Assembly (NCBI RefSeq): GCF_900636545.1
Contig: NZ_LR134290.1
Coordinates: 3,782,001-3,846,000, forward strand
DNA: 64,000 bases
DNA from: Pseudomonas mendocina
Lineage (GTDB): Bacteria > Pseudomonadota > Gammaproteobacteria > Pseudomonadales > Pseudomonadaceae
Direction: 5' to 3'
Shown here: positions 1 through 64,000 of the stretch, in pieces
Layout: every line of letters starts with the position of its first letter
Numbering within the stretch: the first letter of the stretch is position 1
Program-made: the position numbers and the translations under genes
Notes under the pieces: generated by a model
Databases searched by the model: none
Seen by the model: the letters and a program-made list of their open reading frames with translations, nothing else
What the model was told of the DNA's origin: nothing

Positions 1-123
1 CAGTGGCGCCCAGGGGTTGAGCCGTGGCGCCACCTCAACCCAGCCACGCCACAGCGCTACCAGCAGCGCCGCACACAGCAGCAGGGCGAGAAACAGCAAA
101 CGGCCGATTATCCGTATCAGCAT
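1..123 (-). CDS. Extensin-like family protein, N-terminal fragment
   Basis: The reading frame enters from the left edge of the window, so only the first 41 residues are present. It begins MLIRIIGRLLFLALLL, a single hydrophobic anchor, and continues to an RLNPWAPL segment of the kind found at the start of Pseudomonas extensin-like (DUF-type) proteins. The ATG at 123 is preceded by a GAGGA ribosome binding site; a second in-frame ATG lies two codons upstream at 129. It lies just downstream of the DUF72 gene and is probably cotranscribed. The family assignment rests on a short match from memory and no catalytic region is visible. Confidence 0.5.
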   Translation of the reverse strand, partial: MLIRIIGRLLFLALLLCAALLVALWRGWVEVAPRLNPWAPL

Positions 124-135
124 ATCCATCCTCTA

Positions 136-1005
136 TCAGAGCAGGCCGAGCTGCTCCAGTTCAGGTTCCGTCTGCAGCACCGGCAACTCGGGCAAGCCCG
201 GCAGGCGCTGCATCAGTTGCTGGTGAAAACGCCGTGCCAGCTCGGGCGCCAGGCGATTGTCAGAGGTGTGCGCGAAGACGTAGGGAGCGAGCCCCTGTTC
301 GATCCAGCCGGCGACCTTGTCCAGCCAGGGCTGCATGAAGGGGTCGTTGGCCAGCAGTTCGGGATGGCCGATGAAACGCAGCTGTGGATGCTGGCTGAAC
401 GCGGTGGGCCGAGTCGGCAGGCGCGGTTTCTTGGCCTGCGCATGCAGCACGGCAGGCTCCTGCGAATCGCAGCTGAACAGCGCACGCGAGTCTAGGCAGA
501 TGCGCTCGATACCGCGCTCATGCAACAGGCGATTGAGCACGCGTTCGGCATCGCCCTTGGCGAAGAATTCCGGGTGGCGCACCTCGACGGCCAGCGGCCA
601 GTCGCCCCACTGCTCGATAAACGCAGCCAGCTCGGCCAAGCGCGAAGGGCCGAAGGCAGCCGGCAATTGCAGCCAGTATGGCGCAACCCGAGCGCCAAGC
701 GGCGCCAGCAGCTGGCGGAACTGCGCGACCTCGTCGAGCTGCCGGCACAGATCCTCGCTATGGCTGATATCGCGAGGCAACTTGGCACAGAAACGAAAGT
801 GCGCCGGCATCGCCAGCGCCCAGCGAGCAGCCGTTTGCTCGTTGGGCCTGGCGTAGAACGTGGTGTTGCCCTCTACCGCATTGAATACCTCGGTATAGCG
901 ACCGAGAAAATCCGTGGGGCGCGTGTCCCGCGGGTAGAGCGTGGCGCGCCAGGCCGCTTCGCTCCAGGATGGACAACCAAGAAAATAGGGAAGCGCAGCA
1001 CTCAT
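136..1005 (-). CDS. DUF72 (YecE-like) domain protein
   Basis: A 289-aa protein with a TIM-barrel-like DUF72 fold. Family hallmarks visible are the N-terminal GCPSWSEAAWR segment, YTEVFNAVEGNTTFY with the conserved N-TFY motif, FCAKLPRDISH, and the WPLAVEVRHPEFF strand. The biochemical function of DUF72 is not established. The frame could open at 1044, but the conserved fold begins at MSAALPYFLGC, so the start is placed at 1005. It is followed within 15 bases by the extensin-like gene, suggesting an operon. Confidence 0.85.
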   Translation of the reverse strand: MSAALPYFLGCPSWSEAAWRATLYPRDTRPTDFLGRYTEVFNAVEGNTTFYARPNEQTAARWALAMPAHFRFCAKLPRDISHSEDLCRQLDEVAQFRQLLAPLGARVAPYWLQLPAAFGPSRLAELAAFIEQWGDWPLAVEVRHPEFFAKGDAERVLNRLLHERGIERICLDSRALFSCDSQEPAVLHAQAKKPRLPTRPTAFSQHPQLRFIGHPELLANDPFMQPWLDKVAGWIEQGLAPYVFAHTSDNRLAPELARRFHQQLMQRLPGLPELPVLQTEPELEQLGLL

Positions 1006-1058
1006 CGATCTATGTAGCGGACCTGGCTGAGGGGCGTGAGACACGCCATGGAACGGGG

Positions 1059-1403
1059 TTACGCGTAAAGATCGAGGCCGAGCACTTCCTGCGCGTCGTA
1101 GTCGTTGGCGTAAGCGGCGGTGGTGCTGTAGCTGGCCAACGCCTGAGCGGCACGATTACTCAGCGAGGGCTGTTGATAACCAAGGTCCTGCGACCGGCTC
1201 GGCAGGCTGTCGGTGTTACTGCTGCTGGCCTGCACACGACGAATCTGCGGGGTCTGCTCAAGCCCCTGACTGCTCGCCGGAGCAGCCGGCTGCTCACGCT
1301 GAGCCTCGACTTCCCGCTGCGCCTCACGATAGGGCGTGACCGCAGTCCCCGAACGAGGGCCGCGATCTGGCGAGTAGGAAGGTAGGTAACCGTCGATCCG
1401 CAT
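1059..1403 (-). CDS. Conserved hypothetical protein, 114 aa, low complexity
   Basis: A 114-aa protein starting MRIDGYLPSYSPDR. The middle is rich in Gln, Glu, Ser and Pro and predicted disordered by eye; the C-terminus (AAYANDYDAQEVLGLDLYA) is more ordered. There is no signal peptide, membrane segment or recognised domain. Its ATG directly abuts the TAG stop of a 38-codon ORF (TAGATG), which in turn overlaps the end of tsaB, so translation may be coupled to tsaB. I recall a similar small protein beside tsaB in other pseudomonads but know of no function. Confidence 0.7.
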   Translation of the reverse strand: MRIDGYLPSYSPDRGPRSGTAVTPYREAQREVEAQREQPAAPASSQGLEQTPQIRRVQASSSNTDSLPSRSQDLGYQQPSLSNRAAQALASYSTTAAYANDYDAQEVLGLDLYA

Positions 1404-1520
1404 CTAGGATTGCTCGGTGGGCTCGGCTGAACGATGAACAGTGCTGGCAATGTAGCGGCGGGCATCGAACTTGGCAAATGCCACGGCGTTATTGACGCCA
1501 AGCATCCGACCAGTAGTCAT
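1404..1520 (-). CDS. Possible 38-aa small protein coupled to tsaB
   Basis: An ORF of 38 codons plus TAG starts MTTGRMLGVNNAVAFAK and ends EPTEQS. Its ATG overlaps the tsaB TGA as ATGA, and an AAGG sequence lies about nine bases upstream inside the tsaB tail. Its TAG is immediately followed by the ATG of the 114-aa gene. The arrangement fits a translational relay between the two larger genes, but the peptide resembles nothing I know and may be only a coupling leader. Confidence 0.4.
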   Translation of the reverse strand: MTTGRMLGVNNAVAFAKFDARRYIASTVHRSAEPTEQS

Positions 1521-2200
1521 GCCGGCGGAGCCTTCGGCGTGGCGACCTGGTCACGCAGGTAGACCGGCTGCGCCTGATCGGCAGGCAAGGCCTCACCGCG
1601 CGCCCAGGCGAAACGAGCCAGACTCAGCAGGTCTTCGGCATGCGGCAACATGCTGCCATCCACGCTCGTGGGCTGGAGGGCGATACGCGTGGCAAAGGTG
1701 CCCCAGCCCGTACCTGCACCGAACCATTCGCCACCGCTACCACGCGGTGCTTCGGCCTGCTCGGGTGGCAACACCGCTTCCTGCCCGAGCAGACGCATTT
1801 CTCCCGCCTCGGCGTGATAGCAGCCCCAGTAGACTTCATCCATGCGCGCATCGATCGCTGCCGCAACCTGGGTGGCGCCTTGCTCACGCAGCGCACGCTG
1901 GGCCAACACAGCCAGGTTTGAGACCGGCAGCACCGGCCGATCCAGCGCGAAAGCCAGGCCCTGCACCACGCCAATGGCGATGCGTACACCGGTGAAGGCA
2001 CCGGGGCCACGGCCAAAGGCGATGGCGTCCAGCGCCGAAGCCGCGATGCCGGCGTCGCCCAGCAGTTGCTGGATCATCGGCAACAGGCGCTGCGCATGCA
2101 GACGCGGGGCAACTTCATAGTGGCTGAGCACGCGACCGTCATGCAGCAGCGCGACGGAGCAGGCTTCGGTGGCGGTATCCAGGGCCAGGAGAGTGGTCAT
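1517..2200 (-). CDS. tsaB: tRNA threonylcarbamoyladenosine biosynthesis protein TsaB
   Basis: A 227-aa ASKHA-fold protein that acts with TsaD and TsaE to transfer the threonylcarbamoyl group to A37 of ANN-decoding tRNAs in the cytoplasm. The N-terminal LALDTATEACSVALL strand-loop and the FGRGPGAFTGVRIAIG segment near residues 62-77 are family signatures. Full length relative to E. coli TsaB (about 231 aa). It lies one gene away from adk, as in other pseudomonads, and its stop codon overlaps a small downstream ORF. Confidence 0.95.
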   Translation of the reverse strand: MTTLLALDTATEACSVALLHDGRVLSHYEVAPRLHAQRLLPMIQQLLGDAGIAASALDAIAFGRGPGAFTGVRIAIGVVQGLAFALDRPVLPVSNLAVLAQRALREQGATQVAAAIDARMDEVYWGCYHAEAGEMRLLGQEAVLPPEQAEAPRGSGGEWFGAGTGWGTFATRIALQPTSVDGSMLPHAEDLLSLARFAWARGEALPADQAQPVYLRDQVATPKAPPA

Positions 2201-2314
2201 TGCATTCGGACGGCTGAAGAAAAAGAGCCGGCATTAGACCGGCTCGACACATTTTTTTCCAGCGCCATGACGGCGCCCGGCTTGCACCGAGCGACCGAAG
2301 GGGTCAGCGCAGCC

Positions 2315-3088
2315 TTACCAGGGCTCGACTACCGGCTTGGCCTCCCAGCCTTTGAGCGGCGCCTTGGACCAAGTGCCGTAACCGGCGTTGGGGAACACGA
2401 TCCACTCGACGCCCCATTTATCGGCCTCGTCGGCGACAGTCTTGCGCTGCGCGTCGAGCGGCGTCTTGCGAAAACGTGTGTCGAAGTCATGCAGGGTATC
2501 GCCCAGCAGCATGATGATCTGGTGATCCGCGCTGACGATGGCGCGACGCTCGACCTTGGGCGGGCCGAGCAGCAACACACTCTCCTCCGATACCTGGGGC
2601 AGCCCCAGCTTTGTGAGGGTAGCCAGGGTGTATTTCTTCTGCTCGTCGGCACGGTCGGAGATGTAGCGGATGGTCACGCCGAGCTTGTCGGCATGTTCGA
2701 GGAATTTCTTCGCACCGGGGATCAGCTCGGGCGTGCCGTCACGCTCCCACGGCAGCCAGGTATCCCAGGCATCGTATTGGTGACAGTTGGCCAGGTCGCG
2801 TGCCAACAGGGCGCTGTTGTCGATCACGGTCTCATCGAGGTCGGTGACGATGGCCAGCTTGGAAGGATCCTTCGCCGCCGCTACGGCCTTGTCGAGCTTC
2901 TCCGTGGCGATGTTGTAGGCCTGCAACTGGAGCGCCTGGACCTCCGCGGACTGTTGCTGAAAGCGCAAACCCATGGTGAATTGCGCGACCGAACAATCAG
3001 TCTTGCTCTGTGCGGCGGTCTCGGCAAATACCAGCGGAGTGCTCAATAGCGATACCGCAAGGCCCAGCCAGATGCGTTTCTCGGTCAT
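2315..3088 (-). CDS. Secreted class C (HAD) acid phosphatase / 5'-nucleotidase
   Basis: A 257-aa HAD-superfamily phosphatase of the lipoprotein e(P4) / class C acid phosphatase type. Residues 1-22 form a signal peptide ending VFA; there is no lipobox cysteine, so it should be a soluble periplasmic enzyme rather than a lipoprotein. Residues 83-87 (DLDET) are the nucleophile motif, followed by YISDRADEQK and the GDTLHDFDTRFR acidic motif. The C-terminal FPNAGYGTW segment is typical of the class. Likely role: dephosphorylation of nucleotides or other organic phosphates in the periplasm. Substrate cannot be deduced. Confidence 0.88.
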   Translation of the reverse strand: MTEKRIWLGLAVSLLSTPLVFAETAAQSKTDCSVAQFTMGLRFQQQSAEVQALQLQAYNIATEKLDKAVAAAKDPSKLAIVTDLDETVIDNSALLARDLANCHQYDAWDTWLPWERDGTPELIPGAKKFLEHADKLGVTIRYISDRADEQKKYTLATLTKLGLPQVSEESVLLLGPPKVERRAIVSADHQIIMLLGDTLHDFDTRFRKTPLDAQRKTVADEADKWGVEWIVFPNAGYGTWSKAPLKGWEAKPVVEPW

Positions 3089-3214
3089 TTTATGCCCTCT
3101 TCCTTATAGGTTATCGGCGGCCCCGACACAGGCCGGAAGCTTGCACCACGATACTAGCTACCCCGTGGTCAGGGACATGCTTGAGAGCGACCAAAACCTA
3201 TCCGTGTTCCATAA

Positions 3215-3245
3215 ACGACCAAGGCCCCTTTCGGGGCCTTGGTGC
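3215..3245 (-). terminator. Terminator-like hairpin downstream of adk
   Basis: An inverted repeat, CCAAGGCCCC / GGGGCCTTGG with a TTTC loop, sits about 25 bases past the adk stop. The following T-tract on the minus strand is short (TCGTTT), so termination may be partial. Confidence 0.6.
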
Positions 3246-3267
3246 GATGACGGCTGGCGGCGTGGAC

Positions 3268-3933
<666 letters not shown>

Positions 3934-4138
3934 TTATGTAGTAATCGGTCGGACTCGCCTCGTGGGGCCAATCTCTTGAATGTAGTGCGGCAGCCGTAGC
4001 GGCCAAAAGGCTGCTCAAGATACACAGCGCACCCCAGGCGCACAAGCCGCCAAAAGTCGGATAAAAACCCTCCTCCTGACGCCCTGGACCCGGCATGAGG
4101 CGCTGGCCAGGCATGCGTTGGCCAGCACCATTTGCCCC

Positions 4139-6775
4139 TCAACCGGTGTTGCGCAAACCCGCGGCGATACCCGCCACGCTGACCAGCAGCGCCTGCTCCA
4201 GAGGGCTCTCCGGCGCCTGTTCACGTTGCCGGCAGCGCGCCAGCAGCTCGGCCTGCAGCAGGTGCAGCGGGTCGAGATAGGTGTTGCGTACGCTGATCGA
4301 TTCCAGGGTTTCCGGATTGTGCGCAAGCAGGCACGACTGGCCGGTCAGTTCCAGTACCGCAGCACAGGCCTGCGACAATAGGTCGCGTAACTGCGCACCC
4401 AGCGGCTGCAGCGTCGATTCGACCAGACGCTCGTCATACAGAGCCGCAATACTGGCGTCGGCCTTGGTCAGCACCATCTCCAGCATATCGATGCGCGTAC
4501 GGAAGAAAGGCCAGCGCTCACGCATATCCTTCAGCAACTCGGCGTCGCCCCCCGCCAACGCTTGCCCCAACGCCTGCTCCCAGCCGAGCCAGGCCGGCAG
4601 CATCAGTCGGGTCTGGGTCCAGGCGAAGATCCAGGGGATCGCGCGCAGGCTTTCCACACCCCCTTCACGCCGCTTGGCCGGACGACTGCCCAGTGGCAGA
4701 CGGCCCAACTCCTGCTCCGGCGTAGCCTGGCGGAAGTACTCGACGAACTGCGGATGCTCGCGCACCACGCCGCGATAGGCCTTGACGCCCACATCAGCGA
4801 GGCGATCCATCATCGCTCGCCAGCTAGGCTCCGGGGCCGGCGGCGGCAACAGCGTGGCTTCCAGCACGGCTGCGAGATAGAGATTGAGGTTCTGCTCGGC
4901 GATATCCGGCAGGCCGAACTTGAAACGGATCATCTCGCCCTGTTCGGTGGTACGGAAACGTCCCGCGACCGAGCCAGGCGGTTGCGACAGGATGGCAGCG
5001 TGAGCCGGGCCACCACCACGCCCCACGGTGCCACCACGACCGTGGAACAGGAGCAACTCGACCTGATGCTCGCGACACAGGCGCACCAGTTCCTCCTGGG
5101 CGCGGTACTGCGCCCAGGCAGCGGCGGTGGTACCGGCGTCCTTGGCTGAGTCGGAATAGCCGATCATCACTTCCTGCGGGCCATGCAGGCGTGCACGATA
5201 GCCGGGCAACCCCAATAGACGATCCATAACCGGCCCGGCGTGATCGAGGTCGGCCAGGGTTTCGAACAGTGGCACCACACGCATCGGCCGCCGCAACCCA
5301 GCCTCCTTCAGCAGCAGTTGCACCGCCAGCACGTCGGAAGCGGCACCGGCCATGGAGATCACGTAAGAGCCCAGCGAGGCAGCAGGAGCAGCGGCCACCT
5401 CACGGCAGGTGGCGAGCACTTCGGCCGTATCGGCCGAGGGACGATAGTCGCTCGGTAGCAACGGCCGGCGGCTATCCAGTTCACGCTGAAGGAAGCTCAG
5501 GCGCGCCTCCTCATCCCATTCGCCGTAGCGACCAAGACCGAGGTAATCGGTGATTTCAGACAGCGCCGCAGCGTGCCGGGCAGAGTCCTGCCGCACGTCG
5601 AGGCGCACCAGGAACAGACCGAAGGTCGCGGCACGGCGCAGGCAATCGAGCAGCGGACCGTCGGCAATGACACCCATGCCGCATTGGTGCAGCGACTGAT
5701 AGCACAGTTGCAGCGGCGCCAGCAGATCGCGGTTGTCCTGCAACACCGAAGGCCCCGCTGCGATATCGGCCGTTAGCGCCTGCTGCGCCCAGCTGCGTGT
5801 CTCTCGCAAACGCTCGCGCAGTTGCTTGAGCAGCGCGCGGTAGGGCTCGGCGCTGTCGCCCACCTGCGCGCGCAGCTCATCGCTGGCCTGCTGCATGGAC
5901 AACTCGGCGGCCAGGTGATCGACATCGCGCAAGTACAGATCGGCAGCCATCCAGCGCGCCAGCAGCAGCACCTCGCGCGTCACCCGAGCGGTGACATTGG
6001 GGTTGCCATCACGGTCGCCGCCCATCCACGAGGCGAAACGAATCGGCGCGGCCTCCAGCGGCAAGCGCAAGCCGGTGGCGGCCTGCAGACTCTGATCGGC
6101 ACGACGTAGGAACTGCGGCACGGCCTGCCACAGCGAATGTTCGATGACGGCAAAGCCCCACTTGGCCTCATCCACCGGACTGGGTCGGCTGCGGCGGATT
6201 TCCTCCGTGTGCCAGGCTTCGGCGATCAACCGTTGCAAGCGTTCGACGATGCGCTCACGTTCACCCCGTGACAGGTCGCTGTGATCAAGCGCCGTCAGTT
6301 GCGCGGCGATGGCATCGTATTTCTGGATCAGGGTACGCCGCGCTACTTCGGTGGGGTGCGCAGTCAGCACCAGTTCGATGTCCAGGCGCCCCAGCTGACG
6401 CGCCAGTTCATCGCCACCTTGTCCCTCGGCGAGCAGGCGTTCGAGCAACTCGTCCAGCACGCGCAGCTCGAACGGTTCGGGCTCGCCCGCACGGCGGCGA
6501 CGCACGCGATGTTGCTGCTCGGCGATATTGGCCAAATTGAGAAACTGGTTGAACGCACGGGCCACGGGTAACAGCTCGTCGTCGCCGAGGTCACCCAGGG
6601 TGCTGGTCAACTGCTCGGCACCGGCATCAGAACCGCTGCGGCCGGCCTTGGCCGCCTTGCGTATGCGCTCGATCTTGTCGAGAAACTCATCGCCCAACTG
6701 GGTGCTGATGGTGTGCCCTAGCAGTTCACCCAGCAGGTGCACCTCTTCACGCAGACGCGCATCTATTTCCGCCAT
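4139..6775 (-). CDS. ppc: Phosphoenolpyruvate carboxylase
   Basis: An 878-aa enzyme that carboxylates PEP to oxaloacetate, replenishing the TCA cycle. Signature motifs are all present: [12 protein letters not shown] with the catalytic histidine, [11 protein letters not shown], the [11 protein letters not shown] segment, and the glycine-rich [14 protein letters not shown] loop; the C-terminus RNTG is the usual allosteric-site tail. The frame stays open upstream to 6985, but [12 protein letters not shown] at 6775 is preceded by GGAG at a good distance and matches family length. The gene is divergent from the 114-aa gene at 6942. Confidence 0.97.
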
Positions 6776-6941
6776 GTCGCACTCCTTCTCCTGAGCATGG
6801 TCAACAGAGTGCCCAGCGCGCCAACTTCTTACAAGGGTGCGAGGCGTACCCAGGCTGCGGTGCGTGTTGGGTTTAGGCTTGTTGATAGGCGCAGTGGATG
6901 GCCCGACCGGCATCGCCTGCGCCCCCGTAAGGAGCGACGAC

Positions 6942-7286
6942 ATGAGAATTCGCGAACTGGCAAAACACTGGGAACAGAATGCCAAGGGTCACCTGACTCC
7001 AACCCGCTATCACATTCATCTGGATGTCGAGTCGGCCGCTCGCCTGGCGGCACTCACCGAAATGTATCCCAAGCATCACAGCGAGGAGCTGCTCGGCGAA
7101 CTGATCGGCGCGGCACTGGAAGAGCTGGAGGCCAGCCTGCCCTATGTAAAGGGCAACAAGGTGGTGGCACTGGATGAACAGGGAGATCCACTGTACGAGG
7201 ACATCGGGCCGACGCCGCGCTTTCTGGCCCTGTCGCGCAAGTACCTGCGCGAACTCAGCGATACGGCCAAAGGCAAGAGCCACTAA
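6942..7286 (+). CDS. Conserved Pseudomonas protein, 114 aa
   Basis: A cytoplasmic-looking 114-aa protein with no signal peptide or membrane segment, beginning [16 protein letters not shown]. It contains an amphipathic helical centre ([20 protein letters not shown]) and a charged tail. AAGGAG lies seven bases before the ATG at 6942, which decides the start over the longer open frame from 6837. Homologues in pseudomonads next to ppc are sometimes labelled as pilus-related components; I see nothing in the sequence that supports a pilus role. Confidence 0.8.
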
Positions 7287-7684
7287 GACCAGCAGAGTCG
7301 TAAACCGTTCGATATATCGTTCAGATCCACTCAATGAGGGCGCTAATGGCAGCCCTCGCTCCGCCTGAACGAACGAAACGCATGCGCTTGACCTGATCCT
7401 ATCGGGCGCTAACGCGCGCCCAATGGAAACCGCGTAAATCAGTGAAAATTCCTGCTGGCACCCGCCGTCGCCAACAATAGTCAGCGATTTTCACCACGCC
7501 CTTACCTGACCGACCGGTCACTCAAAAAACCGTGAGCAGGCTGTCTTTTTTTCTGAACCATTCCAGAAATATTCAGGTCCCAACTTCAGGCCCCCGAGGC
7601 GACACCGATCGCCAACGCCCTCGGTAGACGGGCGATATGGCGGGCCAGTAGTCACGGATATCGTCATTCATAGGAGTGTTTCAA
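7287..7684. other. Intergenic region, about 400 bases
   Basis: No convincing coding frame. Contains two GC-rich hairpins after the upstream gene (GAGGGC/GCCCTC near 7336-7357 and GGGCGC/GCGCCC near 7404-7421) without clear T-tracts, a palindromic motif at 7507-7520, and an AGGAG ribosome binding site at 7672-7676 for the DUF4398 lipoprotein. Confidence 0.6.
7507..7520. promoter_or_regulatory. Possible TetR-type operator
   Basis: The 14-mer TGACCGACCGGTCA contains the perfect palindrome GACCGGTC and resembles TetR/AcrR-family operators. It lies 165 bases before the DUF4398 lipoprotein start. No regulator gene adjoins it, so this is motif resemblance only. Confidence 0.3.
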
Positions 7685-8098
7685 ATGGAGTTAGCCGCCA
7701 TGAAGAGCCGTATCGAGAAAGCCCCGCGCAGCCGCCTGCAAGGCATCAAACTGGCTGCCCTGGTATTGGGTAGCAGCCTGGTACTCGCTGGCTGCGCAGG
7801 TAACCCGCCTACCGAGCAATACGCCGTGACGCAGTCAGCCGTGAACGCGGCGATCAGCGCCGGCGGCACCGAGTTCGCCGCCGTGGAAATGAAAGCGGCG
7901 CAGGACAAGCTCAAGGAAGCCGAGCTGGCCATGCACGATGAAGACTATGAGAAAGCCCGCCGCCTGGCTGAACAGGCCGAATGGGATGCTCGAGTCGCCG
8001 AGCGCAAGGCCCAGGCAGCCAAGGCCGAACAAGCGCTGCAGGACGCCCGTCAGGGTGTTCAGGAACTGCGTGAGGAAGGCATGCGTAACGCTCAGTGA
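7685..8098 (+). CDS. DUF4398 lipoprotein
   Basis: A 137-aa lipoprotein with a signal segment (LAALVLGSSLVLAGC, lipobox cysteine at residue 37 from the chosen ATG, or residue 32 from the internal Met at 7700). The mature part is an Ala/Glu/Lys-rich helical DUF4398 domain (KAAQDKLKEAELAM, EDYEKARRLAEQAEWDA) likely to form a coiled coil in the periplasm. AGGAG lies eight bases upstream of the ATG. It is followed 47 bases later by an OmpA-type lipoprotein that also carries DUF4398-like helices, so the two probably work together at the outer membrane and peptidoglycan. Confidence 0.88.
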   Translation: MELAAMKSRIEKAPRSRLQGIKLAALVLGSSLVLAGCAGNPPTEQYAVTQSAVNAAISAGGTEFAAVEMKAAQDKLKEAELAMHDEDYEKARRLAEQAEWDARVAERKAQAAKAEQALQDARQGVQELREEGMRNAQ

Positions 8099-8145
8099 GC
8101 GGCAAGCCACCCACCCATTTGCTGACAGATCAAAGGATGAACGCC

Positions 8146-8931
8146 ATGCGTAACCACGTCATGATCCCCGCCCTTCTGGCCCTGAGCGTCGGCCTTGCCG
8201 CCTGCTCGCACCAACCCAACGCCAACCTGGAATCGGCGCGTAGCAACTATTCCTCGCTGCAGAGCGATCCGCAGGCGAGCAAGGTCGCCGCCCTTGAAAC
8301 CAAGGAAGCCAAGGAGTGGCTGGACAAGGCCGACAAGGCCTATCTGGACAAGGAAGACGAGAAGAAGGTCGACCAACTGGCTTACCTGACCAACAAACGT
8401 GTCGAGGTAGCCAAGCAGACCATCGCCCTGCGTACTGCCGAAGCCGAGCTGAAGAACACTTCGGCGCAACGCGCCCAGGCCCTGCTCGATGCGCGTGATG
8501 CGCAGATCCGCAAACTGCAGGAAAGCCTCAACGCCAAGCAGACCGAACGCGGCACCCTGGTGACCTTCGGCGACGTACTGTTCGACTTCAACAAGGCCGA
8601 CCTCAAGAGCAGCGCACTGCCCAATGTCACGCAGCTGGCGCGTTTCCTCCAGGAGAACCCTGAGCGCCAGGTGATCGTCGAGGGCTATACCGACAGCGTC
8701 GGCTCGGCCAGCTACAACCAGGGCCTGTCCGAGCGCCGCGCCGAGTCCGTGCGTCGTGCGTTGATTCGCGCCGGCGTGGAGCCGACTCGTATCGTCGCCC
8801 AGGGCTACGGCAAGGAGTATCCGGTTGCGGATAACTCCACCGACTCCGGTCGCGCGCAGAACCGTCGCGTGGAGGTGACCATCTCCAACGACAACCAGCC
8901 TGTGGCTCCGCGCTCCGCTACCGGCGCCTGA
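8146..8931 (+). CDS. OmpA-family peptidoglycan-binding lipoprotein
   Basis: A 261-aa lipoprotein. Residues 1-20 form a signal ending LAAC, so the mature N-terminus is Cys20. A DUF4398-like helical region (about 25-135) is followed by an OmpA C-terminal domain starting near TLVTFGDVLFDFNKADL, with VEGYTDSVGS, LSERRAESVRRALI and the NRRVEVTI end, the residues that hold meso-diaminopimelate in peptidoglycan. Expected role: tether between outer membrane and murein. Start at 8146 is chosen because AAAGG is spaced nine bases from it; the ATG at 8137 directly abuts that site. Confidence 0.93.
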   Translation: MRNHVMIPALLALSVGLAACSHQPNANLESARSNYSSLQSDPQASKVAALETKEAKEWLDKADKAYLDKEDEKKVDQLAYLTNKRVEVAKQTIALRTAEAELKNTSAQRAQALLDARDAQIRKLQESLNAKQTERGTLVTFGDVLFDFNKADLKSSALPNVTQLARFLQENPERQVIVEGYTDSVGSASYNQGLSERRAESVRRALIRAGVEPTRIVAQGYGKEYPVADNSTDSGRAQNRRVEVTISNDNQPVAPRSATGA

Positions 8932-8945
8932 TCACAGCGCTGTAA

Positions 8946-8975
8946 TGAAGAAACCCGCCTGGTGGCGGGTTTCTT
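8946..8975 (+). terminator. Rho-independent terminator after the OmpA-type gene
   Basis: Stem AAACCCGCC / GGCGGGTTT with a TGGT loop, followed by CTTTTG, 15 bases after the stop codon. Confidence 0.88.
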
Positions 8976-9008
8976 TTGATTCTTCGCATATTTTGGGGAA
9001 AGTGCGGG

Positions 9009-9702
9009 TTGACACCGGACTGGCAAGTTTGTGTGCGCATCGCTTGCTGACTTGGCACTATCCATTACCGAGTGCGCTGAGCGTTTGGGTTGCGCCCCTT
9101 ACGGGCGCCACACCTTTCTTGCTTGCCCAAGAAAGGTGCGCCAAAGAAGGGCACCCCGACATCCGGGTTTCGCTACGCGAAACTTCCCTCGCTCCGGCGC
9201 TGCTCCGGGGGCCGGCTTACATGGGCCATCCTTGGCCCATTAAGCCTCTCGCCGCATCCATGCGGCTCGTCCCCTACGCAACACCTCCACTCGGCCTCCT
9301 GAAGGGGACCGGGGCGCGAGCTTGTGTAATCTTTGCGCAATTGAAATTGGCGGCGTCTGACTTTGCCTTTGCTCTTCAACTGCGGCGGTACAGACAACGC
9401 CCAAGTCCCCTTCAGGAGGCCGAGTGGAATCGCCGTGGAAGGGGTTGAGCGACATGGATGTCGCGAGAGCCGTGATGGGCCAGGGATGGCCCTTCTCGGC
9501 ATGCCCCTGGAACGGTGATGGAGCGAGGGAACCCCGGTGCAGCCGGGGCCGTATGCAGGGGTGTGTTTCTTTGCTTACTTTCTTTGCACAAGCAAAGAAA
9601 GTGAGTCGCCCGTAAGGGGCGAAACCCAGCAGACCAGGCGGCGCACTAATGGATAGTGCTAGGTCATCGACAGCTCACACGTAATTGCCAGTCCGGTGTC
9701 AA
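9009..9702. repeat. Large imperfect palindromic element, about 694 bp
   Basis: Two diverged arms, about 9009-9310 and 9405-9702, are inverted copies around an axis near 9356. Matching pieces at mirrored positions include 9009-9026 with 9685-9702 (18 of 18), 9056-9067 with 9647-9658, 9093-9107 with 9607-9621, 9223-9240 with 9475-9492, and 9287-9309 with 9405-9427. The central 95 bases are unpaired. Short ORFs inside it look spurious. It fills the gap between the OmpA-type gene's terminator and the end of the 107-aa gene. Confidence 0.88.
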
Positions 9703-9754
9703 GCGCATCTTCCCCGCGAGAACGCGAAGAACCTTTCATTTTGGACGCCTGAGC

Positions 9755-10078
9755 TTACTGCTCCAGCGCCGGAGTCTCTTGCCCCATGCAGCGCACGGCC
9801 TGCTTCCTGTTATCCACCAGCACGCCGGTCAGACCTTTCTGCTGCAGGTCGAACAGCACCAGCACGCCGTCGATGCACTGCGCCACCTGATTGGCCGGCT
9901 TCAGCGAAATCTTGTAGTCCTCGCCAGGGATGGTCTTGAGCATGGTGAAATCGGACAGCAGCAGGGCATCTTCCGGTTTGGCGAAATGCAGGTAGCCGTA
10001 GTACCAGAGCACGCCGATGGTGCCGACGATGCTGGCGACACCCGTGAGGATCAGAGGGATGGGATTGCGTTCGGTCAT
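9755..10078 (-). CDS. Small single-pass membrane protein, unknown
   Basis: A 107-aa protein with one N-terminal membrane segment (IPLILTGVASIVGTIGVLWYY) and a soluble remainder containing two cysteines (VAQCIDGVLVLFD and AVRCMGQE), possibly a disulfide if periplasmic. Its ATG overlaps the stop of the upstream hydrolase gene as ATGA, so the two are translationally coupled. No domain recognised. Confidence 0.78.
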   Translation of the reverse strand: MTERNPIPLILTGVASIVGTIGVLWYYGYLHFAKPEDALLLSDFTMLKTIPGEDYKISLKPANQVAQCIDGVLVLFDLQQKGLTGVLVDNRKQAVRCMGQETPALEQ

Positions 10079-10968
10079 TGCGGACTCTCTGTTGCGGATT
10101 CGGTAGCCGGCCCCGACCGTTCGACGTATGCCTGCGGCGCGGCGAGGAATGCCAGCAGCGATTGACGCCAGGCGGGCTCGGCGAAGGTTTGCACGTGCGG
10201 GCCACGGGTCGCCTGAAAGGCGCGTGGCGGGTGCGCAGCTTGATACAAACGCTGGCCATTGGAAAGCGGCACGATCGTATCGTCAACACTGTGATAGATC
10301 AGCAAGGGCGTGCCCTGGATTCGATCGATGCTGTGAATCGCGCTGTCGCCGTCCGGCACCAGCCAGGACAGCGGCACCTGCAACGGCCAGGTCAGCCAGC
10401 TTTTGCTCAGGGCATAGCGGCCGACATCGCGGTAGCTTGCCGGCACACCATCGAGCGCGATGGCCTGCAAGGTCGACTGGCGCTCTGCATGCTGCGCCAG
10501 GTAATGCACGCCGAGGGCACCGCCAAGACTCTGCCCGAGCAGGAACAGCGGTTTGCCCTTGACCTGCGGCGCCTGATCGAGCCAGGTGAAGGCCGCGTCG
10601 ATATCCTGATAGACCTCGGGCAAACGTGGCTTGCCTTCGGACAGACCGTAGCCGCGGTAATCCAGCATCAGCACCTGGTAGCCCTGCTCCGGCAGCCAAT
10701 GCACCCCACCCAGGTGCCAGGCCAGGTTGCCACCATTGCCATGCAGGTGCAGCACCGTGCCCTTGACCGCGACGCCAGCCTTGGCTGGCAACCACCAGGC
10801 GTGCAGGCGGGTGCCATCGGCGGCGCGCAGTTCAATGTCGCGGTACTCCAGGCCGGCACGCTCGGGGGTGATCGGCAGCCCCGGCTCGGGATAGAACAGC
10901 AGGCCGCTGCAACCGACCAGCCACAGGCTGGCCAGCATCAGCACCAGCGCCCTCAGGCTACTTGCCAC
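10075..10968 (-). CDS. Alpha/beta hydrolase lipoprotein
   Basis: A 297-aa serine hydrolase. The signal ends LWLVGC, a good lipobox with Cys20 when the GTG at 10968 is the start. The alpha/beta hydrolase core shows [16 protein letters not shown] (oxyanion region), [13 protein letters not shown], the nucleophile elbow [11 protein letters not shown], the acid in HSVDDTIVP and a histidine in RGPHVQTF. The fold and YRGYG motif resemble the BEM46/YfhR group of esterase-like enzymes; substrate unknown. The GTG start overlaps the AIM24 gene's 3' end by 11 bases; the frame is also open to an ATG at 11007. Confidence 0.87.
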
Positions 10969-11704
10969 CGGCGCGTACTTCTTCACGAGCCTGTACGGTC
11001 GCTGCATAGACGCGCTCTGCCAGACGCGAGAACGGCAGGCTCTGGATCCATACCGTACCGGTGCCCTTTAGCGTCGTCAGCAGGAGCCCTTCGCCGCCGA
11101 ACAGCATGCTTTTCAGCCCGCCGGCCAGGGCGATGTCGTAATCGATGCCGCTGCTGAAAGCCACCAGGCAGCCGGTGTCCAGGCGCAGGGTTTCGTTGTT
11201 CAGCTCCTTGCGGATTACCGTGCCGCCGGCATGCACGAAGGCCAGGCCATCGCCTTCGAGCTTCTGCAGGATGAAGCCCTCGCCGCCGAAAAAGCCGGCC
11301 CCCAGGCGCTTGGCGAAACTGATGCCGATGCTGGTGCCATGAGCGGCACAGAGAAAGGCGTCCTTCTGACAGATCAACCGGCCGCCGATTTTCGCCAGAT
11401 CGATGGGCACAACCGTACCCGGATAAGGCGCGGCGAAGGCGACCCGCGCCTGGCGCTTGCCGGCGTTGCTGAAGTGGGTCATGAACAGCGACTCGCCGGT
11501 GAGCATGCGCTTGCCGACGCTCCACAGTTTGCCCAACAGCCCACTGGACGAGCCGTCGCCCATGCGCGTCTCGAAGCGCACGCCGTCGGTCATGTAGTTC
11601 ATCGCCCCGGCTTCGGCGATCACCGTCTCGTCGGGGTCGAGGATGATTTCCACCGACTGCGCCGAAGCACCGAGGATTTCGTATTCGAGTTGATGGCTTG
11701 CCAC
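10958..11704 (-). CDS. AIM24 / TIGR00266 family protein
   Basis: A 248-aa protein of the AIM24 family, built from repeated beta-strand modules. Family features are the opening [28 protein letters not shown], the repeated glycine-rich [14 protein letters not shown] and [14 protein letters not shown] segments, and [11 protein letters not shown]. The biochemical role of bacterial members is not settled; the yeast homologue affects mitochondrial inner-membrane organisation. The start is placed at the GTG at 11704, six bases after GGAGAG, rather than the ATG at 11734. The downstream hydrolase overlaps its end. Confidence 0.88.
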
Positions 11705-11720
11705 GTTCTGCTCTCCGCAA

Positions 11721-11743
11721 TTCCCGGATTTCATCCGGGCTAC
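11721..11743. repeat. REP-like palindrome
   Basis: A short inverted repeat with the form CCCGGAT-TTC-ATCCGGG followed by CTAC, in the 58-base gap between the QEGLA-family and AIM24 genes. The same core occurs at 57389-57407. Confidence 0.65.
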
Positions 11744-11762
11744 ACCTTGCCGCCTGCTGCCG

Positions 11763-13052
11763 CTAGAGAATATTGGCGTAGTCGGCCTCGATGCGATCCA
11801 GACTCAGGTGATTGAGGAAGTTGGAGAAGCACATCCAGGCCGACAGCGCGTTCATGTCCTGGAACTGCGGCGGCAGGTATTTGGGCGGAAGCACCAGGCC
11901 CTCGTCCACCAGCTTGCGCAGAGTGCGCATGTCTTCCAGGGTGGTCTTGCCGCAGAACAGCAGTGGAATCTGCTCCAGCTTGCCCTTGCGCACCGCCAGC
12001 TGGATGTAGTTGTAGATCAGGATGAAACCCTTCAGGTACGACAGGTCCTTGGTGAACGGCAGGCCGTTCGGCAAGGAACCGCGGAACACCCGACTGGCGT
12101 TGCTGTAGCCGCCTTCCAGGCCATAGCCCTGCTCGCGGAAGAACTCGAATACCTCGAGAAAATCCGCGCCCTCCTCGGCCATGTGGATGGCACGGGTGCG
12201 GTTGGTCAGCTTGCGCAGGCGCGTCGGGTAGGAGGCGAAGGCAATCACCTCCATGAGGATCGCCAGCCCTTCCTGGGTCACGGTCGACGAGGGCGGGCCC
12301 TTGGCCAGGAAGGTGCAGATCGGCTGGTTCAGACCATTGAGCGTGGTGCCGACATGCACCAGGCCTTCATGCACTTCCAGCGCCTTGACGTCGCGCTCGT
12401 TGAAACGCGCATCGCTGCGGATCTTGATGTAATCGGCACCAGCGGCCGCGTCGGCAAGGATGCCGTCGGACTCGAATACGCGAATGGTGTCGTCGCCGAA
12501 CACCCCGGCCAGACGTTGCTGCAGGATGTTCACCGCGTCACTGGCACCGAGGGTCTTGGCCTCGTCTTCCAGATCGCCACGCGCAGCGATGTTGTTGAGG
12601 TAGTCCGAAAGCATCAGGCCGAGATCGGCCAGGGTCGGGTCACCGGCGTGGAAGGCATCGGACGCCGCGCCATAGAGCTCCTGACTGATCAGGCCGAAAT
12701 CCTCGGTGCCGCGTGCCTCGAGCATGCGGATGACCATGCGGTATTCCTTGCACATGCGCCGCATGATCTGCCCGACCGGGTTGAACTGGCCGAGCTGGCG
12801 GGTGATGTCGCGCTCGATGTTCTGGAATTCCAGCTTCTTCGCCGCGGCATCGAAGGCCAGCGGCCGGCTCAGGTAATAGTCGCGGTCCACCGCCGGCGGC
12901 TGCTTGCCCTTGGCCTTGAGAAAGCCATCGCGGATGCCGTCGTCCCACTTCACCGCATCGAGCACGCGGATGGGGGTCTGCGCCTCGACGATACGGTCGC
13001 TGAGGGCGCGAATGCAGAGTTGATAGTCGTCCAGTTTTTGCTGGCTGTTCAT
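11763..13052 (-). CDS. QEGLA-motif protein (DUF1704 family)
   Basis: A 429-aa member of the family named for its QEGLA motif, seen here in [13 protein letters not shown]. It also has the histidine motif [10 protein letters not shown] and [13 protein letters not shown]; the H-E and E pattern suggests a metal-dependent hydrolase-like fold, but no activity is established. Database names often mention flavohemoglobin expression modulation, which is not supported by anything visible here. There is no signal peptide. It starts eight bases after the lipoprotein stop, so the two are cotranscribed. Confidence 0.88.
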
Positions 13053-13060
13053 TGCGATTC

Positions 13061-13612
13061 CTATTCGGCCACTCGCTGGTAACGCGCGACTTCGACGAAC
13101 AGATCGGCATTGGCCGGGTCGTCGAGGTAGGCGAACACCTTGTCCAGCGGACTGGTGATCAGTGCACCGTCAGCTTCGGGCATGGCGACGGTCTGCCCCT
13201 CCAGCAGGCCCTTGTCCATGTCCTGCAGGATGCGCTCGGTATCGAGGTTGTACACCACCAGTTCGTTGTCACGGGTCAATTCGAAACCGGCGATGGCGAA
13301 GTTGGCGCCCAGGCTTTTCGGCAGGCCGGCCGAGAGATACCAGCGGCGGCCATGGTGGGCAACGGTAAAGCCGAACTCTTCGAGGCTGCTGACGTTATCC
13401 GGGCTGCCTTCGTAGATACGCGCTTCATAGAGGTTGGAGCCGGCTCGGGTGATCTCCAGATACAACTGATCACCCCACTCGTCCTGCCGGGTCCACTCGC
13501 CCAGCAGTGGAATGGGCGCGGCCTCGTTGGCCGGGATCGGGTCCTTGAAGGTGACCAGGCAACCACTCAATAGCAGGAAGGACAGGGCGACCATTACGCG
13601 CCAGGCTTTCAT
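13061..13612 (-). CDS. Lipoprotein of unknown function
   Basis: A 183-aa protein with a lipoprotein signal ending LLSGC (Cys18). The mature region is beta-rich, with WTRQDEWGDQLYLEI and VAHHGRRWYLSAGLP, and has no recognised domain. Placed between a TetR regulator gene and the QEGLA-family gene on the same strand with short gaps. Confidence 0.8.
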   Translation of the reverse strand: MKAWRVMVALSFLLLSGCLVTFKDPIPANEAAPIPLLGEWTRQDEWGDQLYLEITRAGSNLYEARIYEGSPDNVSSLEEFGFTVAHHGRRWYLSAGLPKSLGANFAIAGFELTRDNELVVYNLDTERILQDMDKGLLEGQTVAMPEADGALITSPLDKVFAYLDDPANADLFVEVARYQRVAE

Positions 13613-13654
13613 TACGCTCTCCTTGTGCAGGCCGTTCGACCCGATGATCGACGC

Positions 13655-14368
13655 TTACAGCCCCAGAACCAGATTCATGTAACGCTTAAGGATGGCCAGC
13701 ATTCCCTGGCTGTCCAGATGATCCACGCCGTCCAGCAGGCCCTGATACTCCATCCGCACGATGGTGGCCGTCAACAGCACGGCATCCTGCTCGGGCTGGC
13801 GCGAGCCGAGCACTTCGAAGAAGTGGGTCACACCCTGCTGGAGAATCTGCCTATGGGCCCGCACCAGCTCACGCAGACGCGGATTGAGCAGCGCCTCCTG
13901 CTGGAACGCCTGTTCGGCGATCAGATGATCGCGGCGCTCGCGCAACTGGCGCTGCACATACTGCACCGCCAGCTCGGCGATCTCCTCGGCCAGTTGCCGG
14001 CGTGCCTGCTCGCTGCCATCCAGGCGCCCGACCATCTCCTCCAGCGTACCCTGGGTACTGGCCCAGAACGCCCCCATGTGCGCGGCGCTGCGCTCGACGA
14101 ACTGGGCGAAGGTATCGGTGATCAGGTCATCGATATCCTTGAAGTAGTAGGTGGTGGCCGACAGCGGCACCTGCGCCTCGGCTGCCACGGCGCGATGGCG
14201 CACGGCGCGCACGCCCTCACGCACGACGATGCGCATGGCGGCATCGAGAATCGCCTGGCGGCGCTGCTCGCTGCCCTGACGACTGGCCTTGCGGCCCTGG
14301 TACTGAACGCTTTCGGCAACGGCATTGGCAGCATGGGAGGCTTTCGGGGACGCAGGTACGGAGCTCAC
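13655..14368 (-). CDS. TetR-family transcriptional regulator
   Basis: A 237-aa regulator. The N-terminal helix-turn-helix reads RRQAILDAAMRIVVREG, then VRHRAVAAEAQVPLSATTYYF, a clear TetR DNA-binding domain near residues 34-80, followed by a helical ligand domain. The start is set at the GTG at 14368 preceded by GAGGAAC; an ATG upstream at 14461 would add a tail without family resemblance. It heads the run lipoprotein - QEGLA - AIM24 - hydrolase and may control it; ligand and operator unknown. Confidence 0.88.
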   Translation of the reverse strand: MSSVPASPKASHAANAVAESVQYQGRKASRQGSEQRRQAILDAAMRIVVREGVRAVRHRAVAAEAQVPLSATTYYFKDIDDLITDTFAQFVERSAAHMGAFWASTQGTLEEMVGRLDGSEQARRQLAEEIAELAVQYVQRQLRERRDHLIAEQAFQQEALLNPRLRELVRAHRQILQQGVTHFFEVLGSRQPEQDAVLLTATIVRMEYQGLLDGVDHLDSQGMLAILKRYMNLVLGL

Positions 14369-14500
14369 GGTGGATCGTTCCTCTACGCTCTGGTTGTGGC
14401 AAGGAGAGTAATGGGTTGGACAGGCAACCAAAAGGCTCCGTTTCGCTTGCCAGCCCGCCACCCGGAGAAATCCCCCCCGAATGCGGGAGTCACAGACAGC

Positions 14501-14525
14501 AAAAAGCCGCCCGAGGGCGGCTTTC
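14501..14525 (-). terminator. Rho-independent terminator after lysS
   Basis: On the minus strand GCCGCCC / GGGCGGC pair over a two- to three-base loop and are followed by TTTTTG, 11 bases beyond the lysS stop codon. Confidence 0.88.
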
Positions 14526-14535
14526 CGTATTGCCG

Positions 14536-16038
14536 TCAGGCCTGCGGGCGCATATGCGGGAACAGGATGACGTCGCGGATCGACGGCGAGTTGGTCAGCA
14601 GCATCACCAGACGGTCGATGCCGATGCCTTCACCGGCGGTGGGCGGCATGCCGTACTCCAGGGCGCGGACGAAGTCGGCGTCGTAGTGCATGGCTTCGTC
14701 GTCACCGGCGTCCTTCTCGGCCACCTGGGCGAGGAAGCGCTCGGCCTGATCCTCGGCGTCGTTGAGCTCGGAGTAGGCGTTGGCGATCTCGCGGCCACCG
14801 ATGAACAGCTCGAAGCGGTCGGTGACGTTGGGGTTCTGGTCGTTGCGACGGGCCAGCGGCGACACCTCGAACGGATACTCGGTGATGAAGTGCGGCTGCT
14901 CCAGCTTGCTCTCCACCAGTTCCTCGAAAATCATCACCTGCAGTTTGCCCAGGCCTTCGTGGCCGAGCACCTTGGCGCCGGCCTTCTTGGCGATGGCGCG
15001 GGCCTTGTCGACGTCGTTCAGGTCAGCCTCGGTGATGTCCGGGTTGTACTTGAGGATCGAGTCGTACACCGACAGGCGCACGAACGGCTCGCCGAAGTGG
15101 AACACCTTGTCGCCATAGGGCACGTCGGTGCTGCCCAGCACGGCCAGGGCCAGCTCGCGGAACAGCTCCTCGGTGAGGTCCATGTTGTCACGGTAGTCGG
15201 CATAGGCCTGGTAGAACTCGAGCATGGTGAACTCGGGGTTGTGCCGGGTCGAAACGCCTTCGTTACGGAAGTTGCGGTTGATCTCGAAGACTTTCTCGAA
15301 GCCACCGACCACCAGCCGCTTCAGGTACAGCTCCGGGGCGATACGCAGGAACATGGCCATGTCCAGCGCATTGTGGTGCGTCTCGAACGGCTTGGCCGCC
15401 GCACCGCCGGGGATGGTCTGCAGCATCGGGGTTTCCACTTCGAGGAAACCGCGCTCGTTGAGGAAACGACGGATGTGGGCGATCACCTGCGAGCGCACGC
15501 GGAAGGTGTGGCGTACTTCCTCATTGACGATCAGGTCGACGTAACGCTGGCGGTAGCGCTGCTCGGTGTCGGTCAGACCGTGGTGCTTGTCCGGCAGCGG
15601 GCGCAGCGACTTGGTCAGCAGACGCACGTTCTGCATATCGACGTACAGGTCGCCCTTGCCCGAACGCGCCAGGGTGCCCTCGGCAGCGATGATGTCGCCC
15701 AGGTCGAAGTGCTTGACCGCTTCCAGTTGCTCGGCCGGCAGGGTCTTGCGGTTGACATAGACCTGCAGACGCCCGGAGGTGTCCTGCAGCACCATGAAGG
15801 CGCCACGGTTGAGCATGATACGACCGGCCACCTTGACCGGGATGGCAGCGGCCTCCAGCTCTTCCTTGCTCTTGCCCTCGTACTGTTTCTGCAGGTCGGC
15901 GCACAGGCTGTCACGGCGGAAATCGTTGGGGAAGGCAATGCCCTGCTCACGGACGGCAGCAAGCTTTTCCTTGCGCTGGGCAATCAGCTTGTTTTCTTCC
16001 TGTTGCAGTTCGTTGTGGTCGAGTTGTTGGTCGCTCAT
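14536..16038 (-). CDS. lysS: Lysyl-tRNA synthetase, class II
   Basis: A 500-aa class II LysRS that charges tRNA-Lys. An N-terminal OB-fold anticodon-binding domain (about 60-170: [17 protein letters not shown]) precedes the catalytic core with motif 2, [20 protein letters not shown], and motif 3, [13 protein letters not shown]. Length is normal for the family. It lies 80 bases downstream of prfB in the conserved prfB-lysS operon and ends at a strong terminator. Confidence 0.98.
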
Positions 16039-16118
16039 GGTCGCTTTATCTGCCTGGCGTGTCGTACAAAATTTGAGCAGGCGCCGGCTGATCGGCGCCC
16101 ACGGATGGGTTACTGGGC

Positions 16119-17214
16119 TTACAGGCCCTGCTTGAGGCTGGCCTCGAGATAGCCGTCGAGGTCGCCATCGAGCACCTTCTGGCAGTCGCTGCGCTCGACG
16201 CCGGTACGCAGGTCCTTGATGCGCGAGTCATCGAGCACGTAGGAGCGGATCTGATGGCCCCAGCCGATATCCGACTTGGAGTCTTCCAGCGCCTGCGAGG
16301 CGGCGTTGCGCTTCTGCATTTCCAGCTCGTACAACTTGGCCCGCAGCATCTTCATCGCGGTGTCCTTGTTGGCGTGCTGGGAGCGTTCGTTCTGACAGGC
16401 GACCACGGTGTTGGTCGGCACGTGGGTGATACGCACCGCCGAATCGGTGGTGTTGACGTGCTGACCACCGGCGCCGGAGGAGCGATAGGTGTCGATGCGC
16501 AGGTCGGCCGGGTTGATCTCGATCTCCACCTTGTCGTCGATCTCGGGAGACACGAACACCGCCGAGAACGAGGTGTGGCGACGCGCGCCGGAGTCGAACG
16601 GGCTCTTGCGCACCAGGCGGTGCACGCCGATCTCGGTACGCAGCCAGCCGAAGGCGTACTCGCCCTTGATGTGCACGGTGGCGCCCTTGATACCGGCGAC
16701 TTCACCTTCGGACAGCTCGATGATGGTGGCGTCGAAGCCGCGCTTGTCGGCCCAGCGCAGGTACATGCGCAGCAGGATGTTGGCCCAGTCCTGCGCTTCG
16801 GTACCGCCGGAGCCGGCCTGGATGTCCAGGTAGCAGTTGTTCGGATCCATCTCGCCGCTGAACATGCGGCGGAACTCCAGCTTCTCGAGGATTTCGCGCA
16901 GGCGCTCGACTTCGGCGACGATATCGTTCACCGCACCTTCGTCATTCTCTTCGGCAGCCATTTCCAGCAGATCCCTGGAATCGGCCAGGCTACCGGTGAG
17001 GTCATCGATGGTTTCGACGATCTGCGCCAGCATGGCGCGCTCACGGCCCAGGGCCTGGGCGTACTCGGGCTTGTTCCAGACGCTGGCGTCCTCCAGCTCG
17101 CGGTTTACTTCGACCAGACGATCATGCTTGTGATCGTAGTCAAAGATACCCCCGAATTGACTGAGTACGTTCGGACAGGTCCTTGATGGCGTTGAGGATC
17201 GGATTGATTTCCAT
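16119..17214 (-). CDS. prfB: Peptide chain release factor 2, programmed +1 frameshift
   Basis: RF2 recognises UAA and UGA stops. The frame opens at the ATG at 17214 ([16 protein letters not shown]), reads 24 codons and meets an in-frame TGA at 17142-17140; the context GGGGGTATCTTTGAC is the classical autoregulatory slip site, with an internal Shine-Dalgarno-like G run before CTT. After a +1 shift the frame continues from GAC (17141) to the stop at 16119, giving about 364 aa. The GGQ peptidyl-hydrolysis motif is in [17 protein letters not shown]. Low RF2 favours the shift, so synthesis is self-adjusting. Not a pseudogene. Confidence 0.97.
17140..17154 (-). promoter_or_regulatory. prfB: prfB programmed frameshift site
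   Basis: On the minus strand the run GGGGG-TAT-CTT-TGA-C places a Shine-Dalgarno-like element three bases ahead of the CTT slip codon and UGA at codon 25. This is the conserved bacterial RF2 frameshift signal. Confidence 0.95.
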
Positions 17215-17351
17215 GGTAGTCGGCGCTCGCGGCAAATCGGACGGAAAAGCCGGCGATTATACCCGAGCTGCTAAAGCCTGGCAGCCCGTTCGGGCTGATC
17301 AATCAGCGATCTCTGGATCAACGGCGCCGAGAGGTTCGCCAGCATGCGGGC

Positions 17352-19004
17352 TCAAACGGGTTCGAGTTCGCGCTGCGAGGCAGGCACCACCCGAGACTGG
17401 GCGTCCTCCTTGATCATCTGCGCGGCCTTTTCCGCAATCATCAACACCGGCGAGCAGGTATTGCCAGAGACGATGGTCGGCATGATCGACGCATCGACCA
17501 CTCGCAAGCCGGCGATACCATGCACGCGCAAGCGAGCATCGACCACCGCGCCCTTGCCCTGCCCCATTGCGCAGGTGCCCACCGGATGGAAGATCGTGGT
17601 GCCGATCTCGCCAGCCGCGCGCTGCAGGTCTGCCTGACTCTGATACTGCGGCCCGGGTTTGTACTCCTCGGGCCGGTAGCCGGCCAGCGCAGGCGCGGCG
17701 ACGATGCGCCGGGTCAGGCGAATGGCATCGGCCGCCACCTGCAGATCGCGCTCGTCACTCAGGTAGTTCGGCTGGATCATGGGGGCGACGGCGGCATCCA
17801 CCGAGGTGATATCGACGCGGCCACGACTATGCGGGCGCAGGTTGCACACCGAGGCCGTAAACGCCGGGAACTCGTGCAGCGGCTCACCGAAGCGTTCCAG
17901 CGACAGAGGCTGCACGTGGTATTGCAGATTGGCGCGCGCCTGGCCGGGGTCGGATTTGGCGAACGCGCCCAGCTGGCTGGGGGCCATGGACAGCGGCCCA
18001 CTGCGCTTGAGCAGGTATTCCAGGCCCATACTCAACTTGCCCCAAGGCGTGGCAGCGATACGATTGAGCGTCTTTACGCCCTCGACGCGGTAGATCAGGC
18101 GCAGTTGCAGGTGATCCTGCAGGTTCTCGCCAACGCCCGCCAGCTCATGCTTCACCCCGATACCGAGGCGTTCGAGCAGTGACCGCGGGCCGATGCCGGA
18201 ACGCTGCAGCAAGGCCGGCGAGCCGATGGCGCCTGCACATAGCGCGATCTCGCGGCGTGCCCTGACCCGCACGACCTGCCCCTGCCAACGCAGATGCAGG
18301 GTGCTGGCGCGGCCGCCTTCCAGCTCCAGGCGCTCGGCTTCGGCACCGGTCAACACGTGCAGGTTGGGGCGCTGGCGTATGTCACGGAGAAACGCCTTGG
18401 ACGCATTCCAGCGCACCCCACGCCTCTGGTTGACCTGAAAGTAGCTGCAACCTTCGTTGTCGCCGCCATTGAAGTCATCGACACTGGCGATACCGCTCTG
18501 CGCCGCCGCCGCACGAAAGGCCTCGAGGATCTCCCAGGACAGGCGCTGGCGCTCGACCCGCCACTCGCCATCGCCGCCGTGCAGCACGCTGTTGCCGGCA
18601 AAATGATCCTCGGTACGTTTGAACAGCGGCAGCACATCGTCCCAAGCCCACCCCGGATTACCTGCCGCAGCCCAGGCATCGTAGTCGGCGGCCTGGCCAC
18701 GCATGTAGATCATGCCGTTGATCGAGGAACTGCCGCCCAACACTCGGCCACGCGGGTACTTGAGGCTGCGACCGTGCAGGCCGGGATCGGCCTCGGTGCT
18801 GTAGCACCAGTCGGTACGCGGGTTACCGATGCAGTAAAGGTAGCCGACCGGGATGTGGATCCAGGGGTAGTTGTCGCGCCCGCCAGCCTCGATCAGCAAC
18901 ACGCTGACCCCAGGGTCGGCAGACAGCCGGTTGGCCAGCAGGCAGCCGGCCGGGCCGGCACCGACGATCAGGTAGTCATAGGCATCCAGTGGCGCTTGCG
19001 ACAT
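17352..19004 (-). CDS. GMC-family FAD oxidoreductase (choline / alcohol dehydrogenase-like)
   Basis: A 550-aa flavoprotein. The N-terminal FAD-binding fingerprint is YLIVGAGPAGCLLANRLS, followed by LIEAGG; GMC signature 1 is GRVLGGSSSINGMIYMRG and signature 2 is GAIGSPALLQRSGIG. The catalytic His-Asn pair lies in FHPVGTCAMG and SGNTCSPVL. It most resembles the alcohol dehydrogenases of the AlkJ/BetA group, but substrate cannot be assigned. There is no signal peptide. The start at 19004 has AGGA spaced five bases upstream; the ATG at 19010 overlaps that site. No betaine genes adjoin it. Confidence 0.92.
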   Translation of the reverse strand: MSQAPLDAYDYLIVGAGPAGCLLANRLSADPGVSVLLIEAGGRDNYPWIHIPVGYLYCIGNPRTDWCYSTEADPGLHGRSLKYPRGRVLGGSSSINGMIYMRGQAADYDAWAAAGNPGWAWDDVLPLFKRTEDHFAGNSVLHGGDGEWRVERQRLSWEILEAFRAAAAQSGIASVDDFNGGDNEGCSYFQVNQRRGVRWNASKAFLRDIRQRPNLHVLTGAEAERLELEGGRASTLHLRWQGQVVRVRARREIALCAGAIGSPALLQRSGIGPRSLLERLGIGVKHELAGVGENLQDHLQLRLIYRVEGVKTLNRIAATPWGKLSMGLEYLLKRSGPLSMAPSQLGAFAKSDPGQARANLQYHVQPLSLERFGEPLHEFPAFTASVCNLRPHSRGRVDITSVDAAVAPMIQPNYLSDERDLQVAADAIRLTRRIVAAPALAGYRPEEYKPGPQYQSQADLQRAAGEIGTTIFHPVGTCAMGQGKGAVVDARLRVHGIAGLRVVDASIMPTIVSGNTCSPVLMIAEKAAQMIKEDAQSRVVPASQRELEPV

Positions 19005-19086
19005 GGGCATCCTCGCGTGTCGTTCTTGTCTTTGGCCTTCAGCCTAAAACAAGCCGGGCGCGAGGATGAATGATCTTTTGGTCTGA

Positions 19087-19818
19087 TCAGACGCGCTGCA
19101 ACTCCACCCGCACCTGTGTCTCCAGCTCCCCCTTGAGTGCCGGCGGCAACTGCAGCTGGCGTGCCAGCTCTTCGAGGTAGGCGCGCTCCATGAAGTGCTC
19201 CTCGTCCACCATCAGCACGCTAGCCAGGTACATTTCCGCCGCCATTTCCGGTGTGCTGGCGGCGCGCGCGACATCGGCCGGATCGAGCGGCTTGTTCAGC
19301 TCGGTGTGCAGCCAGGCTTGCAACTCCGCGTCTTGCGCCAGCTTGCCGAGTTCTTCCTCGATCAGTTGGCGCTCACGATCATCGACGTGGCCATCGGCCT
19401 TCGCCGCGGCCACCAGCGCCTTGAGAATGGCCCGGCTGTGCTGCTCGGCCTGCGGTGCCGGCAGGCGATCGAGTGTCTGCGGCTCGACCGGCTGCGCCCC
19501 GCCCTGCTGGGCCTGCTGCGCCTGCCAGTTGCCATAGGCCTTGTAGGCCAACACGCCCAACGCGGCCAGGCCACCATAGACCGCCACCTTGCCGCCGACC
19601 TTGCGCACCCGTTTGTTGCCCAGCAGCATGGCCAGCGCTGCGCCACCACCGGCGCCTTTGAGCATCGAGCCGAGATCGCTGCCACCGCTCTTGCCTGAAC
19701 CGCCGCCGAGCAGACCGCCCAGCGCGCCACCAAGCCCGGAAGAGGCGCCGCCACCCTTCTGCTGCAGCATTTCCTGGCCGGATTTAAGCAGTTGATCGAG
19801 CAAGCCACGGGTGTTCAT
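19087..19818 (-). CDS. DUF533 / TerB-fold membrane-associated protein (YebE-like)
   Basis: A 243-aa protein. The first 60 residues are glycine-rich low complexity (GGALGGLLGGGSGKSGG), followed by a hydrophobic stretch (VAVYGGLAALGVLAYKAY) and a C-terminal TerB-like helical domain (ILKALVAAAKADGHVDDRERQLI) with the acidic loop typical of the fold. It matches the YebE/DUF533 inner-membrane family, of unknown function. It is divergent from the DHDPS-family gene. Confidence 0.85.
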   Translation of the reverse strand: MNTRGLLDQLLKSGQEMLQQKGGGASSGLGGALGGLLGGGSGKSGGSDLGSMLKGAGGGAALAMLLGNKRVRKVGGKVAVYGGLAALGVLAYKAYGNWQAQQAQQGGAQPVEPQTLDRLPAPQAEQHSRAILKALVAAAKADGHVDDRERQLIEEELGKLAQDAELQAWLHTELNKPLDPADVARAASTPEMAAEMYLASVLMVDEEHFMERAYLEELARQLQLPPALKGELETQVRVELQRV

Positions 19819-20200
19819 CGCGCATTCTCCTGAGGAAATCTCGCCGAGTGTAGGCCTCGGCCGCTGGCCCGGCAGCTAGCTGAATGCTTCCAGATATTAC
19901 CGTCAGGGCCGCTTGACAGCCGCCTGCGTGGCCAAGCACCATCAGCCGACGATTCACGCAACGGGCTGTTCTTCATGTACGCCACCTTCGACCACCAAGC
20001 ACTGCTCCCAGGTTCCATTGCCTGCCAGTGCGCGTGCGTCGTCGTTGCCAAGAAATCCAAGAAACAGTCGCTCATTTGACCGGGGCGCTGTCCCGTCAGA
20101 TGGGCTGACAGGACAAGCGCCAGGTTGTATCTCCCCTCCCGCTCGATTCCCGCCCCCCTCCCTGACGGCGACCAGACGGTCAGTCGCAAGGAGTTTTCGC
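19819..20200. other. Divergent intergenic region, 382 bases
   Basis: No credible gene. It separates the DUF533 gene (minus) from the DHDPS-family gene (plus) and must hold both promoters, though I cannot identify clear -35/-10 pairs. A long hairpin lies at 20085-20120 and AAGGAG precedes the plus-strand gene. Confidence 0.5.
20085..20120 (+). promoter_or_regulatory. Leader hairpin before the DHDPS-family gene
   Basis: Interrupted stem GCGC-GTCC-GTCAG paired with CTGAC-GGAC-GCGC around an ATGGG loop, with single-base and two-base bulges. It has no T-tract, so it is not an obvious terminator; it may be a transcript structure or a dyad protein site. Confidence 0.35.
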
Positions 20201-21067
20201 ATGTCCGCTTTTCAAGGTATCTGGGTGGCGCTGGTCACCCCCTTTTATAACGGCGAGATCGATTTCGCCAGCCTCGATCGGCTGACGGCCAAGCTGCTGG
20301 AGGACGGTGTCGCGGGTTTCGTGGTCTGTGGCACCACCGGCGAAGCTGCCGCACTGAGCCAAAACGAGCAACTGGCGGTACTGGATGCCGTGCTCCAGCG
20401 CGTCCCGGCAGTGCGCGTGATCATGGGTCTGGCCGGTAACCAGTTGAGTGCGCTGCTCGACATGCAACGGGAAATCCAGCGCCGCCCGCTGGCCGGCCTG
20501 CTGGTACCGGCGCCTTACTACATCCGCCCATCGCAGGCGGGACTGGAGCACTTCTTCACCACACTGGCCGACGCCGCCGAGGTGCCGCTGGTGCTCTATG
20601 ACATTCCCTACCGTACCGGCGTGCGTATCGAGCGCGAGACGTTGCGACGCATCGTCCGCCATCCCAATATCCAGGCCATCAAGGACTGCGCTGGCGATGC
20701 CGAAACCACCATGGCGTTGATCGCCGATGGCCAGGTGCAGGTACTGGCCGGCGAGGACACGCAGATCTTCAATACCCTGTGCCTGGGCGGCGCGGGCGCC
20801 ATTTCGGCGTCGGCGCATATTCGCGCCGACCTCTACGTGGCGATGCAGCAGCGCGTGGCGCAAGGCGATCTACAAGGCGCTCGGCAGTTGCACTATCGCC
20901 TATTGCCCTGGATGCAGGCGGCGTTCAGCGAGGTCAATCCGGCAGCGATCAAGGCCGCGCTGGCGCTGCAGGGGTTGATCGGTGAGGAACTGAGGGCGCC
21001 GCTGATGCCGTGCACGACCGCGACACATGAACGCCTGCAGGAAGTGCTGGCGCGCCTTGCGCCTTAG
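20201..21067 (+). CDS. Dihydrodipicolinate synthase-family aldolase (DapA paralogue)
   Basis: A 288-aa TIM-barrel enzyme of the DHDPS/NAL superfamily. It has the GTTGEAAAL phosphate/carboxylate loop, the Tyr of YDIPYRTGVR and the Schiff-base Lys in AIKDCAGD. True DapA usually reads Y-N-V-P-G-R-T and I-K-E-A-T-G-D, so the substitutions point to a paralogue or divergent copy acting on pyruvate plus an aldehyde that I cannot name. AAGGAG is placed eight bases before the ATG. Its stop overlaps the recJ stop tail to tail (21064-21067). Confidence 0.85.
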   Translation: MSAFQGIWVALVTPFYNGEIDFASLDRLTAKLLEDGVAGFVVCGTTGEAAALSQNEQLAVLDAVLQRVPAVRVIMGLAGNQLSALLDMQREIQRRPLAGLLVPAPYYIRPSQAGLEHFFTTLADAAEVPLVLYDIPYRTGVRIERETLRRIVRHPNIQAIKDCAGDAETTMALIADGQVQVLAGEDTQIFNTLCLGGAGAISASAHIRADLYVAMQQRVAQGDLQGARQLHYRLLPWMQAAFSEVNPAAIKAALALQGLIGEELRAPLMPCTTATHERLQEVLARLAP

Positions 21068-22773
21068 CGCGGGGCGATATGCGCCACCATCAGTTGCACC
21101 GTCTCGTTGCCACGGAACTCGTTGAGGTCGAGCTTGTAGGCCAGCTCGGCCCAGCGCAGGGTCGGGTTGGGCCAGACGTCGCGGTCGATGTTGAAGGCAA
21201 TGCCGTCGAGCTGCACGCTGCCGCATTCGGTCTTGAGCACCAGTTTCAGATGGCGCTCGCCAACGATGCGCTGATTGACGATCTGGAACACGCCATGAAA
21301 CAGCGGCTCAGGGAAATGCTGGCCCCAGGGGCCGGCGTTGCGCAGGGCACGGGCCAGTTCCAAGTGGAATTCGGTGGCATCGAGCTGGCCATCGGACAGC
21401 AGGCGCCCGGTCAGGTCGTCCTTGCTGAGCTGACGACGCACCTCGGCATCGAAGGCGGCGGCGAAGGCGCCGAAGTTTGCCTGCGGCAACGACAAACCTG
21501 CGGCCATGGCATGCCCGCCGAACTTGCTGATCAGCCCCGGATGCCTTGCGGCCACAGCGTCCAGCGCATCGCGAATATGCAGCCCCGGCACCGAACGAGC
21601 CGAGCCCTTGAGCATGCCCTCGCCGGCATCGGCAAAGGCAATGGCCGGGCGGTGGTAACGCTCCTTCAGACGCGAGGCGAGAATGCCGATCACCCCCTGG
21701 TGCCAGTCCGGCTCGAACAGGCACAGGCCGAACGGCATGTCCTCCACGGACAGATCCTTGAGCTGAGCCAGCGCCTCGCGCTGCATGCCCTGCTCGATGG
21801 CCTTGCGATCCTGGTTGAGCTGATCGAGCTGCACCGCCATGTCGCGGGCCAGCGCCTCGTCATCGCAGAGCAGGCATTCGATACCCAGGCTCATGTCGTC
21901 CAGACGACCGGCCGCATTCAGCCGCGGGCCGAGGATGAAGCCCAGGTCGGTGGAGGTGATACGCCGATGATCGCGCCCAGCCACCTCCAGAATCGCGCGC
22001 AGCCCTGGCCGCGCGCGACCGGCACGGATACGCGCCAGGCCCTGGTGCACCAAGATGCGGTTGTTGGCATCCAGTGGCACCACGTCGGCGACGCTGCCCA
22101 GCGCGACCAGATCGAGCAGCTCGCCCAGGTTCGGCTCCGCACGGCTGGCGAACCAGCCGCTCTCACGCAGGCGAGCGCGCAGTGCCAGCAGCACGTAGAA
22201 CATCACCCCGACGCCAGCCATGGCTTTGCTGGGGAAGGTACAGCCCGGCTGATTGGGATTGACGATGGCATCGGCAGCCGGCAATTCCGGTCCAGGCAGG
22301 TGGTGGTCGGTGACCAGCACCTTGAGCCCCGCCGCCTTGGCCGCCGCAACGCCATCGACGCTGGAGATGCCGTTGTCTACGGTCAGCAGCAGGTCGGGTT
22401 TACGTTCTAGCGCCACGGCGACGATTTCCGGGGTCAGGCCGTAGCCGTACTCGAATCGGTTCGGCACCAGGTAGTCCACATGCGCCGCGCCGAGCAGGCG
22501 CAGACCGAGCACGCCGACCGAGCTGGCAGTGGCGCCGTCGGCATCGAAGTCACCGACGATGAGGATGCGCTGGCGCTGCGTAAGCGCCTCGACCAATAGC
22601 TCGACCGCCGCGTCGATGCCCTTGAGCTGCTGGTACGGGATCAGCCGTGCCAGGCCCTTGTCCAGTTCCTCGGCGGATTGCACGCCACGGGCGGCGTAAA
22701 GGCGGGTGAGCAGCGGCGGCAGGTTGCCCAGATCGGGCAGCTGTGCGGGTAAGGGACGGGCTTCGATACGCAT
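21064..22773 (-). CDS. recJ: Single-stranded-DNA exonuclease RecJ
   Basis: A 569-aa 5'-3' ssDNA exonuclease for recombinational and mismatch repair. DHH-family motifs run ILIVGDFDADGATAS, LLLTVDNGISS, VTDHHLPG and SVADVVPLD, followed by the DHHA1 SKFGGHAMAAGLSL and the OB-fold C-terminus. Motif I reads D-F-D-A-D-G, the conservative form. Length is typical. Stop codon overlaps the convergent DHDPS-family gene by four bases. Confidence 0.97.
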   Translation of the reverse strand: MRIEARPLPAQLPDLGNLPPLLTRLYAARGVQSAEELDKGLARLIPYQQLKGIDAAVELLVEALTQRQRILIVGDFDADGATASSVGVLGLRLLGAAHVDYLVPNRFEYGYGLTPEIVAVALERKPDLLLTVDNGISSVDGVAAAKAAGLKVLVTDHHLPGPELPAADAIVNPNQPGCTFPSKAMAGVGVMFYVLLALRARLRESGWFASRAEPNLGELLDLVALGSVADVVPLDANNRILVHQGLARIRAGRARPGLRAILEVAGRDHRRITSTDLGFILGPRLNAAGRLDDMSLGIECLLCDDEALARDMAVQLDQLNQDRKAIEQGMQREALAQLKDLSVEDMPFGLCLFEPDWHQGVIGILASRLKERYHRPAIAFADAGEGMLKGSARSVPGLHIRDALDAVAARHPGLISKFGGHAMAAGLSLPQANFGAFAAAFDAEVRRQLSKDDLTGRLLSDGQLDATEFHLELARALRNAGPWGQHFPEPLFHGVFQIVNQRIVGERHLKLVLKTECGSVQLDGIAFNIDRDVWPNPTLRWAELAYKLDLNEFRGNETVQLMVAHIAPR

Positions 22774-22811
22774 GGGCGAGGTGTCGTTTTTTCAAGATGG
22801 GATGGTTTTCT

Positions 22812-22917
22812 CCCCTCTCCCGCTTGCGGGAGAGGGGCCGGGGGAGAGGGCTGCCCGGGGATATGATGCAAACCTGATCTGCCCTCTCCCCAGCCCTCTC
22901 CCATAAATGGGAGAGGG
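22812..22917. repeat. Composite REP-like repeat between recJ and yaeQ
   Basis: Two palindromes, 22812-22837 (CCCCTCTCCCG-cttg-CGGGAGAGGGG) and 22893-22917 (CCCTCTCCCATAAATGGGAG then AGGG). The stretch 22882-22917 is identical, in inverse orientation, to 57416-57451 over 36 bases. Confidence 0.85.
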
Positions 22918-22936
22918 GGCGAATGGTGTTACGGCT

Positions 22937-23476
22937 TCAACGCTGGCCAGCCAACCACTCCAGCAGGATTTCATGCTGACCACGCTCGTCGGTCACGAAC
23001 AGCTCGCCATCGCTAATCATCACGCTCCAGGACAGCGAACGCGGCATGTCCAGCGCCAGGTCGGCCAGCGCCTCCTGGCCCAGGCCAACCACGTTGATGT
23101 TCTTCAGGCTGCGCACCGGATCGAGACACTTGGCCTGCCACACGCGCAGGTTGCCGTAGGCCACCAGGCTGAATTTCTCGGTACGCCGCGAGCACCAGGT
23201 GATGCGCTCGCTGTCCGGCTGGCCGACCTCGATCCAGTGCAGCACGCGATCGTCCAGGCTCTTTTCCCACAGCGCCGGCTCGTCGACATCCGACAGACCA
23301 CGACCGAACGCCAGTTGCTCGTGATAGAACAGCGCATAGGCGATCAATCGCGCGGCCAGGCGCTCTTCGGTTTCAGAAGGGTGGCGGGCGACGGTGAAAC
23401 GCAAGTTCTCGTAGACGCTGCGATCCATGTCGGTGAGGTTCAGGTCGATTTTGTAGGTGGTCGATGGCAGGGCCAT
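22937..23476 (-). CDS. yaeQ: YaeQ family protein
   Basis: A 179-aa member of the YaeQ family, whose structure is a PD-(D/E)XK nuclease-like fold with no confirmed activity. The opening MALPSTTYKIDLNLTDMDR is nearly invariant in the family; HWIEVGQPDSERI and ISDGELFVTD are also characteristic. Start at 23476 follows from family alignment; the upstream ATG at 23509 is poorly supported. Adjacent to recJ as in PAO1 (from memory). Confidence 0.92.
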   Translation of the reverse strand: MALPSTTYKIDLNLTDMDRSVYENLRFTVARHPSETEERLAARLIAYALFYHEQLAFGRGLSDVDEPALWEKSLDDRVLHWIEVGQPDSERITWCSRRTEKFSLVAYGNLRVWQAKCLDPVRSLKNINVVGLGQEALADLALDMPRSLSWSVMISDGELFVTDERGQHEILLEWLAGQR

Positions 23477-23520
23477 GGCGGGCTTCTTGGCTGATCGGGA
23501 AGGCGGCAAGTCTACCGCGA

Positions 23521-24699
23521 TTAGCCCACCTCTGCCCCGCCCACTGAACCGTCGGCGTCCCCCTGGTAGATCTCGACCCTATTACGCCCGTCACGTTTGG
23601 CCTGGTACAACGCCTTGTCAGCCAGGTTCAGCAGGTACTGCAGGTCATAGGTGCCCCACTCCACCGCCACCAAGCCAATACTCACACTCTGTTCACGGCC
23701 CTTGGGCGCCAACGCGGAGAAACCGACACGGATACGCTCGGCCAGCGCCAGCGCATCGGTAGCGTTGCCGTCGATCAGGCAGGCGAACTCTTCGCCACCG
23801 ATACGCCCGAACACGTCGCTACGGCGCAGGCTCTGGGCAACACCGGAGGCAAAGGCCTTGAGCACACGGTCGCCCTCCTGATGGCCGAGCTCATCGTTGA
23901 TCGCCTTGAAATGGTCCAGGTCGAAGGACAGCAGCGCCACGGGGCGGCGCTGACGCTGACACAGGCTGAGCAGGCGCTCGCCCGCCTCGAAGAAGGCGCG
24001 CCGGTTGCCGACGCCGGTCAACTCGTCGGAATACGCAGCCTGACGGAATTGCTTTTCAGCACGCTCCTTGACCATCGACAGCAGCATGAAGGCGATGCCG
24101 ACGGCGTACAGCATGCTTTCGATCAGCACGAGGGTGAACAGCGGGTTCGACTGAATATCGCCGTAGCCGGTCATGCCGGGGCCAAGGAACATGCGCGCCA
24201 GCAGAAACATCAGGTGCAGGCTGACAAGCACTGCCATGGGCACCACCGATACCTCGAGCCTGAGCCGAGCCCGCCAAAGCTCGACCAGCGCGGCCAGCAG
24301 ATACAGACTGGCGATCAGAGTATGCACGGCGACCCGCGCCGCCAGGCTGTTGTAGAAGGTCGGCCACAGACACAGCAGCGCCCAACATGCGGCACCCGCG
24401 CAGACCCAGGGATAGGATGGCGCGCGACCGCAGAACACGCGCATCACCGACCAATTCATGGCAATGCACAGCAGCAGCACGATATTGCCCAGCACGATGG
24501 GCACCCAATCGAAGCTGCCACCGCGCAGGGCATTGAGCACCAGCCCCAGGGCGGCCAACAGCATCATCGCGCCCGTCCATAACAGGGCCCGCTGCTGGCG
24601 CCCCTGCGACCAGCTGAAGATCAACAACACCCCACACAAGCTGATCACCGCCGTGCTGGCAACTAACAGGGTGGGCAGGTGCAACTGCAACATCAACAT
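23521..24699 (-). CDS. Membrane diguanylate cyclase (GGDEF)
   Basis: A 392-aa protein with about six to seven N-terminal membrane segments (residues 8-215), then a GGDEF domain (about 225-380) with FDLDHFKAINDELGH and the active-site RIGGEEF near residue 300. An RRSD inhibitory I-site lies five residues before GGEEF, so product inhibition by c-di-GMP is expected. It should synthesise c-di-GMP in response to a membrane signal. Start is the first ATG, with GGAAG upstream; a second ATG lies two codons on. No EAL domain. Confidence 0.92.
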   Translation of the reverse strand: MLMLQLHLPTLLVASTAVISLCGVLLIFSWSQGRQQRALLWTGAMMLLAALGLVLNALRGGSFDWVPIVLGNIVLLLCIAMNWSVMRVFCGRAPSYPWVCAGAACWALLCLWPTFYNSLAARVAVHTLIASLYLLAALVELWRARLRLEVSVVPMAVLVSLHLMFLLARMFLGPGMTGYGDIQSNPLFTLVLIESMLYAVGIAFMLLSMVKERAEKQFRQAAYSDELTGVGNRRAFFEAGERLLSLCQRQRRPVALLSFDLDHFKAINDELGHQEGDRVLKAFASGVAQSLRRSDVFGRIGGEEFACLIDGNATDALALAERIRVGFSALAPKGREQSVSIGLVAVEWGTYDLQYLLNLADKALYQAKRDGRNRVEIYQGDADGSVGGAEVG

Positions 24700-24786
24700 C
24701 GAAGAGCTTCCAAGGCTTTTCAGTAAGCCTTCCTGACCTACCAGACATGGCCTGTACGATAGCTGAAAGCCGCTCCGAGAACACGG

Positions 24787-27501
24787 TCAAAGCCTCGCCA
24801 GTATCGCCTCCAACACCTGCTGCGGCGCCTCGTGCCAGAGGCCGTAGCTCAGTGGCAGGGTTTCCAGGCCAGCGCGTGTCAGTACCAGATAGCGCTCCAG
24901 TTCGAGGAAGCCCTCGCCCTCCCCCGGAAAACCGATCAGGTCGATGGCCAGGCACTTTTCGCCACGGCGGCAGAACAGATCCAGCACCTGGCCAGCCAGC
25001 GGATAATGGTTCCAGACGCTGACGCCCTGGGCCTGCAGTGCTTCGCACAGGGTCTGTCGCGCCGCATCGGTGGCGCCGGGTTGCCAGAGCGCGCCGGGCT
25101 TTTCGAGGTACTCCAGATAACGGCGCAGCAGGTGCGTAGCCGGCAACTGGCGCTCGTCGCCGCTGAACAGCAGCACCTGGCGCTCGCGGGCGCGGGTGAT
25201 GGCGACGTTGAACAGGTCGGCGCGGTTCAGGTACGCCGCAGCCTGGCTCGACTCTCTATCGACGGCGAAGCTGAGGATCATCAGGTCGCGCTCCTCACCC
25301 TGGAAACCGTAGGGCGTATCCACCAGCAGGCGGAACTCGCGCAATCGTTCCAGCGGCAGGGTTTCGCCGATGCGCAGACGGATGCGCTCGACCTGATCAC
25401 GAAACGGCGACAGCACACCGATGCTGGGCTTGAGCGGGCTGCCCTGGTACTCGGCCAGATGCGCCGTGATCAGCGCCAGCACGCGCTCGACCTCCGCCTC
25501 GTTGACCCCATTGCGCCCGCGCTGGCCTTCGATGCGCAGCAGTTGCAGGCTGTCGCAGGCATCGAAGCCTGGGCGCTCCTTCATCACCCGCAGACGCTGG
25601 TCGTAGAACAGCTCGTTGCTGAAGCGAATCAGCGCCGGGCGGCTGCGAAAGTGTTCGTCGAGAAACACCACGGCGTCCTGGCTGGCCAGTTGCAGGCCGA
25701 CCAGATCCAGCACGCTGTTGTCACGGTAGCTCCAGGCCTCGCGCGCCTCGGGCTGCAGGCCGGCGCGCTGCAACAGCTGGGCCTCGCGCACACGGGAGAG
25801 AAAGGAGATGTGCCGCAGCTGACGTGCATCGCCGGTCACCACCGCGCGTTTGCAGCGCTGGAAGGCCGGCAGCGCCGAAGCGATATCGCACTGGGTCGCC
25901 TCGTCCATCACCATCACGTCAAACAGTTCCGGGCGCAGCGGCAGCAGCCGATGCAGCTCGTCAAGCGTCACCACCCAGATCGGGAAGGCCGCGAGCAGGC
26001 GCGCCGGGTCGATATCCTCGAACAGGGCTAGTTGGCGCTGCGAATTGCGCGCGCGGATGGCCTGGTTGTAGCGCACGAACAGCCCACGGTCGGTCATCAA
26101 CAGGCGCTTGAGCGCCAGGCTGCGGTGGCTGTTGAGGTGCTCGCGACTGAGCGACTGACGGCGCCGCTGACAATCGCGCAACTCGTCCAGCAACACCCAG
26201 GGCCAGACGCTGTTACCGATGCGCTTGCGTACCCAGGGCACCTGCAGCCAGCGTTGCCAGAACGCCAGACTGCCGCGTTCGGCACGCAGCAGCAGGCGAC
26301 TCCAGCGCACAGCCTGCTCGCAGCGCTTGCGAAAATCAGCCGACAGGCGCACCTCGGCCTGGGTCAGCACCTCCAGCTCGCTGCGTTGACGCGCCTCCAA
26401 TTGCTCGGAAACCTCGGAAATCTCGCCCTGCAGCATGCGCTGCAGTCGCTCGCGCAGGGCCTGGCGCAGGCTCTGGCCGTCGCCTTCGAGCACACCGTCA
26501 CGCAGGCCGAAATCCTCGCGCAGCTTGTGCGCGATGACCCGCACCGCCTGCGCGCTGCGGCTGACCAGCAGCACGTTCTCGCCCTGCAGGTAGCGATCCA
26601 GCGCCAGGGCCGCCAGGCTGTAGCTCTTGCCGGTACCGGGTGGGCCGGAAATCTGGCTCAGTGGATAACGCGCGGCATTTTCCAGCGCTCGGCATTGAGC
26701 GGCGCTGAGCTGCGCAGGCAGGCGCTGCGGCGTGCTGATCGAGCCAGTGGCCTGCACGGCAGACGCTTCACCGAGCAACTGCAACAAGGCCGGCGAAAGC
26801 TGCTCGGCCTCCTGCAGCAGTTGCAGCTCATGGGCAATGCCGCGACTGCCGCTGCCGCGCGGCACCAGGGCGACGAAGGCACCGGCCTGCAGCGACAGGC
26901 TGCGGCGACGCTGAGCCTTGGCCAAGGTCTCGACATCTGCCAGCTGCGGGAACCCCGCCGCCTCACTGACTTCGCCCACCTGCGTATTGCGCTCTACCCA
27001 GGCCAGCAACTGCCCAAGGGTGGCGACGTCCAGCCTGCCTGTCGGCAGCGGTAATCCATCGAGGCTATCGCTGCCGCTCTCATCGAACAGACGGCGCAGC
27101 AAACGCCAGTTGCCATGGGCGCGCTGCACGTCGATGGCGAGCATCTGGCTCTGCCCGTCGGCCGTTGCCTGCAGGTTAGCCTCGTAATAGAACAGCGGGC
27201 CACAGATCGCCTGCGAGGCGCCGCTTTCCAGCTGCAGCCGGCCACAGATCGGCAGCACGCCGTAGACCAGTTGCAGTTCGCGTTGATACAGCGCCTGCGC
27301 CTCGGCCAGGCTGCGGCCCAGCTCGGCGGACAATGGCAGCAGCGGTATACCGCCGCTGGCCAGCTCCTCGCGCCCATCGAGCCAGGCCCAGCGGCTGGCG
27401 GGCAGCTTGCTCAGGTTGTCCAGATCCAGGTCGCGGCTGTCGGCCAGGTAGCAGCTGCGATAGAAGCCGAGCAACTGGCGGGCATGAGGGTGGTGAGCCA
27501 T
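24787..27501 (-). CDS. SF1 (UPF1-like) helicase with nuclease-like C-terminus
   Basis: A 904-aa protein. The helicase core has Walker A GPPGTGKS near residue 285, DEAT (motif II) near 530, TGDARQL (motif III) near 551, DEHFRSRPALIRFSN (motif IV area), YGFQGEERDLMILS and NVAITRARE (motif VI) near 763. After about residue 815 the sequence LCEALQAQGVSVWNHYPLAG, then VLDLFCRRGEKCLAIDL, resembles a VSR/DUF559-type endonuclease fold with D and D/E positions. A 70-plus-residue arginine- and glutamate-rich insert lies between motifs Ia and II. Its ATG shares a base with the PLD gene's stop (TGATG), so it is the last gene of the operon running from 38661. Confidence 0.85.
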   Translation of the reverse strand: MAHHPHARQLLGFYRSCYLADSRDLDLDNLSKLPASRWAWLDGREELASGGIPLLPLSAELGRSLAEAQALYQRELQLVYGVLPICGRLQLESGASQAICGPLFYYEANLQATADGQSQMLAIDVQRAHGNWRLLRRLFDESGSDSLDGLPLPTGRLDVATLGQLLAWVERNTQVGEVSEAAGFPQLADVETLAKAQRRRSLSLQAGAFVALVPRGSGSRGIAHELQLLQEAEQLSPALLQLLGEASAVQATGSISTPQRLPAQLSAAQCRALENAARYPLSQISGPPGTGKSYSLAALALDRYLQGENVLLVSRSAQAVRVIAHKLREDFGLRDGVLEGDGQSLRQALRERLQRMLQGEISEVSEQLEARQRSELEVLTQAEVRLSADFRKRCEQAVRWSRLLLRAERGSLAFWQRWLQVPWVRKRIGNSVWPWVLLDELRDCQRRRQSLSREHLNSHRSLALKRLLMTDRGLFVRYNQAIRARNSQRQLALFEDIDPARLLAAFPIWVVTLDELHRLLPLRPELFDVMVMDEATQCDIASALPAFQRCKRAVVTGDARQLRHISFLSRVREAQLLQRAGLQPEAREAWSYRDNSVLDLVGLQLASQDAVVFLDEHFRSRPALIRFSNELFYDQRLRVMKERPGFDACDSLQLLRIEGQRGRNGVNEAEVERVLALITAHLAEYQGSPLKPSIGVLSPFRDQVERIRLRIGETLPLERLREFRLLVDTPYGFQGEERDLMILSFAVDRESSQAAAYLNRADLFNVAITRARERQVLLFSGDERQLPATHLLRRYLEYLEKPGALWQPGATDAARQTLCEALQAQGVSVWNHYPLAGQVLDLFCRRGEKCLAIDLIGFPGEGEGFLELERYLVLTRAGLETLPLSYGLWHEAPQQVLEAILARL

Positions 27502-28190
27502 CAGTTACCTGCGTAACGCGCCCAGAGCGCGTCGAATTCACGACTGTAGGCAGCGACCAGTTGTGGATGGTCGATCACCAGCAGGTTTTCCTCGTTGCTG
27601 GTGGTGGCGCTGCGCGTCCAGTTGAAGCTGCCGTTGAGCAGCAGGCGACCGTCGAACAGGGCGAACTTGTGGTGCATATGGAAGGGCCCGGCGTCGATAC
27701 GCAGCGGCACGCCCTTGTCGCGCAGCCACTGGATATCGCTGCCCTCATCGAACTGTTTTTCGTTATCGCTGATCACTCGCACGGCGATACCACGCTGGTG
27801 GCAGGCGAGGATTTCCTCGCTGAGCTGATCATCGGAGATGGTGTAGACGCAGATATCCACGCTGCTGCGTGCCTGGCGGCACAGCTCGCGAATCTTGCGC
27901 CGGCAGCTCTCGCCGGGGCTGAAGTGCGCCGTGGCGTGTTCCACACGCGGCGCGCTGCCAACGCTGTCGAGGGTCTTGACCACCTGCTCCAGCCACTTCA
28001 GTACCGGCTCGACGTTCTCCGGCTCGCGCATCAGCTCACGCGCCAGGGCGAAGGCGCGGTTGCGCATGAAGCGCACCTGGTCAGTACTCAATTCGCTGCC
28101 CAGTTGGCGCAGCTCGTCGCGCTCCTCGTTGCTCAGACGCAGATCGGCCAGGCTGTCACGCAGTTGCTGGTCGAGGCGATTGAAGTCCAT
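27501..28190 (-). CDS. Phospholipase D-superfamily nuclease, single HKD motif
   Basis: A 229-aa protein with a helical N-terminus (1-95) and one PLD domain: CVYTISDDQLSEEI, VRVISDNEK, and the active-site HHKFALFD (His and Lys near 172-173, Asp near 178) followed by NGSFNWTRSA. One HKD motif means a homodimer is needed for catalysis, as in the Nuc endonuclease and mitochondrial PLD6 groups. No signal peptide, so it acts in the cytoplasm, most likely on nucleic acid. It lies 12 bases after the rhomboid gene and its stop overlaps the helicase start. Confidence 0.88.
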   Translation of the reverse strand: MDFNRLDQQLRDSLADLRLSNEERDELRQLGSELSTDQVRFMRNRAFALARELMREPENVEPVLKWLEQVVKTLDSVGSAPRVEHATAHFSPGESCRRKIRELCRQARSSVDICVYTISDDQLSEEILACHQRGIAVRVISDNEKQFDEGSDIQWLRDKGVPLRIDAGPFHMHHKFALFDGRLLLNGSFNWTRSATTSNEENLLVIDHPQLVAAYSREFDALWARYAGN

Positions 28191-28202
28191 GAAAAATCCC
28201 TT

Positions 28203-28757
28203 TTATCGATGGTTGCGGCGAGGGCGAGACAAGGCGGCATAGAGAACGCCGCAAAAAGCCCCCGCCAGGTGGTATTCGAAGGAAACACCGGCACGCGGCA
28301 GCAGGCCGAAGAACCAGCCGCCGTAGAGGAAGAACACCAGCACCGCCAGTAACAGGTCGAGCAGGCTGCGTTCGAACCAGGCCCGCGCCAGCAAAAGGCC
28401 CCAGAAGCCGAACAGCCAGCCACTGGCGCCGACGTGCAGGCCGGTGCGGCCGAACAGCCAGACCAGCACCCCGCTGCCGATGATGATGAAGGCGCTGGCG
28501 ACGAAGAAATCGCGGCGCGAGCGCAGCAGAACCAGGCTGCCGAGCACCAGCAGGCCGCTGAGGTTGCTGAGCAGATGCGCCCAGCTGCCATGCAGCCAGG
28601 GCGCGAGCAAGATGCCCGGCAGTGCCTCGATATGCCGGGGCACCAGGCCCCAGAGATTCAGGGCGCCACCCAGGGCGCCATTGGCCAGTTGTATCAGCAG
28701 CATCGCGCCGCTGATCACCAGCAGTGGGCGCAGCTCAACCAGCCAGCCTCGCCTCAC
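28203..28757 (-). CDS. Rhomboid-family intramembrane serine protease
   Basis: A 184-aa protein with about six membrane segments. The rhomboid catalytic dyad appears intact: serine in GASGWLFGF near residue 110 and histidine in EYHLAGAFCGVLY near 161; WAHLLSNLSGL supplies the conserved H and N of the second segment. It should cleave membrane proteins within the inner membrane. The GTG start overlaps the AAA+ ATPase stop as GTGA, a firm translational link; the PLD gene follows after 12 bases. Confidence 0.9.
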   Translation of the reverse strand: MRRGWLVELRPLLVISGAMLLIQLANGALGGALNLWGLVPRHIEALPGILLAPWLHGSWAHLLSNLSGLLVLGSLVLLRSRRDFFVASAFIIIGSGVLVWLFGRTGLHVGASGWLFGFWGLLLARAWFERSLLDLLLAVLVFFLYGGWFFGLLPRAGVSFEYHLAGAFCGVLYAALSRPRRNHR

Positions 28758-31700
28758 GGCGCCTCGTCGTCCGCGGCATCGCTACGCTGCTGATGGCCGA
28801 GCAACGTGCCGAGGTCGCGCAGTTGGGTGGAGATTTCCAGCATGCGGTTGTGGGTGCGCAAATCGATGTCGATCTTCTTGTCCATCGCCTTGATCAGCGG
28901 CAGGAAGCTGTTTTCCAGACTATCGGCCAGGCTTTCGAGCAATTTTTGCGTGCCCGGCTGAGGCGGCGCAACCACCTCCACCTGCGGGCGCAGCTTGCCC
29001 AGATTTTCCAGTCCGGCCAGCAACTGCTGCCAGGGAATGCTCGGCGTCTCGCCGGCCGGTTTAGCGGTAGCGCCCAGACCGCGCACGCTTTCCACCAGGT
29101 CGTTGAGCTGCGCCACCACACGCCCACCGACATCGCTGTCGCTGCCACCCATGGCCTTGTTGCGCATGAAGTCGCGCTTGATCTGCGCCCAGCGCTCGGC
29201 CTGCTCGGGCGTCTGGTTGCCGCGCAGTTCGGCGAGCTTGAGCAGGTTCTCCTCGGCGCCGGTGGTGAGCAGCTGCGACTCGCCCTGATAGTGGTCGGCA
29301 ATCAGTTGCAGTAGCTCGGCATCGTTCATCACCGCGCTGATCTTCTCCGCCATCTTGTTCATGTTGCGATAGCTGCCCTGCAGCTTGAACGGCGGCTCGG
29401 TGCGGTAGCTGTCGGCCTGCGCAGCGCTGACGATGTACTGCTGGTTGACCCGACCGACCACATCGCGCACCTGCATCAGACGCTGCAGGGTCGAGGTGAT
29501 CTCGTTGATCTCGGCGGCGCTGTAAGTGTGGCTCAGCTCGTTGGCCGAGAACGGCTTGCCCTCGGCCTTGGCGACGAAGCGATACACATCGGCCATGTCG
29601 CGGGTGGCCAGCGGCGCCAGCACCGGGTTGGAGGTCAGGCTGTTCTCGATATAGCTCAGCGCGAAGGCTTCCTGCATGCCGCCCAGGGTGTCGCCGAGGT
29701 TGTAGATGTCGGCACGGTTGGCGAGCATGTCGGGGATCTTGAACACATCGCCAGACTCGGTGTACGGGTTGCCGCTCATCACCACGCAGAACTTCTTGCC
29801 GCGCATGTCGTAGGTCTTGGTCTTGCCCTTCCACACACCTTCGATACGCCGCGTGCCGTCGCACAGCGAGATGAATTTCTGCAGGAATTCGGGGTGGGTG
29901 TGCTGGATGTCATCGACATAGAGCATCACGTTGTTGCCCATTTCCAGCGCCAGGTTGAGCTTTTCCAGTTCCTGGCGCGAGGTGGCGTCCGGCGCCTGCG
30001 CCGGGTCGATGGAACGTACCTCGTGGCCCAACGCCGGGCCGTTGACCTTCATGAAGATCAGGCCGAGGCGGTGCGCCACGTATTCCATCAGCGTGGTCTT
30101 GCCGTAGCCGGGCGGCGAGATGAGCATCAGCAGGCCCATCAGGTCGGTGCGCTTGTTCTCGCCAGCGGTGCCCATCTGCTTGGCCAGGTTGTCGCCGATA
30201 AAACCCAGGTACACATCGTTGATCAGCTTGTTGCGCACGAACGACGACAACGGCCGTGGCTTGAATTCGCTCAGACGCAGTGCATCGCGCTCGCGGTTGA
30301 TGACTTCCTGGCGTAGCGCCTGGTAGCGCTGCAGTTGCGGCACGAAGTGATCCAGGTGCTGCTGCAGGCGCGCGAAGTAGTCGTCTATGGCCAGCAGCAG
30401 CGTGCCGTCCTGCACACGCGGATGATCGCCGAGCAGGCCGCTGACGGTGAAACGCAGATCGACCTCGGTGAAACGCCGCGGGAATTCGTCATCCAGCAGG
30501 CTGACGGCGATCGCTTCGGGCACGTAGTCGGCCAGCTCGGCCATGCTGGCGTCCTGCGCGCACAGGCCGTCGAACCAGGTCTGCGCCAGCAACCAGCGCT
30601 GCACCGGGCGGCCACGCAGGTTGTCCAGCGCGGCGCGGTAGTCGTCCCAGACATGGCTGGCCTGCATGCGCTGCTGCAGGGTGTCGAGCAGTTGCCGGGC
30701 ATACTTGCTGAAGCTGAACTCGATGGGCTTGGCCGCCAGTTCCTCGACCAGATAGGCCGCTGCCGCCTGGCGCTGCGCCGCGTCCACTGGCAACGGGTGC
30801 TGAGCGAGGAAGCGCTGCATGGCCGCGTCGATCTCTTCGCGCAGGCGCTGCACGCCATCCTCGCTGCCGAACAATTGGCGCAGGTGCAGGCTGCTGCGCG
30901 CCCGCTCCGGCCACAGCTCGGCCTCGATGTCCTGCCCCCAGCGGTTCCAGAACAGCGCGGCAAAGCCCCGCGCCGCCGGCGCGTAACGCAGCAGCCCGGC
31001 GCTTTCGCGAAGCGGCAGCAATTGGGCGAGGATCAGCGCGGCGTCGTGGTCATGGATGCCCTTCTCGTAGGCATCCTTGTAGCGCGGCACGGCGAAGTCG
31101 CGGATCAGGCGAGTCAGGGTTTCCGGCTGCGCCAGGTGGGTCTTGAGCAGATCCAGGCTCAGGCCTTCACGGCCGGCCACGGCGGCGTCGAGCACCAGGC
31201 CGGCGAGGTATTCGGCGCGGTACAGCGAGGGCGACTCGGATTCCAGCGACACCTGCCAGTAATCGCGCAGGCCGTCCAGCGTCTCGTCATGCAGCGGTTC
31301 GAGGAAATCGGTGCCGGTCAGGTGCAGATAGAGCTGATCACCACGTGGCATCAGGGTCAGGTCGAGTTCCTGGGTATTGACGCTGAAGCGATGGCGCGGG
31401 CCGAGCTTGATGACGTTGCCGCCCTCCTCGAACAGCTCGCTCTTGTCGCGCAGGGCGCGCACCGCCTGGTCGCGGGCGGCCTTCAGGCGCGCCTCGACAT
31501 CATCGGCCTTGACGCTGTCCTTGAGCTCGCGCAGGCGCTCGGCCATCTCGCGCAACTTGAGGATCAGCGGATCGGCGGCGAAGAAGGCATTGAGCTCTTC
31601 CATCTGAGTCAGGCGCGCAGTGCGCCGGCCCAGGCTGTCGAGGATGCGCCGGGCGGCATCGAGCACGCCCTGGGCACGGCGCTGGCGGTCGTCGAGCAGG

Positions 31701-33994
31701 CTCTGCTTGTGCGACTCGAAGGTCTCCAGCAGCTCTTCGCGCTTGCCGAGGATGTCGCTGAGGAACTCCTCGTGATCACCGAACTGGCTTTCCAGCTCTT
31801 CGAGCTGCACCAGCAGGCGCGACAACTGTTCGTCGCACTTCTCCGGGTCCTGCGCCAGCGCCAGGGCGTTCGTGATGCCCTGGCTGAACAGTTTGAACTG
31901 GGCGCCGAACTGCGCCACCGTCTCGGCCGAGCCCAGGCCCTTGCGCCGCTGCTCGGCACGCGCCTTGGCCTGGTTGAGGTGGGCGTAGACCTCGGAAATC
32001 GACTCGACGATGGCGGTGCGCTGGGTGGCGTCGTCGATCTTCAGCGAGGCCATCAGGCTGGAGAGCATGTCCAGGTTGCCGGCCATGGCCTGCATCTCGG
32101 CCAGCGGCTCGTTAAGTTGGGTGACGCTTTCGGCCTTCTGCGCCAGGCCATCCAGTTCGCTCAGACGCTGTACGTAGGGCTGCAGCGCGGCGTCGCTGGC
32201 GAGGAAGGCGGAAGTGGCAGTGGCCACGCGCTCCTGCGCTTCCAGCAGTTCGGCCTCCATGGCATCGATACGCGCCACGTCGATGTAGCGGTAGTCGCGG
32301 ATGGTCAGCAACTGGCCGCGTTGGGCATTGATGCCATTGAGCGCTTCGACGAAGTGCTGCACCTCGTCCCAGCTATCCACCAGCAGGCCGGAGAGCAGGC
32401 TCTTCTGTCGCGTCTCGGCCTCGGCCATGGCCCGGGCGGACTGCTGGCGGATGCTCTCGACCTTCTCGAATTCATCGAGCACCAGCTCGCCAGTGGCGGC
32501 AATCTCACGCAGCAGAGGCGCCAGCTCGGCGCACTGGGCGTCACCCAGCCAGTGGTAGACATCGAACAGGCGACGGGTGTTCTGGCACAGCTGGGTGTAG
32601 CGCGCCACCGACACTTCGCGGTTGTCGATCTCGCGACTGAGGCCCAGCAGGTCGGACACGCCGCGTACCAGCTCGGCGTTGCCGATGCGCCCGAAGAAGC
32701 CGCTGCGCGCCGGCTGGCGGGCGGCGTAATCGTCGCTCTCGAACGGCGTCTGCCAGATCTGCATTGGGTGGATGCGAGTCGGCTCGCTGCCCTCGGCGGA
32801 GAAAATCACCATGCGCCCGTCTTCCAGGCGCGCGTAGCCGTGGCCGAAGATCGGGTTGTGCAACTGGCGGTTGATCATGTTGTAGGTGAACAGCGCCGAG
32901 CGGCCTTCTTCCGGGTGGTAGAAGATGTACTGCACGTCCTCGCCGTTGGGTGAGCGCACCGAGCGCTTGAAGCGCATGCCGCCCATAGGCTGTTCGAAGG
33001 TCTTGTACTCGCCGCTCTGCAGGTAGTAGCCGCCGGGGAAGATGATGCCGTGGTCTTCCGGTAGCTGTACACAGGCCAGGCCGATGGCGTCGATGCGCTC
33101 GACCTTGCTGGTCAGGCTGTTGAACACCAGGTAGCGCCACTGCTCTTCGCGGTACGGCAGGATCTTCAGCAGGATCAGGCTGCCCAGGCGGGCGTATTCG
33201 ATCTGCGCATCGTCCAGCGACTGGGTCTTGTCCACCACCGGCTCGCGGTAGATACCCAGGCCATCCTGGGTGTTGTTCTCGACCTTGATGGTGAGGTCGC
33301 CGCCGATGGTCTCGACGAATACGGTGTCGAGAATGTTCATGTGCGGATGGCGGCCGGTGACCACCATCTCGCGGGACGTCTTCTGCCATTCGAAATCGAA
33401 TGGCGCTGGCAGCGCGATATCGCGCTCGCCACGATTATCGATATAACGCACTTCGCGCCCATCGACGGAGATCGACCAGCGGAACACGCGGATATCGCTG
33501 ACCCGCTCGCCGATCTGGAAGCTCGCCAGCAACTTGCCGTCGCGGATGGCCAGTTGCAGCAGGCGGGTGTTCTTGTAGTAGGTGTACAGCTCGTTGAAAT
33601 CGGCGACGAAACTGGCCTGAGCGAGGAAGCTACCCTCCAGCGGCACCGGCTCGGCGTCGTAGCCTTCGGCACCCTCGACCAGGCGATAGAGGGAGAACAC
33701 ATCGGCGACCGAGGTTTCCTTCTTCAGGCCCATGAACACGTTGTAGCCGAACAGCAGGCAGTCACCGACCTGGACGATATCGCGGGCGATGCAGTTGTTC
33801 TCGGTGCGGATGCGCACCCGACCAATGGCTTCCATGGCGCTGCTGCCGAACTCGGCCAGGCGCTGGCCGTTGAGCGTTTCGGTCAGTGCGCGCAGGCGCT
33901 GGCCCTGCTCCTGCAGGCGCTTGTGCAGCACCTCGTAGGCGCCGCCTTCGGCGACGGCCTTGTCCAATACGTCCTGTGTTTGTGCGTCCGACAT
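28754..33994 (-). CDS. Giant AAA+ ATPase (DUF3686-type, 'DNA repair ATPase')
   Basis: A 1746-aa protein. Residues about 50-470 are beta-rich and look like a DUF3686/propeller-like region (VGDCLLFGYNVFMG, RYIDNRGERDIALP, IIFPGGYYLQSG). Residues about 480-880 are long Glu/Gln/Arg-rich coiled coil. After a helical region, an AAA+ module has Walker A PPGYGKTTLM near 1291, Walker B LYVDDIQHTHPEF near 1356 and the sensor SGNPYTESG near 1406. Strong AGGAAG before the ATG. Homologues are often called DNA repair ATPases without proof. It is coupled to the rhomboid gene by GTGA. Role in membrane remodelling or nucleic-acid response is inference from the neighbours. Confidence 0.85.
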   Translation of the reverse strand: MSDAQTQDVLDKAVAEGGAYEVLHKRLQEQGQRLRALTETLNGQRLAEFGSSAMEAIGRVRIRTENNCIARDIVQVGDCLLFGYNVFMGLKKETSVADVFSLYRLVEGAEGYDAEPVPLEGSFLAQASFVADFNELYTYYKNTRLLQLAIRDGKLLASFQIGERVSDIRVFRWSISVDGREVRYIDNRGERDIALPAPFDFEWQKTSREMVVTGRHPHMNILDTVFVETIGGDLTIKVENNTQDGLGIYREPVVDKTQSLDDAQIEYARLGSLILLKILPYREEQWRYLVFNSLTSKVERIDAIGLACVQLPEDHGIIFPGGYYLQSGEYKTFEQPMGGMRFKRSVRSPNGEDVQYIFYHPEEGRSALFTYNMINRQLHNPIFGHGYARLEDGRMVIFSAEGSEPTRIHPMQIWQTPFESDDYAARQPARSGFFGRIGNAELVRGVSDLLGLSREIDNREVSVARYTQLCQNTRRLFDVYHWLGDAQCAELAPLLREIAATGELVLDEFEKVESIRQQSARAMAEAETRQKSLLSGLLVDSWDEVQHFVEALNGINAQRGQLLTIRDYRYIDVARIDAMEAELLEAQERVATATSAFLASDAALQPYVQRLSELDGLAQKAESVTQLNEPLAEMQAMAGNLDMLSSLMASLKIDDATQRTAIVESISEVYAHLNQAKARAEQRRKGLGSAETVAQFGAQFKLFSQGITNALALAQDPEKCDEQLSRLLVQLEELESQFGDHEEFLSDILGKREELLETFESHKQSLLDDRQRRAQGVLDAARRILDSLGRRTARLTQMEELNAFFAADPLILKLREMAERLRELKDSVKADDVEARLKAARDQAVRALRDKSELFEEGGNVIKLGPRHRFSVNTQELDLTLMPRGDQLYLHLTGTDFLEPLHDETLDGLRDYWQVSLESESPSLYRAEYLAGLVLDAAVAGREGLSLDLLKTHLAQPETLTRLIRDFAVPRYKDAYEKGIHDHDAALILAQLLPLRESAGLLRYAPAARGFAALFWNRWGQDIEAELWPERARSSLHLRQLFGSEDGVQRLREEIDAAMQRFLAQHPLPVDAAQRQAAAAYLVEELAAKPIEFSFSKYARQLLDTLQQRMQASHVWDDYRAALDNLRGRPVQRWLLAQTWFDGLCAQDASMAELADYVPEAIAVSLLDDEFPRRFTEVDLRFTVSGLLGDHPRVQDGTLLLAIDDYFARLQQHLDHFVPQLQRYQALRQEVINRERDALRLSEFKPRPLSSFVRNKLINDVYLGFIGDNLAKQMGTAGENKRTDLMGLLMLISPPGYGKTTLMEYVAHRLGLIFMKVNGPALGHEVRSIDPAQAPDATSRQELEKLNLALEMGNNVMLYVDDIQHTHPEFLQKFISLCDGTRRIEGVWKGKTKTYDMRGKKFCVVMSGNPYTESGDVFKIPDMLANRADIYNLGDTLGGMQEAFALSYIENSLTSNPVLAPLATRDMADVYRFVAKAEGKPFSANELSHTYSAAEINEITSTLQRLMQVRDVVGRVNQQYIVSAAQADSYRTEPPFKLQGSYRNMNKMAEKISAVMNDAELLQLIADHYQGESQLLTTGAEENLLKLAELRGNQTPEQAERWAQIKRDFMRNKAMGGSDSDVGGRVVAQLNDLVESVRGLGATAKPAGETPSIPWQQLLAGLENLGKLRPQVEVVAPPQPGTQKLLESLADSLENSFLPLIKAMDKKIDIDLRTHNRMLEISTQLRDLGTLLGHQQRSDAADDEAP

Positions 33995-34137
33995 CGTGTT
34001 CTTCCTGGATATTCGGCATCGAGCACCCTCGCCTGTTCAGCCTGGCAAGGGAACTGGGAATGCGGGTGGCGCTTGCGCGGCGAAGCTCGGGCCGCAGCAA
34101 TCTGGCGTGCAGCGGATGGGCGAACCCATCCGGCAAG
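33995..34137. other. Gap within the stress/ATPase gene cluster
   Basis: 143 bases between the 80-aa gene stop and the ATPase start. Only the AAGG-type ribosome binding site of the ATPase is recognisable; no hairpin with a T-tract is visible, so readthrough into the ATPase gene is plausible. Confidence 0.4.
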
Positions 34138-34377
34138 TCAGGCGCCGATCTTCTTCTCGACGATGGCGATCTTGTCGCGCAGTGCTGCGTCGATCTCTTC
34201 GGGTCGAACCTGGGCAATGATCTTGCGCAGCACCCGTACTTCGTTGTCGTCGATCACGCCGTCACGCTCGGCGATCTCCAGCAGACTCTTGAGCTCCTGC
34301 GCATCCAGACGACCATCGTTGCTGAAGCACTGGATCGAGCGGAAGGTCATCTCCAGATAGTCTCGTGGCTCTGACAT
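34138..34377 (-). CDS. Small TerB-like acidic protein, 79 aa
   Basis: Begins MSEPRDYLEMTFRSIQ. The middle, NDGRLDAQELKSLLEIAERD, then GVIDDNEVRVLRKII, has two acidic loop-helix units like those of TerB/tellurite-resistance folds, which bind metal or interact with membrane stress proteins. AGGGA lies about eight bases before the ATG; a GTG one codon earlier is less likely. It is between the flotillin and the giant ATPase genes. Confidence 0.8.
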   Translation of the reverse strand: MSEPRDYLEMTFRSIQCFSNDGRLDAQELKSLLEIAERDGVIDDNEVRVLRKIIAQVRPEEIDAALRDKIAIVEKKIGA

Positions 34378-34439
34378 CACGTATTCCCTGATTGATCGAA
34401 ATTAGGTGGCCATGTACCGGGGCTCGGGCAACGGTTGTC

Positions 34440-34491
34440 GCGACTGAAGCCCCACCCACAATGAGTAGTGGTGGGCTGAAGCCCACCCTAC
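34440..34491. repeat. REP-like palindrome between flotillin and 79-aa genes
   Basis: GAAGCCCCACCC and the perfect inverted repeat GGTGGGCT-ga-AGCCCACC (34470-34487) followed by CTAC. This is the common Pseudomonas intergenic repeat type and could stabilise the upstream flotillin transcript. Confidence 0.7.
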
Positions 34492-34502
34492 AGGCAAGGT
34501 GC

Positions 34503-36545
34503 TCAGGCCTGCTCCGGGCCTGCGCTCGGTGCGACCGGCTGAGCTGCAGCCGCCTTACCGGCCAACAGGCGCGACAGCACGTCCTGCACCACCGGGCTCT
34601 TGCCGACCACGCCTTCGATGGCCTTGCCAACCGACAACGACTTGGCGAACGAGTTGAAGAAGTCGCCTTCGCCGCCGACGATCTCGATCTTCGCCTTGGC
34701 CAGCGCGGTGGCCAGCACTTCGGCCTGATCCTTGGCGATGTCCTTGTTCGCAGCGATAGCGGCCATGGCCTCCTCGAAGCTCTTCTCCAGCTGCATGCGG
34801 AACTCTTCGTGGGCACGGGCGTTGTCGCTGAGCGAATCCAGCGCGCCGAACTTCTTGCCCAGACCTTCGGCTTCGGCGTTCAGACGCTCCAGCAGCACCT
34901 GCGCCTCGGCCATACCCAGGTCCTGGGTGGCCTTGGCCTTGGCGCTGCCGAGTTGCTCTTCGCCGCGCGCCTGGGCGCCGAGTTTCTCTTCCAGCACCTT
35001 GGCGTCGGCCAGGCCGTCTTTTTCCTTGGCAGCCGCTTGTGCTTCGATGACACGCGCCTGCGCCAGACCTTTTTCCTGCTCGCCCTTGGCTTCGGCGATC
35101 AGGCGCTCGGCCTGTACGCGAGCCTCGGCCAGACCTTCCTTCTCTTTCGCCGCGGCGGTGACTTCACGCACGCGTGCATCGGCCAAGCCAGGTGCAGCGC
35201 GCTCGGCTTCGATACCTTCGGCCAGTTTCTTCTTCGCTTCGGCGCTCTTGGCCGCCGCTTCCAGCTCGGCCTGGGCCAGGGTGTTGATTTCCACTGCCTT
35301 GTGCTTGGAACGAGTCTCGTCGGCTTCTGCCTGCTTGACCTGGCGCACCAGCTCCTGCTCGGCTTCGGCCTGGGCATTGAGCACGGTGACCTGCTTGAGG
35401 CGCTCTGCCTCGGACACTTCACGCACTTCCTTGATGCGTTCTTCTTCCTGGGCCACGGTCTTCTCCACCGCCACGCGCTCGCGCACCACGGCGGCGATAT
35501 TCTTGCGCTCTTCTTCCAGCGCCTTTTCCTTCTCGATGCGCTGCAGCTCGACCTCGCGCTCGCGGGAGACCACTTCCAGATCCTTGGCGCGGGTGACCTT
35601 CTCCACCTCGATGACCACGGCACGCTGGCGATTCTGCTGGGCCACCTCCACTTCGCGCTGGTGGTTCTCGGCGCGGATGTCCAGCTCCTGCTGGGTCTGG
35701 ATTCGGGCCTGCTCGGCCTTCAGGCGCTCTTCCTCGCGTACCTTGAGGGTTTCCGCTTCCTCGCGGGCACGGATGGTCTCGATCTCACGCTTCTGGCGCG
35801 CTTCGGCATCAGCCTGCTGGCGCTCCAGCGACAGGGTCGCCTCGCGGGTTTCGACGTTCTTCTTCTTGATCGCCAGCTCTTCGTTGCGCTCCAACTCGTT
35901 GGTGATGACGTTCTGCGCGGCAGTCAGCTCGGTGATCTTGCGGATACCTTCGGCGTCGAGAATGTTGCTCGGGTCCAGCGACGCTTTGGAGGTCTGCTCC
36001 AGATAGTCGATGGCCACGTCTTCCAGCACGTAACCGTTCAGGTCGTTGCCGATCACTTCGACGATGCGATCACGGAAGTCCTGGCGATTCTCGAACAGCT
36101 CGACGAAATCGAACTGCTTGCCGACGGTCTTCAGCGCTTCGGAGAACTTGGCGTTGAACAGTTCGTTGACCGCCGCACGATCGGAGGCACGATCCACGCC
36201 AATGGCCTTGGCCACCTTGAGCACGTCTTCCTGAGTCTCGTTGACGCGCAGGTAGAACGCCACAGTGATGTCGGCACGCATGTTGTCGCGGCAGATCAGG
36301 CCGTCCTTGCCGCGACGGTCGACTTCCAGGGTGATCAGGGAGATCTTCATGAACTCCTTGAGGTGGATCACCGGGTACACCAGGGAGCCGGTGAAGTGCA
36401 CCTTGGGCGTCGAGCTCATGTCGTTGACAATCAGCGCGGTGCCTTGTGGAACCTTGATGTAGAAGGCCTTGAACAGGGCGATCAGGGCGATCACGAAAAG
36501 GACGACCAGCCCTGCCCCGACGATGAAGGGGATGAGGTTTTCCAT
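34503..36545 (-). CDS. Flotillin / YqiK-like SPFH protein
   Basis: A 680-aa flotillin. One N-terminal membrane anchor (residues 7-27), an SPFH/Band-7 domain (about 28-190: YIKVPQGTALIVND, VDRRGKDGLICRDNM), then a very long coiled coil rich in Glu, Ala, Arg and Lys (about 210-590) with repeats such as AAAKEKEGLAEARVQAE and AAAKEKDGLADAKVLEE, and a flotillin C-terminal region. It should oligomerise in detergent-resistant inner-membrane domains. Downstream of the YqiJ-like gene as in E. coli yqiJK. AAAGGAG precedes the ATG. Confidence 0.93.
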   Translation of the reverse strand: MENLIPFIVGAGLVVLFVIALIALFKAFYIKVPQGTALIVNDMSSTPKVHFTGSLVYPVIHLKEFMKISLITLEVDRRGKDGLICRDNMRADITVAFYLRVNETQEDVLKVAKAIGVDRASDRAAVNELFNAKFSEALKTVGKQFDFVELFENRQDFRDRIVEVIGNDLNGYVLEDVAIDYLEQTSKASLDPSNILDAEGIRKITELTAAQNVITNELERNEELAIKKKNVETREATLSLERQQADAEARQKREIETIRAREEAETLKVREEERLKAEQARIQTQQELDIRAENHQREVEVAQQNRQRAVVIEVEKVTRAKDLEVVSREREVELQRIEKEKALEEERKNIAAVVRERVAVEKTVAQEEERIKEVREVSEAERLKQVTVLNAQAEAEQELVRQVKQAEADETRSKHKAVEINTLAQAELEAAAKSAEAKKKLAEGIEAERAAPGLADARVREVTAAAKEKEGLAEARVQAERLIAEAKGEQEKGLAQARVIEAQAAAKEKDGLADAKVLEEKLGAQARGEEQLGSAKAKATQDLGMAEAQVLLERLNAEAEGLGKKFGALDSLSDNARAHEEFRMQLEKSFEEAMAAIAANKDIAKDQAEVLATALAKAKIEIVGGEGDFFNSFAKSLSVGKAIEGVVGKSPVVQDVLSRLLAGKAAAAQPVAPSAGPEQA

Positions 36546-36623
36546 TACAGCTTCACTCCTTTGCTAATTGTGCAGGCAGGTTCGGCATATCCTGCCTGCC
36601 CTCTGTTACGTACGGATGGTCGG

Positions 36624-37262
36624 CTAGACGCCACGAAACTCTTCTTCGGTAATGATGCGATAGGCGTGCTCGGCCGCCAGGTATTCCAACAGCACCACAC
36701 GGTCGCCGCGCTTGAAGCCCAGTGCCTCGTCGGCGCGCACGCGCAGAATCAACCCGGCGCCGCCGTCCTCCAACACCGCCTCGCCATGGCTGGCGGTGAC
36801 GCGGCCGCTGCGCACCACCGCCACCTGGCCCAGCACCGATTTGCTGCTGATCGCCTCGACCTTGTGAAACAGCGGGCGTAGCGGCCGGCAGATCGCTGCG
36901 CACAGAGGCGCTGCCACCACGAAGGCGCCAGCGATGACCACCAGCCCCAGCGGGTAGCGCAGAATGCCCAGCGGCAGGTGGCGCAGCAGCCACAGTTCGA
37001 CGAAGTAGCAGATGAACCAGCCGAAGAAGAACAGCAGCGTCAGCACCAGGGTAACTGGCACGCCGTCGAGCTTGAGCTTGTAGAGCAGGCCAGCGAGGCC
37101 TTCGGTCTGGCCGCCTTCCATCATCGAGTCGGCCTCGACATCAAGCAGGTCGACCTCGAGCAGGCCGGCGGCGACCACCAACCAATAGATGACCGCCACG
37201 CACAGCAGGAAGCTGTAGATGGCGGTGGGGAATGACAGAGCTGTCTGCAGGAAGAGTTCCAT
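36624..37262 (-). CDS. YqiJ/NfeD-like membrane protein with OB-fold
   Basis: A 212-aa inner-membrane protein with hydrophobic segments near 10-35, 72-95 and 105-130 and a C-terminal beta-barrel (about 140-212: VLGQVAVVRSGRVTASHGEAVLED, DRVVLLEYLA) of the OB-fold kind found in NfeD partners of flotillins. This matches E. coli YqiJ, which pairs with YqiK. AAAGGA before the ATG at 37262 decides the start over the ATG at 37298. Confidence 0.88.
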   Translation of the reverse strand: MELFLQTALSFPTAIYSFLLCVAVIYWLVVAAGLLEVDLLDVEADSMMEGGQTEGLAGLLYKLKLDGVPVTLVLTLLFFFGWFICYFVELWLLRHLPLGILRYPLGLVVIAGAFVVAAPLCAAICRPLRPLFHKVEAISSKSVLGQVAVVRSGRVTASHGEAVLEDGGAGLILRVRADEALGFKRGDRVVLLEYLAAEHAYRIITEEEFRGV

Positions 37263-37330
37263 GGCTTTCCTTTTCCCGAATCCATACGGCCGGAGCAATC
37301 GCTTGCACCGGCCGATTCATGCGCCCCTGA

Positions 37331-38026
37331 TCAGGCCTTGGACTTATCCTTCAGCCGGGCCAGCACACTGTCGGCACTGGCGTTGTCGGCCTTGATACCG
37401 GCCGCACGCAGCTTGGCTTCCAGCGAGTCGTCAGGCGCACTGGTGGCGGCCAGCTCGGCCGAGGCCTCCATCTTCGCCGCGCGCTCGGCCTGCTTCTGCT
37501 TGATGCGTTCGAGCGACTCGACCGCCGTCTGCAGCTTGGCTTGCGAGCCGCCGTAGCGCTGGGCCACGGCCATCTGCGCCTTCTGCACGCTCTCGGTGGC
37601 CTTGACCGTATCCACCTGCTGCTTGAGGCGCTTGATATTGCCCTCGGCCTGGGTCACGGCCTTGCGCAACTGGGCTACGCTGGCGGCGAAGCCTTCGGCC
37701 TGCTCGCGCTCGCTGGCCTGCTCGATTTCCAGATTGGCGATCTTTTCGGCCACTTCCTTGGCCAGGGTTTCGTTGCCGGCTTCGAGCGCCTTGAGTGCGT
37801 ACTGCTCGTACTCGGCGATACTCGCCGCGCTCTTGTTCGCCTTGTCGCTGGCCAGTTTGTGCTTGGCCATGATCTCGGCCAGCGCTTCCTTGGACTTGCG
37901 CAACTCGAGATCGGCGTCGCGGATTTCCTGATCGAGGATACGCAGCGCCTGACTGTCGACCACCGCCTCACCCATTTCATTGGCACCGCCACGCAGCGCC
38001 GTCAGCAATTTGCTCCAGACATTCAT
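37331..38026 (-). CDS. PspA/IM30-family membrane-stress protein
   Basis: A 231-aa coiled-coil protein of the PspA/ESCRT-III superfamily (YjfJ-like subgroup). It begins MNVWSKLLTALRGGANEMGE, an amphipathic helix, then long heptad-rich helices (KEVAEKIANLEIEQASEREQ, QLRKAVTQAEGNIKRLKQQ), as in membrane-binding PspA rods. No signal or membrane span. AGGAG before the ATG at 38026; the frame is open upstream to 38467 but inside the DUF2170 gene. Probably maintains the inner membrane during stress, without the classical pspBC genes here. Confidence 0.9.
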   Translation of the reverse strand: MNVWSKLLTALRGGANEMGEAVVDSQALRILDQEIRDADLELRKSKEALAEIMAKHKLASDKANKSAASIAEYEQYALKALEAGNETLAKEVAEKIANLEIEQASEREQAEGFAASVAQLRKAVTQAEGNIKRLKQQVDTVKATESVQKAQMAVAQRYGGSQAKLQTAVESLERIKQKQAERAAKMEASAELAATSAPDDSLEAKLRAAGIKADNASADSVLARLKDKSKA

Positions 38027-38040
38027 CGTCCTATCTCCTC

Positions 38041-38661
38041 TCAGGCGCCAGACTTGAGGAAGCCTTCGTAGGCTTCGGTGGCTTTGATCACGTTGTCCGC
38101 CAACAGCTCGATCTCGAACACCACGTCGGACAGGCTCGAGTAGGAACTCAGCGCACCGAACATGGTGTAGCAGCCACGGCCGTCGACCATCTTCTCCAGG
38201 CCGATGGACGACAGTGGGAACAGCTTGTGGGTACGCAACACTTCTTCGTTGAAGGCAGCGGCATCTTTCACGTCCGTCGCGGGCCAGAGCAGTGCTTCGA
38301 CGATGATCTGCTCGCCGAATACGGCGATGAACAGCGGCAGGTCGCCGTATTCGCGCATGGTGATGTGCAGGCTGGCGTCGGCGCCCTGAATCAGCTCGAT
38401 GCCGGCCTGGCCGTTTTGGAACAGTTCCGTTGCCGCCAGCGCTTCGTGCAGCGCCTGAGCGGTCCAAACTTGAGGCATATTCATACCCTCCTCCTTCTCC
38501 ATCGAAGCCAGCATTGACTGTGGCTGGCGCAGTTTGCGCTCGAACGCGACCAACAGCGGCGCATGCTCGGGCAAGATCCAGACCTCCTTCTTCACCAATC
38601 CCTGCTCGCGCAGGCGCTGACGATAAAGACGCTGGTAATGGGCTGATGATTTGCTATCCAT
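38041..38661 (-). CDS. DUF2170 (YjfI-like) protein with putative RHH N-terminus
   Basis: A 206-aa protein. The C-terminal part from MPQVWTAQALHEALAATELF is a DUF2170 domain like E. coli YjfI, the usual neighbour of YjfJ/PspA. The first 50 residues (YQRLYRQRLREQGLVKKEVW, ILPEHAPLLVAFERKLR) resemble a ribbon-helix-helix DNA-binding unit, strand VWILP then helix; this is my inference. If translation starts at the internal Met near residue 60, the extension is lost. It is the first gene of the minus-strand cluster, 14 bases before PspA. Confidence 0.82.
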   Translation of the reverse strand: MDSKSSAHYQRLYRQRLREQGLVKKEVWILPEHAPLLVAFERKLRQPQSMLASMEKEEGMNMPQVWTAQALHEALAATELFQNGQAGIELIQGADASLHITMREYGDLPLFIAVFGEQIIVEALLWPATDVKDAAAFNEEVLRTHKLFPLSSIGLEKMVDGRGCYTMFGALSSYSSLSDVVFEIELLADNVIKATEAYEGFLKSGA

Positions 38662-38953
38662 GAATTGAAGACTAGCCTCTCACATGTAAGCAGTAAAGCA
38701 ATTACATGTAATAAATGTGATGCCGTTCGTCAGACCAGCGCGCAGGAGTCATCCTCGGCAGAAAACGCCGAAGAATTCACGGGAATGGGAAAGAAGAGAG
38801 GCAGACACCCAGGCTCATCCATGATTCGAGCAAAACGCTTCCATTCGCGAAGTGTCGAATTAAACCGCAGACGCTTCCGTTGCGCACGGAAAAAAGCGCT
38901 AACCGGGTCGCAGTTATGACCCCGAACCCGCACCCCGAGAGACAGGCAGCGCC
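38662..38953. other. Divergent promoter region of the stress/ATPase operon
   Basis: 292 AT-richer bases between the DUF2170 gene (minus) and the 83-aa membrane-protein gene (plus). No gene seen. It contains repeated ACATGTAA sites at 38682-38711. On the minus strand a weak TTTACT - 17 bases - TAGTCT pair lies just before the annotated DUF2170 ATG, which would leave almost no leader; this favours either a different promoter or a downstream start. Confidence 0.5.
38682..38719. promoter_or_regulatory. Paired ACATGTAA sites, candidate operator
   Basis: ACATGTAA occurs at 38682-38689 and again at 38704-38711, exactly 22 bases (two helical turns) apart; the second is inside the perfect palindrome TTACATGTAA. 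A TGTGA half-site follows at 38716-38720 and mirrors the TCACA at 38680-38684. The layout suggests cooperative binding by a small dimeric regulator, possibly the DUF2170 protein with its RHH-like N-terminus. Confidence 0.5.
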
Positions 38954-39205
38954 ATGAACGAACTTCCACCCGCAGTCCGCCAACTCGTACACGCCGGCCA
39001 ACGACAGGCAGCCATCGACCTACTGAGCGAGTACCTGGCAGCGGACCAACAGGAGGCCGAACGCCGTATCGACCAGTATCTGGAAAGCGACCCACCCGTG
39101 CATCTGCGCGGTGCAGGCGTAGTCCGCGCCAGCCGCCTGAACGCGGTGATCTGGCTGATCCTGATCATTCTGATGGCGCTACTGGCATTGATCTTCGCCC
39201 TCTGA
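38954..39205 (+). CDS. Small membrane protein, 83 aa, unknown
   Basis: An 83-aa protein with a helical, soluble N-terminus (VRQLVHAGQRQAAIDLLSEY) and a C-terminal membrane helix (AVIWLILIILMALLALIFAL). A tail-anchored topology is likely. No domain recognised and no strong ribosome binding site; it is divergent from the DUF2170 operon and convergent with thrC. Confidence 0.65.
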   Translation: MNELPPAVRQLVHAGQRQAAIDLLSEYLAADQQEAERRIDQYLESDPPVHLRGAGVVRASRLNAVIWLILIILMALLALIFAL

Positions 39206-39221
39206 ACCAGCCACAAACGAA

Positions 39222-39246
39222 ACCGGCGCCACAAGGGCGCCGGCTT
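39222..39246. terminator. Shared hairpin between convergent 83-aa gene and thrC
   Basis: Stem CCGGCGCC / GGCGCCGG over an ACAAG loop, between two convergent genes, with weak flanking T/A tracts. It could serve both directions. Confidence 0.6.
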
Positions 39247-39262
39247 CATCGAAGCGGAAACC

Positions 39263-40672
39263 TCAGAGCGGCTTGCCGCGATTGCCATGGGCCGCAACGA
39301 ATTGCTGTACAGCCTTCAGGTCATTGGCCAGCACCGTGCAGCGCTCCTCACGCTGGAACAGGTCAGCCAGGTGCGCCGGCAAGGCGGGAGCCGCGTCGAT
39401 ACCAGCCTTCTCCACTGCCTCGGGGAACTTGACCGGATGGGCGGTGCCCAGCACCACCATGGGCGTCGCCAGGCTGCGGCGGCATTCGCGCGCAGCACGC
39501 ACGCCGATGGCAGTGTGCGGATCGAGCAGCTCGCCGCACTCCTGATACACCTCGGTGATGGTCTCGCAGGTCTGCTCGTCATTCACTGCCAGCGAATCGA
39601 ACAGCTTGCGCGCCTCGGTCCAGCGATCTTCCTCGACACTGAAACCGCCACCCTGTTTGAAGCTGTCCATCAGACTGGCGATGGCAGCACCATTGCGGCC
39701 ATGCAGATCGAACAGCAGGCGCTCGAAGTTGGACGAGACCATGATGTCCATCGACGGCGACAGGGTCGGGTGCAGGGTTTCCTTGACGTACTGATTGCCG
39801 CTCATAAAGCGATGCAGGATATCGTTGCGGTTGGTGGCGACGATCAGTTGACTGACCGGCAGGCCCATGTTGCGCGCCAGGTAGCCGGCGAAGATGTCGC
39901 CGAAGTTGCCGGTCGGCACCGAGAACGCGATGGAACGCGCCGGGCCGCCGAGCTGCAGAGCCGCGTGGAAGTAGTAGACGATCTGGGCCATGATCCGCGC
40001 CCAGTTGATCGAGTTGACCGCCACCAGACGGGTGCCCTTGAGGAAGCCCTGATCGGCAAAGCTGGCCTTGACCATCTCCTGACAGTCATCGAAGTTACCT
40101 TCGATGGCGATGTTGTGGATGTTCTCGCCGAGGATGGTGGTCATCTGCCGGCGCTGCACTTCGGACACACGGTTGTGCGGGTGCATGATGAAGATATCGA
40201 CGTTATCGCAGGCCTTGCAGCCTTCGATTGCCGCCGAGCCGGTGTCGCCACTGGTGGCGCCCATGATCACCACACGCTCGCCGCGCTTGGCCAGCACATG
40301 ATCGAGCAGGCGACCGAGCAGCTGCAGGGCGAAATCCTTGAACGCCAGGGTCGGGCCGTGGAACAGCTCGAGCACCCACTCGTTGCCGTTCAGCTGACGC
40401 AGCGGAGCGACCGCATTGTGAGCGAACACACCATATGTCTCTTCGAGGATCTTCTTGAAGTCGGCATCGGCGATGGAGCCGGCGACGAACGGGCGCATCA
40501 CCCGGAAGGCCAACTCGTGATACGGCAGACCCGCCCAGGAAGCGATTTCCTCGACGGTGAAACGCGGCAGATTTTCCGGCACGTAGAGGCCGCCATCGCT
40601 GGCCAGGCCAGCCAGCAGCACATCTTCGAAGTTCAGGGCCGGCGCCTGGCCGCGGGTACTGATATAGCGCAT
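39263..40672 (-). CDS. thrC: Threonine synthase
   Basis: A 469-aa PLP enzyme converting O-phosphohomoserine to threonine, the last pathway step. PLP-lysine lies in PTLAFKDFALQLLG; MGATSGDTGSAAIEG and SVPTGNFGDIFAGYLA bind the cofactor phosphate and substrate. Length is that of the long fungal/gamma-proteobacterial class. It is downstream of hom by about 90 bases. Confidence 0.97.
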   Translation of the reverse strand: MRYISTRGQAPALNFEDVLLAGLASDGGLYVPENLPRFTVEEIASWAGLPYHELAFRVMRPFVAGSIADADFKKILEETYGVFAHNAVAPLRQLNGNEWVLELFHGPTLAFKDFALQLLGRLLDHVLAKRGERVVIMGATSGDTGSAAIEGCKACDNVDIFIMHPHNRVSEVQRRQMTTILGENIHNIAIEGNFDDCQEMVKASFADQGFLKGTRLVAVNSINWARIMAQIVYYFHAALQLGGPARSIAFSVPTGNFGDIFAGYLARNMGLPVSQLIVATNRNDILHRFMSGNQYVKETLHPTLSPSMDIMVSSNFERLLFDLHGRNGAAIASLMDSFKQGGGFSVEEDRWTEARKLFDSLAVNDEQTCETITEVYQECGELLDPHTAIGVRAARECRRSLATPMVVLGTAHPVKFPEAVEKAGIDAAPALPAHLADLFQREERCTVLANDLKAVQQFVAAHGNRGKPL

Positions 40673-40764
40673 TGTTCAAAACCTTCGGTTTTGGCCTCAG
40701 GCCTCAGGCTTCAAGCTTCAGGCAAACTCGCCTGCGGCCTGTAGCCTGAAGCCTGCAGCCCGAG
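40673..40764. repeat. Inverted AGGCTTCA repeats between hom and thrC
   Basis: CAGGCTTCAAGCTTCAGGC and its complement-like GCCTGTAGCCTGAAGCCTG are arranged as an imperfect inverted repeat. It may form a structured spacer in the hom-thrC transcript. Confidence 0.6.
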
Positions 40765-42075
40765 TTAATTGAGCTGTTCGACGCGCAGACGCATGACCGG
40801 CGAGGTCACGCCATCCAGCGCTTCCATGGCGGCGATGGCCTCGATGATACGCGCCTCGACCACGCGGTGGGTTACGAGGATCATCGGCACCAGGCCGTCC
40901 TGCTCCTCGGCTTCCTTCTGCATGATCGACTCGATATTGATACCGCGCTCGGAAAGGATGCTCGCCACCTGGGCCAGCACACCCGGGTGATCCTTGGCCT
41001 GGATGCGCAGGTAGTAGGCGCTCTCGCACTCTTCGATGGGCAGGATCGGGTGGTCGGACAGCGAGTCCGGCTGGAAGGCCAGGTGCGGTACGCGATTGGT
41101 CGGATCGGTGGTCAGTGCTCGCACCACGTCCACCAGGTCGGCCACCACTGCCGACGCAGTCGGCTCCATGCCTGCACCAGCGCCGTAATACAGCGTGCTA
41201 CCAACCGCATCGCCATTGACCATCACCGCGTTCATCACGCCATTGACGTTGGCGATCAGACGATCGGCCGGAATCAGCGTCGGGTGCACGCGCAGCTCGA
41301 TGCCTGCCTCGGTACGACGAGCCACACCCAGGTGCTTGATGCGATAGCCCAGGGCCTCGGCATAGTTCACGTCAGCCGTGGTCAGCTTGGTGATGCCTTC
41401 GGTATAGGCCTTGTCGAACTGCAGCGGAATACCGAAGGCGATAGACGCCAGAATGGTCAGCTTGTGTGCGGCATCGATGCCTTCGACGTCGAAGGTCGGA
41501 TCGGCTTCGGCATAACCCAGCGCCTGCGCTTCCTTGAGTACGTCTTCGAAGGCACGACCCTTCTCGCGCATTTCGGTGAGAATGAAGTTGCCGGTGCCGT
41601 TGATGATGCCGGCCAGCCAGTTGATACGGTTGGCCGACAGGCCTTCACGGATCGCCTTGATCACCGGAATGCCACCAGCCACGGCGGCTTCGAAGGCGAC
41701 GATAACGCCCTTCTCACGTGCCTTGGCGAAGATCTCGTTACCGTGCACGGCAATCAGCGCCTTGTTGGCGGTGACCACATGCTTGCCATTCTCGATGGCC
41801 TTGAGCACCAGCTCTTTGGCCAGGGTGTAGCCGCCGATCAGCTCGATGACGATGTCGATCTCGGGGTTGTTGACCAACTCGAAGACATCGCTGGTCATGG
41901 CAATGCCGGTGGTGTCGTACTGCGGCTTGGGCGAGCGAATGGCGATCTGGGCAATCTCGATGCCGCGACCGGCGCGCCGAGTAATCTCCTCGGCATTGCG
42001 CTTGAGTACATTCAAAGTACCGCCACCGACGGTGCCCAACCCACAGATGCCCACTTTGACCGGCTTCACACTCAA
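40765..42075 (-). CDS. hom: Homoserine dehydrogenase
   Basis: A 436-aa NAD(P)H-dependent enzyme reducing aspartate semialdehyde to homoserine. The Rossmann fingerprint is VGICGLGTVGGGTLNVL; the homoserine signature GTGNFILTEMREKG and AYTEGI follow, and the C-terminal ACT domain (AKDHPGVLAQVASILSERGI) provides threonine feedback. Monofunctional form, upstream of thrC and downstream of dsbC. Confidence 0.97.
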   Translation of the reverse strand: MSVKPVKVGICGLGTVGGGTLNVLKRNAEEITRRAGRGIEIAQIAIRSPKPQYDTTGIAMTSDVFELVNNPEIDIVIELIGGYTLAKELVLKAIENGKHVVTANKALIAVHGNEIFAKAREKGVIVAFEAAVAGGIPVIKAIREGLSANRINWLAGIINGTGNFILTEMREKGRAFEDVLKEAQALGYAEADPTFDVEGIDAAHKLTILASIAFGIPLQFDKAYTEGITKLTTADVNYAEALGYRIKHLGVARRTEAGIELRVHPTLIPADRLIANVNGVMNAVMVNGDAVGSTLYYGAGAGMEPTASAVVADLVDVVRALTTDPTNRVPHLAFQPDSLSDHPILPIEECESAYYLRIQAKDHPGVLAQVASILSERGINIESIMQKEAEEQDGLVPMILVTHRVVEARIIEAIAAMEALDGVTSPVMRLRVEQLN

Positions 42076-42127
42076 TTCCCCATCAGCACTGCACGAAACG
42101 GCCGGAGCATGCCCCGGCCGCAGATAA

Positions 42128-42155
42128 AGAGCCGCACCTTACGAAGCGGCTGTTT
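42128..42155 (-). terminator. Possible hairpin downstream of dsbC
   Basis: AGCCGC / GCGGCT inverted repeat with a ten-base loop followed on the minus strand by CTTTAT, between dsbC and hom. The T-tract is weak, so hom may also be reached by readthrough. Confidence 0.45.
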
Positions 42156-42172
42156 GTTAGTCAATCGGCGCG

Positions 42173-42901
42173 TCAGTCGTTGGACTCCAGCGCAATCTTG
42201 GCGAGCTGCGGCGCCGGCTGGTAGCCCGGAATCATCTTGCCGTTGGCCAGCACGATGGCCGGCGTGCCGTTGACGCCGATCATCTGGCCAAGCTGATACT
42301 GCTTGGCTACAGGATTGTCACAGGTAGCGTCGGCGACGCTCTGGCGAGTCTTGGCGCGATTCATCGCTTCCTGCTGGTCCTTGGCGCACCAGACGCTGAC
42401 CAGCTCCTTGGCCGCTGGGCTGTTCAACCCCTGGCGCGGGAACGCAACATAACGCACTTCGACGCCCAGACGGTTGAGCTCGGGCACTTCGCTGTGCAGC
42501 TTCTGGCAATAACCACAGTCGGTATCGGTGAAGACGGTGATGTGGGTCTTCGGCGCCTTGGGCGCGAACACCACCATTTCGTTGGCAGGAATGGCGTTGA
42601 TCTGCTTGGCCACCGCGCGACTTTCTTCGATCTCGGTCAGGTTGACAGCCTTGCCATCCTTGACCTGGAACAGGTAGCCCTGAATCAGGAACTGACCATC
42701 GGCACTGGTGTAGAGCTGACGCCCTCCTTCCAGTTGAACCTGATAGATACCGGTCATCGGGCTCTCGGCAATGGCCTCGATGGGCAGGCTGGCATCGAGC
42801 GACTTCAGCGACTGACGGATGACCTGATCAGGGTCGGCAGCCAGCGTGACGCTACTGCCCAGCGCAAGCGCCAGAGCAATGGAAATACGGGTCAAGGACA
42901 T
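42173..42901 (-). CDS. dsbC: Thiol:disulfide interchange protein DsbC
   Basis: A 242-aa periplasmic disulfide isomerase. Signal peptide of about 22 residues ending VTLAA; N-terminal dimerisation domain (PIEAIAESPMTGIYQV); thioredoxin domain with the active site TDTDCGYCQKLH and the cis-proline loop GVNGTPAIVLANG. A second cysteine pair (VWCAKD and ATCDNP) matches the structural disulfide of DsbC. ATG at 42901 has AGGAG five bases upstream; a GTG two codons earlier is ruled out by spacing. Confidence 0.96.
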   Translation of the reverse strand: MSLTRISIALALALGSSVTLAADPDQVIRQSLKSLDASLPIEAIAESPMTGIYQVQLEGGRQLYTSADGQFLIQGYLFQVKDGKAVNLTEIEESRAVAKQINAIPANEMVVFAPKAPKTHITVFTDTDCGYCQKLHSEVPELNRLGVEVRYVAFPRQGLNSPAAKELVSVWCAKDQQEAMNRAKTRQSVADATCDNPVAKQYQLGQMIGVNGTPAIVLANGKMIPGYQPAPQLAKIALESND

Positions 42902-43202
42902 GAACACTCCTGTCGAACGACGGACCGGTGAAAATCGCTACAGCCTACCACAGATGGTGCGCTAGACAGCCGATCAGGTAGCAAACGGCGCATAAGCCTC
43001 GCCACGAGCAAAGGCCGGACACCCACCAGAACAGCGCCCTTCAAAGCCTTATTCCAAGAGCATCAAGACATATAGCGAAACGATCCATATATTTATCTTG
43101 CGCACTAATATTTATCGCAATACAGTTCGACCCATGGAAACGGTTAGCGAACAAATGATTAGCGAACCAATCCATCCCAACTCACCGACAAGGCTCACCG
43201 CC
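42902..43202. other. Divergent region between dsbC and ohr
   Basis: About 300 bases with no gene I trust. AT-rich near 43080-43125, where ATATTTATC occurs twice (43089-43097 and 43108-43116) and TTGCG/CGCAA form a dyad at 43098-43120; likely regulatory for ohr. No OhrR-type gene is in the neighbourhood. Confidence 0.5.
43089..43120 (+). promoter_or_regulatory. Candidate ohr control region
   Basis: Direct repeat of ATATTTATC at 19-base spacing plus a TTGCG-N13-CGCAA dyad, 80-115 bases before the ohr ATG. The dyad is not the textbook OhrR operator, so the binding protein is uncertain. Confidence 0.3.
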
Positions 43203-43628
43203 ATGACTATCGAAAACGTTCTCTACCGTGCAACCGCTGAAGCCTTTGGTGGCCGCGAAGGCCGCGCCGTTTCCTCCGACGGCATCCTCGATATCGCCCT
43301 GACTACCCCGAAAGAACTCGGCGGCGCCGGCGGTAACGGCACCAACCCGGAGCAGCTGTTCGCGGCCGGTTATTCCGCCTGCTTCCTCGGCGCCCTGAAA
43401 TTCGTCGCCGCCCGCGACAAGCTGAGCATCCCGGCTGACACCTTCATCGAGGGCACCGTCGGCATCGGCGCCATCCCCACCGGCTTCGGCATCGAAGTGG
43501 AACTGCGCATCAGCCTGCCCGGCCTGGCCCCGGAAGCCGCACAAACCCTGGTGGATCGCGCGCACATCGTTTGCCCGTACTCCAACGCCACCCGCGGCAA
43601 CATCGACGTCACCCTGACCATCGTCTGA
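43203..43628 (+). CDS. ohr: Organic hydroperoxide resistance protein (Ohr/OsmC)
   Basis: A 141-aa OsmC-fold thiol peroxidase that reduces organic peroxides. The redox cysteines are in [15 protein letters not shown] and [32 protein letters not shown] is the family helix start. Ohr-type opening [20 protein letters not shown] sets the start at 43203; in-frame ATGs upstream at 43134 and 43158 would add an unrelated tail. Confidence 0.94.
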
Positions 43629-43687
43629 CAGATAGCAGCCAGCGCTCGCGGCCAGAGCCCGAGCGCGGCCTCAAGAGGAGAACCACC

Positions 43688-43948
43688 ATGAAAACCCGCA
43701 CCCTGTTCGCCACCGCACTGACCGCCATCGCACTCAGCGCGTCGCTCACCACCCCCGCCCACAGCGCCGAGGCCACGCCCTACCGCTACGGCCAGAACCT
43801 GGATATTACCAAAGTGATTTCCATCGACGTGCCCAATAGCCCGCAGTGCGAAGTGGTGACAGCGCAGATGACCTACCGCAACAGCGCAGGTGACGTGAAG
43901 GTTCTCGACTACGAACAACTGTCCGATGCCTGCACCAGCCAGAGCTGA
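43688..43948 (+). CDS. Secreted DUF2790 protein
   Basis: An 86-aa periplasmic protein with a cleavable signal (about 26 residues, ending PAHSA). The mature part YRYGQNLDITKVISIDVPNS, then CEVVTAQMTYRNSAGDV, matches DUF2790 proteins common in Pseudomonas, with two cysteines likely in a disulfide. Strong GAGGAG before the ATG. It lies 59 bases after ohr on the same strand. Function unknown. Confidence 0.88.
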   Translation: MKTRTLFATALTAIALSASLTTPAHSAEATPYRYGQNLDITKVISIDVPNSPQCEVVTAQMTYRNSAGDVKVLDYEQLSDACTSQS

Positions 43949-43993
43949 TGCCCCGACTCACCTGCGAGGGTAAAAGGCGACCGGCAAGAGCGA

Positions 43994-44026
43994 GCCCCGC
44001 CACCGGCAACGGTCACGGGGCTTCGC
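43994..44026. terminator. Shared terminator-like hairpin, DUF2790 gene and xerD
   Basis: AGCCCCG / CGGGGCT inverted repeat around a 15-base GC-rich loop, between convergent genes. T-tract weak. Confidence 0.5.
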
Positions 44027-44036
44027 TTATAAGCAG

Positions 44037-44936
44037 TCAGCCACGCGGGTGGTGCTGCGCATGCAACTCCTGCAGGCGAGCGCGCGCGATGTGGGTATAG
44101 ATCTGGGTGGTAGACAGGTCGCTGTGCCCCAGCAGCATCTGCACCACACGCAGGTCGGCGCCATGATTGAGCAGGTGCGTGGCGAAGGCATGGCGCAACG
44201 TATGCGGCGACAGCGCCTTGCTGATACCGGCGACCTGCGCCTGGTGCTTGATGCGATGCCAGAAAGTCTGCCGAGTCATCTGCTCGCCGCGCAGGCTGGG
44301 AAACAACACATCGCTGGGTTTACCGCCCAACAACAACGGGCGCGCCTCGCGCATGTAGCGCTCGATCCAGGCAATGGCCTCTTCGCCCAGTGGCACCAGA
44401 CGCTCCTTGCTGCCCTTGCCGAACACCCGCAGCACACCCTGACGCAGATTGACCTGCTCCAGCGTCAGACCGACCAACTCACTGACGCGCAAGCCGCAGG
44501 CATACAGCACTTCGAGCATGGCGCGGTCACGCAGACCAATGGGGTCATCCAGATCCGGCGCCTGCAGCAGAGCCTCGACATCCGCTTCGGACAGTGACTT
44601 GGGCAGCGGCCGGCCGATCTGCGGCAATTCGACCTGCAAGGTTGGATCTTCGCTGATCAGCGTTTCACGCAGCAGGAAACGGTAGAAACCACGCACTCCG
44701 GAGAGAAAACGCGCAGTGGAACGCGCCTGATAGCCCTGCTCCAGACGCCAGGCCAGGTGATCGAGAATGGCATCGCGACCAATGTGCTGCAGCGCCAAGC
44801 CACGCGAATCGAGCCAGGCATTGAAGTGCTCCAGATCACTGCGGTAGGCAGCCTGAGTGTGGGCGGAGAGCCCCTTTTCCAACCATAGCGCCTCAAGAAA
44901 GCGCTCGATAAGAGGGTGAGCCAGGGTGGAAGACAT
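44037..44936 (-). CDS. xerD: Tyrosine recombinase XerD
   Basis: A 299-aa site-specific recombinase that, with XerC and FtsK, resolves chromosome dimers at dif. Catalytic residues are visible: Arg in ACGLRVSELVGL, Lys in FGKGSKERLVPL, His-x-x-Arg in LSPHTLRHAFATHLL, His in LGHSDLSTTQ and the nucleophile Tyr in IYTHIARARL. N-terminal SAM-like DNA-binding domain at 10-95. Start at 44936, following GAAGG; the longer frame to 45005 is not family-like. XerD is preferred over XerC because of its position beside dsbC and hom. Confidence 0.95.
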   Translation of the reverse strand: MSSTLAHPLIERFLEALWLEKGLSAHTQAAYRSDLEHFNAWLDSRGLALQHIGRDAILDHLAWRLEQGYQARSTARFLSGVRGFYRFLLRETLISEDPTLQVELPQIGRPLPKSLSEADVEALLQAPDLDDPIGLRDRAMLEVLYACGLRVSELVGLTLEQVNLRQGVLRVFGKGSKERLVPLGEEAIAWIERYMREARPLLLGGKPSDVLFPSLRGEQMTRQTFWHRIKHQAQVAGISKALSPHTLRHAFATHLLNHGADLRVVQMLLGHSDLSTTQIYTHIARARLQELHAQHHPRG

Positions 44937-45168
44937 CGATTGACCTTCGACAGTAGGAGCAGCAAGTGTTCCACAGCCCGCCATTGACGTACCAGTGCAC
45001 CGCACCGCCCACTCTCGGTGTGAATGGAAGAAACATCGCCCCTAATGGCTGTGCAGAAACGCCTCGACTCACAACCCGGCGCGACAGGAAACCCTGCCTT
45101 TGGTTGGGTGACAGCCAACGATCACGAGCAGATGATTTCACCATGCCATCACCTTCCGGTAGACCTTC

Positions 45169-45849
45169 ATGTCCCAACACGTAAACTCGCGACTCGGCCA
45201 GATTCTGATCAACAAGGGACTGATTACCAGCACGCAACTGGATGCGGCGATCAAGGCACAGCTGACCAACCATAAACGCCTCGGCGAGGTCCTCGTAGAG
45301 CAAGGCCTGCTCACCCAGAAGCAACTGAGCAAGGCACTGAAGAAACAGAGCAACCTGCGCCTGGCTGCCACTTTGGTGGCTGCCCTGATGACTCCATTCC
45401 AGATGGCCAGCGCCGACATCCAGCGACTACAGCCGCCAAGTACCATCAGCCAGGACGAAACACCGCGCGGCATGCAGTCGCTCAGCGACAGCGAAATGAG
45501 CTCGGTCAGCGCTCAAGGCCTGGACGATGCACTGCAAGGCTTGCTACTGCGCGCCGAAAGTGGTGATGGCCTGGGTACGGTCAAGCAACTGGCCAAGCTG
45601 GTGATGCCGGTACTCGACAATCTGGACGCCGAAACCAGCCTGCGCGACGTGCGCTATGACACCGGCAAGCTGCGCTCGACGCTGAACAATGACGACTCGT
45701 TCAACGTCAACCTGCCCAGCTCCATCGGCGAGCTGAGCTTCGACAACATCCGCGTCAAGGATGCGCCGGCAGGCCAGAGCTTCGGCAACCTGAGCCTGCA
45801 CAATATCGACCTGTCACAGGCCAGCCTGAAAATCAGCCTGCGCCCCTGA
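45169..45849 (+). CDS. MshEN-like domain protein with secreted-protein-like C-terminus
   Basis: A 226-aa protein. Residues 1-60 (LGQILINKGLITSTQLDAAI, RLGEVLVEQGLLTQKQLSKAL) are two helical hairpins like the MshEN / GspE N-terminal c-di-GMP-binding fold. A hydrophobic stretch (LAATLVAALMTPFQMASA) follows, then LSDSEMSSVSAQG, a motif seen near the N-terminus of secreted DUF6160-type proteins, and a beta-rich tail. The combination is unusual. No ATPase domain follows, and no strong ribosome binding site is visible before the ATG. Confidence 0.7.
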   Translation: MSQHVNSRLGQILINKGLITSTQLDAAIKAQLTNHKRLGEVLVEQGLLTQKQLSKALKKQSNLRLAATLVAALMTPFQMASADIQRLQPPSTISQDETPRGMQSLSDSEMSSVSAQGLDDALQGLLLRAESGDGLGTVKQLAKLVMPVLDNLDAETSLRDVRYDTGKLRSTLNNDDSFNVNLPSSIGELSFDNIRVKDAPAGQSFGNLSLHNIDLSQASLKISLRP

Positions 45850-45855
45850 GACGCC

Positions 45856-46284
45856 TCACTGAGCGAAGCCCGGCAGCACCGGCACGGGCTTTTGCTGATC
45901 ATCGACGGCGACGAAACTGAAACTACCGCTGATCGCCCGCTCACGCCCCTCCTGATAAAGCCCCTCGACAAACACCTCGACCTCCACCTTGAGGCTGGTA
46001 TTGCCGACCTTGATTACCCGTCCGATCAGCTCGACGATCGAGCCGGCCGGTATCGCATGCTTGAAGTCGATGCGGTCGCTGGAGACCGTCACCAGCGGCA
46101 GGCGACAGAAGCGCGTGGCAGCAATGAACGACACCTCGTCCATCCAGGCCAACGCCGTGCCGCCGAACAGAGTGTTGTGGTGATTGGTCGTCGGCGGAAA
46201 AACCGCCTTGGTCACGCAGGTTTCCGATAGCGCGATGCGCCGCTGAATTTCTTGCTCTCTTGGAGTCATGCCGTTGCTACTCAT
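45856..46284 (-). CDS. Acyl-CoA thioesterase (YciA-like hotdog)
   Basis: A 142-aa single-hotdog thioesterase hydrolysing acyl-CoA. NHHNTLFGGTALAWMDEVSF, with the Asp of the active site, ATRFCRLPLVTVSSDRIDF and the beta-strand VGNTSLKVEVEVF are family features. Convergent with the MshEN-type gene; start may alternatively be Met6. Confidence 0.9.
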   Translation of the reverse strand: MSSNGMTPREQEIQRRIALSETCVTKAVFPPTTNHHNTLFGGTALAWMDEVSFIAATRFCRLPLVTVSSDRIDFKHAIPAGSIVELIGRVIKVGNTSLKVEVEVFVEGLYQEGRERAISGSFSFVAVDDQQKPVPVLPGFAQ

Positions 46285-46303
46285 GATTACTGGACGCCAG
46301 AAA

Positions 46304-46334
46304 CGAAAAAAGCAGCCCGTAGGCTGCTTTTTTC
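46304..46334. terminator. Strong bidirectional terminator after rplS
   Basis: AAAAAAGCAGCC / GGCTGCTTTTTT around a CGTA loop, flanked by an A-tract on one side and a T-tract on the other, about 17 bases after the rplS stop. Confidence 0.95.
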
Positions 46335-46350
46335 AGAGAAGCGTCCGAAC

Positions 46351-46701
46351 TTAGGACAGCTTTTCCTTGATGCGCGCGGCTTTGCCGGACAGGTCGCGCA
46401 GGTAGTACAGCTTGGCTTTGCGTACGTCACCGCGACGCTTGACGCTCAGGCTGTCGACCAGCGGCGAGTAGGTCTGAAAGGTACGCTCGACGCCAACACC
46501 GCTGGAGATCTTGCGGACGGTGAAGGCGCTGTTCAGGCCGCGGTTACGCTTGGCGATCACAACGCCTTCGAAAGCCTGCAGACGCTGACGGTCACCTTCC
46601 TTCACTTTCACTTGCACGACAACGGTGTCGCCCGGTGCGAAAGTCGGGATTTCTTTGTTCATCTGCTCGGCTTCGAGCATCTGGATAATCTTGTTGGTCA
46701 T
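46351..46701 (-). CDS. rplS: 50S ribosomal protein L19
   Basis: A 116-aa L19. [20 protein letters not shown] and [19 protein letters not shown] are conserved; the C-terminal [19 protein letters not shown] is standard. Last gene of rpsP-rimM-trmD-rplS, ending at a strong terminator. Confidence 0.98.
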
Positions 46702-46743
46702 GCTGCGCTCCTAAGACAAGCCTCCCGGCCTGCCATCGATACG

Positions 46744-47487
46744 TTAACTATCGTCCCGCTGGCGGATGTATTCCTCCAGCAGCTTCTTCTCTTCTCCAGA
46801 AAGCGAGCGGCTATCCAGAAGATCAGCGCGGCGTTCCCAGGTCCGACCAAGGGACTGCTGCAAACGCCAGCGCCGGATGTGTTCGTGGTTGCCACTAAGC
46901 AACACTTCGGGAACACGTTTATCCGCATACACCTCCGGGCGGGTGTAATGCGGGCAGTCGAGCAGGCCATCCGTAAAGGAGTCCTCCTCGGCCGAATCGG
47001 CATGACCCAATGCACCAGGCAAAAGGCGCGTCACCGCATCGATCAGCACCATGGCCGGCAGCTCACCGCCGGACAGGACGTAGTCGCCAATCGACCATTC
47101 CTCATCGACATGCGCCTCGATGAAACGCTCGTCGATGCCTTCATAACGTCCGGCGATCAGGATCAGTGCATCCTCCTGCGCCAGCTCGCGGACCGCAGCC
47201 TGATTCAGACTACGCCCCTGCGGCGACAGGTAGATCACCTTCGCCGTCTCCCCCGCGGCCTGCCTGGCGCTGGCCAAGGCATCCTCGAGAGGCTTGATCT
47301 TCATCACCATCCCCGGACCACCGCCGAAGGGGCGGTCATCCACCGTATGGTGGCGATCCGTCGTATAGTCCCGCGGATTCCAGCAGGTGAGCTTGAGCAG
47401 TTCCTGCCTGACCGCACGACTGGTGATACCGTACTCGCCGATGGCGGCGAACATTTCCGGGAACAGGGTGATGACTTCTACGCGCAT
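46744..47487 (-). CDS. trmD: tRNA (guanine-N1)-methyltransferase
   Basis: A 247-aa SPOUT-class enzyme making m1G37 in tRNA. Knotted-fold motifs: [23 protein letters not shown] and [24 protein letters not shown] is the C-terminal tRNA-binding part. Start at [13 protein letters not shown]; the upstream AAGG includes the rimM stop, so the two are coupled. Confidence 0.97.
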
Positions 47488-47492
47488 GAGCC

Positions 47493-48029
47493 TTAGAAAT
47501 CCGCATCCCAGTCGACCCGCATCTCGCCAGCGGCCAGATCGATCGAAAGCACACACTGATCCGTGTAGGGCAGCAAACGCTCGCGATCATCCAGGCTGCC
47601 TGCACAAGCCTTGACCACCATCACATCGTTGGCACCGGTCTCGAACAGATGGTCGACCATGCCAAGCAACTGCCCCGCCTGATCGATGACCTTCAAGCCC
47701 TGCAACTGGTACCAGTAGAACTCGCCCTCTTCCAGGTCCGGCAGCTCGCTGCGCGGTACGCAGATCTCGAAACCGGCGTAGGTACGCGCAATTTCGCGAT
47801 CATCCAGACCTTTCAGTTTGGCTACCAGCACCTTGCCTTGCAGGCGGCCGCTGGCCAGTTCCACTTTCTTTACCTCACCGTCACGCCTGAGCGTCCAGTT
47901 TTGGTAATCGAGCACGTTATCGATGGGATCGGTAAAGGAATACACCTTCACTTCACCCCTGACGCCGTGCACCGAAACAATCTTGCCGAGAACGATCAAA
48001 TCCTCGGCGACGGCCGGCGTCGTACTCAT
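47493..48029 (-). CDS. rimM: Ribosome maturation factor RimM
   Basis: A 178-aa 30S maturation factor that binds S19 and aids 16S rRNA 3' processing. N-terminal RimM barrel ([20 protein letters not shown]) and PRC-barrel domain ([20 protein letters not shown], then [22 protein letters not shown]). Lies between rpsP and trmD in the canonical operon. Confidence 0.97.
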
Positions 48030-48038
48030 AGAAGATGC

Positions 48039-48290
48039 TTAGGCAGCAGCCTTGGCAGCTTCCTTGAGCAGCTGAGCAACACGCTCAGACGGCTGAGCGC
48101 CCTGGCCCAGCCAGTAGGTCGCACGCTCTTGGTCGACGGACAGACGAACTTCGCCACCAGCAGCGATCGGGTTGAAGAAACCGATACGCTCAACGAAACG
48201 ACCATCGCGCGCGTTGCGGCTGTTGGTCACGGTCAGGTGGTAGAAGGGGCGCTTTTTGGAGCCGCCACGAGCAAGACGGATGGTTACCAT
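48039..48290 (-). CDS. rpsP: 30S ribosomal protein S16
   Basis: An 83-aa S16 beginning [19 protein letters not shown], with [14 protein letters not shown] conserved. The start is residue 14 of the open frame; AGGAACG lies upstream. First gene of the operon. Confidence 0.98.
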
Positions 48291-48334
48291 GTGAACATCG
48301 TTCCTATAGTCGGTGCTAACTTGAGGCACACATT

Positions 48335-48368
48335 AAAAATGGGCCTAGGCCCGAAAGGCCGCATATTT
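48335..48368 (-). terminator. Terminator-like structure between ffh and rpsP
   Basis: On the minus strand GCGGCC-ttt-CGGGCC and GGGCCTAGGCCC can pair, followed by ATTTTTAA. Probably ends ffh transcripts before the rpsP promoter. Confidence 0.55.
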
Positions 48369-48431
48369 TAAGGATTATGCGGCGGTTTGCAAATCTCTTT
48401 TTCCGCCCGGCCATCGACCGGGGCGCAGGCC

Positions 48432-49808
48432 TCAGAATTTCGGCATTCCGCCGCCGGGGAGCATGCCCCCCATGCCGCGCATCATCTTGGCCATGCCGCC
48501 CTTGGCGGTGAATTTCTTCATCATCTTCTGCATCTGCTTGTGCTGCTTGATCAGACGGCCGATGTCCTGCACCTGGGTGCCGGAGCCAAGCGCGATGCGG
48601 CGCTTGCGCGAGCCACTGATGATGTCCGGGTCGCGGCGCTCGGCCGGCGTCATCGAGTTGATGATCGCCTCCATCTGCTTGAACTGCTTCTCGGCCGCGC
48701 CCTGGGCGTTGCCCATCTGGGACAGGTTGACGCCACCAATGGATGGTAGTTTGTCCATCAGGCCACCGAGACCGCCCATGTTCTTCATTTGCTGCAGCTG
48801 GTCACGGAAGTCTTCGAGGTCGAAGCCCTTGCCCTTCTTCAGCTTCTTGGTGAGCTTCTCGGCCTTTTCGCGATCGAGGGTCTGCTCGGCCTGCTCGATC
48901 AGGCTGAGCACGTCGCCCATGCCGAGGATGCGCGAAGCGATACGATCCGGGTGGAAAGGCTCGAGCGCGTCGCTCTTCTCACCCATACCGATGAACTTGA
49001 TCGGCTTGCCGGTGATGTGGCGCACCGACAGCGCGGCACCACCGCGAGCGTCACCGTCGACCTTGGTCAGCACCACACCGGTCAGCGGCAGCGCATCGCT
49101 GAACGCCTTGGCGGTGTTGGCAGCGTCCTGACCGGTCATGGCATCGACCACGAACAGGGTTTCGACCGGCTTGACGGCCGCGTGCAGCGCCTGGATCTCG
49201 GCCATCATCTCGGCATCCACGGCCAGACGGCCGGCGGTATCGAGGACGACCACGTCGATGAACTTCAGCTTGGCTTCGCGGATCGCCGCATTGGCGATGT
49301 CCACCGGCTTCTGACTGACATCGGAAGGGAAGAAGGTGACGCCCAGATCGCCCGCCAGGGTTTCCAGCTGCTTGATCGCCGCCGGACGATAGACGTCGGC
49401 GGACACCAGCAGCACCGATTTCTTCTTACGCTCCTTGAGGAACTTGGCCAGCTTGCCGGCGGTGGTGGTCTTGCCCGCGCCCTGCAAACCCGCCATCAGC
49501 ACGACGGCAGGCGGCGCGGCGTTGAGCGCCAGGTCTTCGTTGGCCGCGCCCATCAGTTCTTCCAGCTCGGCGCGGACGATCTTCACGAACGCCTGGCCAG
49601 GAGTCAGGCTCTTGGACACCTCGGTGCCGACGGCACGCTCCTTGACCTTGCCGACGAAGTCCTTGACCACCGGCAGAGCCACGTCGGCCTCGAGCAGGGC
49701 CATGCGCACTTCGCGCAGCGTATCCTTGATGTTGTCTTCGGTCAGCTTGGCCTTGCCCGTGACGTTACGCAGCGTCTGGGACAGGCGATCGGTAAGATTT
49801 TCGAACAT
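48432..49808 (-). CDS. ffh: Signal recognition particle protein Ffh
   Basis: A 458-aa SRP GTPase that directs inner-membrane proteins to FtsY. NG domain: GLQGAGKTTTAGKLAKFL (P-loop), VVVLDTAGRLAVD, TKVDGDARGGAALS; the C-terminal M domain is methionine-rich (QMQKMMKKF, GGMAKMMRGMGGMLPG) and binds 4.5S RNA and signal peptides. Start at MFENLTDRLSQTL with GAAGGAA upstream; the frame upstream to 49892 is not family-like. Confidence 0.98.
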   Translation of the reverse strand: MFENLTDRLSQTLRNVTGKAKLTEDNIKDTLREVRMALLEADVALPVVKDFVGKVKERAVGTEVSKSLTPGQAFVKIVRAELEELMGAANEDLALNAAPPAVVLMAGLQGAGKTTTAGKLAKFLKERKKKSVLLVSADVYRPAAIKQLETLAGDLGVTFFPSDVSQKPVDIANAAIREAKLKFIDVVVLDTAGRLAVDAEMMAEIQALHAAVKPVETLFVVDAMTGQDAANTAKAFSDALPLTGVVLTKVDGDARGGAALSVRHITGKPIKFIGMGEKSDALEPFHPDRIASRILGMGDVLSLIEQAEQTLDREKAEKLTKKLKKGKGFDLEDFRDQLQQMKNMGGLGGLMDKLPSIGGVNLSQMGNAQGAAEKQFKQMEAIINSMTPAERRDPDIISGSRKRRIALGSGTQVQDIGRLIKQHKQMQKMMKKFTAKGGMAKMMRGMGGMLPGGGMPKF

Positions 49809-49965
49809 GCGCGTTCCTTCGATAGGTGCGACCCGGCGCGCCGGGTGTACGACAGGCGGCGGATTATAGCGGAGTCGCCGAGCTGCCGACACCGCCGGCA
49901 GTCTTTCGTGCTGACGTCCATCTGTGCCACACTCAGCGCCTTTCGGGCTCGCCTTACACGGATTT

Positions 49966-50766
49966 ATGCACCCTCTGTTGCCCAGCCTCGCCGCCGCCCT
50001 CCTTTATGCCGGCGCCGCCGCTTACCAAGGTCTGCGCCTGACGCAGCGCAGCATCCCCGACAAACGCCTGCTGGTGTCGCTTGGTGTGCTCGCCTTGTGC
50101 CTGCATGTCGTCAGCCTGTTTTTCCAGCTGTACGACGCGCATGGCCTGAATCTGGACTTCTTCAATGCTGCCAGCCTGATCGCCTGCGCGGTCATCGGCC
50201 TGATTCTTCTGGCCTGCATGCGCATTCCGGTGGAAAACCTGCTGCTATTGCTGTTCCCGCTCGGCACGCTGACGGTCCTGGCCGCCGAGTTCATGCCCAG
50301 CGGCACAATCAACCCGATCGACGAACACCCCGGAATCCTCGCCCATATCCTGCTGTCGGTGCTTGCCTACGGCATGCTCACCATTGCCGTGTTCCAGTCA
50401 GTTCTGCTGCTGCTGCAGGACTATCAGCTCAAGCACAAACATCCATCCGGGCTGATCCGCAACTTCCCGCCGCTGCAGACCATGGAAAGCCTGCTGTTCG
50501 GCTTCCTTTTCGCTGGCTGGCTACTGCTGTCGCTGTCGCTGCTGTCCGGCGCGCTGTACATCGATGACCTGTTCGCCCAGCACCTGGTGCACAAGACCAT
50601 CCTGTCCTGCTTCGCCTGGGTGGTGTTCGCGGTTCTGCTGTGGGGTCGCCACCAGCTCGGCTGGCGCGGTCACAAGGCCATTCGCTGGACCCTCGCCGGG
50701 TTCTGCCTGCTGATGCTGGCCTACTTCGGCAGCAAGCTGGTGCGCGAATTCATCCTGCACATCTGA
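49966..50766 (+). CDS. Cytochrome c assembly (CcsA/YpjD-like) membrane protein
   Basis: A 266-aa inner-membrane protein with about eight hydrophobic segments, of the CcsA/CcmC-related family. It has the DEHPGILAHILLSVLAYGM segment with conserved histidine near the middle and SCFAWVVFAVLLWGRHQLGWRG with W-H residues, which resemble heme-handling loops. Position divergent from ffh and before the CorC-type gene is conserved in gamma-proteobacteria. Heme substrate is inferred, not shown. Confidence 0.85.
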   Translation: MHPLLPSLAAALLYAGAAAYQGLRLTQRSIPDKRLLVSLGVLALCLHVVSLFFQLYDAHGLNLDFFNAASLIACAVIGLILLACMRIPVENLLLLLFPLGTLTVLAAEFMPSGTINPIDEHPGILAHILLSVLAYGMLTIAVFQSVLLLLQDYQLKHKHPSGLIRNFPPLQTMESLLFGFLFAGWLLLSLSLLSGALYIDDLFAQHLVHKTILSCFAWVVFAVLLWGRHQLGWRGHKAIRWTLAGFCLLMLAYFGSKLVREFILHI

Positions 50767-50776
50767 GGCAGACGTC

Positions 50777-52063
50777 GTGGACGACATTCATTCGAGCTAC
50801 CTGCTCGGCCTGCTGGTTTTTCTCATTCTCTGCTCGGCGTTCTTCTCCAGCTCCGAGACTGGCATGCTCAGCCTCAACCGCTACAGGCTCAAGCACCTGG
50901 CTAAGGAAGGACACAGCGGCGCCAAACGCGTGACCCGACTGCTCGACCGCCCCGACCGCCTGCTCGGCACTATTCTGGTCGGCAACAACGTGGTCAACAT
51001 TCTCGCCGCCTCCATCGCCACCGTGCTGGCGGTGGATCTATGGGGCGAAGCCGGTATTGCCATCGCCACCGCTGGCCTGACTATCATCGTCCTGATCTTC
51101 GGCGAAATCACACCCAAGACCCTGGCGGCCCTGCGCCCGGAGCTGGTGGCCTTCCCCGCCAGTCGTGTGCTGAACCTGTTGCTGCTCCTGCTCTACCCGG
51201 TGGTATGGCTGACCAGCGTGATCAGTAACGGCCTGCTGCGTCTGGTCGGTATCGATCCCGCTCAGCGCGCCAGCGACAGCCTGTCCACTGAGGAGCTACG
51301 CAGCGTGGTACGCGAGTCCGGCTCGGAGCTGCCGCTGAATCGCCAGAACATGCTGCTGGGCATCCTCGATCTGGAGCGGGTCACGGTCGATGACATCATG
51401 ATCCCGCGCAACGAAGTGGCCGGCATCGACCTTGAGGACGATCTCGAGGTCATCGTCGGCCAGTTGCGCAGCACGCCGCATACGCGCCTGCCGGTGTTCC
51501 GTGGCGACATCAACCAGATCGAAGGTGTGGTGCATATGCGCCAGATCGCCCGCCTGCTGACACATAACCAACTGACCAAGGACACGTTGCTGGCAGCCTG
51601 CAACGAGCCGTATTTCATTCCGGAAAACACGCCACTGGCGACCCAGCTGATCAACTTCCAGAAGCAGAAGCGGCGCATCGGCATCGTCGTCGACGAGTAC
51701 GGCGACGTGATCGGGATCGTCACCCTGGAAGACATCCTCGAAGAGATCGTCGGCGACTTCAGCAACCAGGACAGCCTGCGCAGCCCCGATATCCACCCAC
51801 AGGAAGACGGCACGCTGGTGATCGATGGTGCGGCCTATATTCGCGAAGTGAACAAGACCCTCGGCTGGCACCTGCCCAGCGATGGCCCCAAGACCCTCAA
51901 TGGCCTGATCACCGAAGCGCTGGAAACCATCCCCGACAGCAGTGTCTGCCTGAAGATCGGCCCTTATCGGCTGGAGATCCTCCAGGCCGCGGAAAACCGG
52001 GTGAAGAGCGTGCGCGTCTGGCAGGTGGAAAAGGTCAAGCCGAGCGCTGCAGAGACGGAGTGA
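50777..52063 (+). CDS. CNNM/CorC-type membrane transporter (YfjD-like)
   Basis: A 428-aa protein with an N-terminal DUF21 membrane domain of four segments (about 5-190, LILCSAFFSSSETGMLSLN and LIVLIFGEITPKTLAA type motifs), a CBS pair (about 205-330, VTVDDIMIPRNEVAGIDLED, GIVVDEYGDVIGIVTLED) and a CorC/HlyC C-terminal domain (about 345-425). Family members export Mg2+/Co2+. GTG start at 50777. Its last 29 bases overlap the end of the convergent esterase gene. Confidence 0.92.
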   Translation: MDDIHSSYLLGLLVFLILCSAFFSSSETGMLSLNRYRLKHLAKEGHSGAKRVTRLLDRPDRLLGTILVGNNVVNILAASIATVLAVDLWGEAGIAIATAGLTIIVLIFGEITPKTLAALRPELVAFPASRVLNLLLLLLYPVVWLTSVISNGLLRLVGIDPAQRASDSLSTEELRSVVRESGSELPLNRQNMLLGILDLERVTVDDIMIPRNEVAGIDLEDDLEVIVGQLRSTPHTRLPVFRGDINQIEGVVHMRQIARLLTHNQLTKDTLLAACNEPYFIPENTPLATQLINFQKQKRRIGIVVDEYGDVIGIVTLEDILEEIVGDFSNQDSLRSPDIHPQEDGTLVIDGAAYIREVNKTLGWHLPSDGPKTLNGLITEALETIPDSSVCLKIGPYRLEILQAAENRVKSVRVWQVEKVKPSAAETE

Positions 52064-52769
52064 GGCGCTCGGCAAGACCCGCTGCCCACTGCCTATAGCC
52101 CAGCGCCGACGGATGATAGCCATCCTCGGCCAGGTAGTACGCCTCGAACGGCAGATCCAGCGCACAATGCATCGCCCCTAGGCGTTGCGATAACCCCCGC
52201 AATTCAGCATCGAGCAAACCAGCGCGCCAGCCCATCAACTGCCGCAACAGCCAGGGCAAGGCACTGAAATGCTGTAGCGGCGGTACGGCGCTGAACGCTA
52301 CGCGACAACCTCGAGCTGCCAGCGCATCGGCCATTGCAGCAAGTGCCTGCTGCCAGCGCTTGCTCGCCGTGAGGTGCGTCGTGTCATTGACACCGAATAC
52401 CAGCAGCGCCAGGTCGGCCGGCTCTGCCAACGCCAACGGCAGCAGGCGCTCATGGGCCTGAGACGCGGTGATGCCGTTCTCGCCACAGGCGCGCCAGCGC
52501 ACCGGCCGCCCCAGACGCTCGGCCAGGGCAGCGGCCAGACAACTCGCCAGAGACTGGTCGAAACGGCTGACACCGACGCCGGCCACGGTCGATTCACCGA
52601 TCAGCAGTAGGCGCAACGGCGCACCCGGCAAATGCGCAGCGGCAATGCCACTCGGCTCACCCTGCGCAATCGGCAGACGCAACGCGGTGCGCCGGGCGCG
52701 CAAGGCGAGAGGCAGCGCCAATGGCAGCAGCGGCAAGGTCGCCAGCCACCACAGCGCGTGCCGACTCAC
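52035..52769 (-). CDS. SGNH/GDSL-family hydrolase
   Basis: A 244-aa SGNH hydrolase. Hydrophobic N-terminus ([19 protein letters not shown]) suggests an exported or membrane-anchored protein. Block [14 protein letters not shown] has the nucleophile Ser; GENGITA, GVNDTTH, and [10 protein letters not shown] (Asp-His) supply the other blocks. Likely an esterase or lysophospholipase-like enzyme. GTG start shares GTGA with the purT stop. Confidence 0.88.
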
Positions 52770-53947
52770 AGCTGGACGCGAACCGCTTGCGCGCTGCGCA
52801 GCGCCTTGGCGCGAGCCGCGTCGATGGACTCGTCACGTGCCAGCGCCACGCCCATGCGCCGCAGGCCTTTGACTTCCGGCTTGCCGAACAGACGCAGGGC
52901 GGTATCCGGTTCACGCAGCGCCTCGCCGAGATTGGCGAAACTGGCCTGCTGCGAATCGCCTTCCACCAGAATCACCGCCGACGCCGACGGCCCCATCTGC
53001 CGGATAACAGGAATCGGCAGACCGAGAATGGCGCGGGCATGCAGGGCGAATTCGGAAAGCTCCTGAGAGATCAACGTCACCAAACCGGTGTCATGCGGGC
53101 GCGGCGAGACCTCGCTGAACCACACCTGATCGCCTTTGACGAACAGTTCGACACCGAACAGACCACGCCCGCCCAGCGCTTCGGTCACGGCCAGGGCGAC
53201 TCGCTCTGACTCGGCCAGTGCTTTCGGGCTCATCGGCTGCGGCTGCCAGGACTCCTGGTAGTCGCCGTTCTCCTGGCGGTGGCCTATGGGTGCACAGAAA
53301 CTGGTACCCGCGGCATGGCGCACGGTGAGCAGGGTGATTTCGTAGTCGAAGTCGATGAATCCCTCGACGATCACTCGGCCCTTGCCGGCACGACCGCCTT
53401 CCTGGGCGTAATCCCAGGCACGCTGAAGGTCGGCGTCGCTCTTGAGCACGCTCTGGCCCTTGCCGGAAGAACTCATGATCGGCTTGACCACGCAGGGGTA
53501 ACCGACGGACTTCACCGCGGCGACGTAGTCCTCGAAGGTGTCGGAGAAATGATACGGCGAGGTCGGCAAGCCCAGCTCCTCGGCCGCCAGACGACGAATG
53601 CCTTCGCGGTTCATGGTCAGCTGTGCGGCACGCGCGGTCGGCACCACATTGAAGCCCTCGGCCTCCAGCTCGACCAGCGTGGCAGTGGCGATCGCCTCGA
53701 TCTCAGGGACGATGTAGTGCGGCCGCTCCTTCTCGATCACCGCACGCAGGGCCGCGCCGTCGAGCATGTCGATCACGTGACTGCGGTGGGCCACCTGCAT
53801 GGCGGGCGCATTGGCATAGCGATCCACGCCAATGACTTCGCAGCCCAGGCGCTGCAGCTCGATCACCACTTCCTTGCCGAGCTCGCCGCAGCCACACAGC
53901 AGTACGCGGGTCGCGGAAGGCGACAGAGGGGTTCCAATACGGGGCAT
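52766..53947 (-). CDS. purT: Phosphoribosylglycinamide formyltransferase 2 (formate-dependent)
   Basis: A 393-aa ATP-grasp enzyme that formylates GAR using formate. [42 protein letters not shown] (ATP-grasp lysine loop) and [26 protein letters not shown] are characteristic. Full length. The downstream SGNH gene's GTG overlaps its stop. Confidence 0.97.
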
Positions 53948-53969
53948 GAGGGTTTCCTCGAACAGTGAA

Positions 53970-54167
53970 TCAGGAAGGCGTCAGTAGCAGGCCGCCGGCG
54001 CGGGCACGCTCCAGGCAAAGCTGCAGCACCGCGCGACGCTCGGCATTGTCCATGCGGCCCCAGCGGGTGATTTCGTCAGCCGTGCGCTGACACCCGATGC
54101 AGATGTCCTGCTCGTCCAGCGCACAGACATGTACGCAGGGCGAGCGCACGGGTTTCTCGTCATTCAT
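53970..54167 (-). CDS. DUF1289 small Fe/Zn-binding-like protein
   Basis: A 65-aa protein with DUF1289 cysteines: [20 protein letters not shown] (C-x3-C-x7-C-x2-C) then an [17 protein letters not shown] helix. It begins inside the last eight bases of the carbonic-anhydrase-like gene (GATGAATGACG). Metal binding is inferred from the cysteine spacing. Confidence 0.85.
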
Positions 54168-54684
54168 CGTCAACAACCAGCTCTCGGGCATAGCGTTGCG
54201 CATTATGAACGTAGTGGGCGGCACTGGCTTCGAGCATCTTCTTCTGCTGATCGGTCAGCTCGCGCACCACCTTGCCCGGGCTACCCATGACCAGGCTGCC
54301 ATCGGGAATCACCTTGCCTTCGGGAATCAGGCTATTGGCACCGATGATGCAGTACTTGCCGATCTTGGCGCCGTTGAGGATCACCGCATTGATGCCGATC
54401 AGGCTGTAATCGTCGACGCTGCAGCCGTGCATCATCACGTTGTGGCCGACTGTGACGCCTTTGCCCAGGGTCAACGGAAAGCCCATGTCGGTGTGCATGA
54501 CGCTGCCGTCCTGCACGTTGCTGTTCTCACCGATATGGATCAGCTCGTTGTCGCCGCGCAACACCGCACCGAACCAGACGCTGGCCCCCGCGTCCAGGCG
54601 GACCTTGCCGATCAGATCGGCGCTTGGCGCGACCCAGCTATCAGGGTGGGCATCGACACGGGAGCTTCCCAGGCGGTATTTCAT
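54160..54684 (-). CDS. Gamma-carbonic anhydrase-family hexapeptide protein
   Basis: A 174-aa left-handed beta-helix protein of the gamma-CA/PaaY/YrdA type. Hexapeptide repeats run residues 15-140; metal-ligand histidines are in SVMHTD and [28 protein letters not shown] is the classic segment. Whether it is an active carbonic anhydrase or thioesterase (as PaaY) is not deducible. Upstream of DUF1289 with an eight-base overlap. Confidence 0.9.
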
Positions 54685-54705
54685 GCTCGTCTGTCCTCGG
54701 CGCTA

Positions 54706-55311
54706 TCAGCGCAGGTGTATGAAATGTTCGGGCGGCTGATGCAGGGCGATCTGAGCATCGTCGAAGACCAGATTGACCAGTTCCACCACCATGATCGCCG
54801 TGAGCCCCCAGATGCGGTACTCGCCGTAGGTATAGGACGGCACGTACCAGCTGCGCCCGAGGTAATCGATGCGGTGGGTCATCTCGCGTGGATCGCCGCG
54901 GAAGAACTCCAGTGGCACCGAGAACACCGAGGCGATCTCGGCATCGTTGGCCTTGTATTCGACGTAATCCGGCACTACCCCGACGTAAGGCGTGACCTGA
55001 ATGCCATGGCGCGACACCAGACTGCTGAGCGGACCGACCACTTCCACGAGCCCCGGCGGCAGGCCGATCTCTTCCTCGGCCTCACGCAGCGCGGTATCCA
55101 CCAGATCACGGTCTTCAGGATCGCGCCGGCCACCGGGGAAGGCGACCTCGCCACCGTGAGTCGACAAACCACTGGCGCGCAGGGTCAGCACCAGCTCAGG
55201 TTCATCACTGCGGGTAATCGGGACCAGCACCGCCGCCTCGGGGAAGCTGCGCTCGGTCTCCAGAGGGCGCGGGCTGTAACCACGCACGCGATGGAGCAAC
55301 TCGTCCAGCAT
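54706..55311 (-). CDS. CoA-pyrophosphatase-like Nudix hydrolase (NudL-type)
   Basis: A 201-aa Nudix hydrolase. The box GGRRDPEDRDLVDTALREAE then EEIGLPP fits the GX5EX7REUXEEXGU signature; the preceding LSTHGGEVAFPGG is typical of the CoA diphosphatase YeaB/NudL group. Start most likely at MLDELLHRVRG (55311), with an ATG two codons before; the frame is open to 55536 but the additional part overlaps the divergent neighbour. Confidence 0.88.
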   Translation of the reverse strand: MLDELLHRVRGYSPRPLETERSFPEAAVLVPITRSDEPELVLTLRASGLSTHGGEVAFPGGRRDPEDRDLVDTALREAEEEIGLPPGLVEVVGPLSSLVSRHGIQVTPYVGVVPDYVEYKANDAEIASVFSVPLEFFRGDPREMTHRIDYLGRSWYVPSYTYGEYRIWGLTAIMVVELVNLVFDDAQIALHQPPEHFIHLR

Positions 55312-55471
55312 GGGCATACTCGGAGTCTTGTTTTGCCAGGCATCATGGCACGAAAGCAGCCGACCGCCCAACCCCGATGACGGCTCTTGAGCGCCTGACA
55401 GGAGCCCGAAAGCGGACTTGCCGAGCCTCGATCCTGTCGCCAAGATAGCGCCAGAACCAAGAGGAACGGGT

Positions 55472-56026
55472 ATGAAATTCTGCAACCAGTGCGGCAATCC
55501 CGTCACCCGCATGATCCCGGCCGGCGACAACCGCATGCGCCATGTCTGCAGTCACTGCGACACCGTGCATTATGAAAACCCGCGTATCGTTGCCGGCTGC
55601 CTGCCCGTATGGCGCGACCAGGTGCTGCTATGCCGCCGCGCGATAGAGCCACGCCGCGGCTATTGGACATTGCCTGCCGGCTTCATGGAGAACGGCGAAA
55701 CCATCGAGCAGGCTGCCGCCCGTGAAACCCTCGAAGAAGCCTGCGCCCGAGTGCGCGACCTCAGCCTCTATACCCTTTTCGACCTGCCGCACATCAGCCA
55801 GGTGTACATGATGTTTCGCGCCGAGCTGGTCGATCTGGACTTTGCCGTCGGCGAGGAAAGCCTGGAGGTACGCCTGTTCGAGGAATCGCAGATCCCCTGG
55901 TCAGAGCTGGCTTTCCCGACCATAGGCCGTACCTTAGAATGCTTCTTCGCCGACCGTCGGCAGAACTCCTTCCCGGTACGCAATGAGCCACTCGAAGCCC
56001 TGCGTACCCATTACACACCTCGTTGA
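55472..56026 (+). CDS. Zinc-ribbon Nudix hydrolase (NudC-like)
   Basis: A 184-aa protein with an N-terminal four-cysteine zinc ribbon (KFCNQCGNPV and HVCSHCDTVHYENPR) and a Nudix box (GFMENGETIEQAAARETL then EEACA). The combination resembles NADH pyrophosphatase-like or ADP-ribose hydrolases; CPVC arrangement and YENPR are family features. AAGAGGAA precedes the ATG. Confidence 0.9.
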   Translation: MKFCNQCGNPVTRMIPAGDNRMRHVCSHCDTVHYENPRIVAGCLPVWRDQVLLCRRAIEPRRGYWTLPAGFMENGETIEQAAARETLEEACARVRDLSLYTLFDLPHISQVYMMFRAELVDLDFAVGEESLEVRLFEESQIPWSELAFPTIGRTLECFFADRRQNSFPVRNEPLEALRTHYTPR

Positions 56027-56045
56027 CCCTTGCGGACGATTCCCG

Positions 56046-56549
56046 ATGCGCTGGTTGCTGCCCCTGCTCTGCCTGACCCTAAGCTTCAACACCCTGGCCA
56101 GCACCACGCCAGCGCCCAGCATCCGCACCGTTGACAAGGTACTGGTGCTCAAGTCCGAACGTAAACTGCACCTGCAGCAGCGTGGCGAGACCATCAAGTC
56201 CTATCGCATTTCTCTGGGCAAGCAGCCTGACGGCGCCAAGCAGCGCGAAGGCGACTTGCGCACACCTGAAGGTTTCTACTGGATCGACTGGCGCAAGCCG
56301 AGCGACAAGTACCAGCTGTCGCTGCACATTTCCTACCCCAACGCCCGTGATCTGGCCAAGGCCAAGGAAGCCGGCGTACCGCCAGGCAGCATGATCATGA
56401 TCCACGGCACACCGCTGGACGAGGAGTACCCGGAGTGGTTCTTCCACACCCTCGACTGGACGGAGGGCTGCATCGCCATGAAGAACGACGACATGCGCGA
56501 GGTGTGGAGCCTGGTCAATGATGGCACGCTGATCGAAATCAGGCCCTGA
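56046..56549 (+). CDS. L,D-transpeptidase-fold (YkuD/YafK-like) periplasmic protein
   Basis: A 167-aa exported protein, signal peptide of about 18-20 residues (LLPLLCLTLSFNTLAS). YkuD domain with catalytic MIMIHGTPLDEEYPEWFF and TEGCIAMKNDD; the Cys is present but the usual CIR is CIAM, as in YafK-like peptidoglycan-modifying members. It likely acts on peptidoglycan crosslinks or Lpp attachment. Follows the Nudix gene closely. Confidence 0.85.
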   Translation: MRWLLPLLCLTLSFNTLASTTPAPSIRTVDKVLVLKSERKLHLQQRGETIKSYRISLGKQPDGAKQREGDLRTPEGFYWIDWRKPSDKYQLSLHISYPNARDLAKAKEAGVPPGSMIMIHGTPLDEEYPEWFFHTLDWTEGCIAMKNDDMREVWSLVNDGTLIEIRP

Positions 56550-56557
56550 GCGAAGAC

Positions 56558-56588
56558 ATCAAAAAAGGCGCCATCGGCGCCTTTTTCA
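56558..56588. terminator. Bidirectional terminator
   Basis: AAAAAAGGCGCC / GGCGCCTTTTT around an ATC loop, following the L,D-transpeptidase gene and facing the Nif3-like gene stop. Confidence 0.92.
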
Positions 56589-56594
56589 TACCAC

Positions 56595-56912
56595 TCAGAA
56601 TTGCAGATCGGACAGCCGCCAGACATCGAAGGCGGGCGTTTCGTATGGATGGCTCTTCTTCAGTGCCTTGACGGCATCGTGGATCATCTCGTCAGCCACG
56701 ACCATTTCCACTTTCCACTCGGCAACCTGCTCGACGCTGCCAACCTGCCCGATGAACGGCTGGCTACCGTCCAAGGCGCGGAACTGACCTTGGCCCAGCA
56801 CCTGCCAGCAACAACTGTCGTAAAGACCGATGCGCCCGCCGCCGGCCGCAAACACAGCCTTTTTAACCGGTTCCAGATGGGCTTCCGGCACGTAGAAACA
56901 CAGTTTGTACAT
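56595..56912 (-). CDS. Stand-alone Nif3-like (YqfO-type) domain protein
   Basis: A 105-aa protein matching the insertion (PII-like) domain of Nif3/YqfO proteins: MYKLCFYVPEAHLEPVKKAV, FAAGGGRIGLYDSCCW, and ALKKSHPYETPAFDVW. It lacks the metal-binding Nif3 core, so acts as a lone domain. GGAGAA precedes the ATG at 56912; the upstream open frame is not family-like. Confidence 0.88.
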   Translation of the reverse strand: MYKLCFYVPEAHLEPVKKAVFAAGGGRIGLYDSCCWQVLGQGQFRALDGSQPFIGQVGSVEQVAEWKVEMVVADEMIHDAVKALKKSHPYETPAFDVWRLSDLQF

Positions 56913-57070
56913 CAAGTTCTCCGCAAATGGGGCAACCGAACAACAGACAATCCATGACGCCAATATGATGTCACTTCGCCATGTATTTGTCTTGAGATCG
57001 CCCGCACAAATCCATACGTGACATTCAGAATCATCCGTTGCTTTCGACTCAGGCCAGCAGCCTGACGTTC

Positions 57071-57340
57071 TCACCGGCCGCCGAAAAAGCGCCGCCATTT
57101 GTCGGCCAGGCTGGGTGCCAAAGGGCTGTGGCTGCCATCGCAGTAAGGCAGGCTCGCCGAACGTGCGCAACGGCACAACAGCAGACGCTGCTCGCGCTCG
57201 GGGTGCAGGATCAGGGATTGGGCGCAGCCGGGTGGGCAGTTAGGCATCTCGGACGAATGCCCGCAGCGGCACAGCCGATGTGTCTCACCGGGGCTGACCA
57301 GGCGGACTTCGGGGAGGAGCTGCTGAGAGTTATCGGCCAT
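57071..57340 (-). CDS. CDGSH-type iron-sulfur protein
   Basis: An 89-aa protein. The second motif CRCARSASLPYCDGSH is an exact CDGSH [2Fe-2S] site (Cys, Cys, Cys, His); the first, CRCGHSSEMPNCPPG, has the cysteines but lacks DGSH and is degenerate. No membrane anchor, so it is a soluble MitoNEET-related protein. Confidence 0.85.
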   Translation of the reverse strand: MADNSQQLLPEVRLVSPGETHRLCRCGHSSEMPNCPPGCAQSLILHPEREQRLLLCRCARSASLPYCDGSHSPLAPSLADKWRRFFGGR

Positions 57341-57347
57341 GGCAGCG

Positions 57348-57407
57348 TAGCCCGGATGGAATCCGGGGAGTTTGCCAGGGATTATTCCCGGATTGCATCC
57401 GGGCTAC
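57348..57407. repeat. REP-like inverted repeat GTAGCCCGGATG
   Basis: GTAGCCCGGATG at 57348-57359 and CATCCGGGCTAC at 57396-57407 form an inverted pair with inner ATCCGGG/CCCGGAT repeats. The same core is at 11721-11743. Confidence 0.75.
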
Positions 57408-57415
57408 GGACGGCT

Positions 57416-57577
57416 CCCTCTCCCATTTATGGGAGAGGGCTGGGGAGAGGGTTTGGTGTTGGCTAGAACACCATCTCCCGCCCCGACGCTAATACCTACA
57501 AGCTCAAGCTGGATCGGAGCGCGGCCGCTTGCCCTCTCCCGCCCTTCGGGCACCCTCTCCCGCGAGCGGGAGAGGGT
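57416..57577. repeat. Composite REP-like repeat, second copy
   Basis: 57416-57451 is a 36-base exact inverse copy of 22882-22917; 57552-57577 (ACCCTCTCCCG-cgag-CGGGAGAGGGT) resembles 22812-22837. Fills most of the 264-base gap between the CDGSH and purL genes, which has no gene. Confidence 0.85.
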
Positions 57578-57604
57578 CATCAGAAGGCCGCTACGCGACC
57601 GCTT

Positions 57605-60600
57605 TTAGTCCACCCAGACGCGGGCGTTGCGGAACATGCGCATCCAGCCACCGTCTTCCTGCCACTCATCCGGACGCCAGGAGTTCTGCACCGCGCGGAA
57701 CACACGCTCCGGGTGCGGCATCATGATGGTGACGCGGCCGTCGCGGCTGGTTAGACCGGTAATCCCGCGCGGCGAACCGTTGGGGTTGGCCGGGTAGGCT
57801 TCGGTGACCTTGCCATGGTTGTCGACGAAGCGCAGGGCCACGGTGCCGGACAGATCGGCCTCCAGCAGCGCCTCCTCGCTTTCGAACTCGGCATGGCCCT
57901 CACCGTGGGCGATGGCGATCGGCATACGCGAACCGGCCATCCCCTGCAGGAAGATCGACGCCGACTCCTGGATCTGCACCATGGCCACGCGCGCCTCGAA
58001 CTGCTCGGAGCGGTTGCGCACGAAGTGCGGCCAGAACTCGGTCCCCGGAATCAGCTCGTGCAGGTTGCTCATCATCTGGCAGCCGTTGCACACGCCGAGG
58101 GCGAAGCTGTCCTTGCGCTCGAAGAACCCCTGGAAGGAATCGCGAGCGCGGGCGTTGAACAGCACCGATTTGGCCCAACCTTCACCGGCGCCGAGTACGT
58201 CACCGTAGGAGAAGCCGCCGCAGGCCACCAGGCCCTTGAATTCTTCCAGGCTGACGCGGCCGGCGAGAATATCGCTCATATGCACGTCGATCGCCGAGAA
58301 ACCGGCGCGATCGAATGCCGCCGCCATTTCCACCTGGCCGTTGACGCCCTGCTCGCGCAGGATCGCCACTTGCGGACGCACGCCCTTCTTGATGTAGGGC
58401 GCAGCGATGTCGTGGTTGACGTCGAAACCCAGCTTGACCGACAGACCAGGGTTGTCTTCTTCCAGCAGCAGGTCGAATTCCTGGTCGGCCCCCTGGGCGT
58501 TGTCGCGCAGGCGCTGGATGCGGTAGCTGGTTTCGGCCCACTGACGCTGCAGCAGGCGACGCTCACCAGCGAATACCGGCTCACCGTTGAAGCTGATGCT
58601 GACCTCGCCGTTGTTAACGGCCTGACCGATCACCGCAACGCAGTCGTCCAGACCGGCGGCGCTGAACTGCGCCAGCACTTCCGGCGTGGCGTCCTGGCGA
58701 ACCTGGATCACCGCGCCCAACTCTTCGTTGAACAGCACGGCCGGCAGCTCGGAGCTGTCATCAGCCAGCGCATCGAGGTTCAGTGACAGGCCGCAGTGAC
58801 CGGCGAAGGCCATTTCCAGCACGGTGGTCAGCAGGCCGCCGTCGGAACGGTCGTGGTAAGCCAGCAGGTGGCCATCGGCGTTGAGGCCCTGAATCACGGC
58901 GAAGAAGGCCTTGAGGTCTTCGGGGTCGTCGAGGTCCGGCACCTGCTGGCCGATCTGCGCGTAAACCTGCGCCAGGATAGAGGCGCCCATGCGGTTCTGA
59001 CCGCGACCAAGGTCGATCAGGATCAGGTCGGTCTCGCCCTTGTCCATCCGCAGCTGCGGAGTCAGGGTCTGGCGGATGTCCTGCACCGGAGCGAAGCCGG
59101 AGATCACCAACGACAGCGGCGCAGTCACGCTCTTGTCGACGCCCTCGTCCTGCCAGCGGGTCTTCATGGACATGGAGTCCTTGCCCACCGGAATGGTGAT
59201 GCCGAGCTGCGGGCACAGCTCCATGCCCACGGCCTTGACGGTGTCGTACAGGCGGGCATCTTCGCCCGGGTGACCGGCGGCAGCCATCCAGTTGGCCGAC
59301 AGCTTGATGTCGGACAGCTTGCCGATGCGCGCCGCGGCCAGGTTGGTAATGGTTTCACCCACGGCCATACGACCGGATGCCGGCGCGTCGAGCAGCGCCA
59401 GCGGCGTACGCTCACCCATGGCCATGGCTTCGCCGGTATAGACGTCGAAGCTGGTGGCGGTGACGGCGCAATCGGCCACCGGTACCTGCCAGGGGCCGAC
59501 CATCTGGTCGCGAGCCACCAGGCCGGTGATGGTGCGATCGCCGATGGTGATCAGGAAGCTCTTGCTGGCCACGGCCGGATGACGCAGCACACGGCCCAGC
59601 GCTTCTTCGATATCGACGCTGGCGGCATTGAAGTCATCGCCCTGTTCCGCTTCGCGGCTGACGCTGCGGTGCATGCGCGGCGGCTTGCCCAGCAGCACTT
59701 CCAGCGGCATGTCCACCGGGGTATTGCTGAAGTGACTGTCGGTGACCGTCAGGTGCGGCTCGGCGGTGGCCTCGCCAACCACGGCGAAGGGGCAACGCTC
59801 GCGTTCGCAGATGGCCTGGAAGCGCTCGAAGTCTGCCGCATCAACGCTCAGCACGTAGCGTTCCTGCGACTCGTTGCACCAGATTTCGTGCGGGGCCATG
59901 CCCGGCTCGTCGTTGGGCACGTTACGCAGTTCGAAACGGCCACCGCGACCACCATCATTGATCAACTCCGGCAGGGCGTTGGAGATACCGCCAGCGCCGA
60001 CGTCGTGGATGAATTTGATCGGGTTGGCTTCGCCCAACTGCCAGCAGCGGTCGATGACCTCCTGGCAGCGGCGCTCCATTTCCGGGTTCTCGCGCTGCAC
60101 CGAGGCGAAGTCCAGGTCGGCCGAGCTGGCACCGGTGGCCATCGAGGAAGCGGCGCCGCCACCCAGACCGATGAGCATGGCCGGGCCGCCGAGCACGATC
60201 AGCTTGGCGCCGACCGAGATCTCGCCCTTCTGTACGTGGTTTTCGCGGATGTTGCCGAGGCCACCGGCGAGCATGATCGGCTTGTGGTAGCCGCGCACTT
60301 CTTCACCGCGCGGGCTGCTGACAGCCTGTTCGAAGGTACGGAAGTAACCATTGAGCGCCGGGCGACCGAACTCGTTGTTGAACGCGGCGCCGCCCAGCGG
60401 GCCTTCGATCATGATGTCCAGCGCGCTGACGATGCGCTCAGGCTTGCCGTAGGGCTTTTCCCAAGGCTGGAGGAAATCGGGGATGTTCAGGTTGGAAACC
60501 GAGAAGCCGGTCAGACCGGCCTTGGGCTTGGCACCACGACCGGTGGCGCCTTCGTCACGAATCTCGCCGCCGGAGCCGGTGGAGGCACCAGGGAACGGGG

Positions 60601-61501
60601 CGATGGCGGTCGGGTGGTTGTGCGTTTCCACCTTCATCAGGATGTGCACCGGCTCCTGTACCGCGCCGTACTGGCGGGTTTCGGGATTGGGGAAGAAACG
60701 CCCGGCGGTGTGCCCAACGATGACCGAGGCGTTGTCCTTGTAGGCGGACAACACGCCTTCGCTGTGCATCTGGTAGGTGTTCTTGATCATGCCGAACAGC
60801 GACTTGTCCTGGCTCTCGCCATCGATGTCCCAACTGGCATTGAAGATCTTGTGGCGGCAGTGCTCGGAGTTGGCCTGGGCGAACATCATCAGTTCGATGT
60901 CGTGCGGATTGCGCCCCAGGTCATTGAAGCTCTTCACCAGGTAGTCTATTTCGTCCTCGGCCAGGGCTAGGCCCAGATCCTGGTTGGCCTGCTCCAGCGC
61001 AGCGCGACCGCCACCGAGCACGTCCACGGCGGTCAGCGGCTTGGGCTCGGCGTGGCTGAACAGCGCGGCGGCGTCCTCCAGCGCATTCAGAACAAGCTGA
61101 GTCATGCGGTCATGCAGCAGGGCGGCGACGGCGGCGCTGTCGGCCTCGTTCAACTCGCCGCTGATGTAATAGGCAATGCCGCGCTCCAGGCGCTGGACCT
61201 TGGCCAGGCCGCAGTTGCGAGCAATGTCGCTGGCCTTGCTCGACCAGGGCGAAATGGTGCCGAAACGCGGGATGGTCAGGAACAGCTTGCCGCTGGGCTC
61301 CTGCACCGGCACGCTCGGGCCGTACTTGAGCAGCCGCGCCAGCACTTGTTCTTCATCGGCGTTGAGCACGCCCGTCACGTCGGCGAAATGCGCGAACTCG
61401 GCGTACAGCCCGGTCACGGCCGGCACCTTGCTGGTCAGTTGCTCAAGCAATTTGCCATGGCGGAAAGCGGAAAGGGCGGGAGCGCCGCGCAGGATCAACA
61501 T
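57605..61501 (-). CDS. purL: Phosphoribosylformylglycinamidine synthase (FGAM synthase)
   Basis: A 1298-aa large PurL. N-terminal PurS-like domain, then two AIRS-type domains ([53 protein letters not shown]-like [13 protein letters not shown]), and a C-terminal class I glutamine amidotransferase with [14 protein letters not shown] (Cys nucleophile) and [10 protein letters not shown] (His). It converts FGAR to FGAM with glutamine and ATP. Single large polypeptide as in gamma-proteobacteria. Divergent from mltF. Confidence 0.98.
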
Positions 61502-61543
61502 CGTCGGAACAGCCTCTGGGAAGGGGTGTGCTGGAGGCCGGGC

Positions 61544-61549
61544 ATTCTA
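61544..61549 (-). promoter_or_regulatory. purL: Possible -10 box of purL
   Basis: TAGAAT on the minus strand about 43 bases before the purL ATG; no good -35 at 16-18 bases, so tentative. No PurR box recognised. Confidence 0.3.
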
Positions 61550-61591
61550 TCCTAAAGTGGCGGTCTGCGGCACCTGTAGCCGGGTGCTTAA

Positions 61592-63133
<1,542 letters not shown>

Positions 63134-63137
63134 ATGC

Positions 63138-63605
63138 CTACAGCAAGCTCTGATTACCTGCCGCGCAGCGGCTGATGGCCTGGCGCTCCGCCGGCAGCCC
63201 TTTCAAACGCGTGGCGCACTGCGCCTGACTCGGGACCCGCTCGACCTGCAGGTTGGCATGCGCATCGATACTGATCAGATACGCATGGTTGTAGCGCGCT
63301 CGATCGTTCCAGTCGCTGAACCGTTGGGTGGCGAGTACGCAGCGGTAATCCAGATGACCGGTAAAGCCCTGTAAGCGATCACGCATGAAGATATGGTGGT
63401 AACGCTGCCAGTCGCGGTCACGCTGGCCGACGCGCACCGCCTCCTGGCAAGCCTCCAGCGTGGTGATCTGTGGCTCGTGCAGGAAAATACTCTGCGCCAG
63501 GTTCGAGCCGCCTAACTGCACACTGGCCACCAGATACACCTCAGGCTGCGCAGCCACAACCGGCGCAGCCAGCAGTGCCAGCACGCTCAACATCCCTTTG
63601 TTCAT
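63138..63605 (-). CDS. Exported protein of unknown function
   Basis: A 155-aa protein with a signal peptide (MLSVLALLAAPVVAAQ) and four cysteines in the mature region (LEACQEA, DYRCVLA, AQCATR, SRCAAG), probably two disulfides. No recognised domain. It lies between convergent mltF and the tadA fragment on the minus strand. Confidence 0.75.
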   Translation of the reverse strand: MNKGMLSVLALLAAPVVAAQPEVYLVASVQLGGSNLAQSIFLHEPQITTLEACQEAVRVGQRDRDWQRYHHIFMRDRLQGFTGHLDYRCVLATQRFSDWNDRARYNHAYLISIDAHANLQVERVPSQAQCATRLKGLPAERQAISRCAAGNQSLL

Positions 63606-63626
63606 AATCGCTCCCGGTAAAGAGGC

Positions 63627-64000
63627 TCAGCCGCGCCGGGCCTTGAAAAAGTCTTTCAGCAGTGCCCCGCTCTCCTCTGCCAGCAAGCCACCTTCCACCA
63701 GTACGCGATGGTTGAGAAAGGCTTGATCGAAGAACTGCCCCTGACTGATCGCCACGCCCGCACGCGGCTCGCTGGCAGCGAACACCACACGAGCGATGCG
63801 CGCATGCACGATCAAGCCAGCGCACATGCTGCAGGGTTCCAGGGTGACGTATAGCGTGCTACCGGGCAGTCGATAGTTCTGCACACTTTGCGCCGCAGCG
63901 CGAATCGCCACCATCTCGGCATGGGCGCTGGGGTCATGACGCAGGATCGGACAGTTGAAGCCCTGGCCCACCACCTCACCGTCCTGCACCAGCACGGCAC
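63627..64000 (-). CDS. tadA: tRNA-specific adenosine deaminase TadA (partial)
   Basis: The N-terminus is outside the window. Visible are the zinc ligands HAEM (DPSAHAEMVAIRAAAQ) and PCSMCAG, forming the CDA-fold deaminase that makes inosine 34 in tRNA-Arg. The C-terminal HRVLVEGGLLAEESGALLKD is typical. The gene is complete at its 3' end and continues past position 64000. Confidence 0.95.
   Translation of the reverse strand, partial: AVLVQDGEVVGQGFNCPILRHDPSAHAEMVAIRAAAQSVQNYRLPGSTLYVTLEPCSMCAGLIVHARIARVVFAASEPRAGVAISQGQFFDQAFLNHRVLVEGGLLAEESGALLKDFFKARRG

Follow-up and report, generated by a model that had tools for sequence, protein, structure and literature searches.

An extended bac operon in Pseudomonas mendocina with a two-domain BacA, a candidate operator and an operon-linked rhomboid subfamily

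Introduction

The bac operon of Pseudomonas aeruginosa is the closest described system to the locus studied here. According to passages of PMC10948618, RT-PCR in strain PA14 spans bacA to bacF, indicating co-transcription, and the other five Bac proteins are raised 6.1 to 13.5-fold in a bacA mutant; an unpublished interaction between BacA and BacB is also mentioned. Osmotic induction of PA3731 has been reported in published work. Operons that combine CesT/Tir and PspA proteins with band-7/flotillin proteins, beta-propeller AAA+ ATPases, YqiJ and sometimes a PLD protein are described in parts of Ravi et al. (2024; PMC11237479). The wider issue is how membrane damage is sensed, and genes are switched on, in PspA systems that do not follow the PspF/sigma54 model.

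In this study, a 64,000-nucleotide stretch of the P. mendocina genome (the window; NZ_LR134290.1, positions 3,782,001 to 3,846,000) was analyzed. It contains a longer version of the published bac operon, which is an envelope-stress system resembling Psp. The nine genes extend the published set of PspA, flotillin, NfeD-like protein and AAA+ ATPase, and the core is therefore already known. The preliminary description, made from the sequence, had placed the PspA-flotillin-ATPase half in P. aeruginosa PAO1 as well; this half is indeed the first part of the bac/Psp-type envelope-stress operon described in papers.

Gene Content and Organization

The nine genes are consecutive on the minus strand, and all nine reading frames are open. 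In its long form, bacA (38041-38661, minus strand, as are all features below) encodes 206 aa with a DUF2170 (CesT/Tir) domain and scores 351 bits against the NCBIfam BacA equivalog NF050185 (cut-off 300). It is followed by bacB (37331-38026), encoding a PspA/IM30-like protein (PF04012, 4e-55) that marks the system as Psp-type; by bacC (36624-37262), an NfeD/YqiJ-like membrane protein gene without a match in the Pfam search, assigned by position and by the description in passages of PMC11237479; and by bacD (34503-36545), encoding a flotillin-like SPFH protein with a weak Band_7 match (E 2.4e-4, just below the cut-off, and solely when the N-terminal 301 residues are scanned alone). The order BacA, PspA, NfeD-like protein, flotillin, together with the equivalog score, identifies a bac operon. 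Further downstream are genes for a 79-aa TerB-like protein (34138-34377; PF05099, 24.6 bits, cut-off 24.4), an AAA+ ATPase of 1746 aa (28754-33994) with a DUF3686 N-terminal region (PF12458, 1.2e-206) and an AAA_5 match at residues 1289-1416, a rhomboid protease (28203-28757; PF01694, 1.6e-20), a single-HKD PLD hydrolase (27501-28190; PF13091, 5.1e-29) and an SF1 (UPF1-like) helicase (24787-27501; AAA_11/AAA_12). A GGDEF diguanylate cyclase gene (23521-24699; PF00990, 2e-39), 87 bases downstream of the helicase gene, is a possible operon member; a gene of this kind immediately follows the bac genes in 7 of the best 80 of 577 loci.

The junctions in the second half are as initially described: the ATPase and rhomboid genes overlap as GTGA, 12 bases separate the rhomboid and PLD genes, and the PLD and helicase genes overlap as TGATG. 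This arrangement suggests a single transcript from the ATPase gene to the helicase gene. The flotillin-TerB and TerB-ATPase gaps (125 and 143 bases) both exceed tight-operon spacing, and a scan of 24600-38900 listed no terminator-like site in either. A terminator in the flotillin-TerB gap was considered and rejected; hairpins there fold barely better than shuffles (z -1.36, unremarkable).

Gene distribution was scored in the best 80 of 577 confirmed loci, a gene being counted as present solely if it lay within 7.5 kb of the ATPase gene. The flotillin-like gene bacD was found in 80/80 of these best loci, bacC in 78/80, bacA in 59/80 and the TerB-like gene in 32/80. One further bacA (L075), 8 kb off, was scored absent here and is included in the 60/80 of the operator count below.

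BacA and Its Two Translation Starts

The long form of BacA begins with a conserved N-terminal domain (38527-38652) of the pattern KSSA.YQR..R.RLR..GL.KKE.W..PE. The domain has been overlooked until now, and this part of the finding is new: it is missing from the published 16-kDa BacA and from the crystal structure, and 8q8o aligns to BacA residues 64-205. Variation in its coding region is greatest at third codon positions (53 loci among the best 80 of 577). The domain weakly resembles an antitoxin DNA-binding family. Its commonest Pfam match is PF11455 (MazE-like), which 13 of 20 members hit with E values no higher than 1, the best being 0.0094; the BacA of the window scores 14 bits against a gathering cut-off of 22 and is not classed as a member. 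An hmmsearch of a six-sequence set of true PF11455 members placed five of the six at 8-17 bits, and hhalign of the domain profile against the six gave a weak probability of 17%. Among 99 genomes of the genus, that of the window included, PF11455 gave no match at E 0.001, and the best hit of the domain profile in the PDB was not significant (E 0.45).

Start sites were compared in the window and 58 loci (59 rows; best 80 of 577), without L033 and L080, for which no long start could be set. The long form starts with ATG in 59/59, a Shine-Dalgarno match of at least 5 nt precedes this start in only 1/59, and the long form is probably leaderless. The short form (38041-38484) begins at an internal start behind a Shine-Dalgarno sequence, AAGGAGG (38490-38496), and matches the crystallized 8q8o. 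An internal start with a match of at least 5 nt occurs in 51 of the same 59 rows, compared with 33 of the 661 remaining ATG/GTG codons in the frame. This strong internal signal suggests a short, chaperone-only form of BacA.

Candidate Operator and Promoter

A candidate tandem palindromic operator, TTACATGTAA-N12-TTACATGTGA, lies upstream of the long form (38680-38711), with its cores 22 bp apart; the strict pattern has a single match in the 5.19-Mb genome. The downstream palindrome falls in the spacer of a promoter-like pair, TTTACT-N17-TAGTCT (38669-38697). In 54/59 rows (window and 58 loci; best 80 of 577) the latter is conserved as TANNNT, located at -13/-12 relative to the ATG, and a stricter consensus promoter scan of 24600-38900 listed none. 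A pair of ACATGT motifs was detected upstream of bacA in 56 of 60 bacA loci among the best 80 of 577: 53 at a set offset and three (L013, L044, L068) added by inspection, where the predicted start is over-extended and the pair lies about 48 bases ahead of the bacA match. No such pair was found elsewhere in these best 80 loci (1.95 Mb) or in the 20 of them that lack bacA. Other repeats are present in the four bacA loci without the pair (L033, L058, L060, L080), two of them seen by eye.

Across 119 family genomes the strict pattern was found in 18, all belonging to the 28 with a bacA match, and in 0 of the 91 without bacA. In all 18 it is located upstream of bacA, at about 25 nt or less in 15 and about 115 nt in three, and six further bacA genomes carry a looser pair in the same place. 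An operator-like repeat is thus found in the regulator's own promoter and is conserved with the regulator, as expected for an autorepressor. Seven extra strict sites occur in four genomes of one genus, before LemA plus M48 peptidase genes, a gene for a 188-aa protein and membrane-protein genes.

It has been proposed, in PMC2587700 and in passages of PMC10948618, that the operon has an RpoN site and that BacA interacts with partners, so that a sigma54-driven operon would be regulated by a chaperone-type BacA through protein contacts alone. We consider this published reading unlikely. In all 61 regions searched, a set that lies outside P. aeruginosa DNA, the 250 nt preceding the predicted start of the long form contained no sigma54 site scoring at least 10/12 (shuffles, 15/1220), and a conserved GG-N10-GC element at -24/-12 was likewise missing ahead of bacA. 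Looser sites (9/12) were no commoner than in shuffles (4/61 versus 70/1220); in L030 (Geopseudomonas) and L032, which is placed with it, the best of these falls within the coding sequence of the N-terminal domain, a part that the published BacA protein lacks.

Alternatively, the N-terminal domain may be real yet fail to bind this DNA, the ACATGT pair being bound by another regulator. Such a reading would accommodate the sub-threshold PF11455 match and the imperfect agreement between operator and domain: operator variants track variants of the KKE strand of BacA only in part, and ACATGT sites are kept in L139 (KRE) and in the KHE-type G361 and G386 (one site seen in G386), the bacA matches of the last two having one in-frame stop. 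However, a global regulator should have many sites, and the strict site is the genome's only one in 14 of the 18 genomes. The pair was also not found where the domain is missing: the stretch read around the sole bacA of the 28 without it (G417) shows no ACATGT pair, and E. coli yjfI lacks the domain and shows no ACATGT in the 500 bases searched. Binding by another regulator is accordingly judged rather improbable, somewhat more so than the sigma54 reading.

Taken together, the published derepression in the bacA mutant, the N-terminal domain, the operator repeat and the two starts suggest that BacA is a direct repressor of its own operon, the repression being relieved by its presumed PspA-binding half. 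The DNA binding and sensing in this scheme are what we infer from these data.

Rhomboid, PLD Hydrolase and Helicase

The preliminary description regarded the rhomboid, PLD and helicase half as lineage-specific. For the helicase this was borne out; it is a lineage-specific addition, found in 15/78 of the best 80 of 577 loci (three being partial copies) and, counting that of the window, in 5 of 119 genomes of the genus, with one remnant and one copy outside this locus. It did not apply to the rhomboid or the PLD protein, which stand beside the ATPase in 49/79 and 54/79 of the best 80 of 577 loci and are missing in 30/79 and 25/79, with a gene order around ATPase, rhomboid and PLD that differs in some loci. 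The recurrence that was predicted for the set was likewise found in part: both genes recur beside the ATPase and the rhomboids form one clade, but the set is not a tight one. A sample of 229 genomes of the class includes four others with the ATPase; no rhomboid lies near it in any of the four, and the PLD is found in just one of them, on a different small contig. Since both are often missing, and the rhomboid is absent near the ATPase from all four of these genomes, neither is essential to the core.

The rhomboid has the GxSG serine and catalytic histidine of a rhomboid protease; in two linked rhomboids that escaped the motif pattern (L049, L067), both residues are visible by eye. Rhombosortase was rejected as an assignment (TIGR03902, 34.1 bits, cut-off 84). 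Identical copies were left out of the trees, as were ten loci duplicating the genome of the window or closely related genomes of the genus; the comparison rhomboids came from 20 of 42 other rhomboid-bearing genomes, mainly the first ones listed. A single clade, separate from the 20 others (support 97/90), takes in every one of the 52 rhomboids examined that are linked to the ATPase or to PspA, and it spans two operon types and six families (by record title). The rhomboid gene directly follows bacA-pspA in L138-L140, and no flotillin or ATPase was found in those three stretches.

The PLD protein combines a single HxKx4D motif within a PLD fold with a helical N-terminal domain, an architecture of the MitoPLD/Zucchini-Nuc type. 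The motif is present in 58/58 distinct copies among those listed, including two (L110, L115) not from ATPase loci. In the PDB it matched 9lkx (4.6e-29), and mouse Zucchini was the best Foldseek match. By these comparisons the protein is Zucchini/MitoPLD- and Nuc-like; its substrate is a matter of inference.

It is, in our estimate, quite improbable that the rhomboid and PLD are passengers functionally unconnected to the ATPase. Repeated state changes on the ATPase tree (7 and 8, respectively; best 80 of 577) fit a passenger status, the independent pairs are too few to show that the two genes change together, and the class sample, with its four further ATPase genomes, points the same way. Against this stand the single clade of linked rhomboids, found in two kinds of operon and in six families, and the fact that the sole other PLD relative spanning the N-terminal domain in the 229 class genomes belongs to an ATPase-bearing genome.

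The relatives of the helicase in the PDB are UPF1 and SEN1. A nuclease-like tail had been attributed to it; this could not be upheld, as no family matched the tail. The nuclease assignment came from a sequence motif alone and was rejected; an AlphaFold model from 13 close sequences failed (pLDDT 37.4). A fusion of PLD and helicase, prompted by the length of MkoC, was also considered. Three distant full-length helicase relatives (L120-L122, 1072-1135 aa) are matched by the helicase alone among the nine operon proteins and therefore give no evidence of fusion. Two of the three other genomes having helicases of this type also hold the ATPase, on other contigs.

A still more doubtful proposal is that the PLD and helicase form an anti-phage nuclease pair riding on the stress operon, similar to Mokosh, the system to which the matched Mko proteins belong. 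The helicase matches MkoC (2e-42) and MkoA, and the PLD matches DrmC (8.7e-11), MkoC and MkoB. However, these PADLOC matches are partial and do not give full-length coverage of MkoA plus MkoB or of MkoC, and 39 of the 54 PLD loci (best 80 of 577) lack any helicase trace. The presence of recJ inside the fetched flank in 39/80 of the best 80 of 577 loci points to a stable chromosomal setting, and a phage record set searched at E 1e-20 held no helicase relative. Plasmid records at E 1e-40 gave one distant helicase relative. Phage entry, raised as a possible trigger in the preliminary description, gains no support from these matches.

A Model for the Extended bac Operon

The reading that we favor, with slightly better than even confidence, is that of an extended bac operon in which BacA is an autorepressor relieved through BacB and the output is a membrane hub. 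Gene content, linkage, the rhomboid clade, the operator-like repeat and the start-site pattern support it at the sequence level; the DNA binding of BacA, the PspA switch and all enzyme substrates are proposed. Long BacA, translated from a leaderless mRNA, would be a dimeric repressor whose N-terminal domain occupies both ACATGT palindromes in the vicinity of the -35 region and keeps operon expression low. The C-terminal CesT/Tir-type chaperone domain would sense the state of the PspA homolog BacB; membrane damage would alter the free BacB pool, and BacA would leave the DNA. The short form, initiated internally behind its own Shine-Dalgarno sequence, may be a DNA-blind partner that tunes repression. 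In the resulting hub, PspA would coat the damaged membrane, flotillin and the NfeD-like protein would provide a scaffold, and the AAA+ ATPase would remodel the assembly. The linked rhomboid may cleave membrane proteins that are damaged or have failed to assemble, and the PLD may hydrolyze a phosphodiester in lipid or nucleic acid, the helicase being a patchy addition next to the PLD.

A broader proposal, on which we are evenly divided at best, is a BacA-type family of direct stress-operon repressors that join an antitoxin-like DNA-binding domain to a type III secretion chaperone fold reading PspA. Both forms, the leaderless long one and the chaperone-only one begun at the internal start, would come from a single gene, and the Psp response would therefore be wired without PspF or sigma54. 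These repressors would command a rhomboid-flotillin-AAA+ hub and, in one genus, more envelope genes. If so, direct repression by BacA would explain the rise of the whole operon on BacA loss, and the published structure would cover just part of the regulator. A repressor with a PspA-partner chaperone domain and a defined 32-bp operator would make sensing directly testable. Tying a rhomboid subfamily to PspA and flotillin operons provides a genetic context and hence candidate substrates.

Comparison with Known Systems

The window resembles the P. aeruginosa bac operon in having BacA, PspA-like BacB, BacC and BacD in the order described there. It differs from that operon as published by the added rhomboid, PLD, helicase and GGDEF genes, and by a BacA read here as a 206-aa fusion and there as a 16-kDa protein. 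The operons of Ravi et al. (PMC11237479) share the same core, with a beta-propeller and coiled coil in the ATPase and a PLD in some; in contrast, the main text mentions no rhomboid or helicase, and the passages considered describe no operator or DNA-binding part of BacA. The E. coli yjfIJKLMC operon shares the DUF2170 and PspA dyad, but its YjfI lacks the N-terminal domain, ACATGT is absent within 500 bases and the stretch has no annotated rhomboid. Mokosh anti-phage systems have a related kind of helicase and a PLD-type protein, whereas the window proteins cover the corresponding profiles partly and lie in a stable genomic setting.

A further parallel is offered by the mitochondrial SPY hub (SLP2, PARL, YME1L) and MitoPLD. 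The ATPase of the window matched no protease family, and homology of the whole system is not claimed. By analogy, however, an SPFH scaffold, a rhomboid, an AAA+ enzyme and a Zucchini/MitoPLD-like hydrolase would share one membrane setting in both cases (passages of PMC12912694), and the operon-linked rhomboid subfamily may be viewed as a bacterial parallel to the mitochondrial SPFH-rhomboid-AAA+ hub.

Gene content of the bac cluster

The nine genes at 24787..38661 (minus strand) and their junctions read as the preliminary description had them. Family searches confirmed BacA/DUF2170 and PspA, the AAA+ ATPase with its DUF3686 region, and the rhomboid, the PLD and the SF1 helicase; TerB and flotillin assignments were borderline in Pfam, and no Pfam match was obtained for the NfeD-like gene. 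The first gene scored over the NCBIfam cut-off for BacA. The ATPase is single-copy in this genome, which encodes one other rhomboid besides the operon's. The bac operon has been known from P. aeruginosa since 2008 (PMC2587700) and was treated again in 2024, when RT-PCR joined bacA through bacF (PMC10948618). The same core has been described with PLD present in some Proteobacteria (PMC11237479); the words "rhomboid" and "helicase" are absent from the main text of that study, and in the collection of papers searched we found nothing joining a rhomboid with flotillin and NfeD, or a rhomboid protease with flotillin in a bacterial operon. Two papers there bring together a rhomboid, phage shock protein and an operon; in one of them, different rhomboids are implicated in quality control of orphan membrane proteins (PMC7232013). 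Three papers mention DUF2170.

Co-occurrence with the ATPase

Recurring co-occurrence of the ATPase, rhomboid, PLD and helicase had been suggested as a check. The best 80 of 577 loci from an ATPase search were compared, with presence scored within 7.5 kb of the ATPase and loci ending too soon left out of the denominators. Flotillin was found at 80/80 loci, the NfeD-like gene at 78/80, BacA and PspA each at 59/80 and TerB at 32/80. The rhomboid (49/79) and PLD (54/79) do recur beside the ATPase, but the helicase was present at only 15/78 loci, three of them with partial copies. According to record titles, rhomboid-bearing loci belong to Pseudomonadaceae, Morganellaceae, Budviciaceae, Enterobacteriaceae, Saccharospirillaceae and Cellvibrionaceae, PLD additionally to Lysobacteraceae; the rhomboid was also found at enterobacterial loci without BacA and PspA. 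Concerted change of rhomboid and PLD was not demonstrated, seven independent rhomboid differences being too few. Gene order varies: PLD lies upstream of the rhomboid at L064, and further ORFs separate ATPase and rhomboid at L049, L051 and L070. L137 encodes a second, shorter SPFH protein (Band_7; 2920-3678) between the NfeD-like gene and flotillin.

In a tree, all 48 distinct ATPase-linked rhomboids fell into one group versus 20 others, and with four more added the 52 remained one group (support 97/90). In three of the four (L138-L140) the rhomboid gene comes straight after bacA-pspA, within yjf-type stretches that yielded neither flotillin nor ATPase; these stretches encode BacA and PspA, with DUF2491 also in L139. 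Among 229 genomes sampled from the class, the ATPase was rare (5, the window's genome counted) and rhomboid relatives were common (43); the sole other PLD relative to span the N-terminal domain was in an ATPase genome. In the remaining four ATPase genomes no rhomboid lay close to the ATPase (there was one weak match on another contig). Thus the rhomboid family at large has no tie to the ATPase; the operon's subclade is tied to it, though not universally.

In sequence, the solved structure nearest to the PLD is mitochondrial cardiolipin hydrolase/Zucchini (4.6e-29), followed by Nuc and NucT, and a structure model (pLDDT 86) is consistent with Zucchini-type relatives. The HKD motif was intact in 58/58 distinct copies listed, two of these not at ATPase loci. 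Its substrate may be a lipid or a nucleic acid.

Intact helicase genes were found at twelve loci, named as the mendocina group, and partial copies at L003, L037 and L043. The genus sample held the helicase in 5/119 genomes, with only two ends left in G078. G001 carries a 68% relative outside the bac locus, standing alone with a response-regulator gene on one side and a patatin/Omp85 gene on the other (L118:10701-16147). In three helicase-less loci read closely, PLD is followed by a convergent gene of 575-639 aa, TPR-like by eye. A GGDEF diguanylate cyclase gene (23521-24699, minus strand) starts 87 bases past the helicase; relatives directly follow the last bac gene at 7/80 loci (in L030 and L032, behind the ATPase). 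The cyclase could tie the operon to biofilm control.

A candidate operator and the BacA N-terminal domain

A candidate operator, a tandem ACATGT palindrome, precedes bacA at 38680-38711 (minus strand). Immediately upstream of the long bacA start, paired cores whose starts are spaced by 13 to 29 bp (22 or 23 bp in 44/53 measured) were found at 56/60 bacA loci; the 1.95 Mb of sequence in the 80 loci held no other such pair. The strict pattern occurs once in the window's genome and in 18/119 family genomes, all within the 28 with a bacA match; each has the bacA-upstream site, the sole one in 14/18. Seven additional strict sites fall in one genus (G358, G373, G384, G395; L130-L136). They lie before genes for LemA with an M48 peptidase, for a 188-aa protein and for small membrane proteins, possibly a wider regulon.

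The long bacA start was ATG in all 59 evaluable cases (the window and 58 loci), with a TANNNT box at -13/-12 in 54 and a Shine-Dalgarno match of at least 5 nt in one. Such a match preceded an internal start at codons 56-64 in 51/59, against a background of 33/661 other in-frame ATG/GTG codons. This pattern would fit a leaderless long BacA and an internally started short one. No conserved sigma54 site was found in the regions scanned before bacA.

The gene reads as 206 aa, of which crystal structure 8q8o aligns to residues 64-205 only, and PA3732 has been reported as 16 kDa (PMC2587700). The first 45 residues are conserved from Pseudomonas as far as Lampropedia, Lysobacter and Gilliamella; across 20 sequences, 18 of their positions never vary. 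Variation by codon position (0.19, 0.09, 0.43; 53 loci) is highest at the third, so the stretch is translated. An antitoxin MazE-like family was the commonest Pfam match, below cut-off, in 13/20 BacA sequences; this model matched nothing when 99 genus genomes were searched at E 0.001, and a profile comparison against six MazE-like members was weak. The apparent helix-strand-helix layout is our reading of the sequence, not a model.

Variants of the KKE strand of this domain were compared with operator sequences. Ten bacA genomes lack the strict pattern, and six of them have a looser ACATGT pair. KHE-type BacA occurs in three of the ten, with two TCACGCGTGA sites in G083, TCACGTGTGA and TCACATGTGA sites in G361, and one TCACATGTGA seen in G386; the bacA matches of G361 and G386 each contain one in-frame stop. 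G417 has neither the N-terminal domain nor, in the stretch read, an operator site. Three BacA proteins are of the KKD type: inspection by eye shows TTTCATGTAAG and TTACATGAAAG as an inverted pair in L060 and L080, and a CTTTCATGAAAG palindrome stands in L058. In L033 (5600-5850) the N-terminal frame of bacA is broken and both operators are TCACGCGTGA, the type found before KHE-type BacA in L140; control has perhaps been handed to a second BacA. Where a second BacA copy is of the KRE type, TTACATGAAAG and CTTTCATGTAA form inverted repeats in L138, L151 and L152, but L139 has ACATGT sites. Covariation of strand type with operator is thus suggestive but not clean.

Proposed control and comparison with known systems

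In a bacA mutant of P. aeruginosa the other five Bac proteins were at 6.1 to 13.5 times higher levels (PMC10948618); the words "DNA-binding" and "ribbon" are absent from the text of that paper. Taken with this derepression, the operator and start-site pattern make direct autorepression the simplest account: long BacA would repress its own operon, and BacB would relieve the repression. Binding and the direction of the switch we infer, as we do the substrates of the rhomboid, PLD and helicase. The E. coli relative, yjfIJKL, has been found up-regulated in strains evolved under heat (PMC12492005). The operon's set resembles, by analogy, the mitochondrial SPFH-rhomboid-AAA+ hub (PMC12912694).
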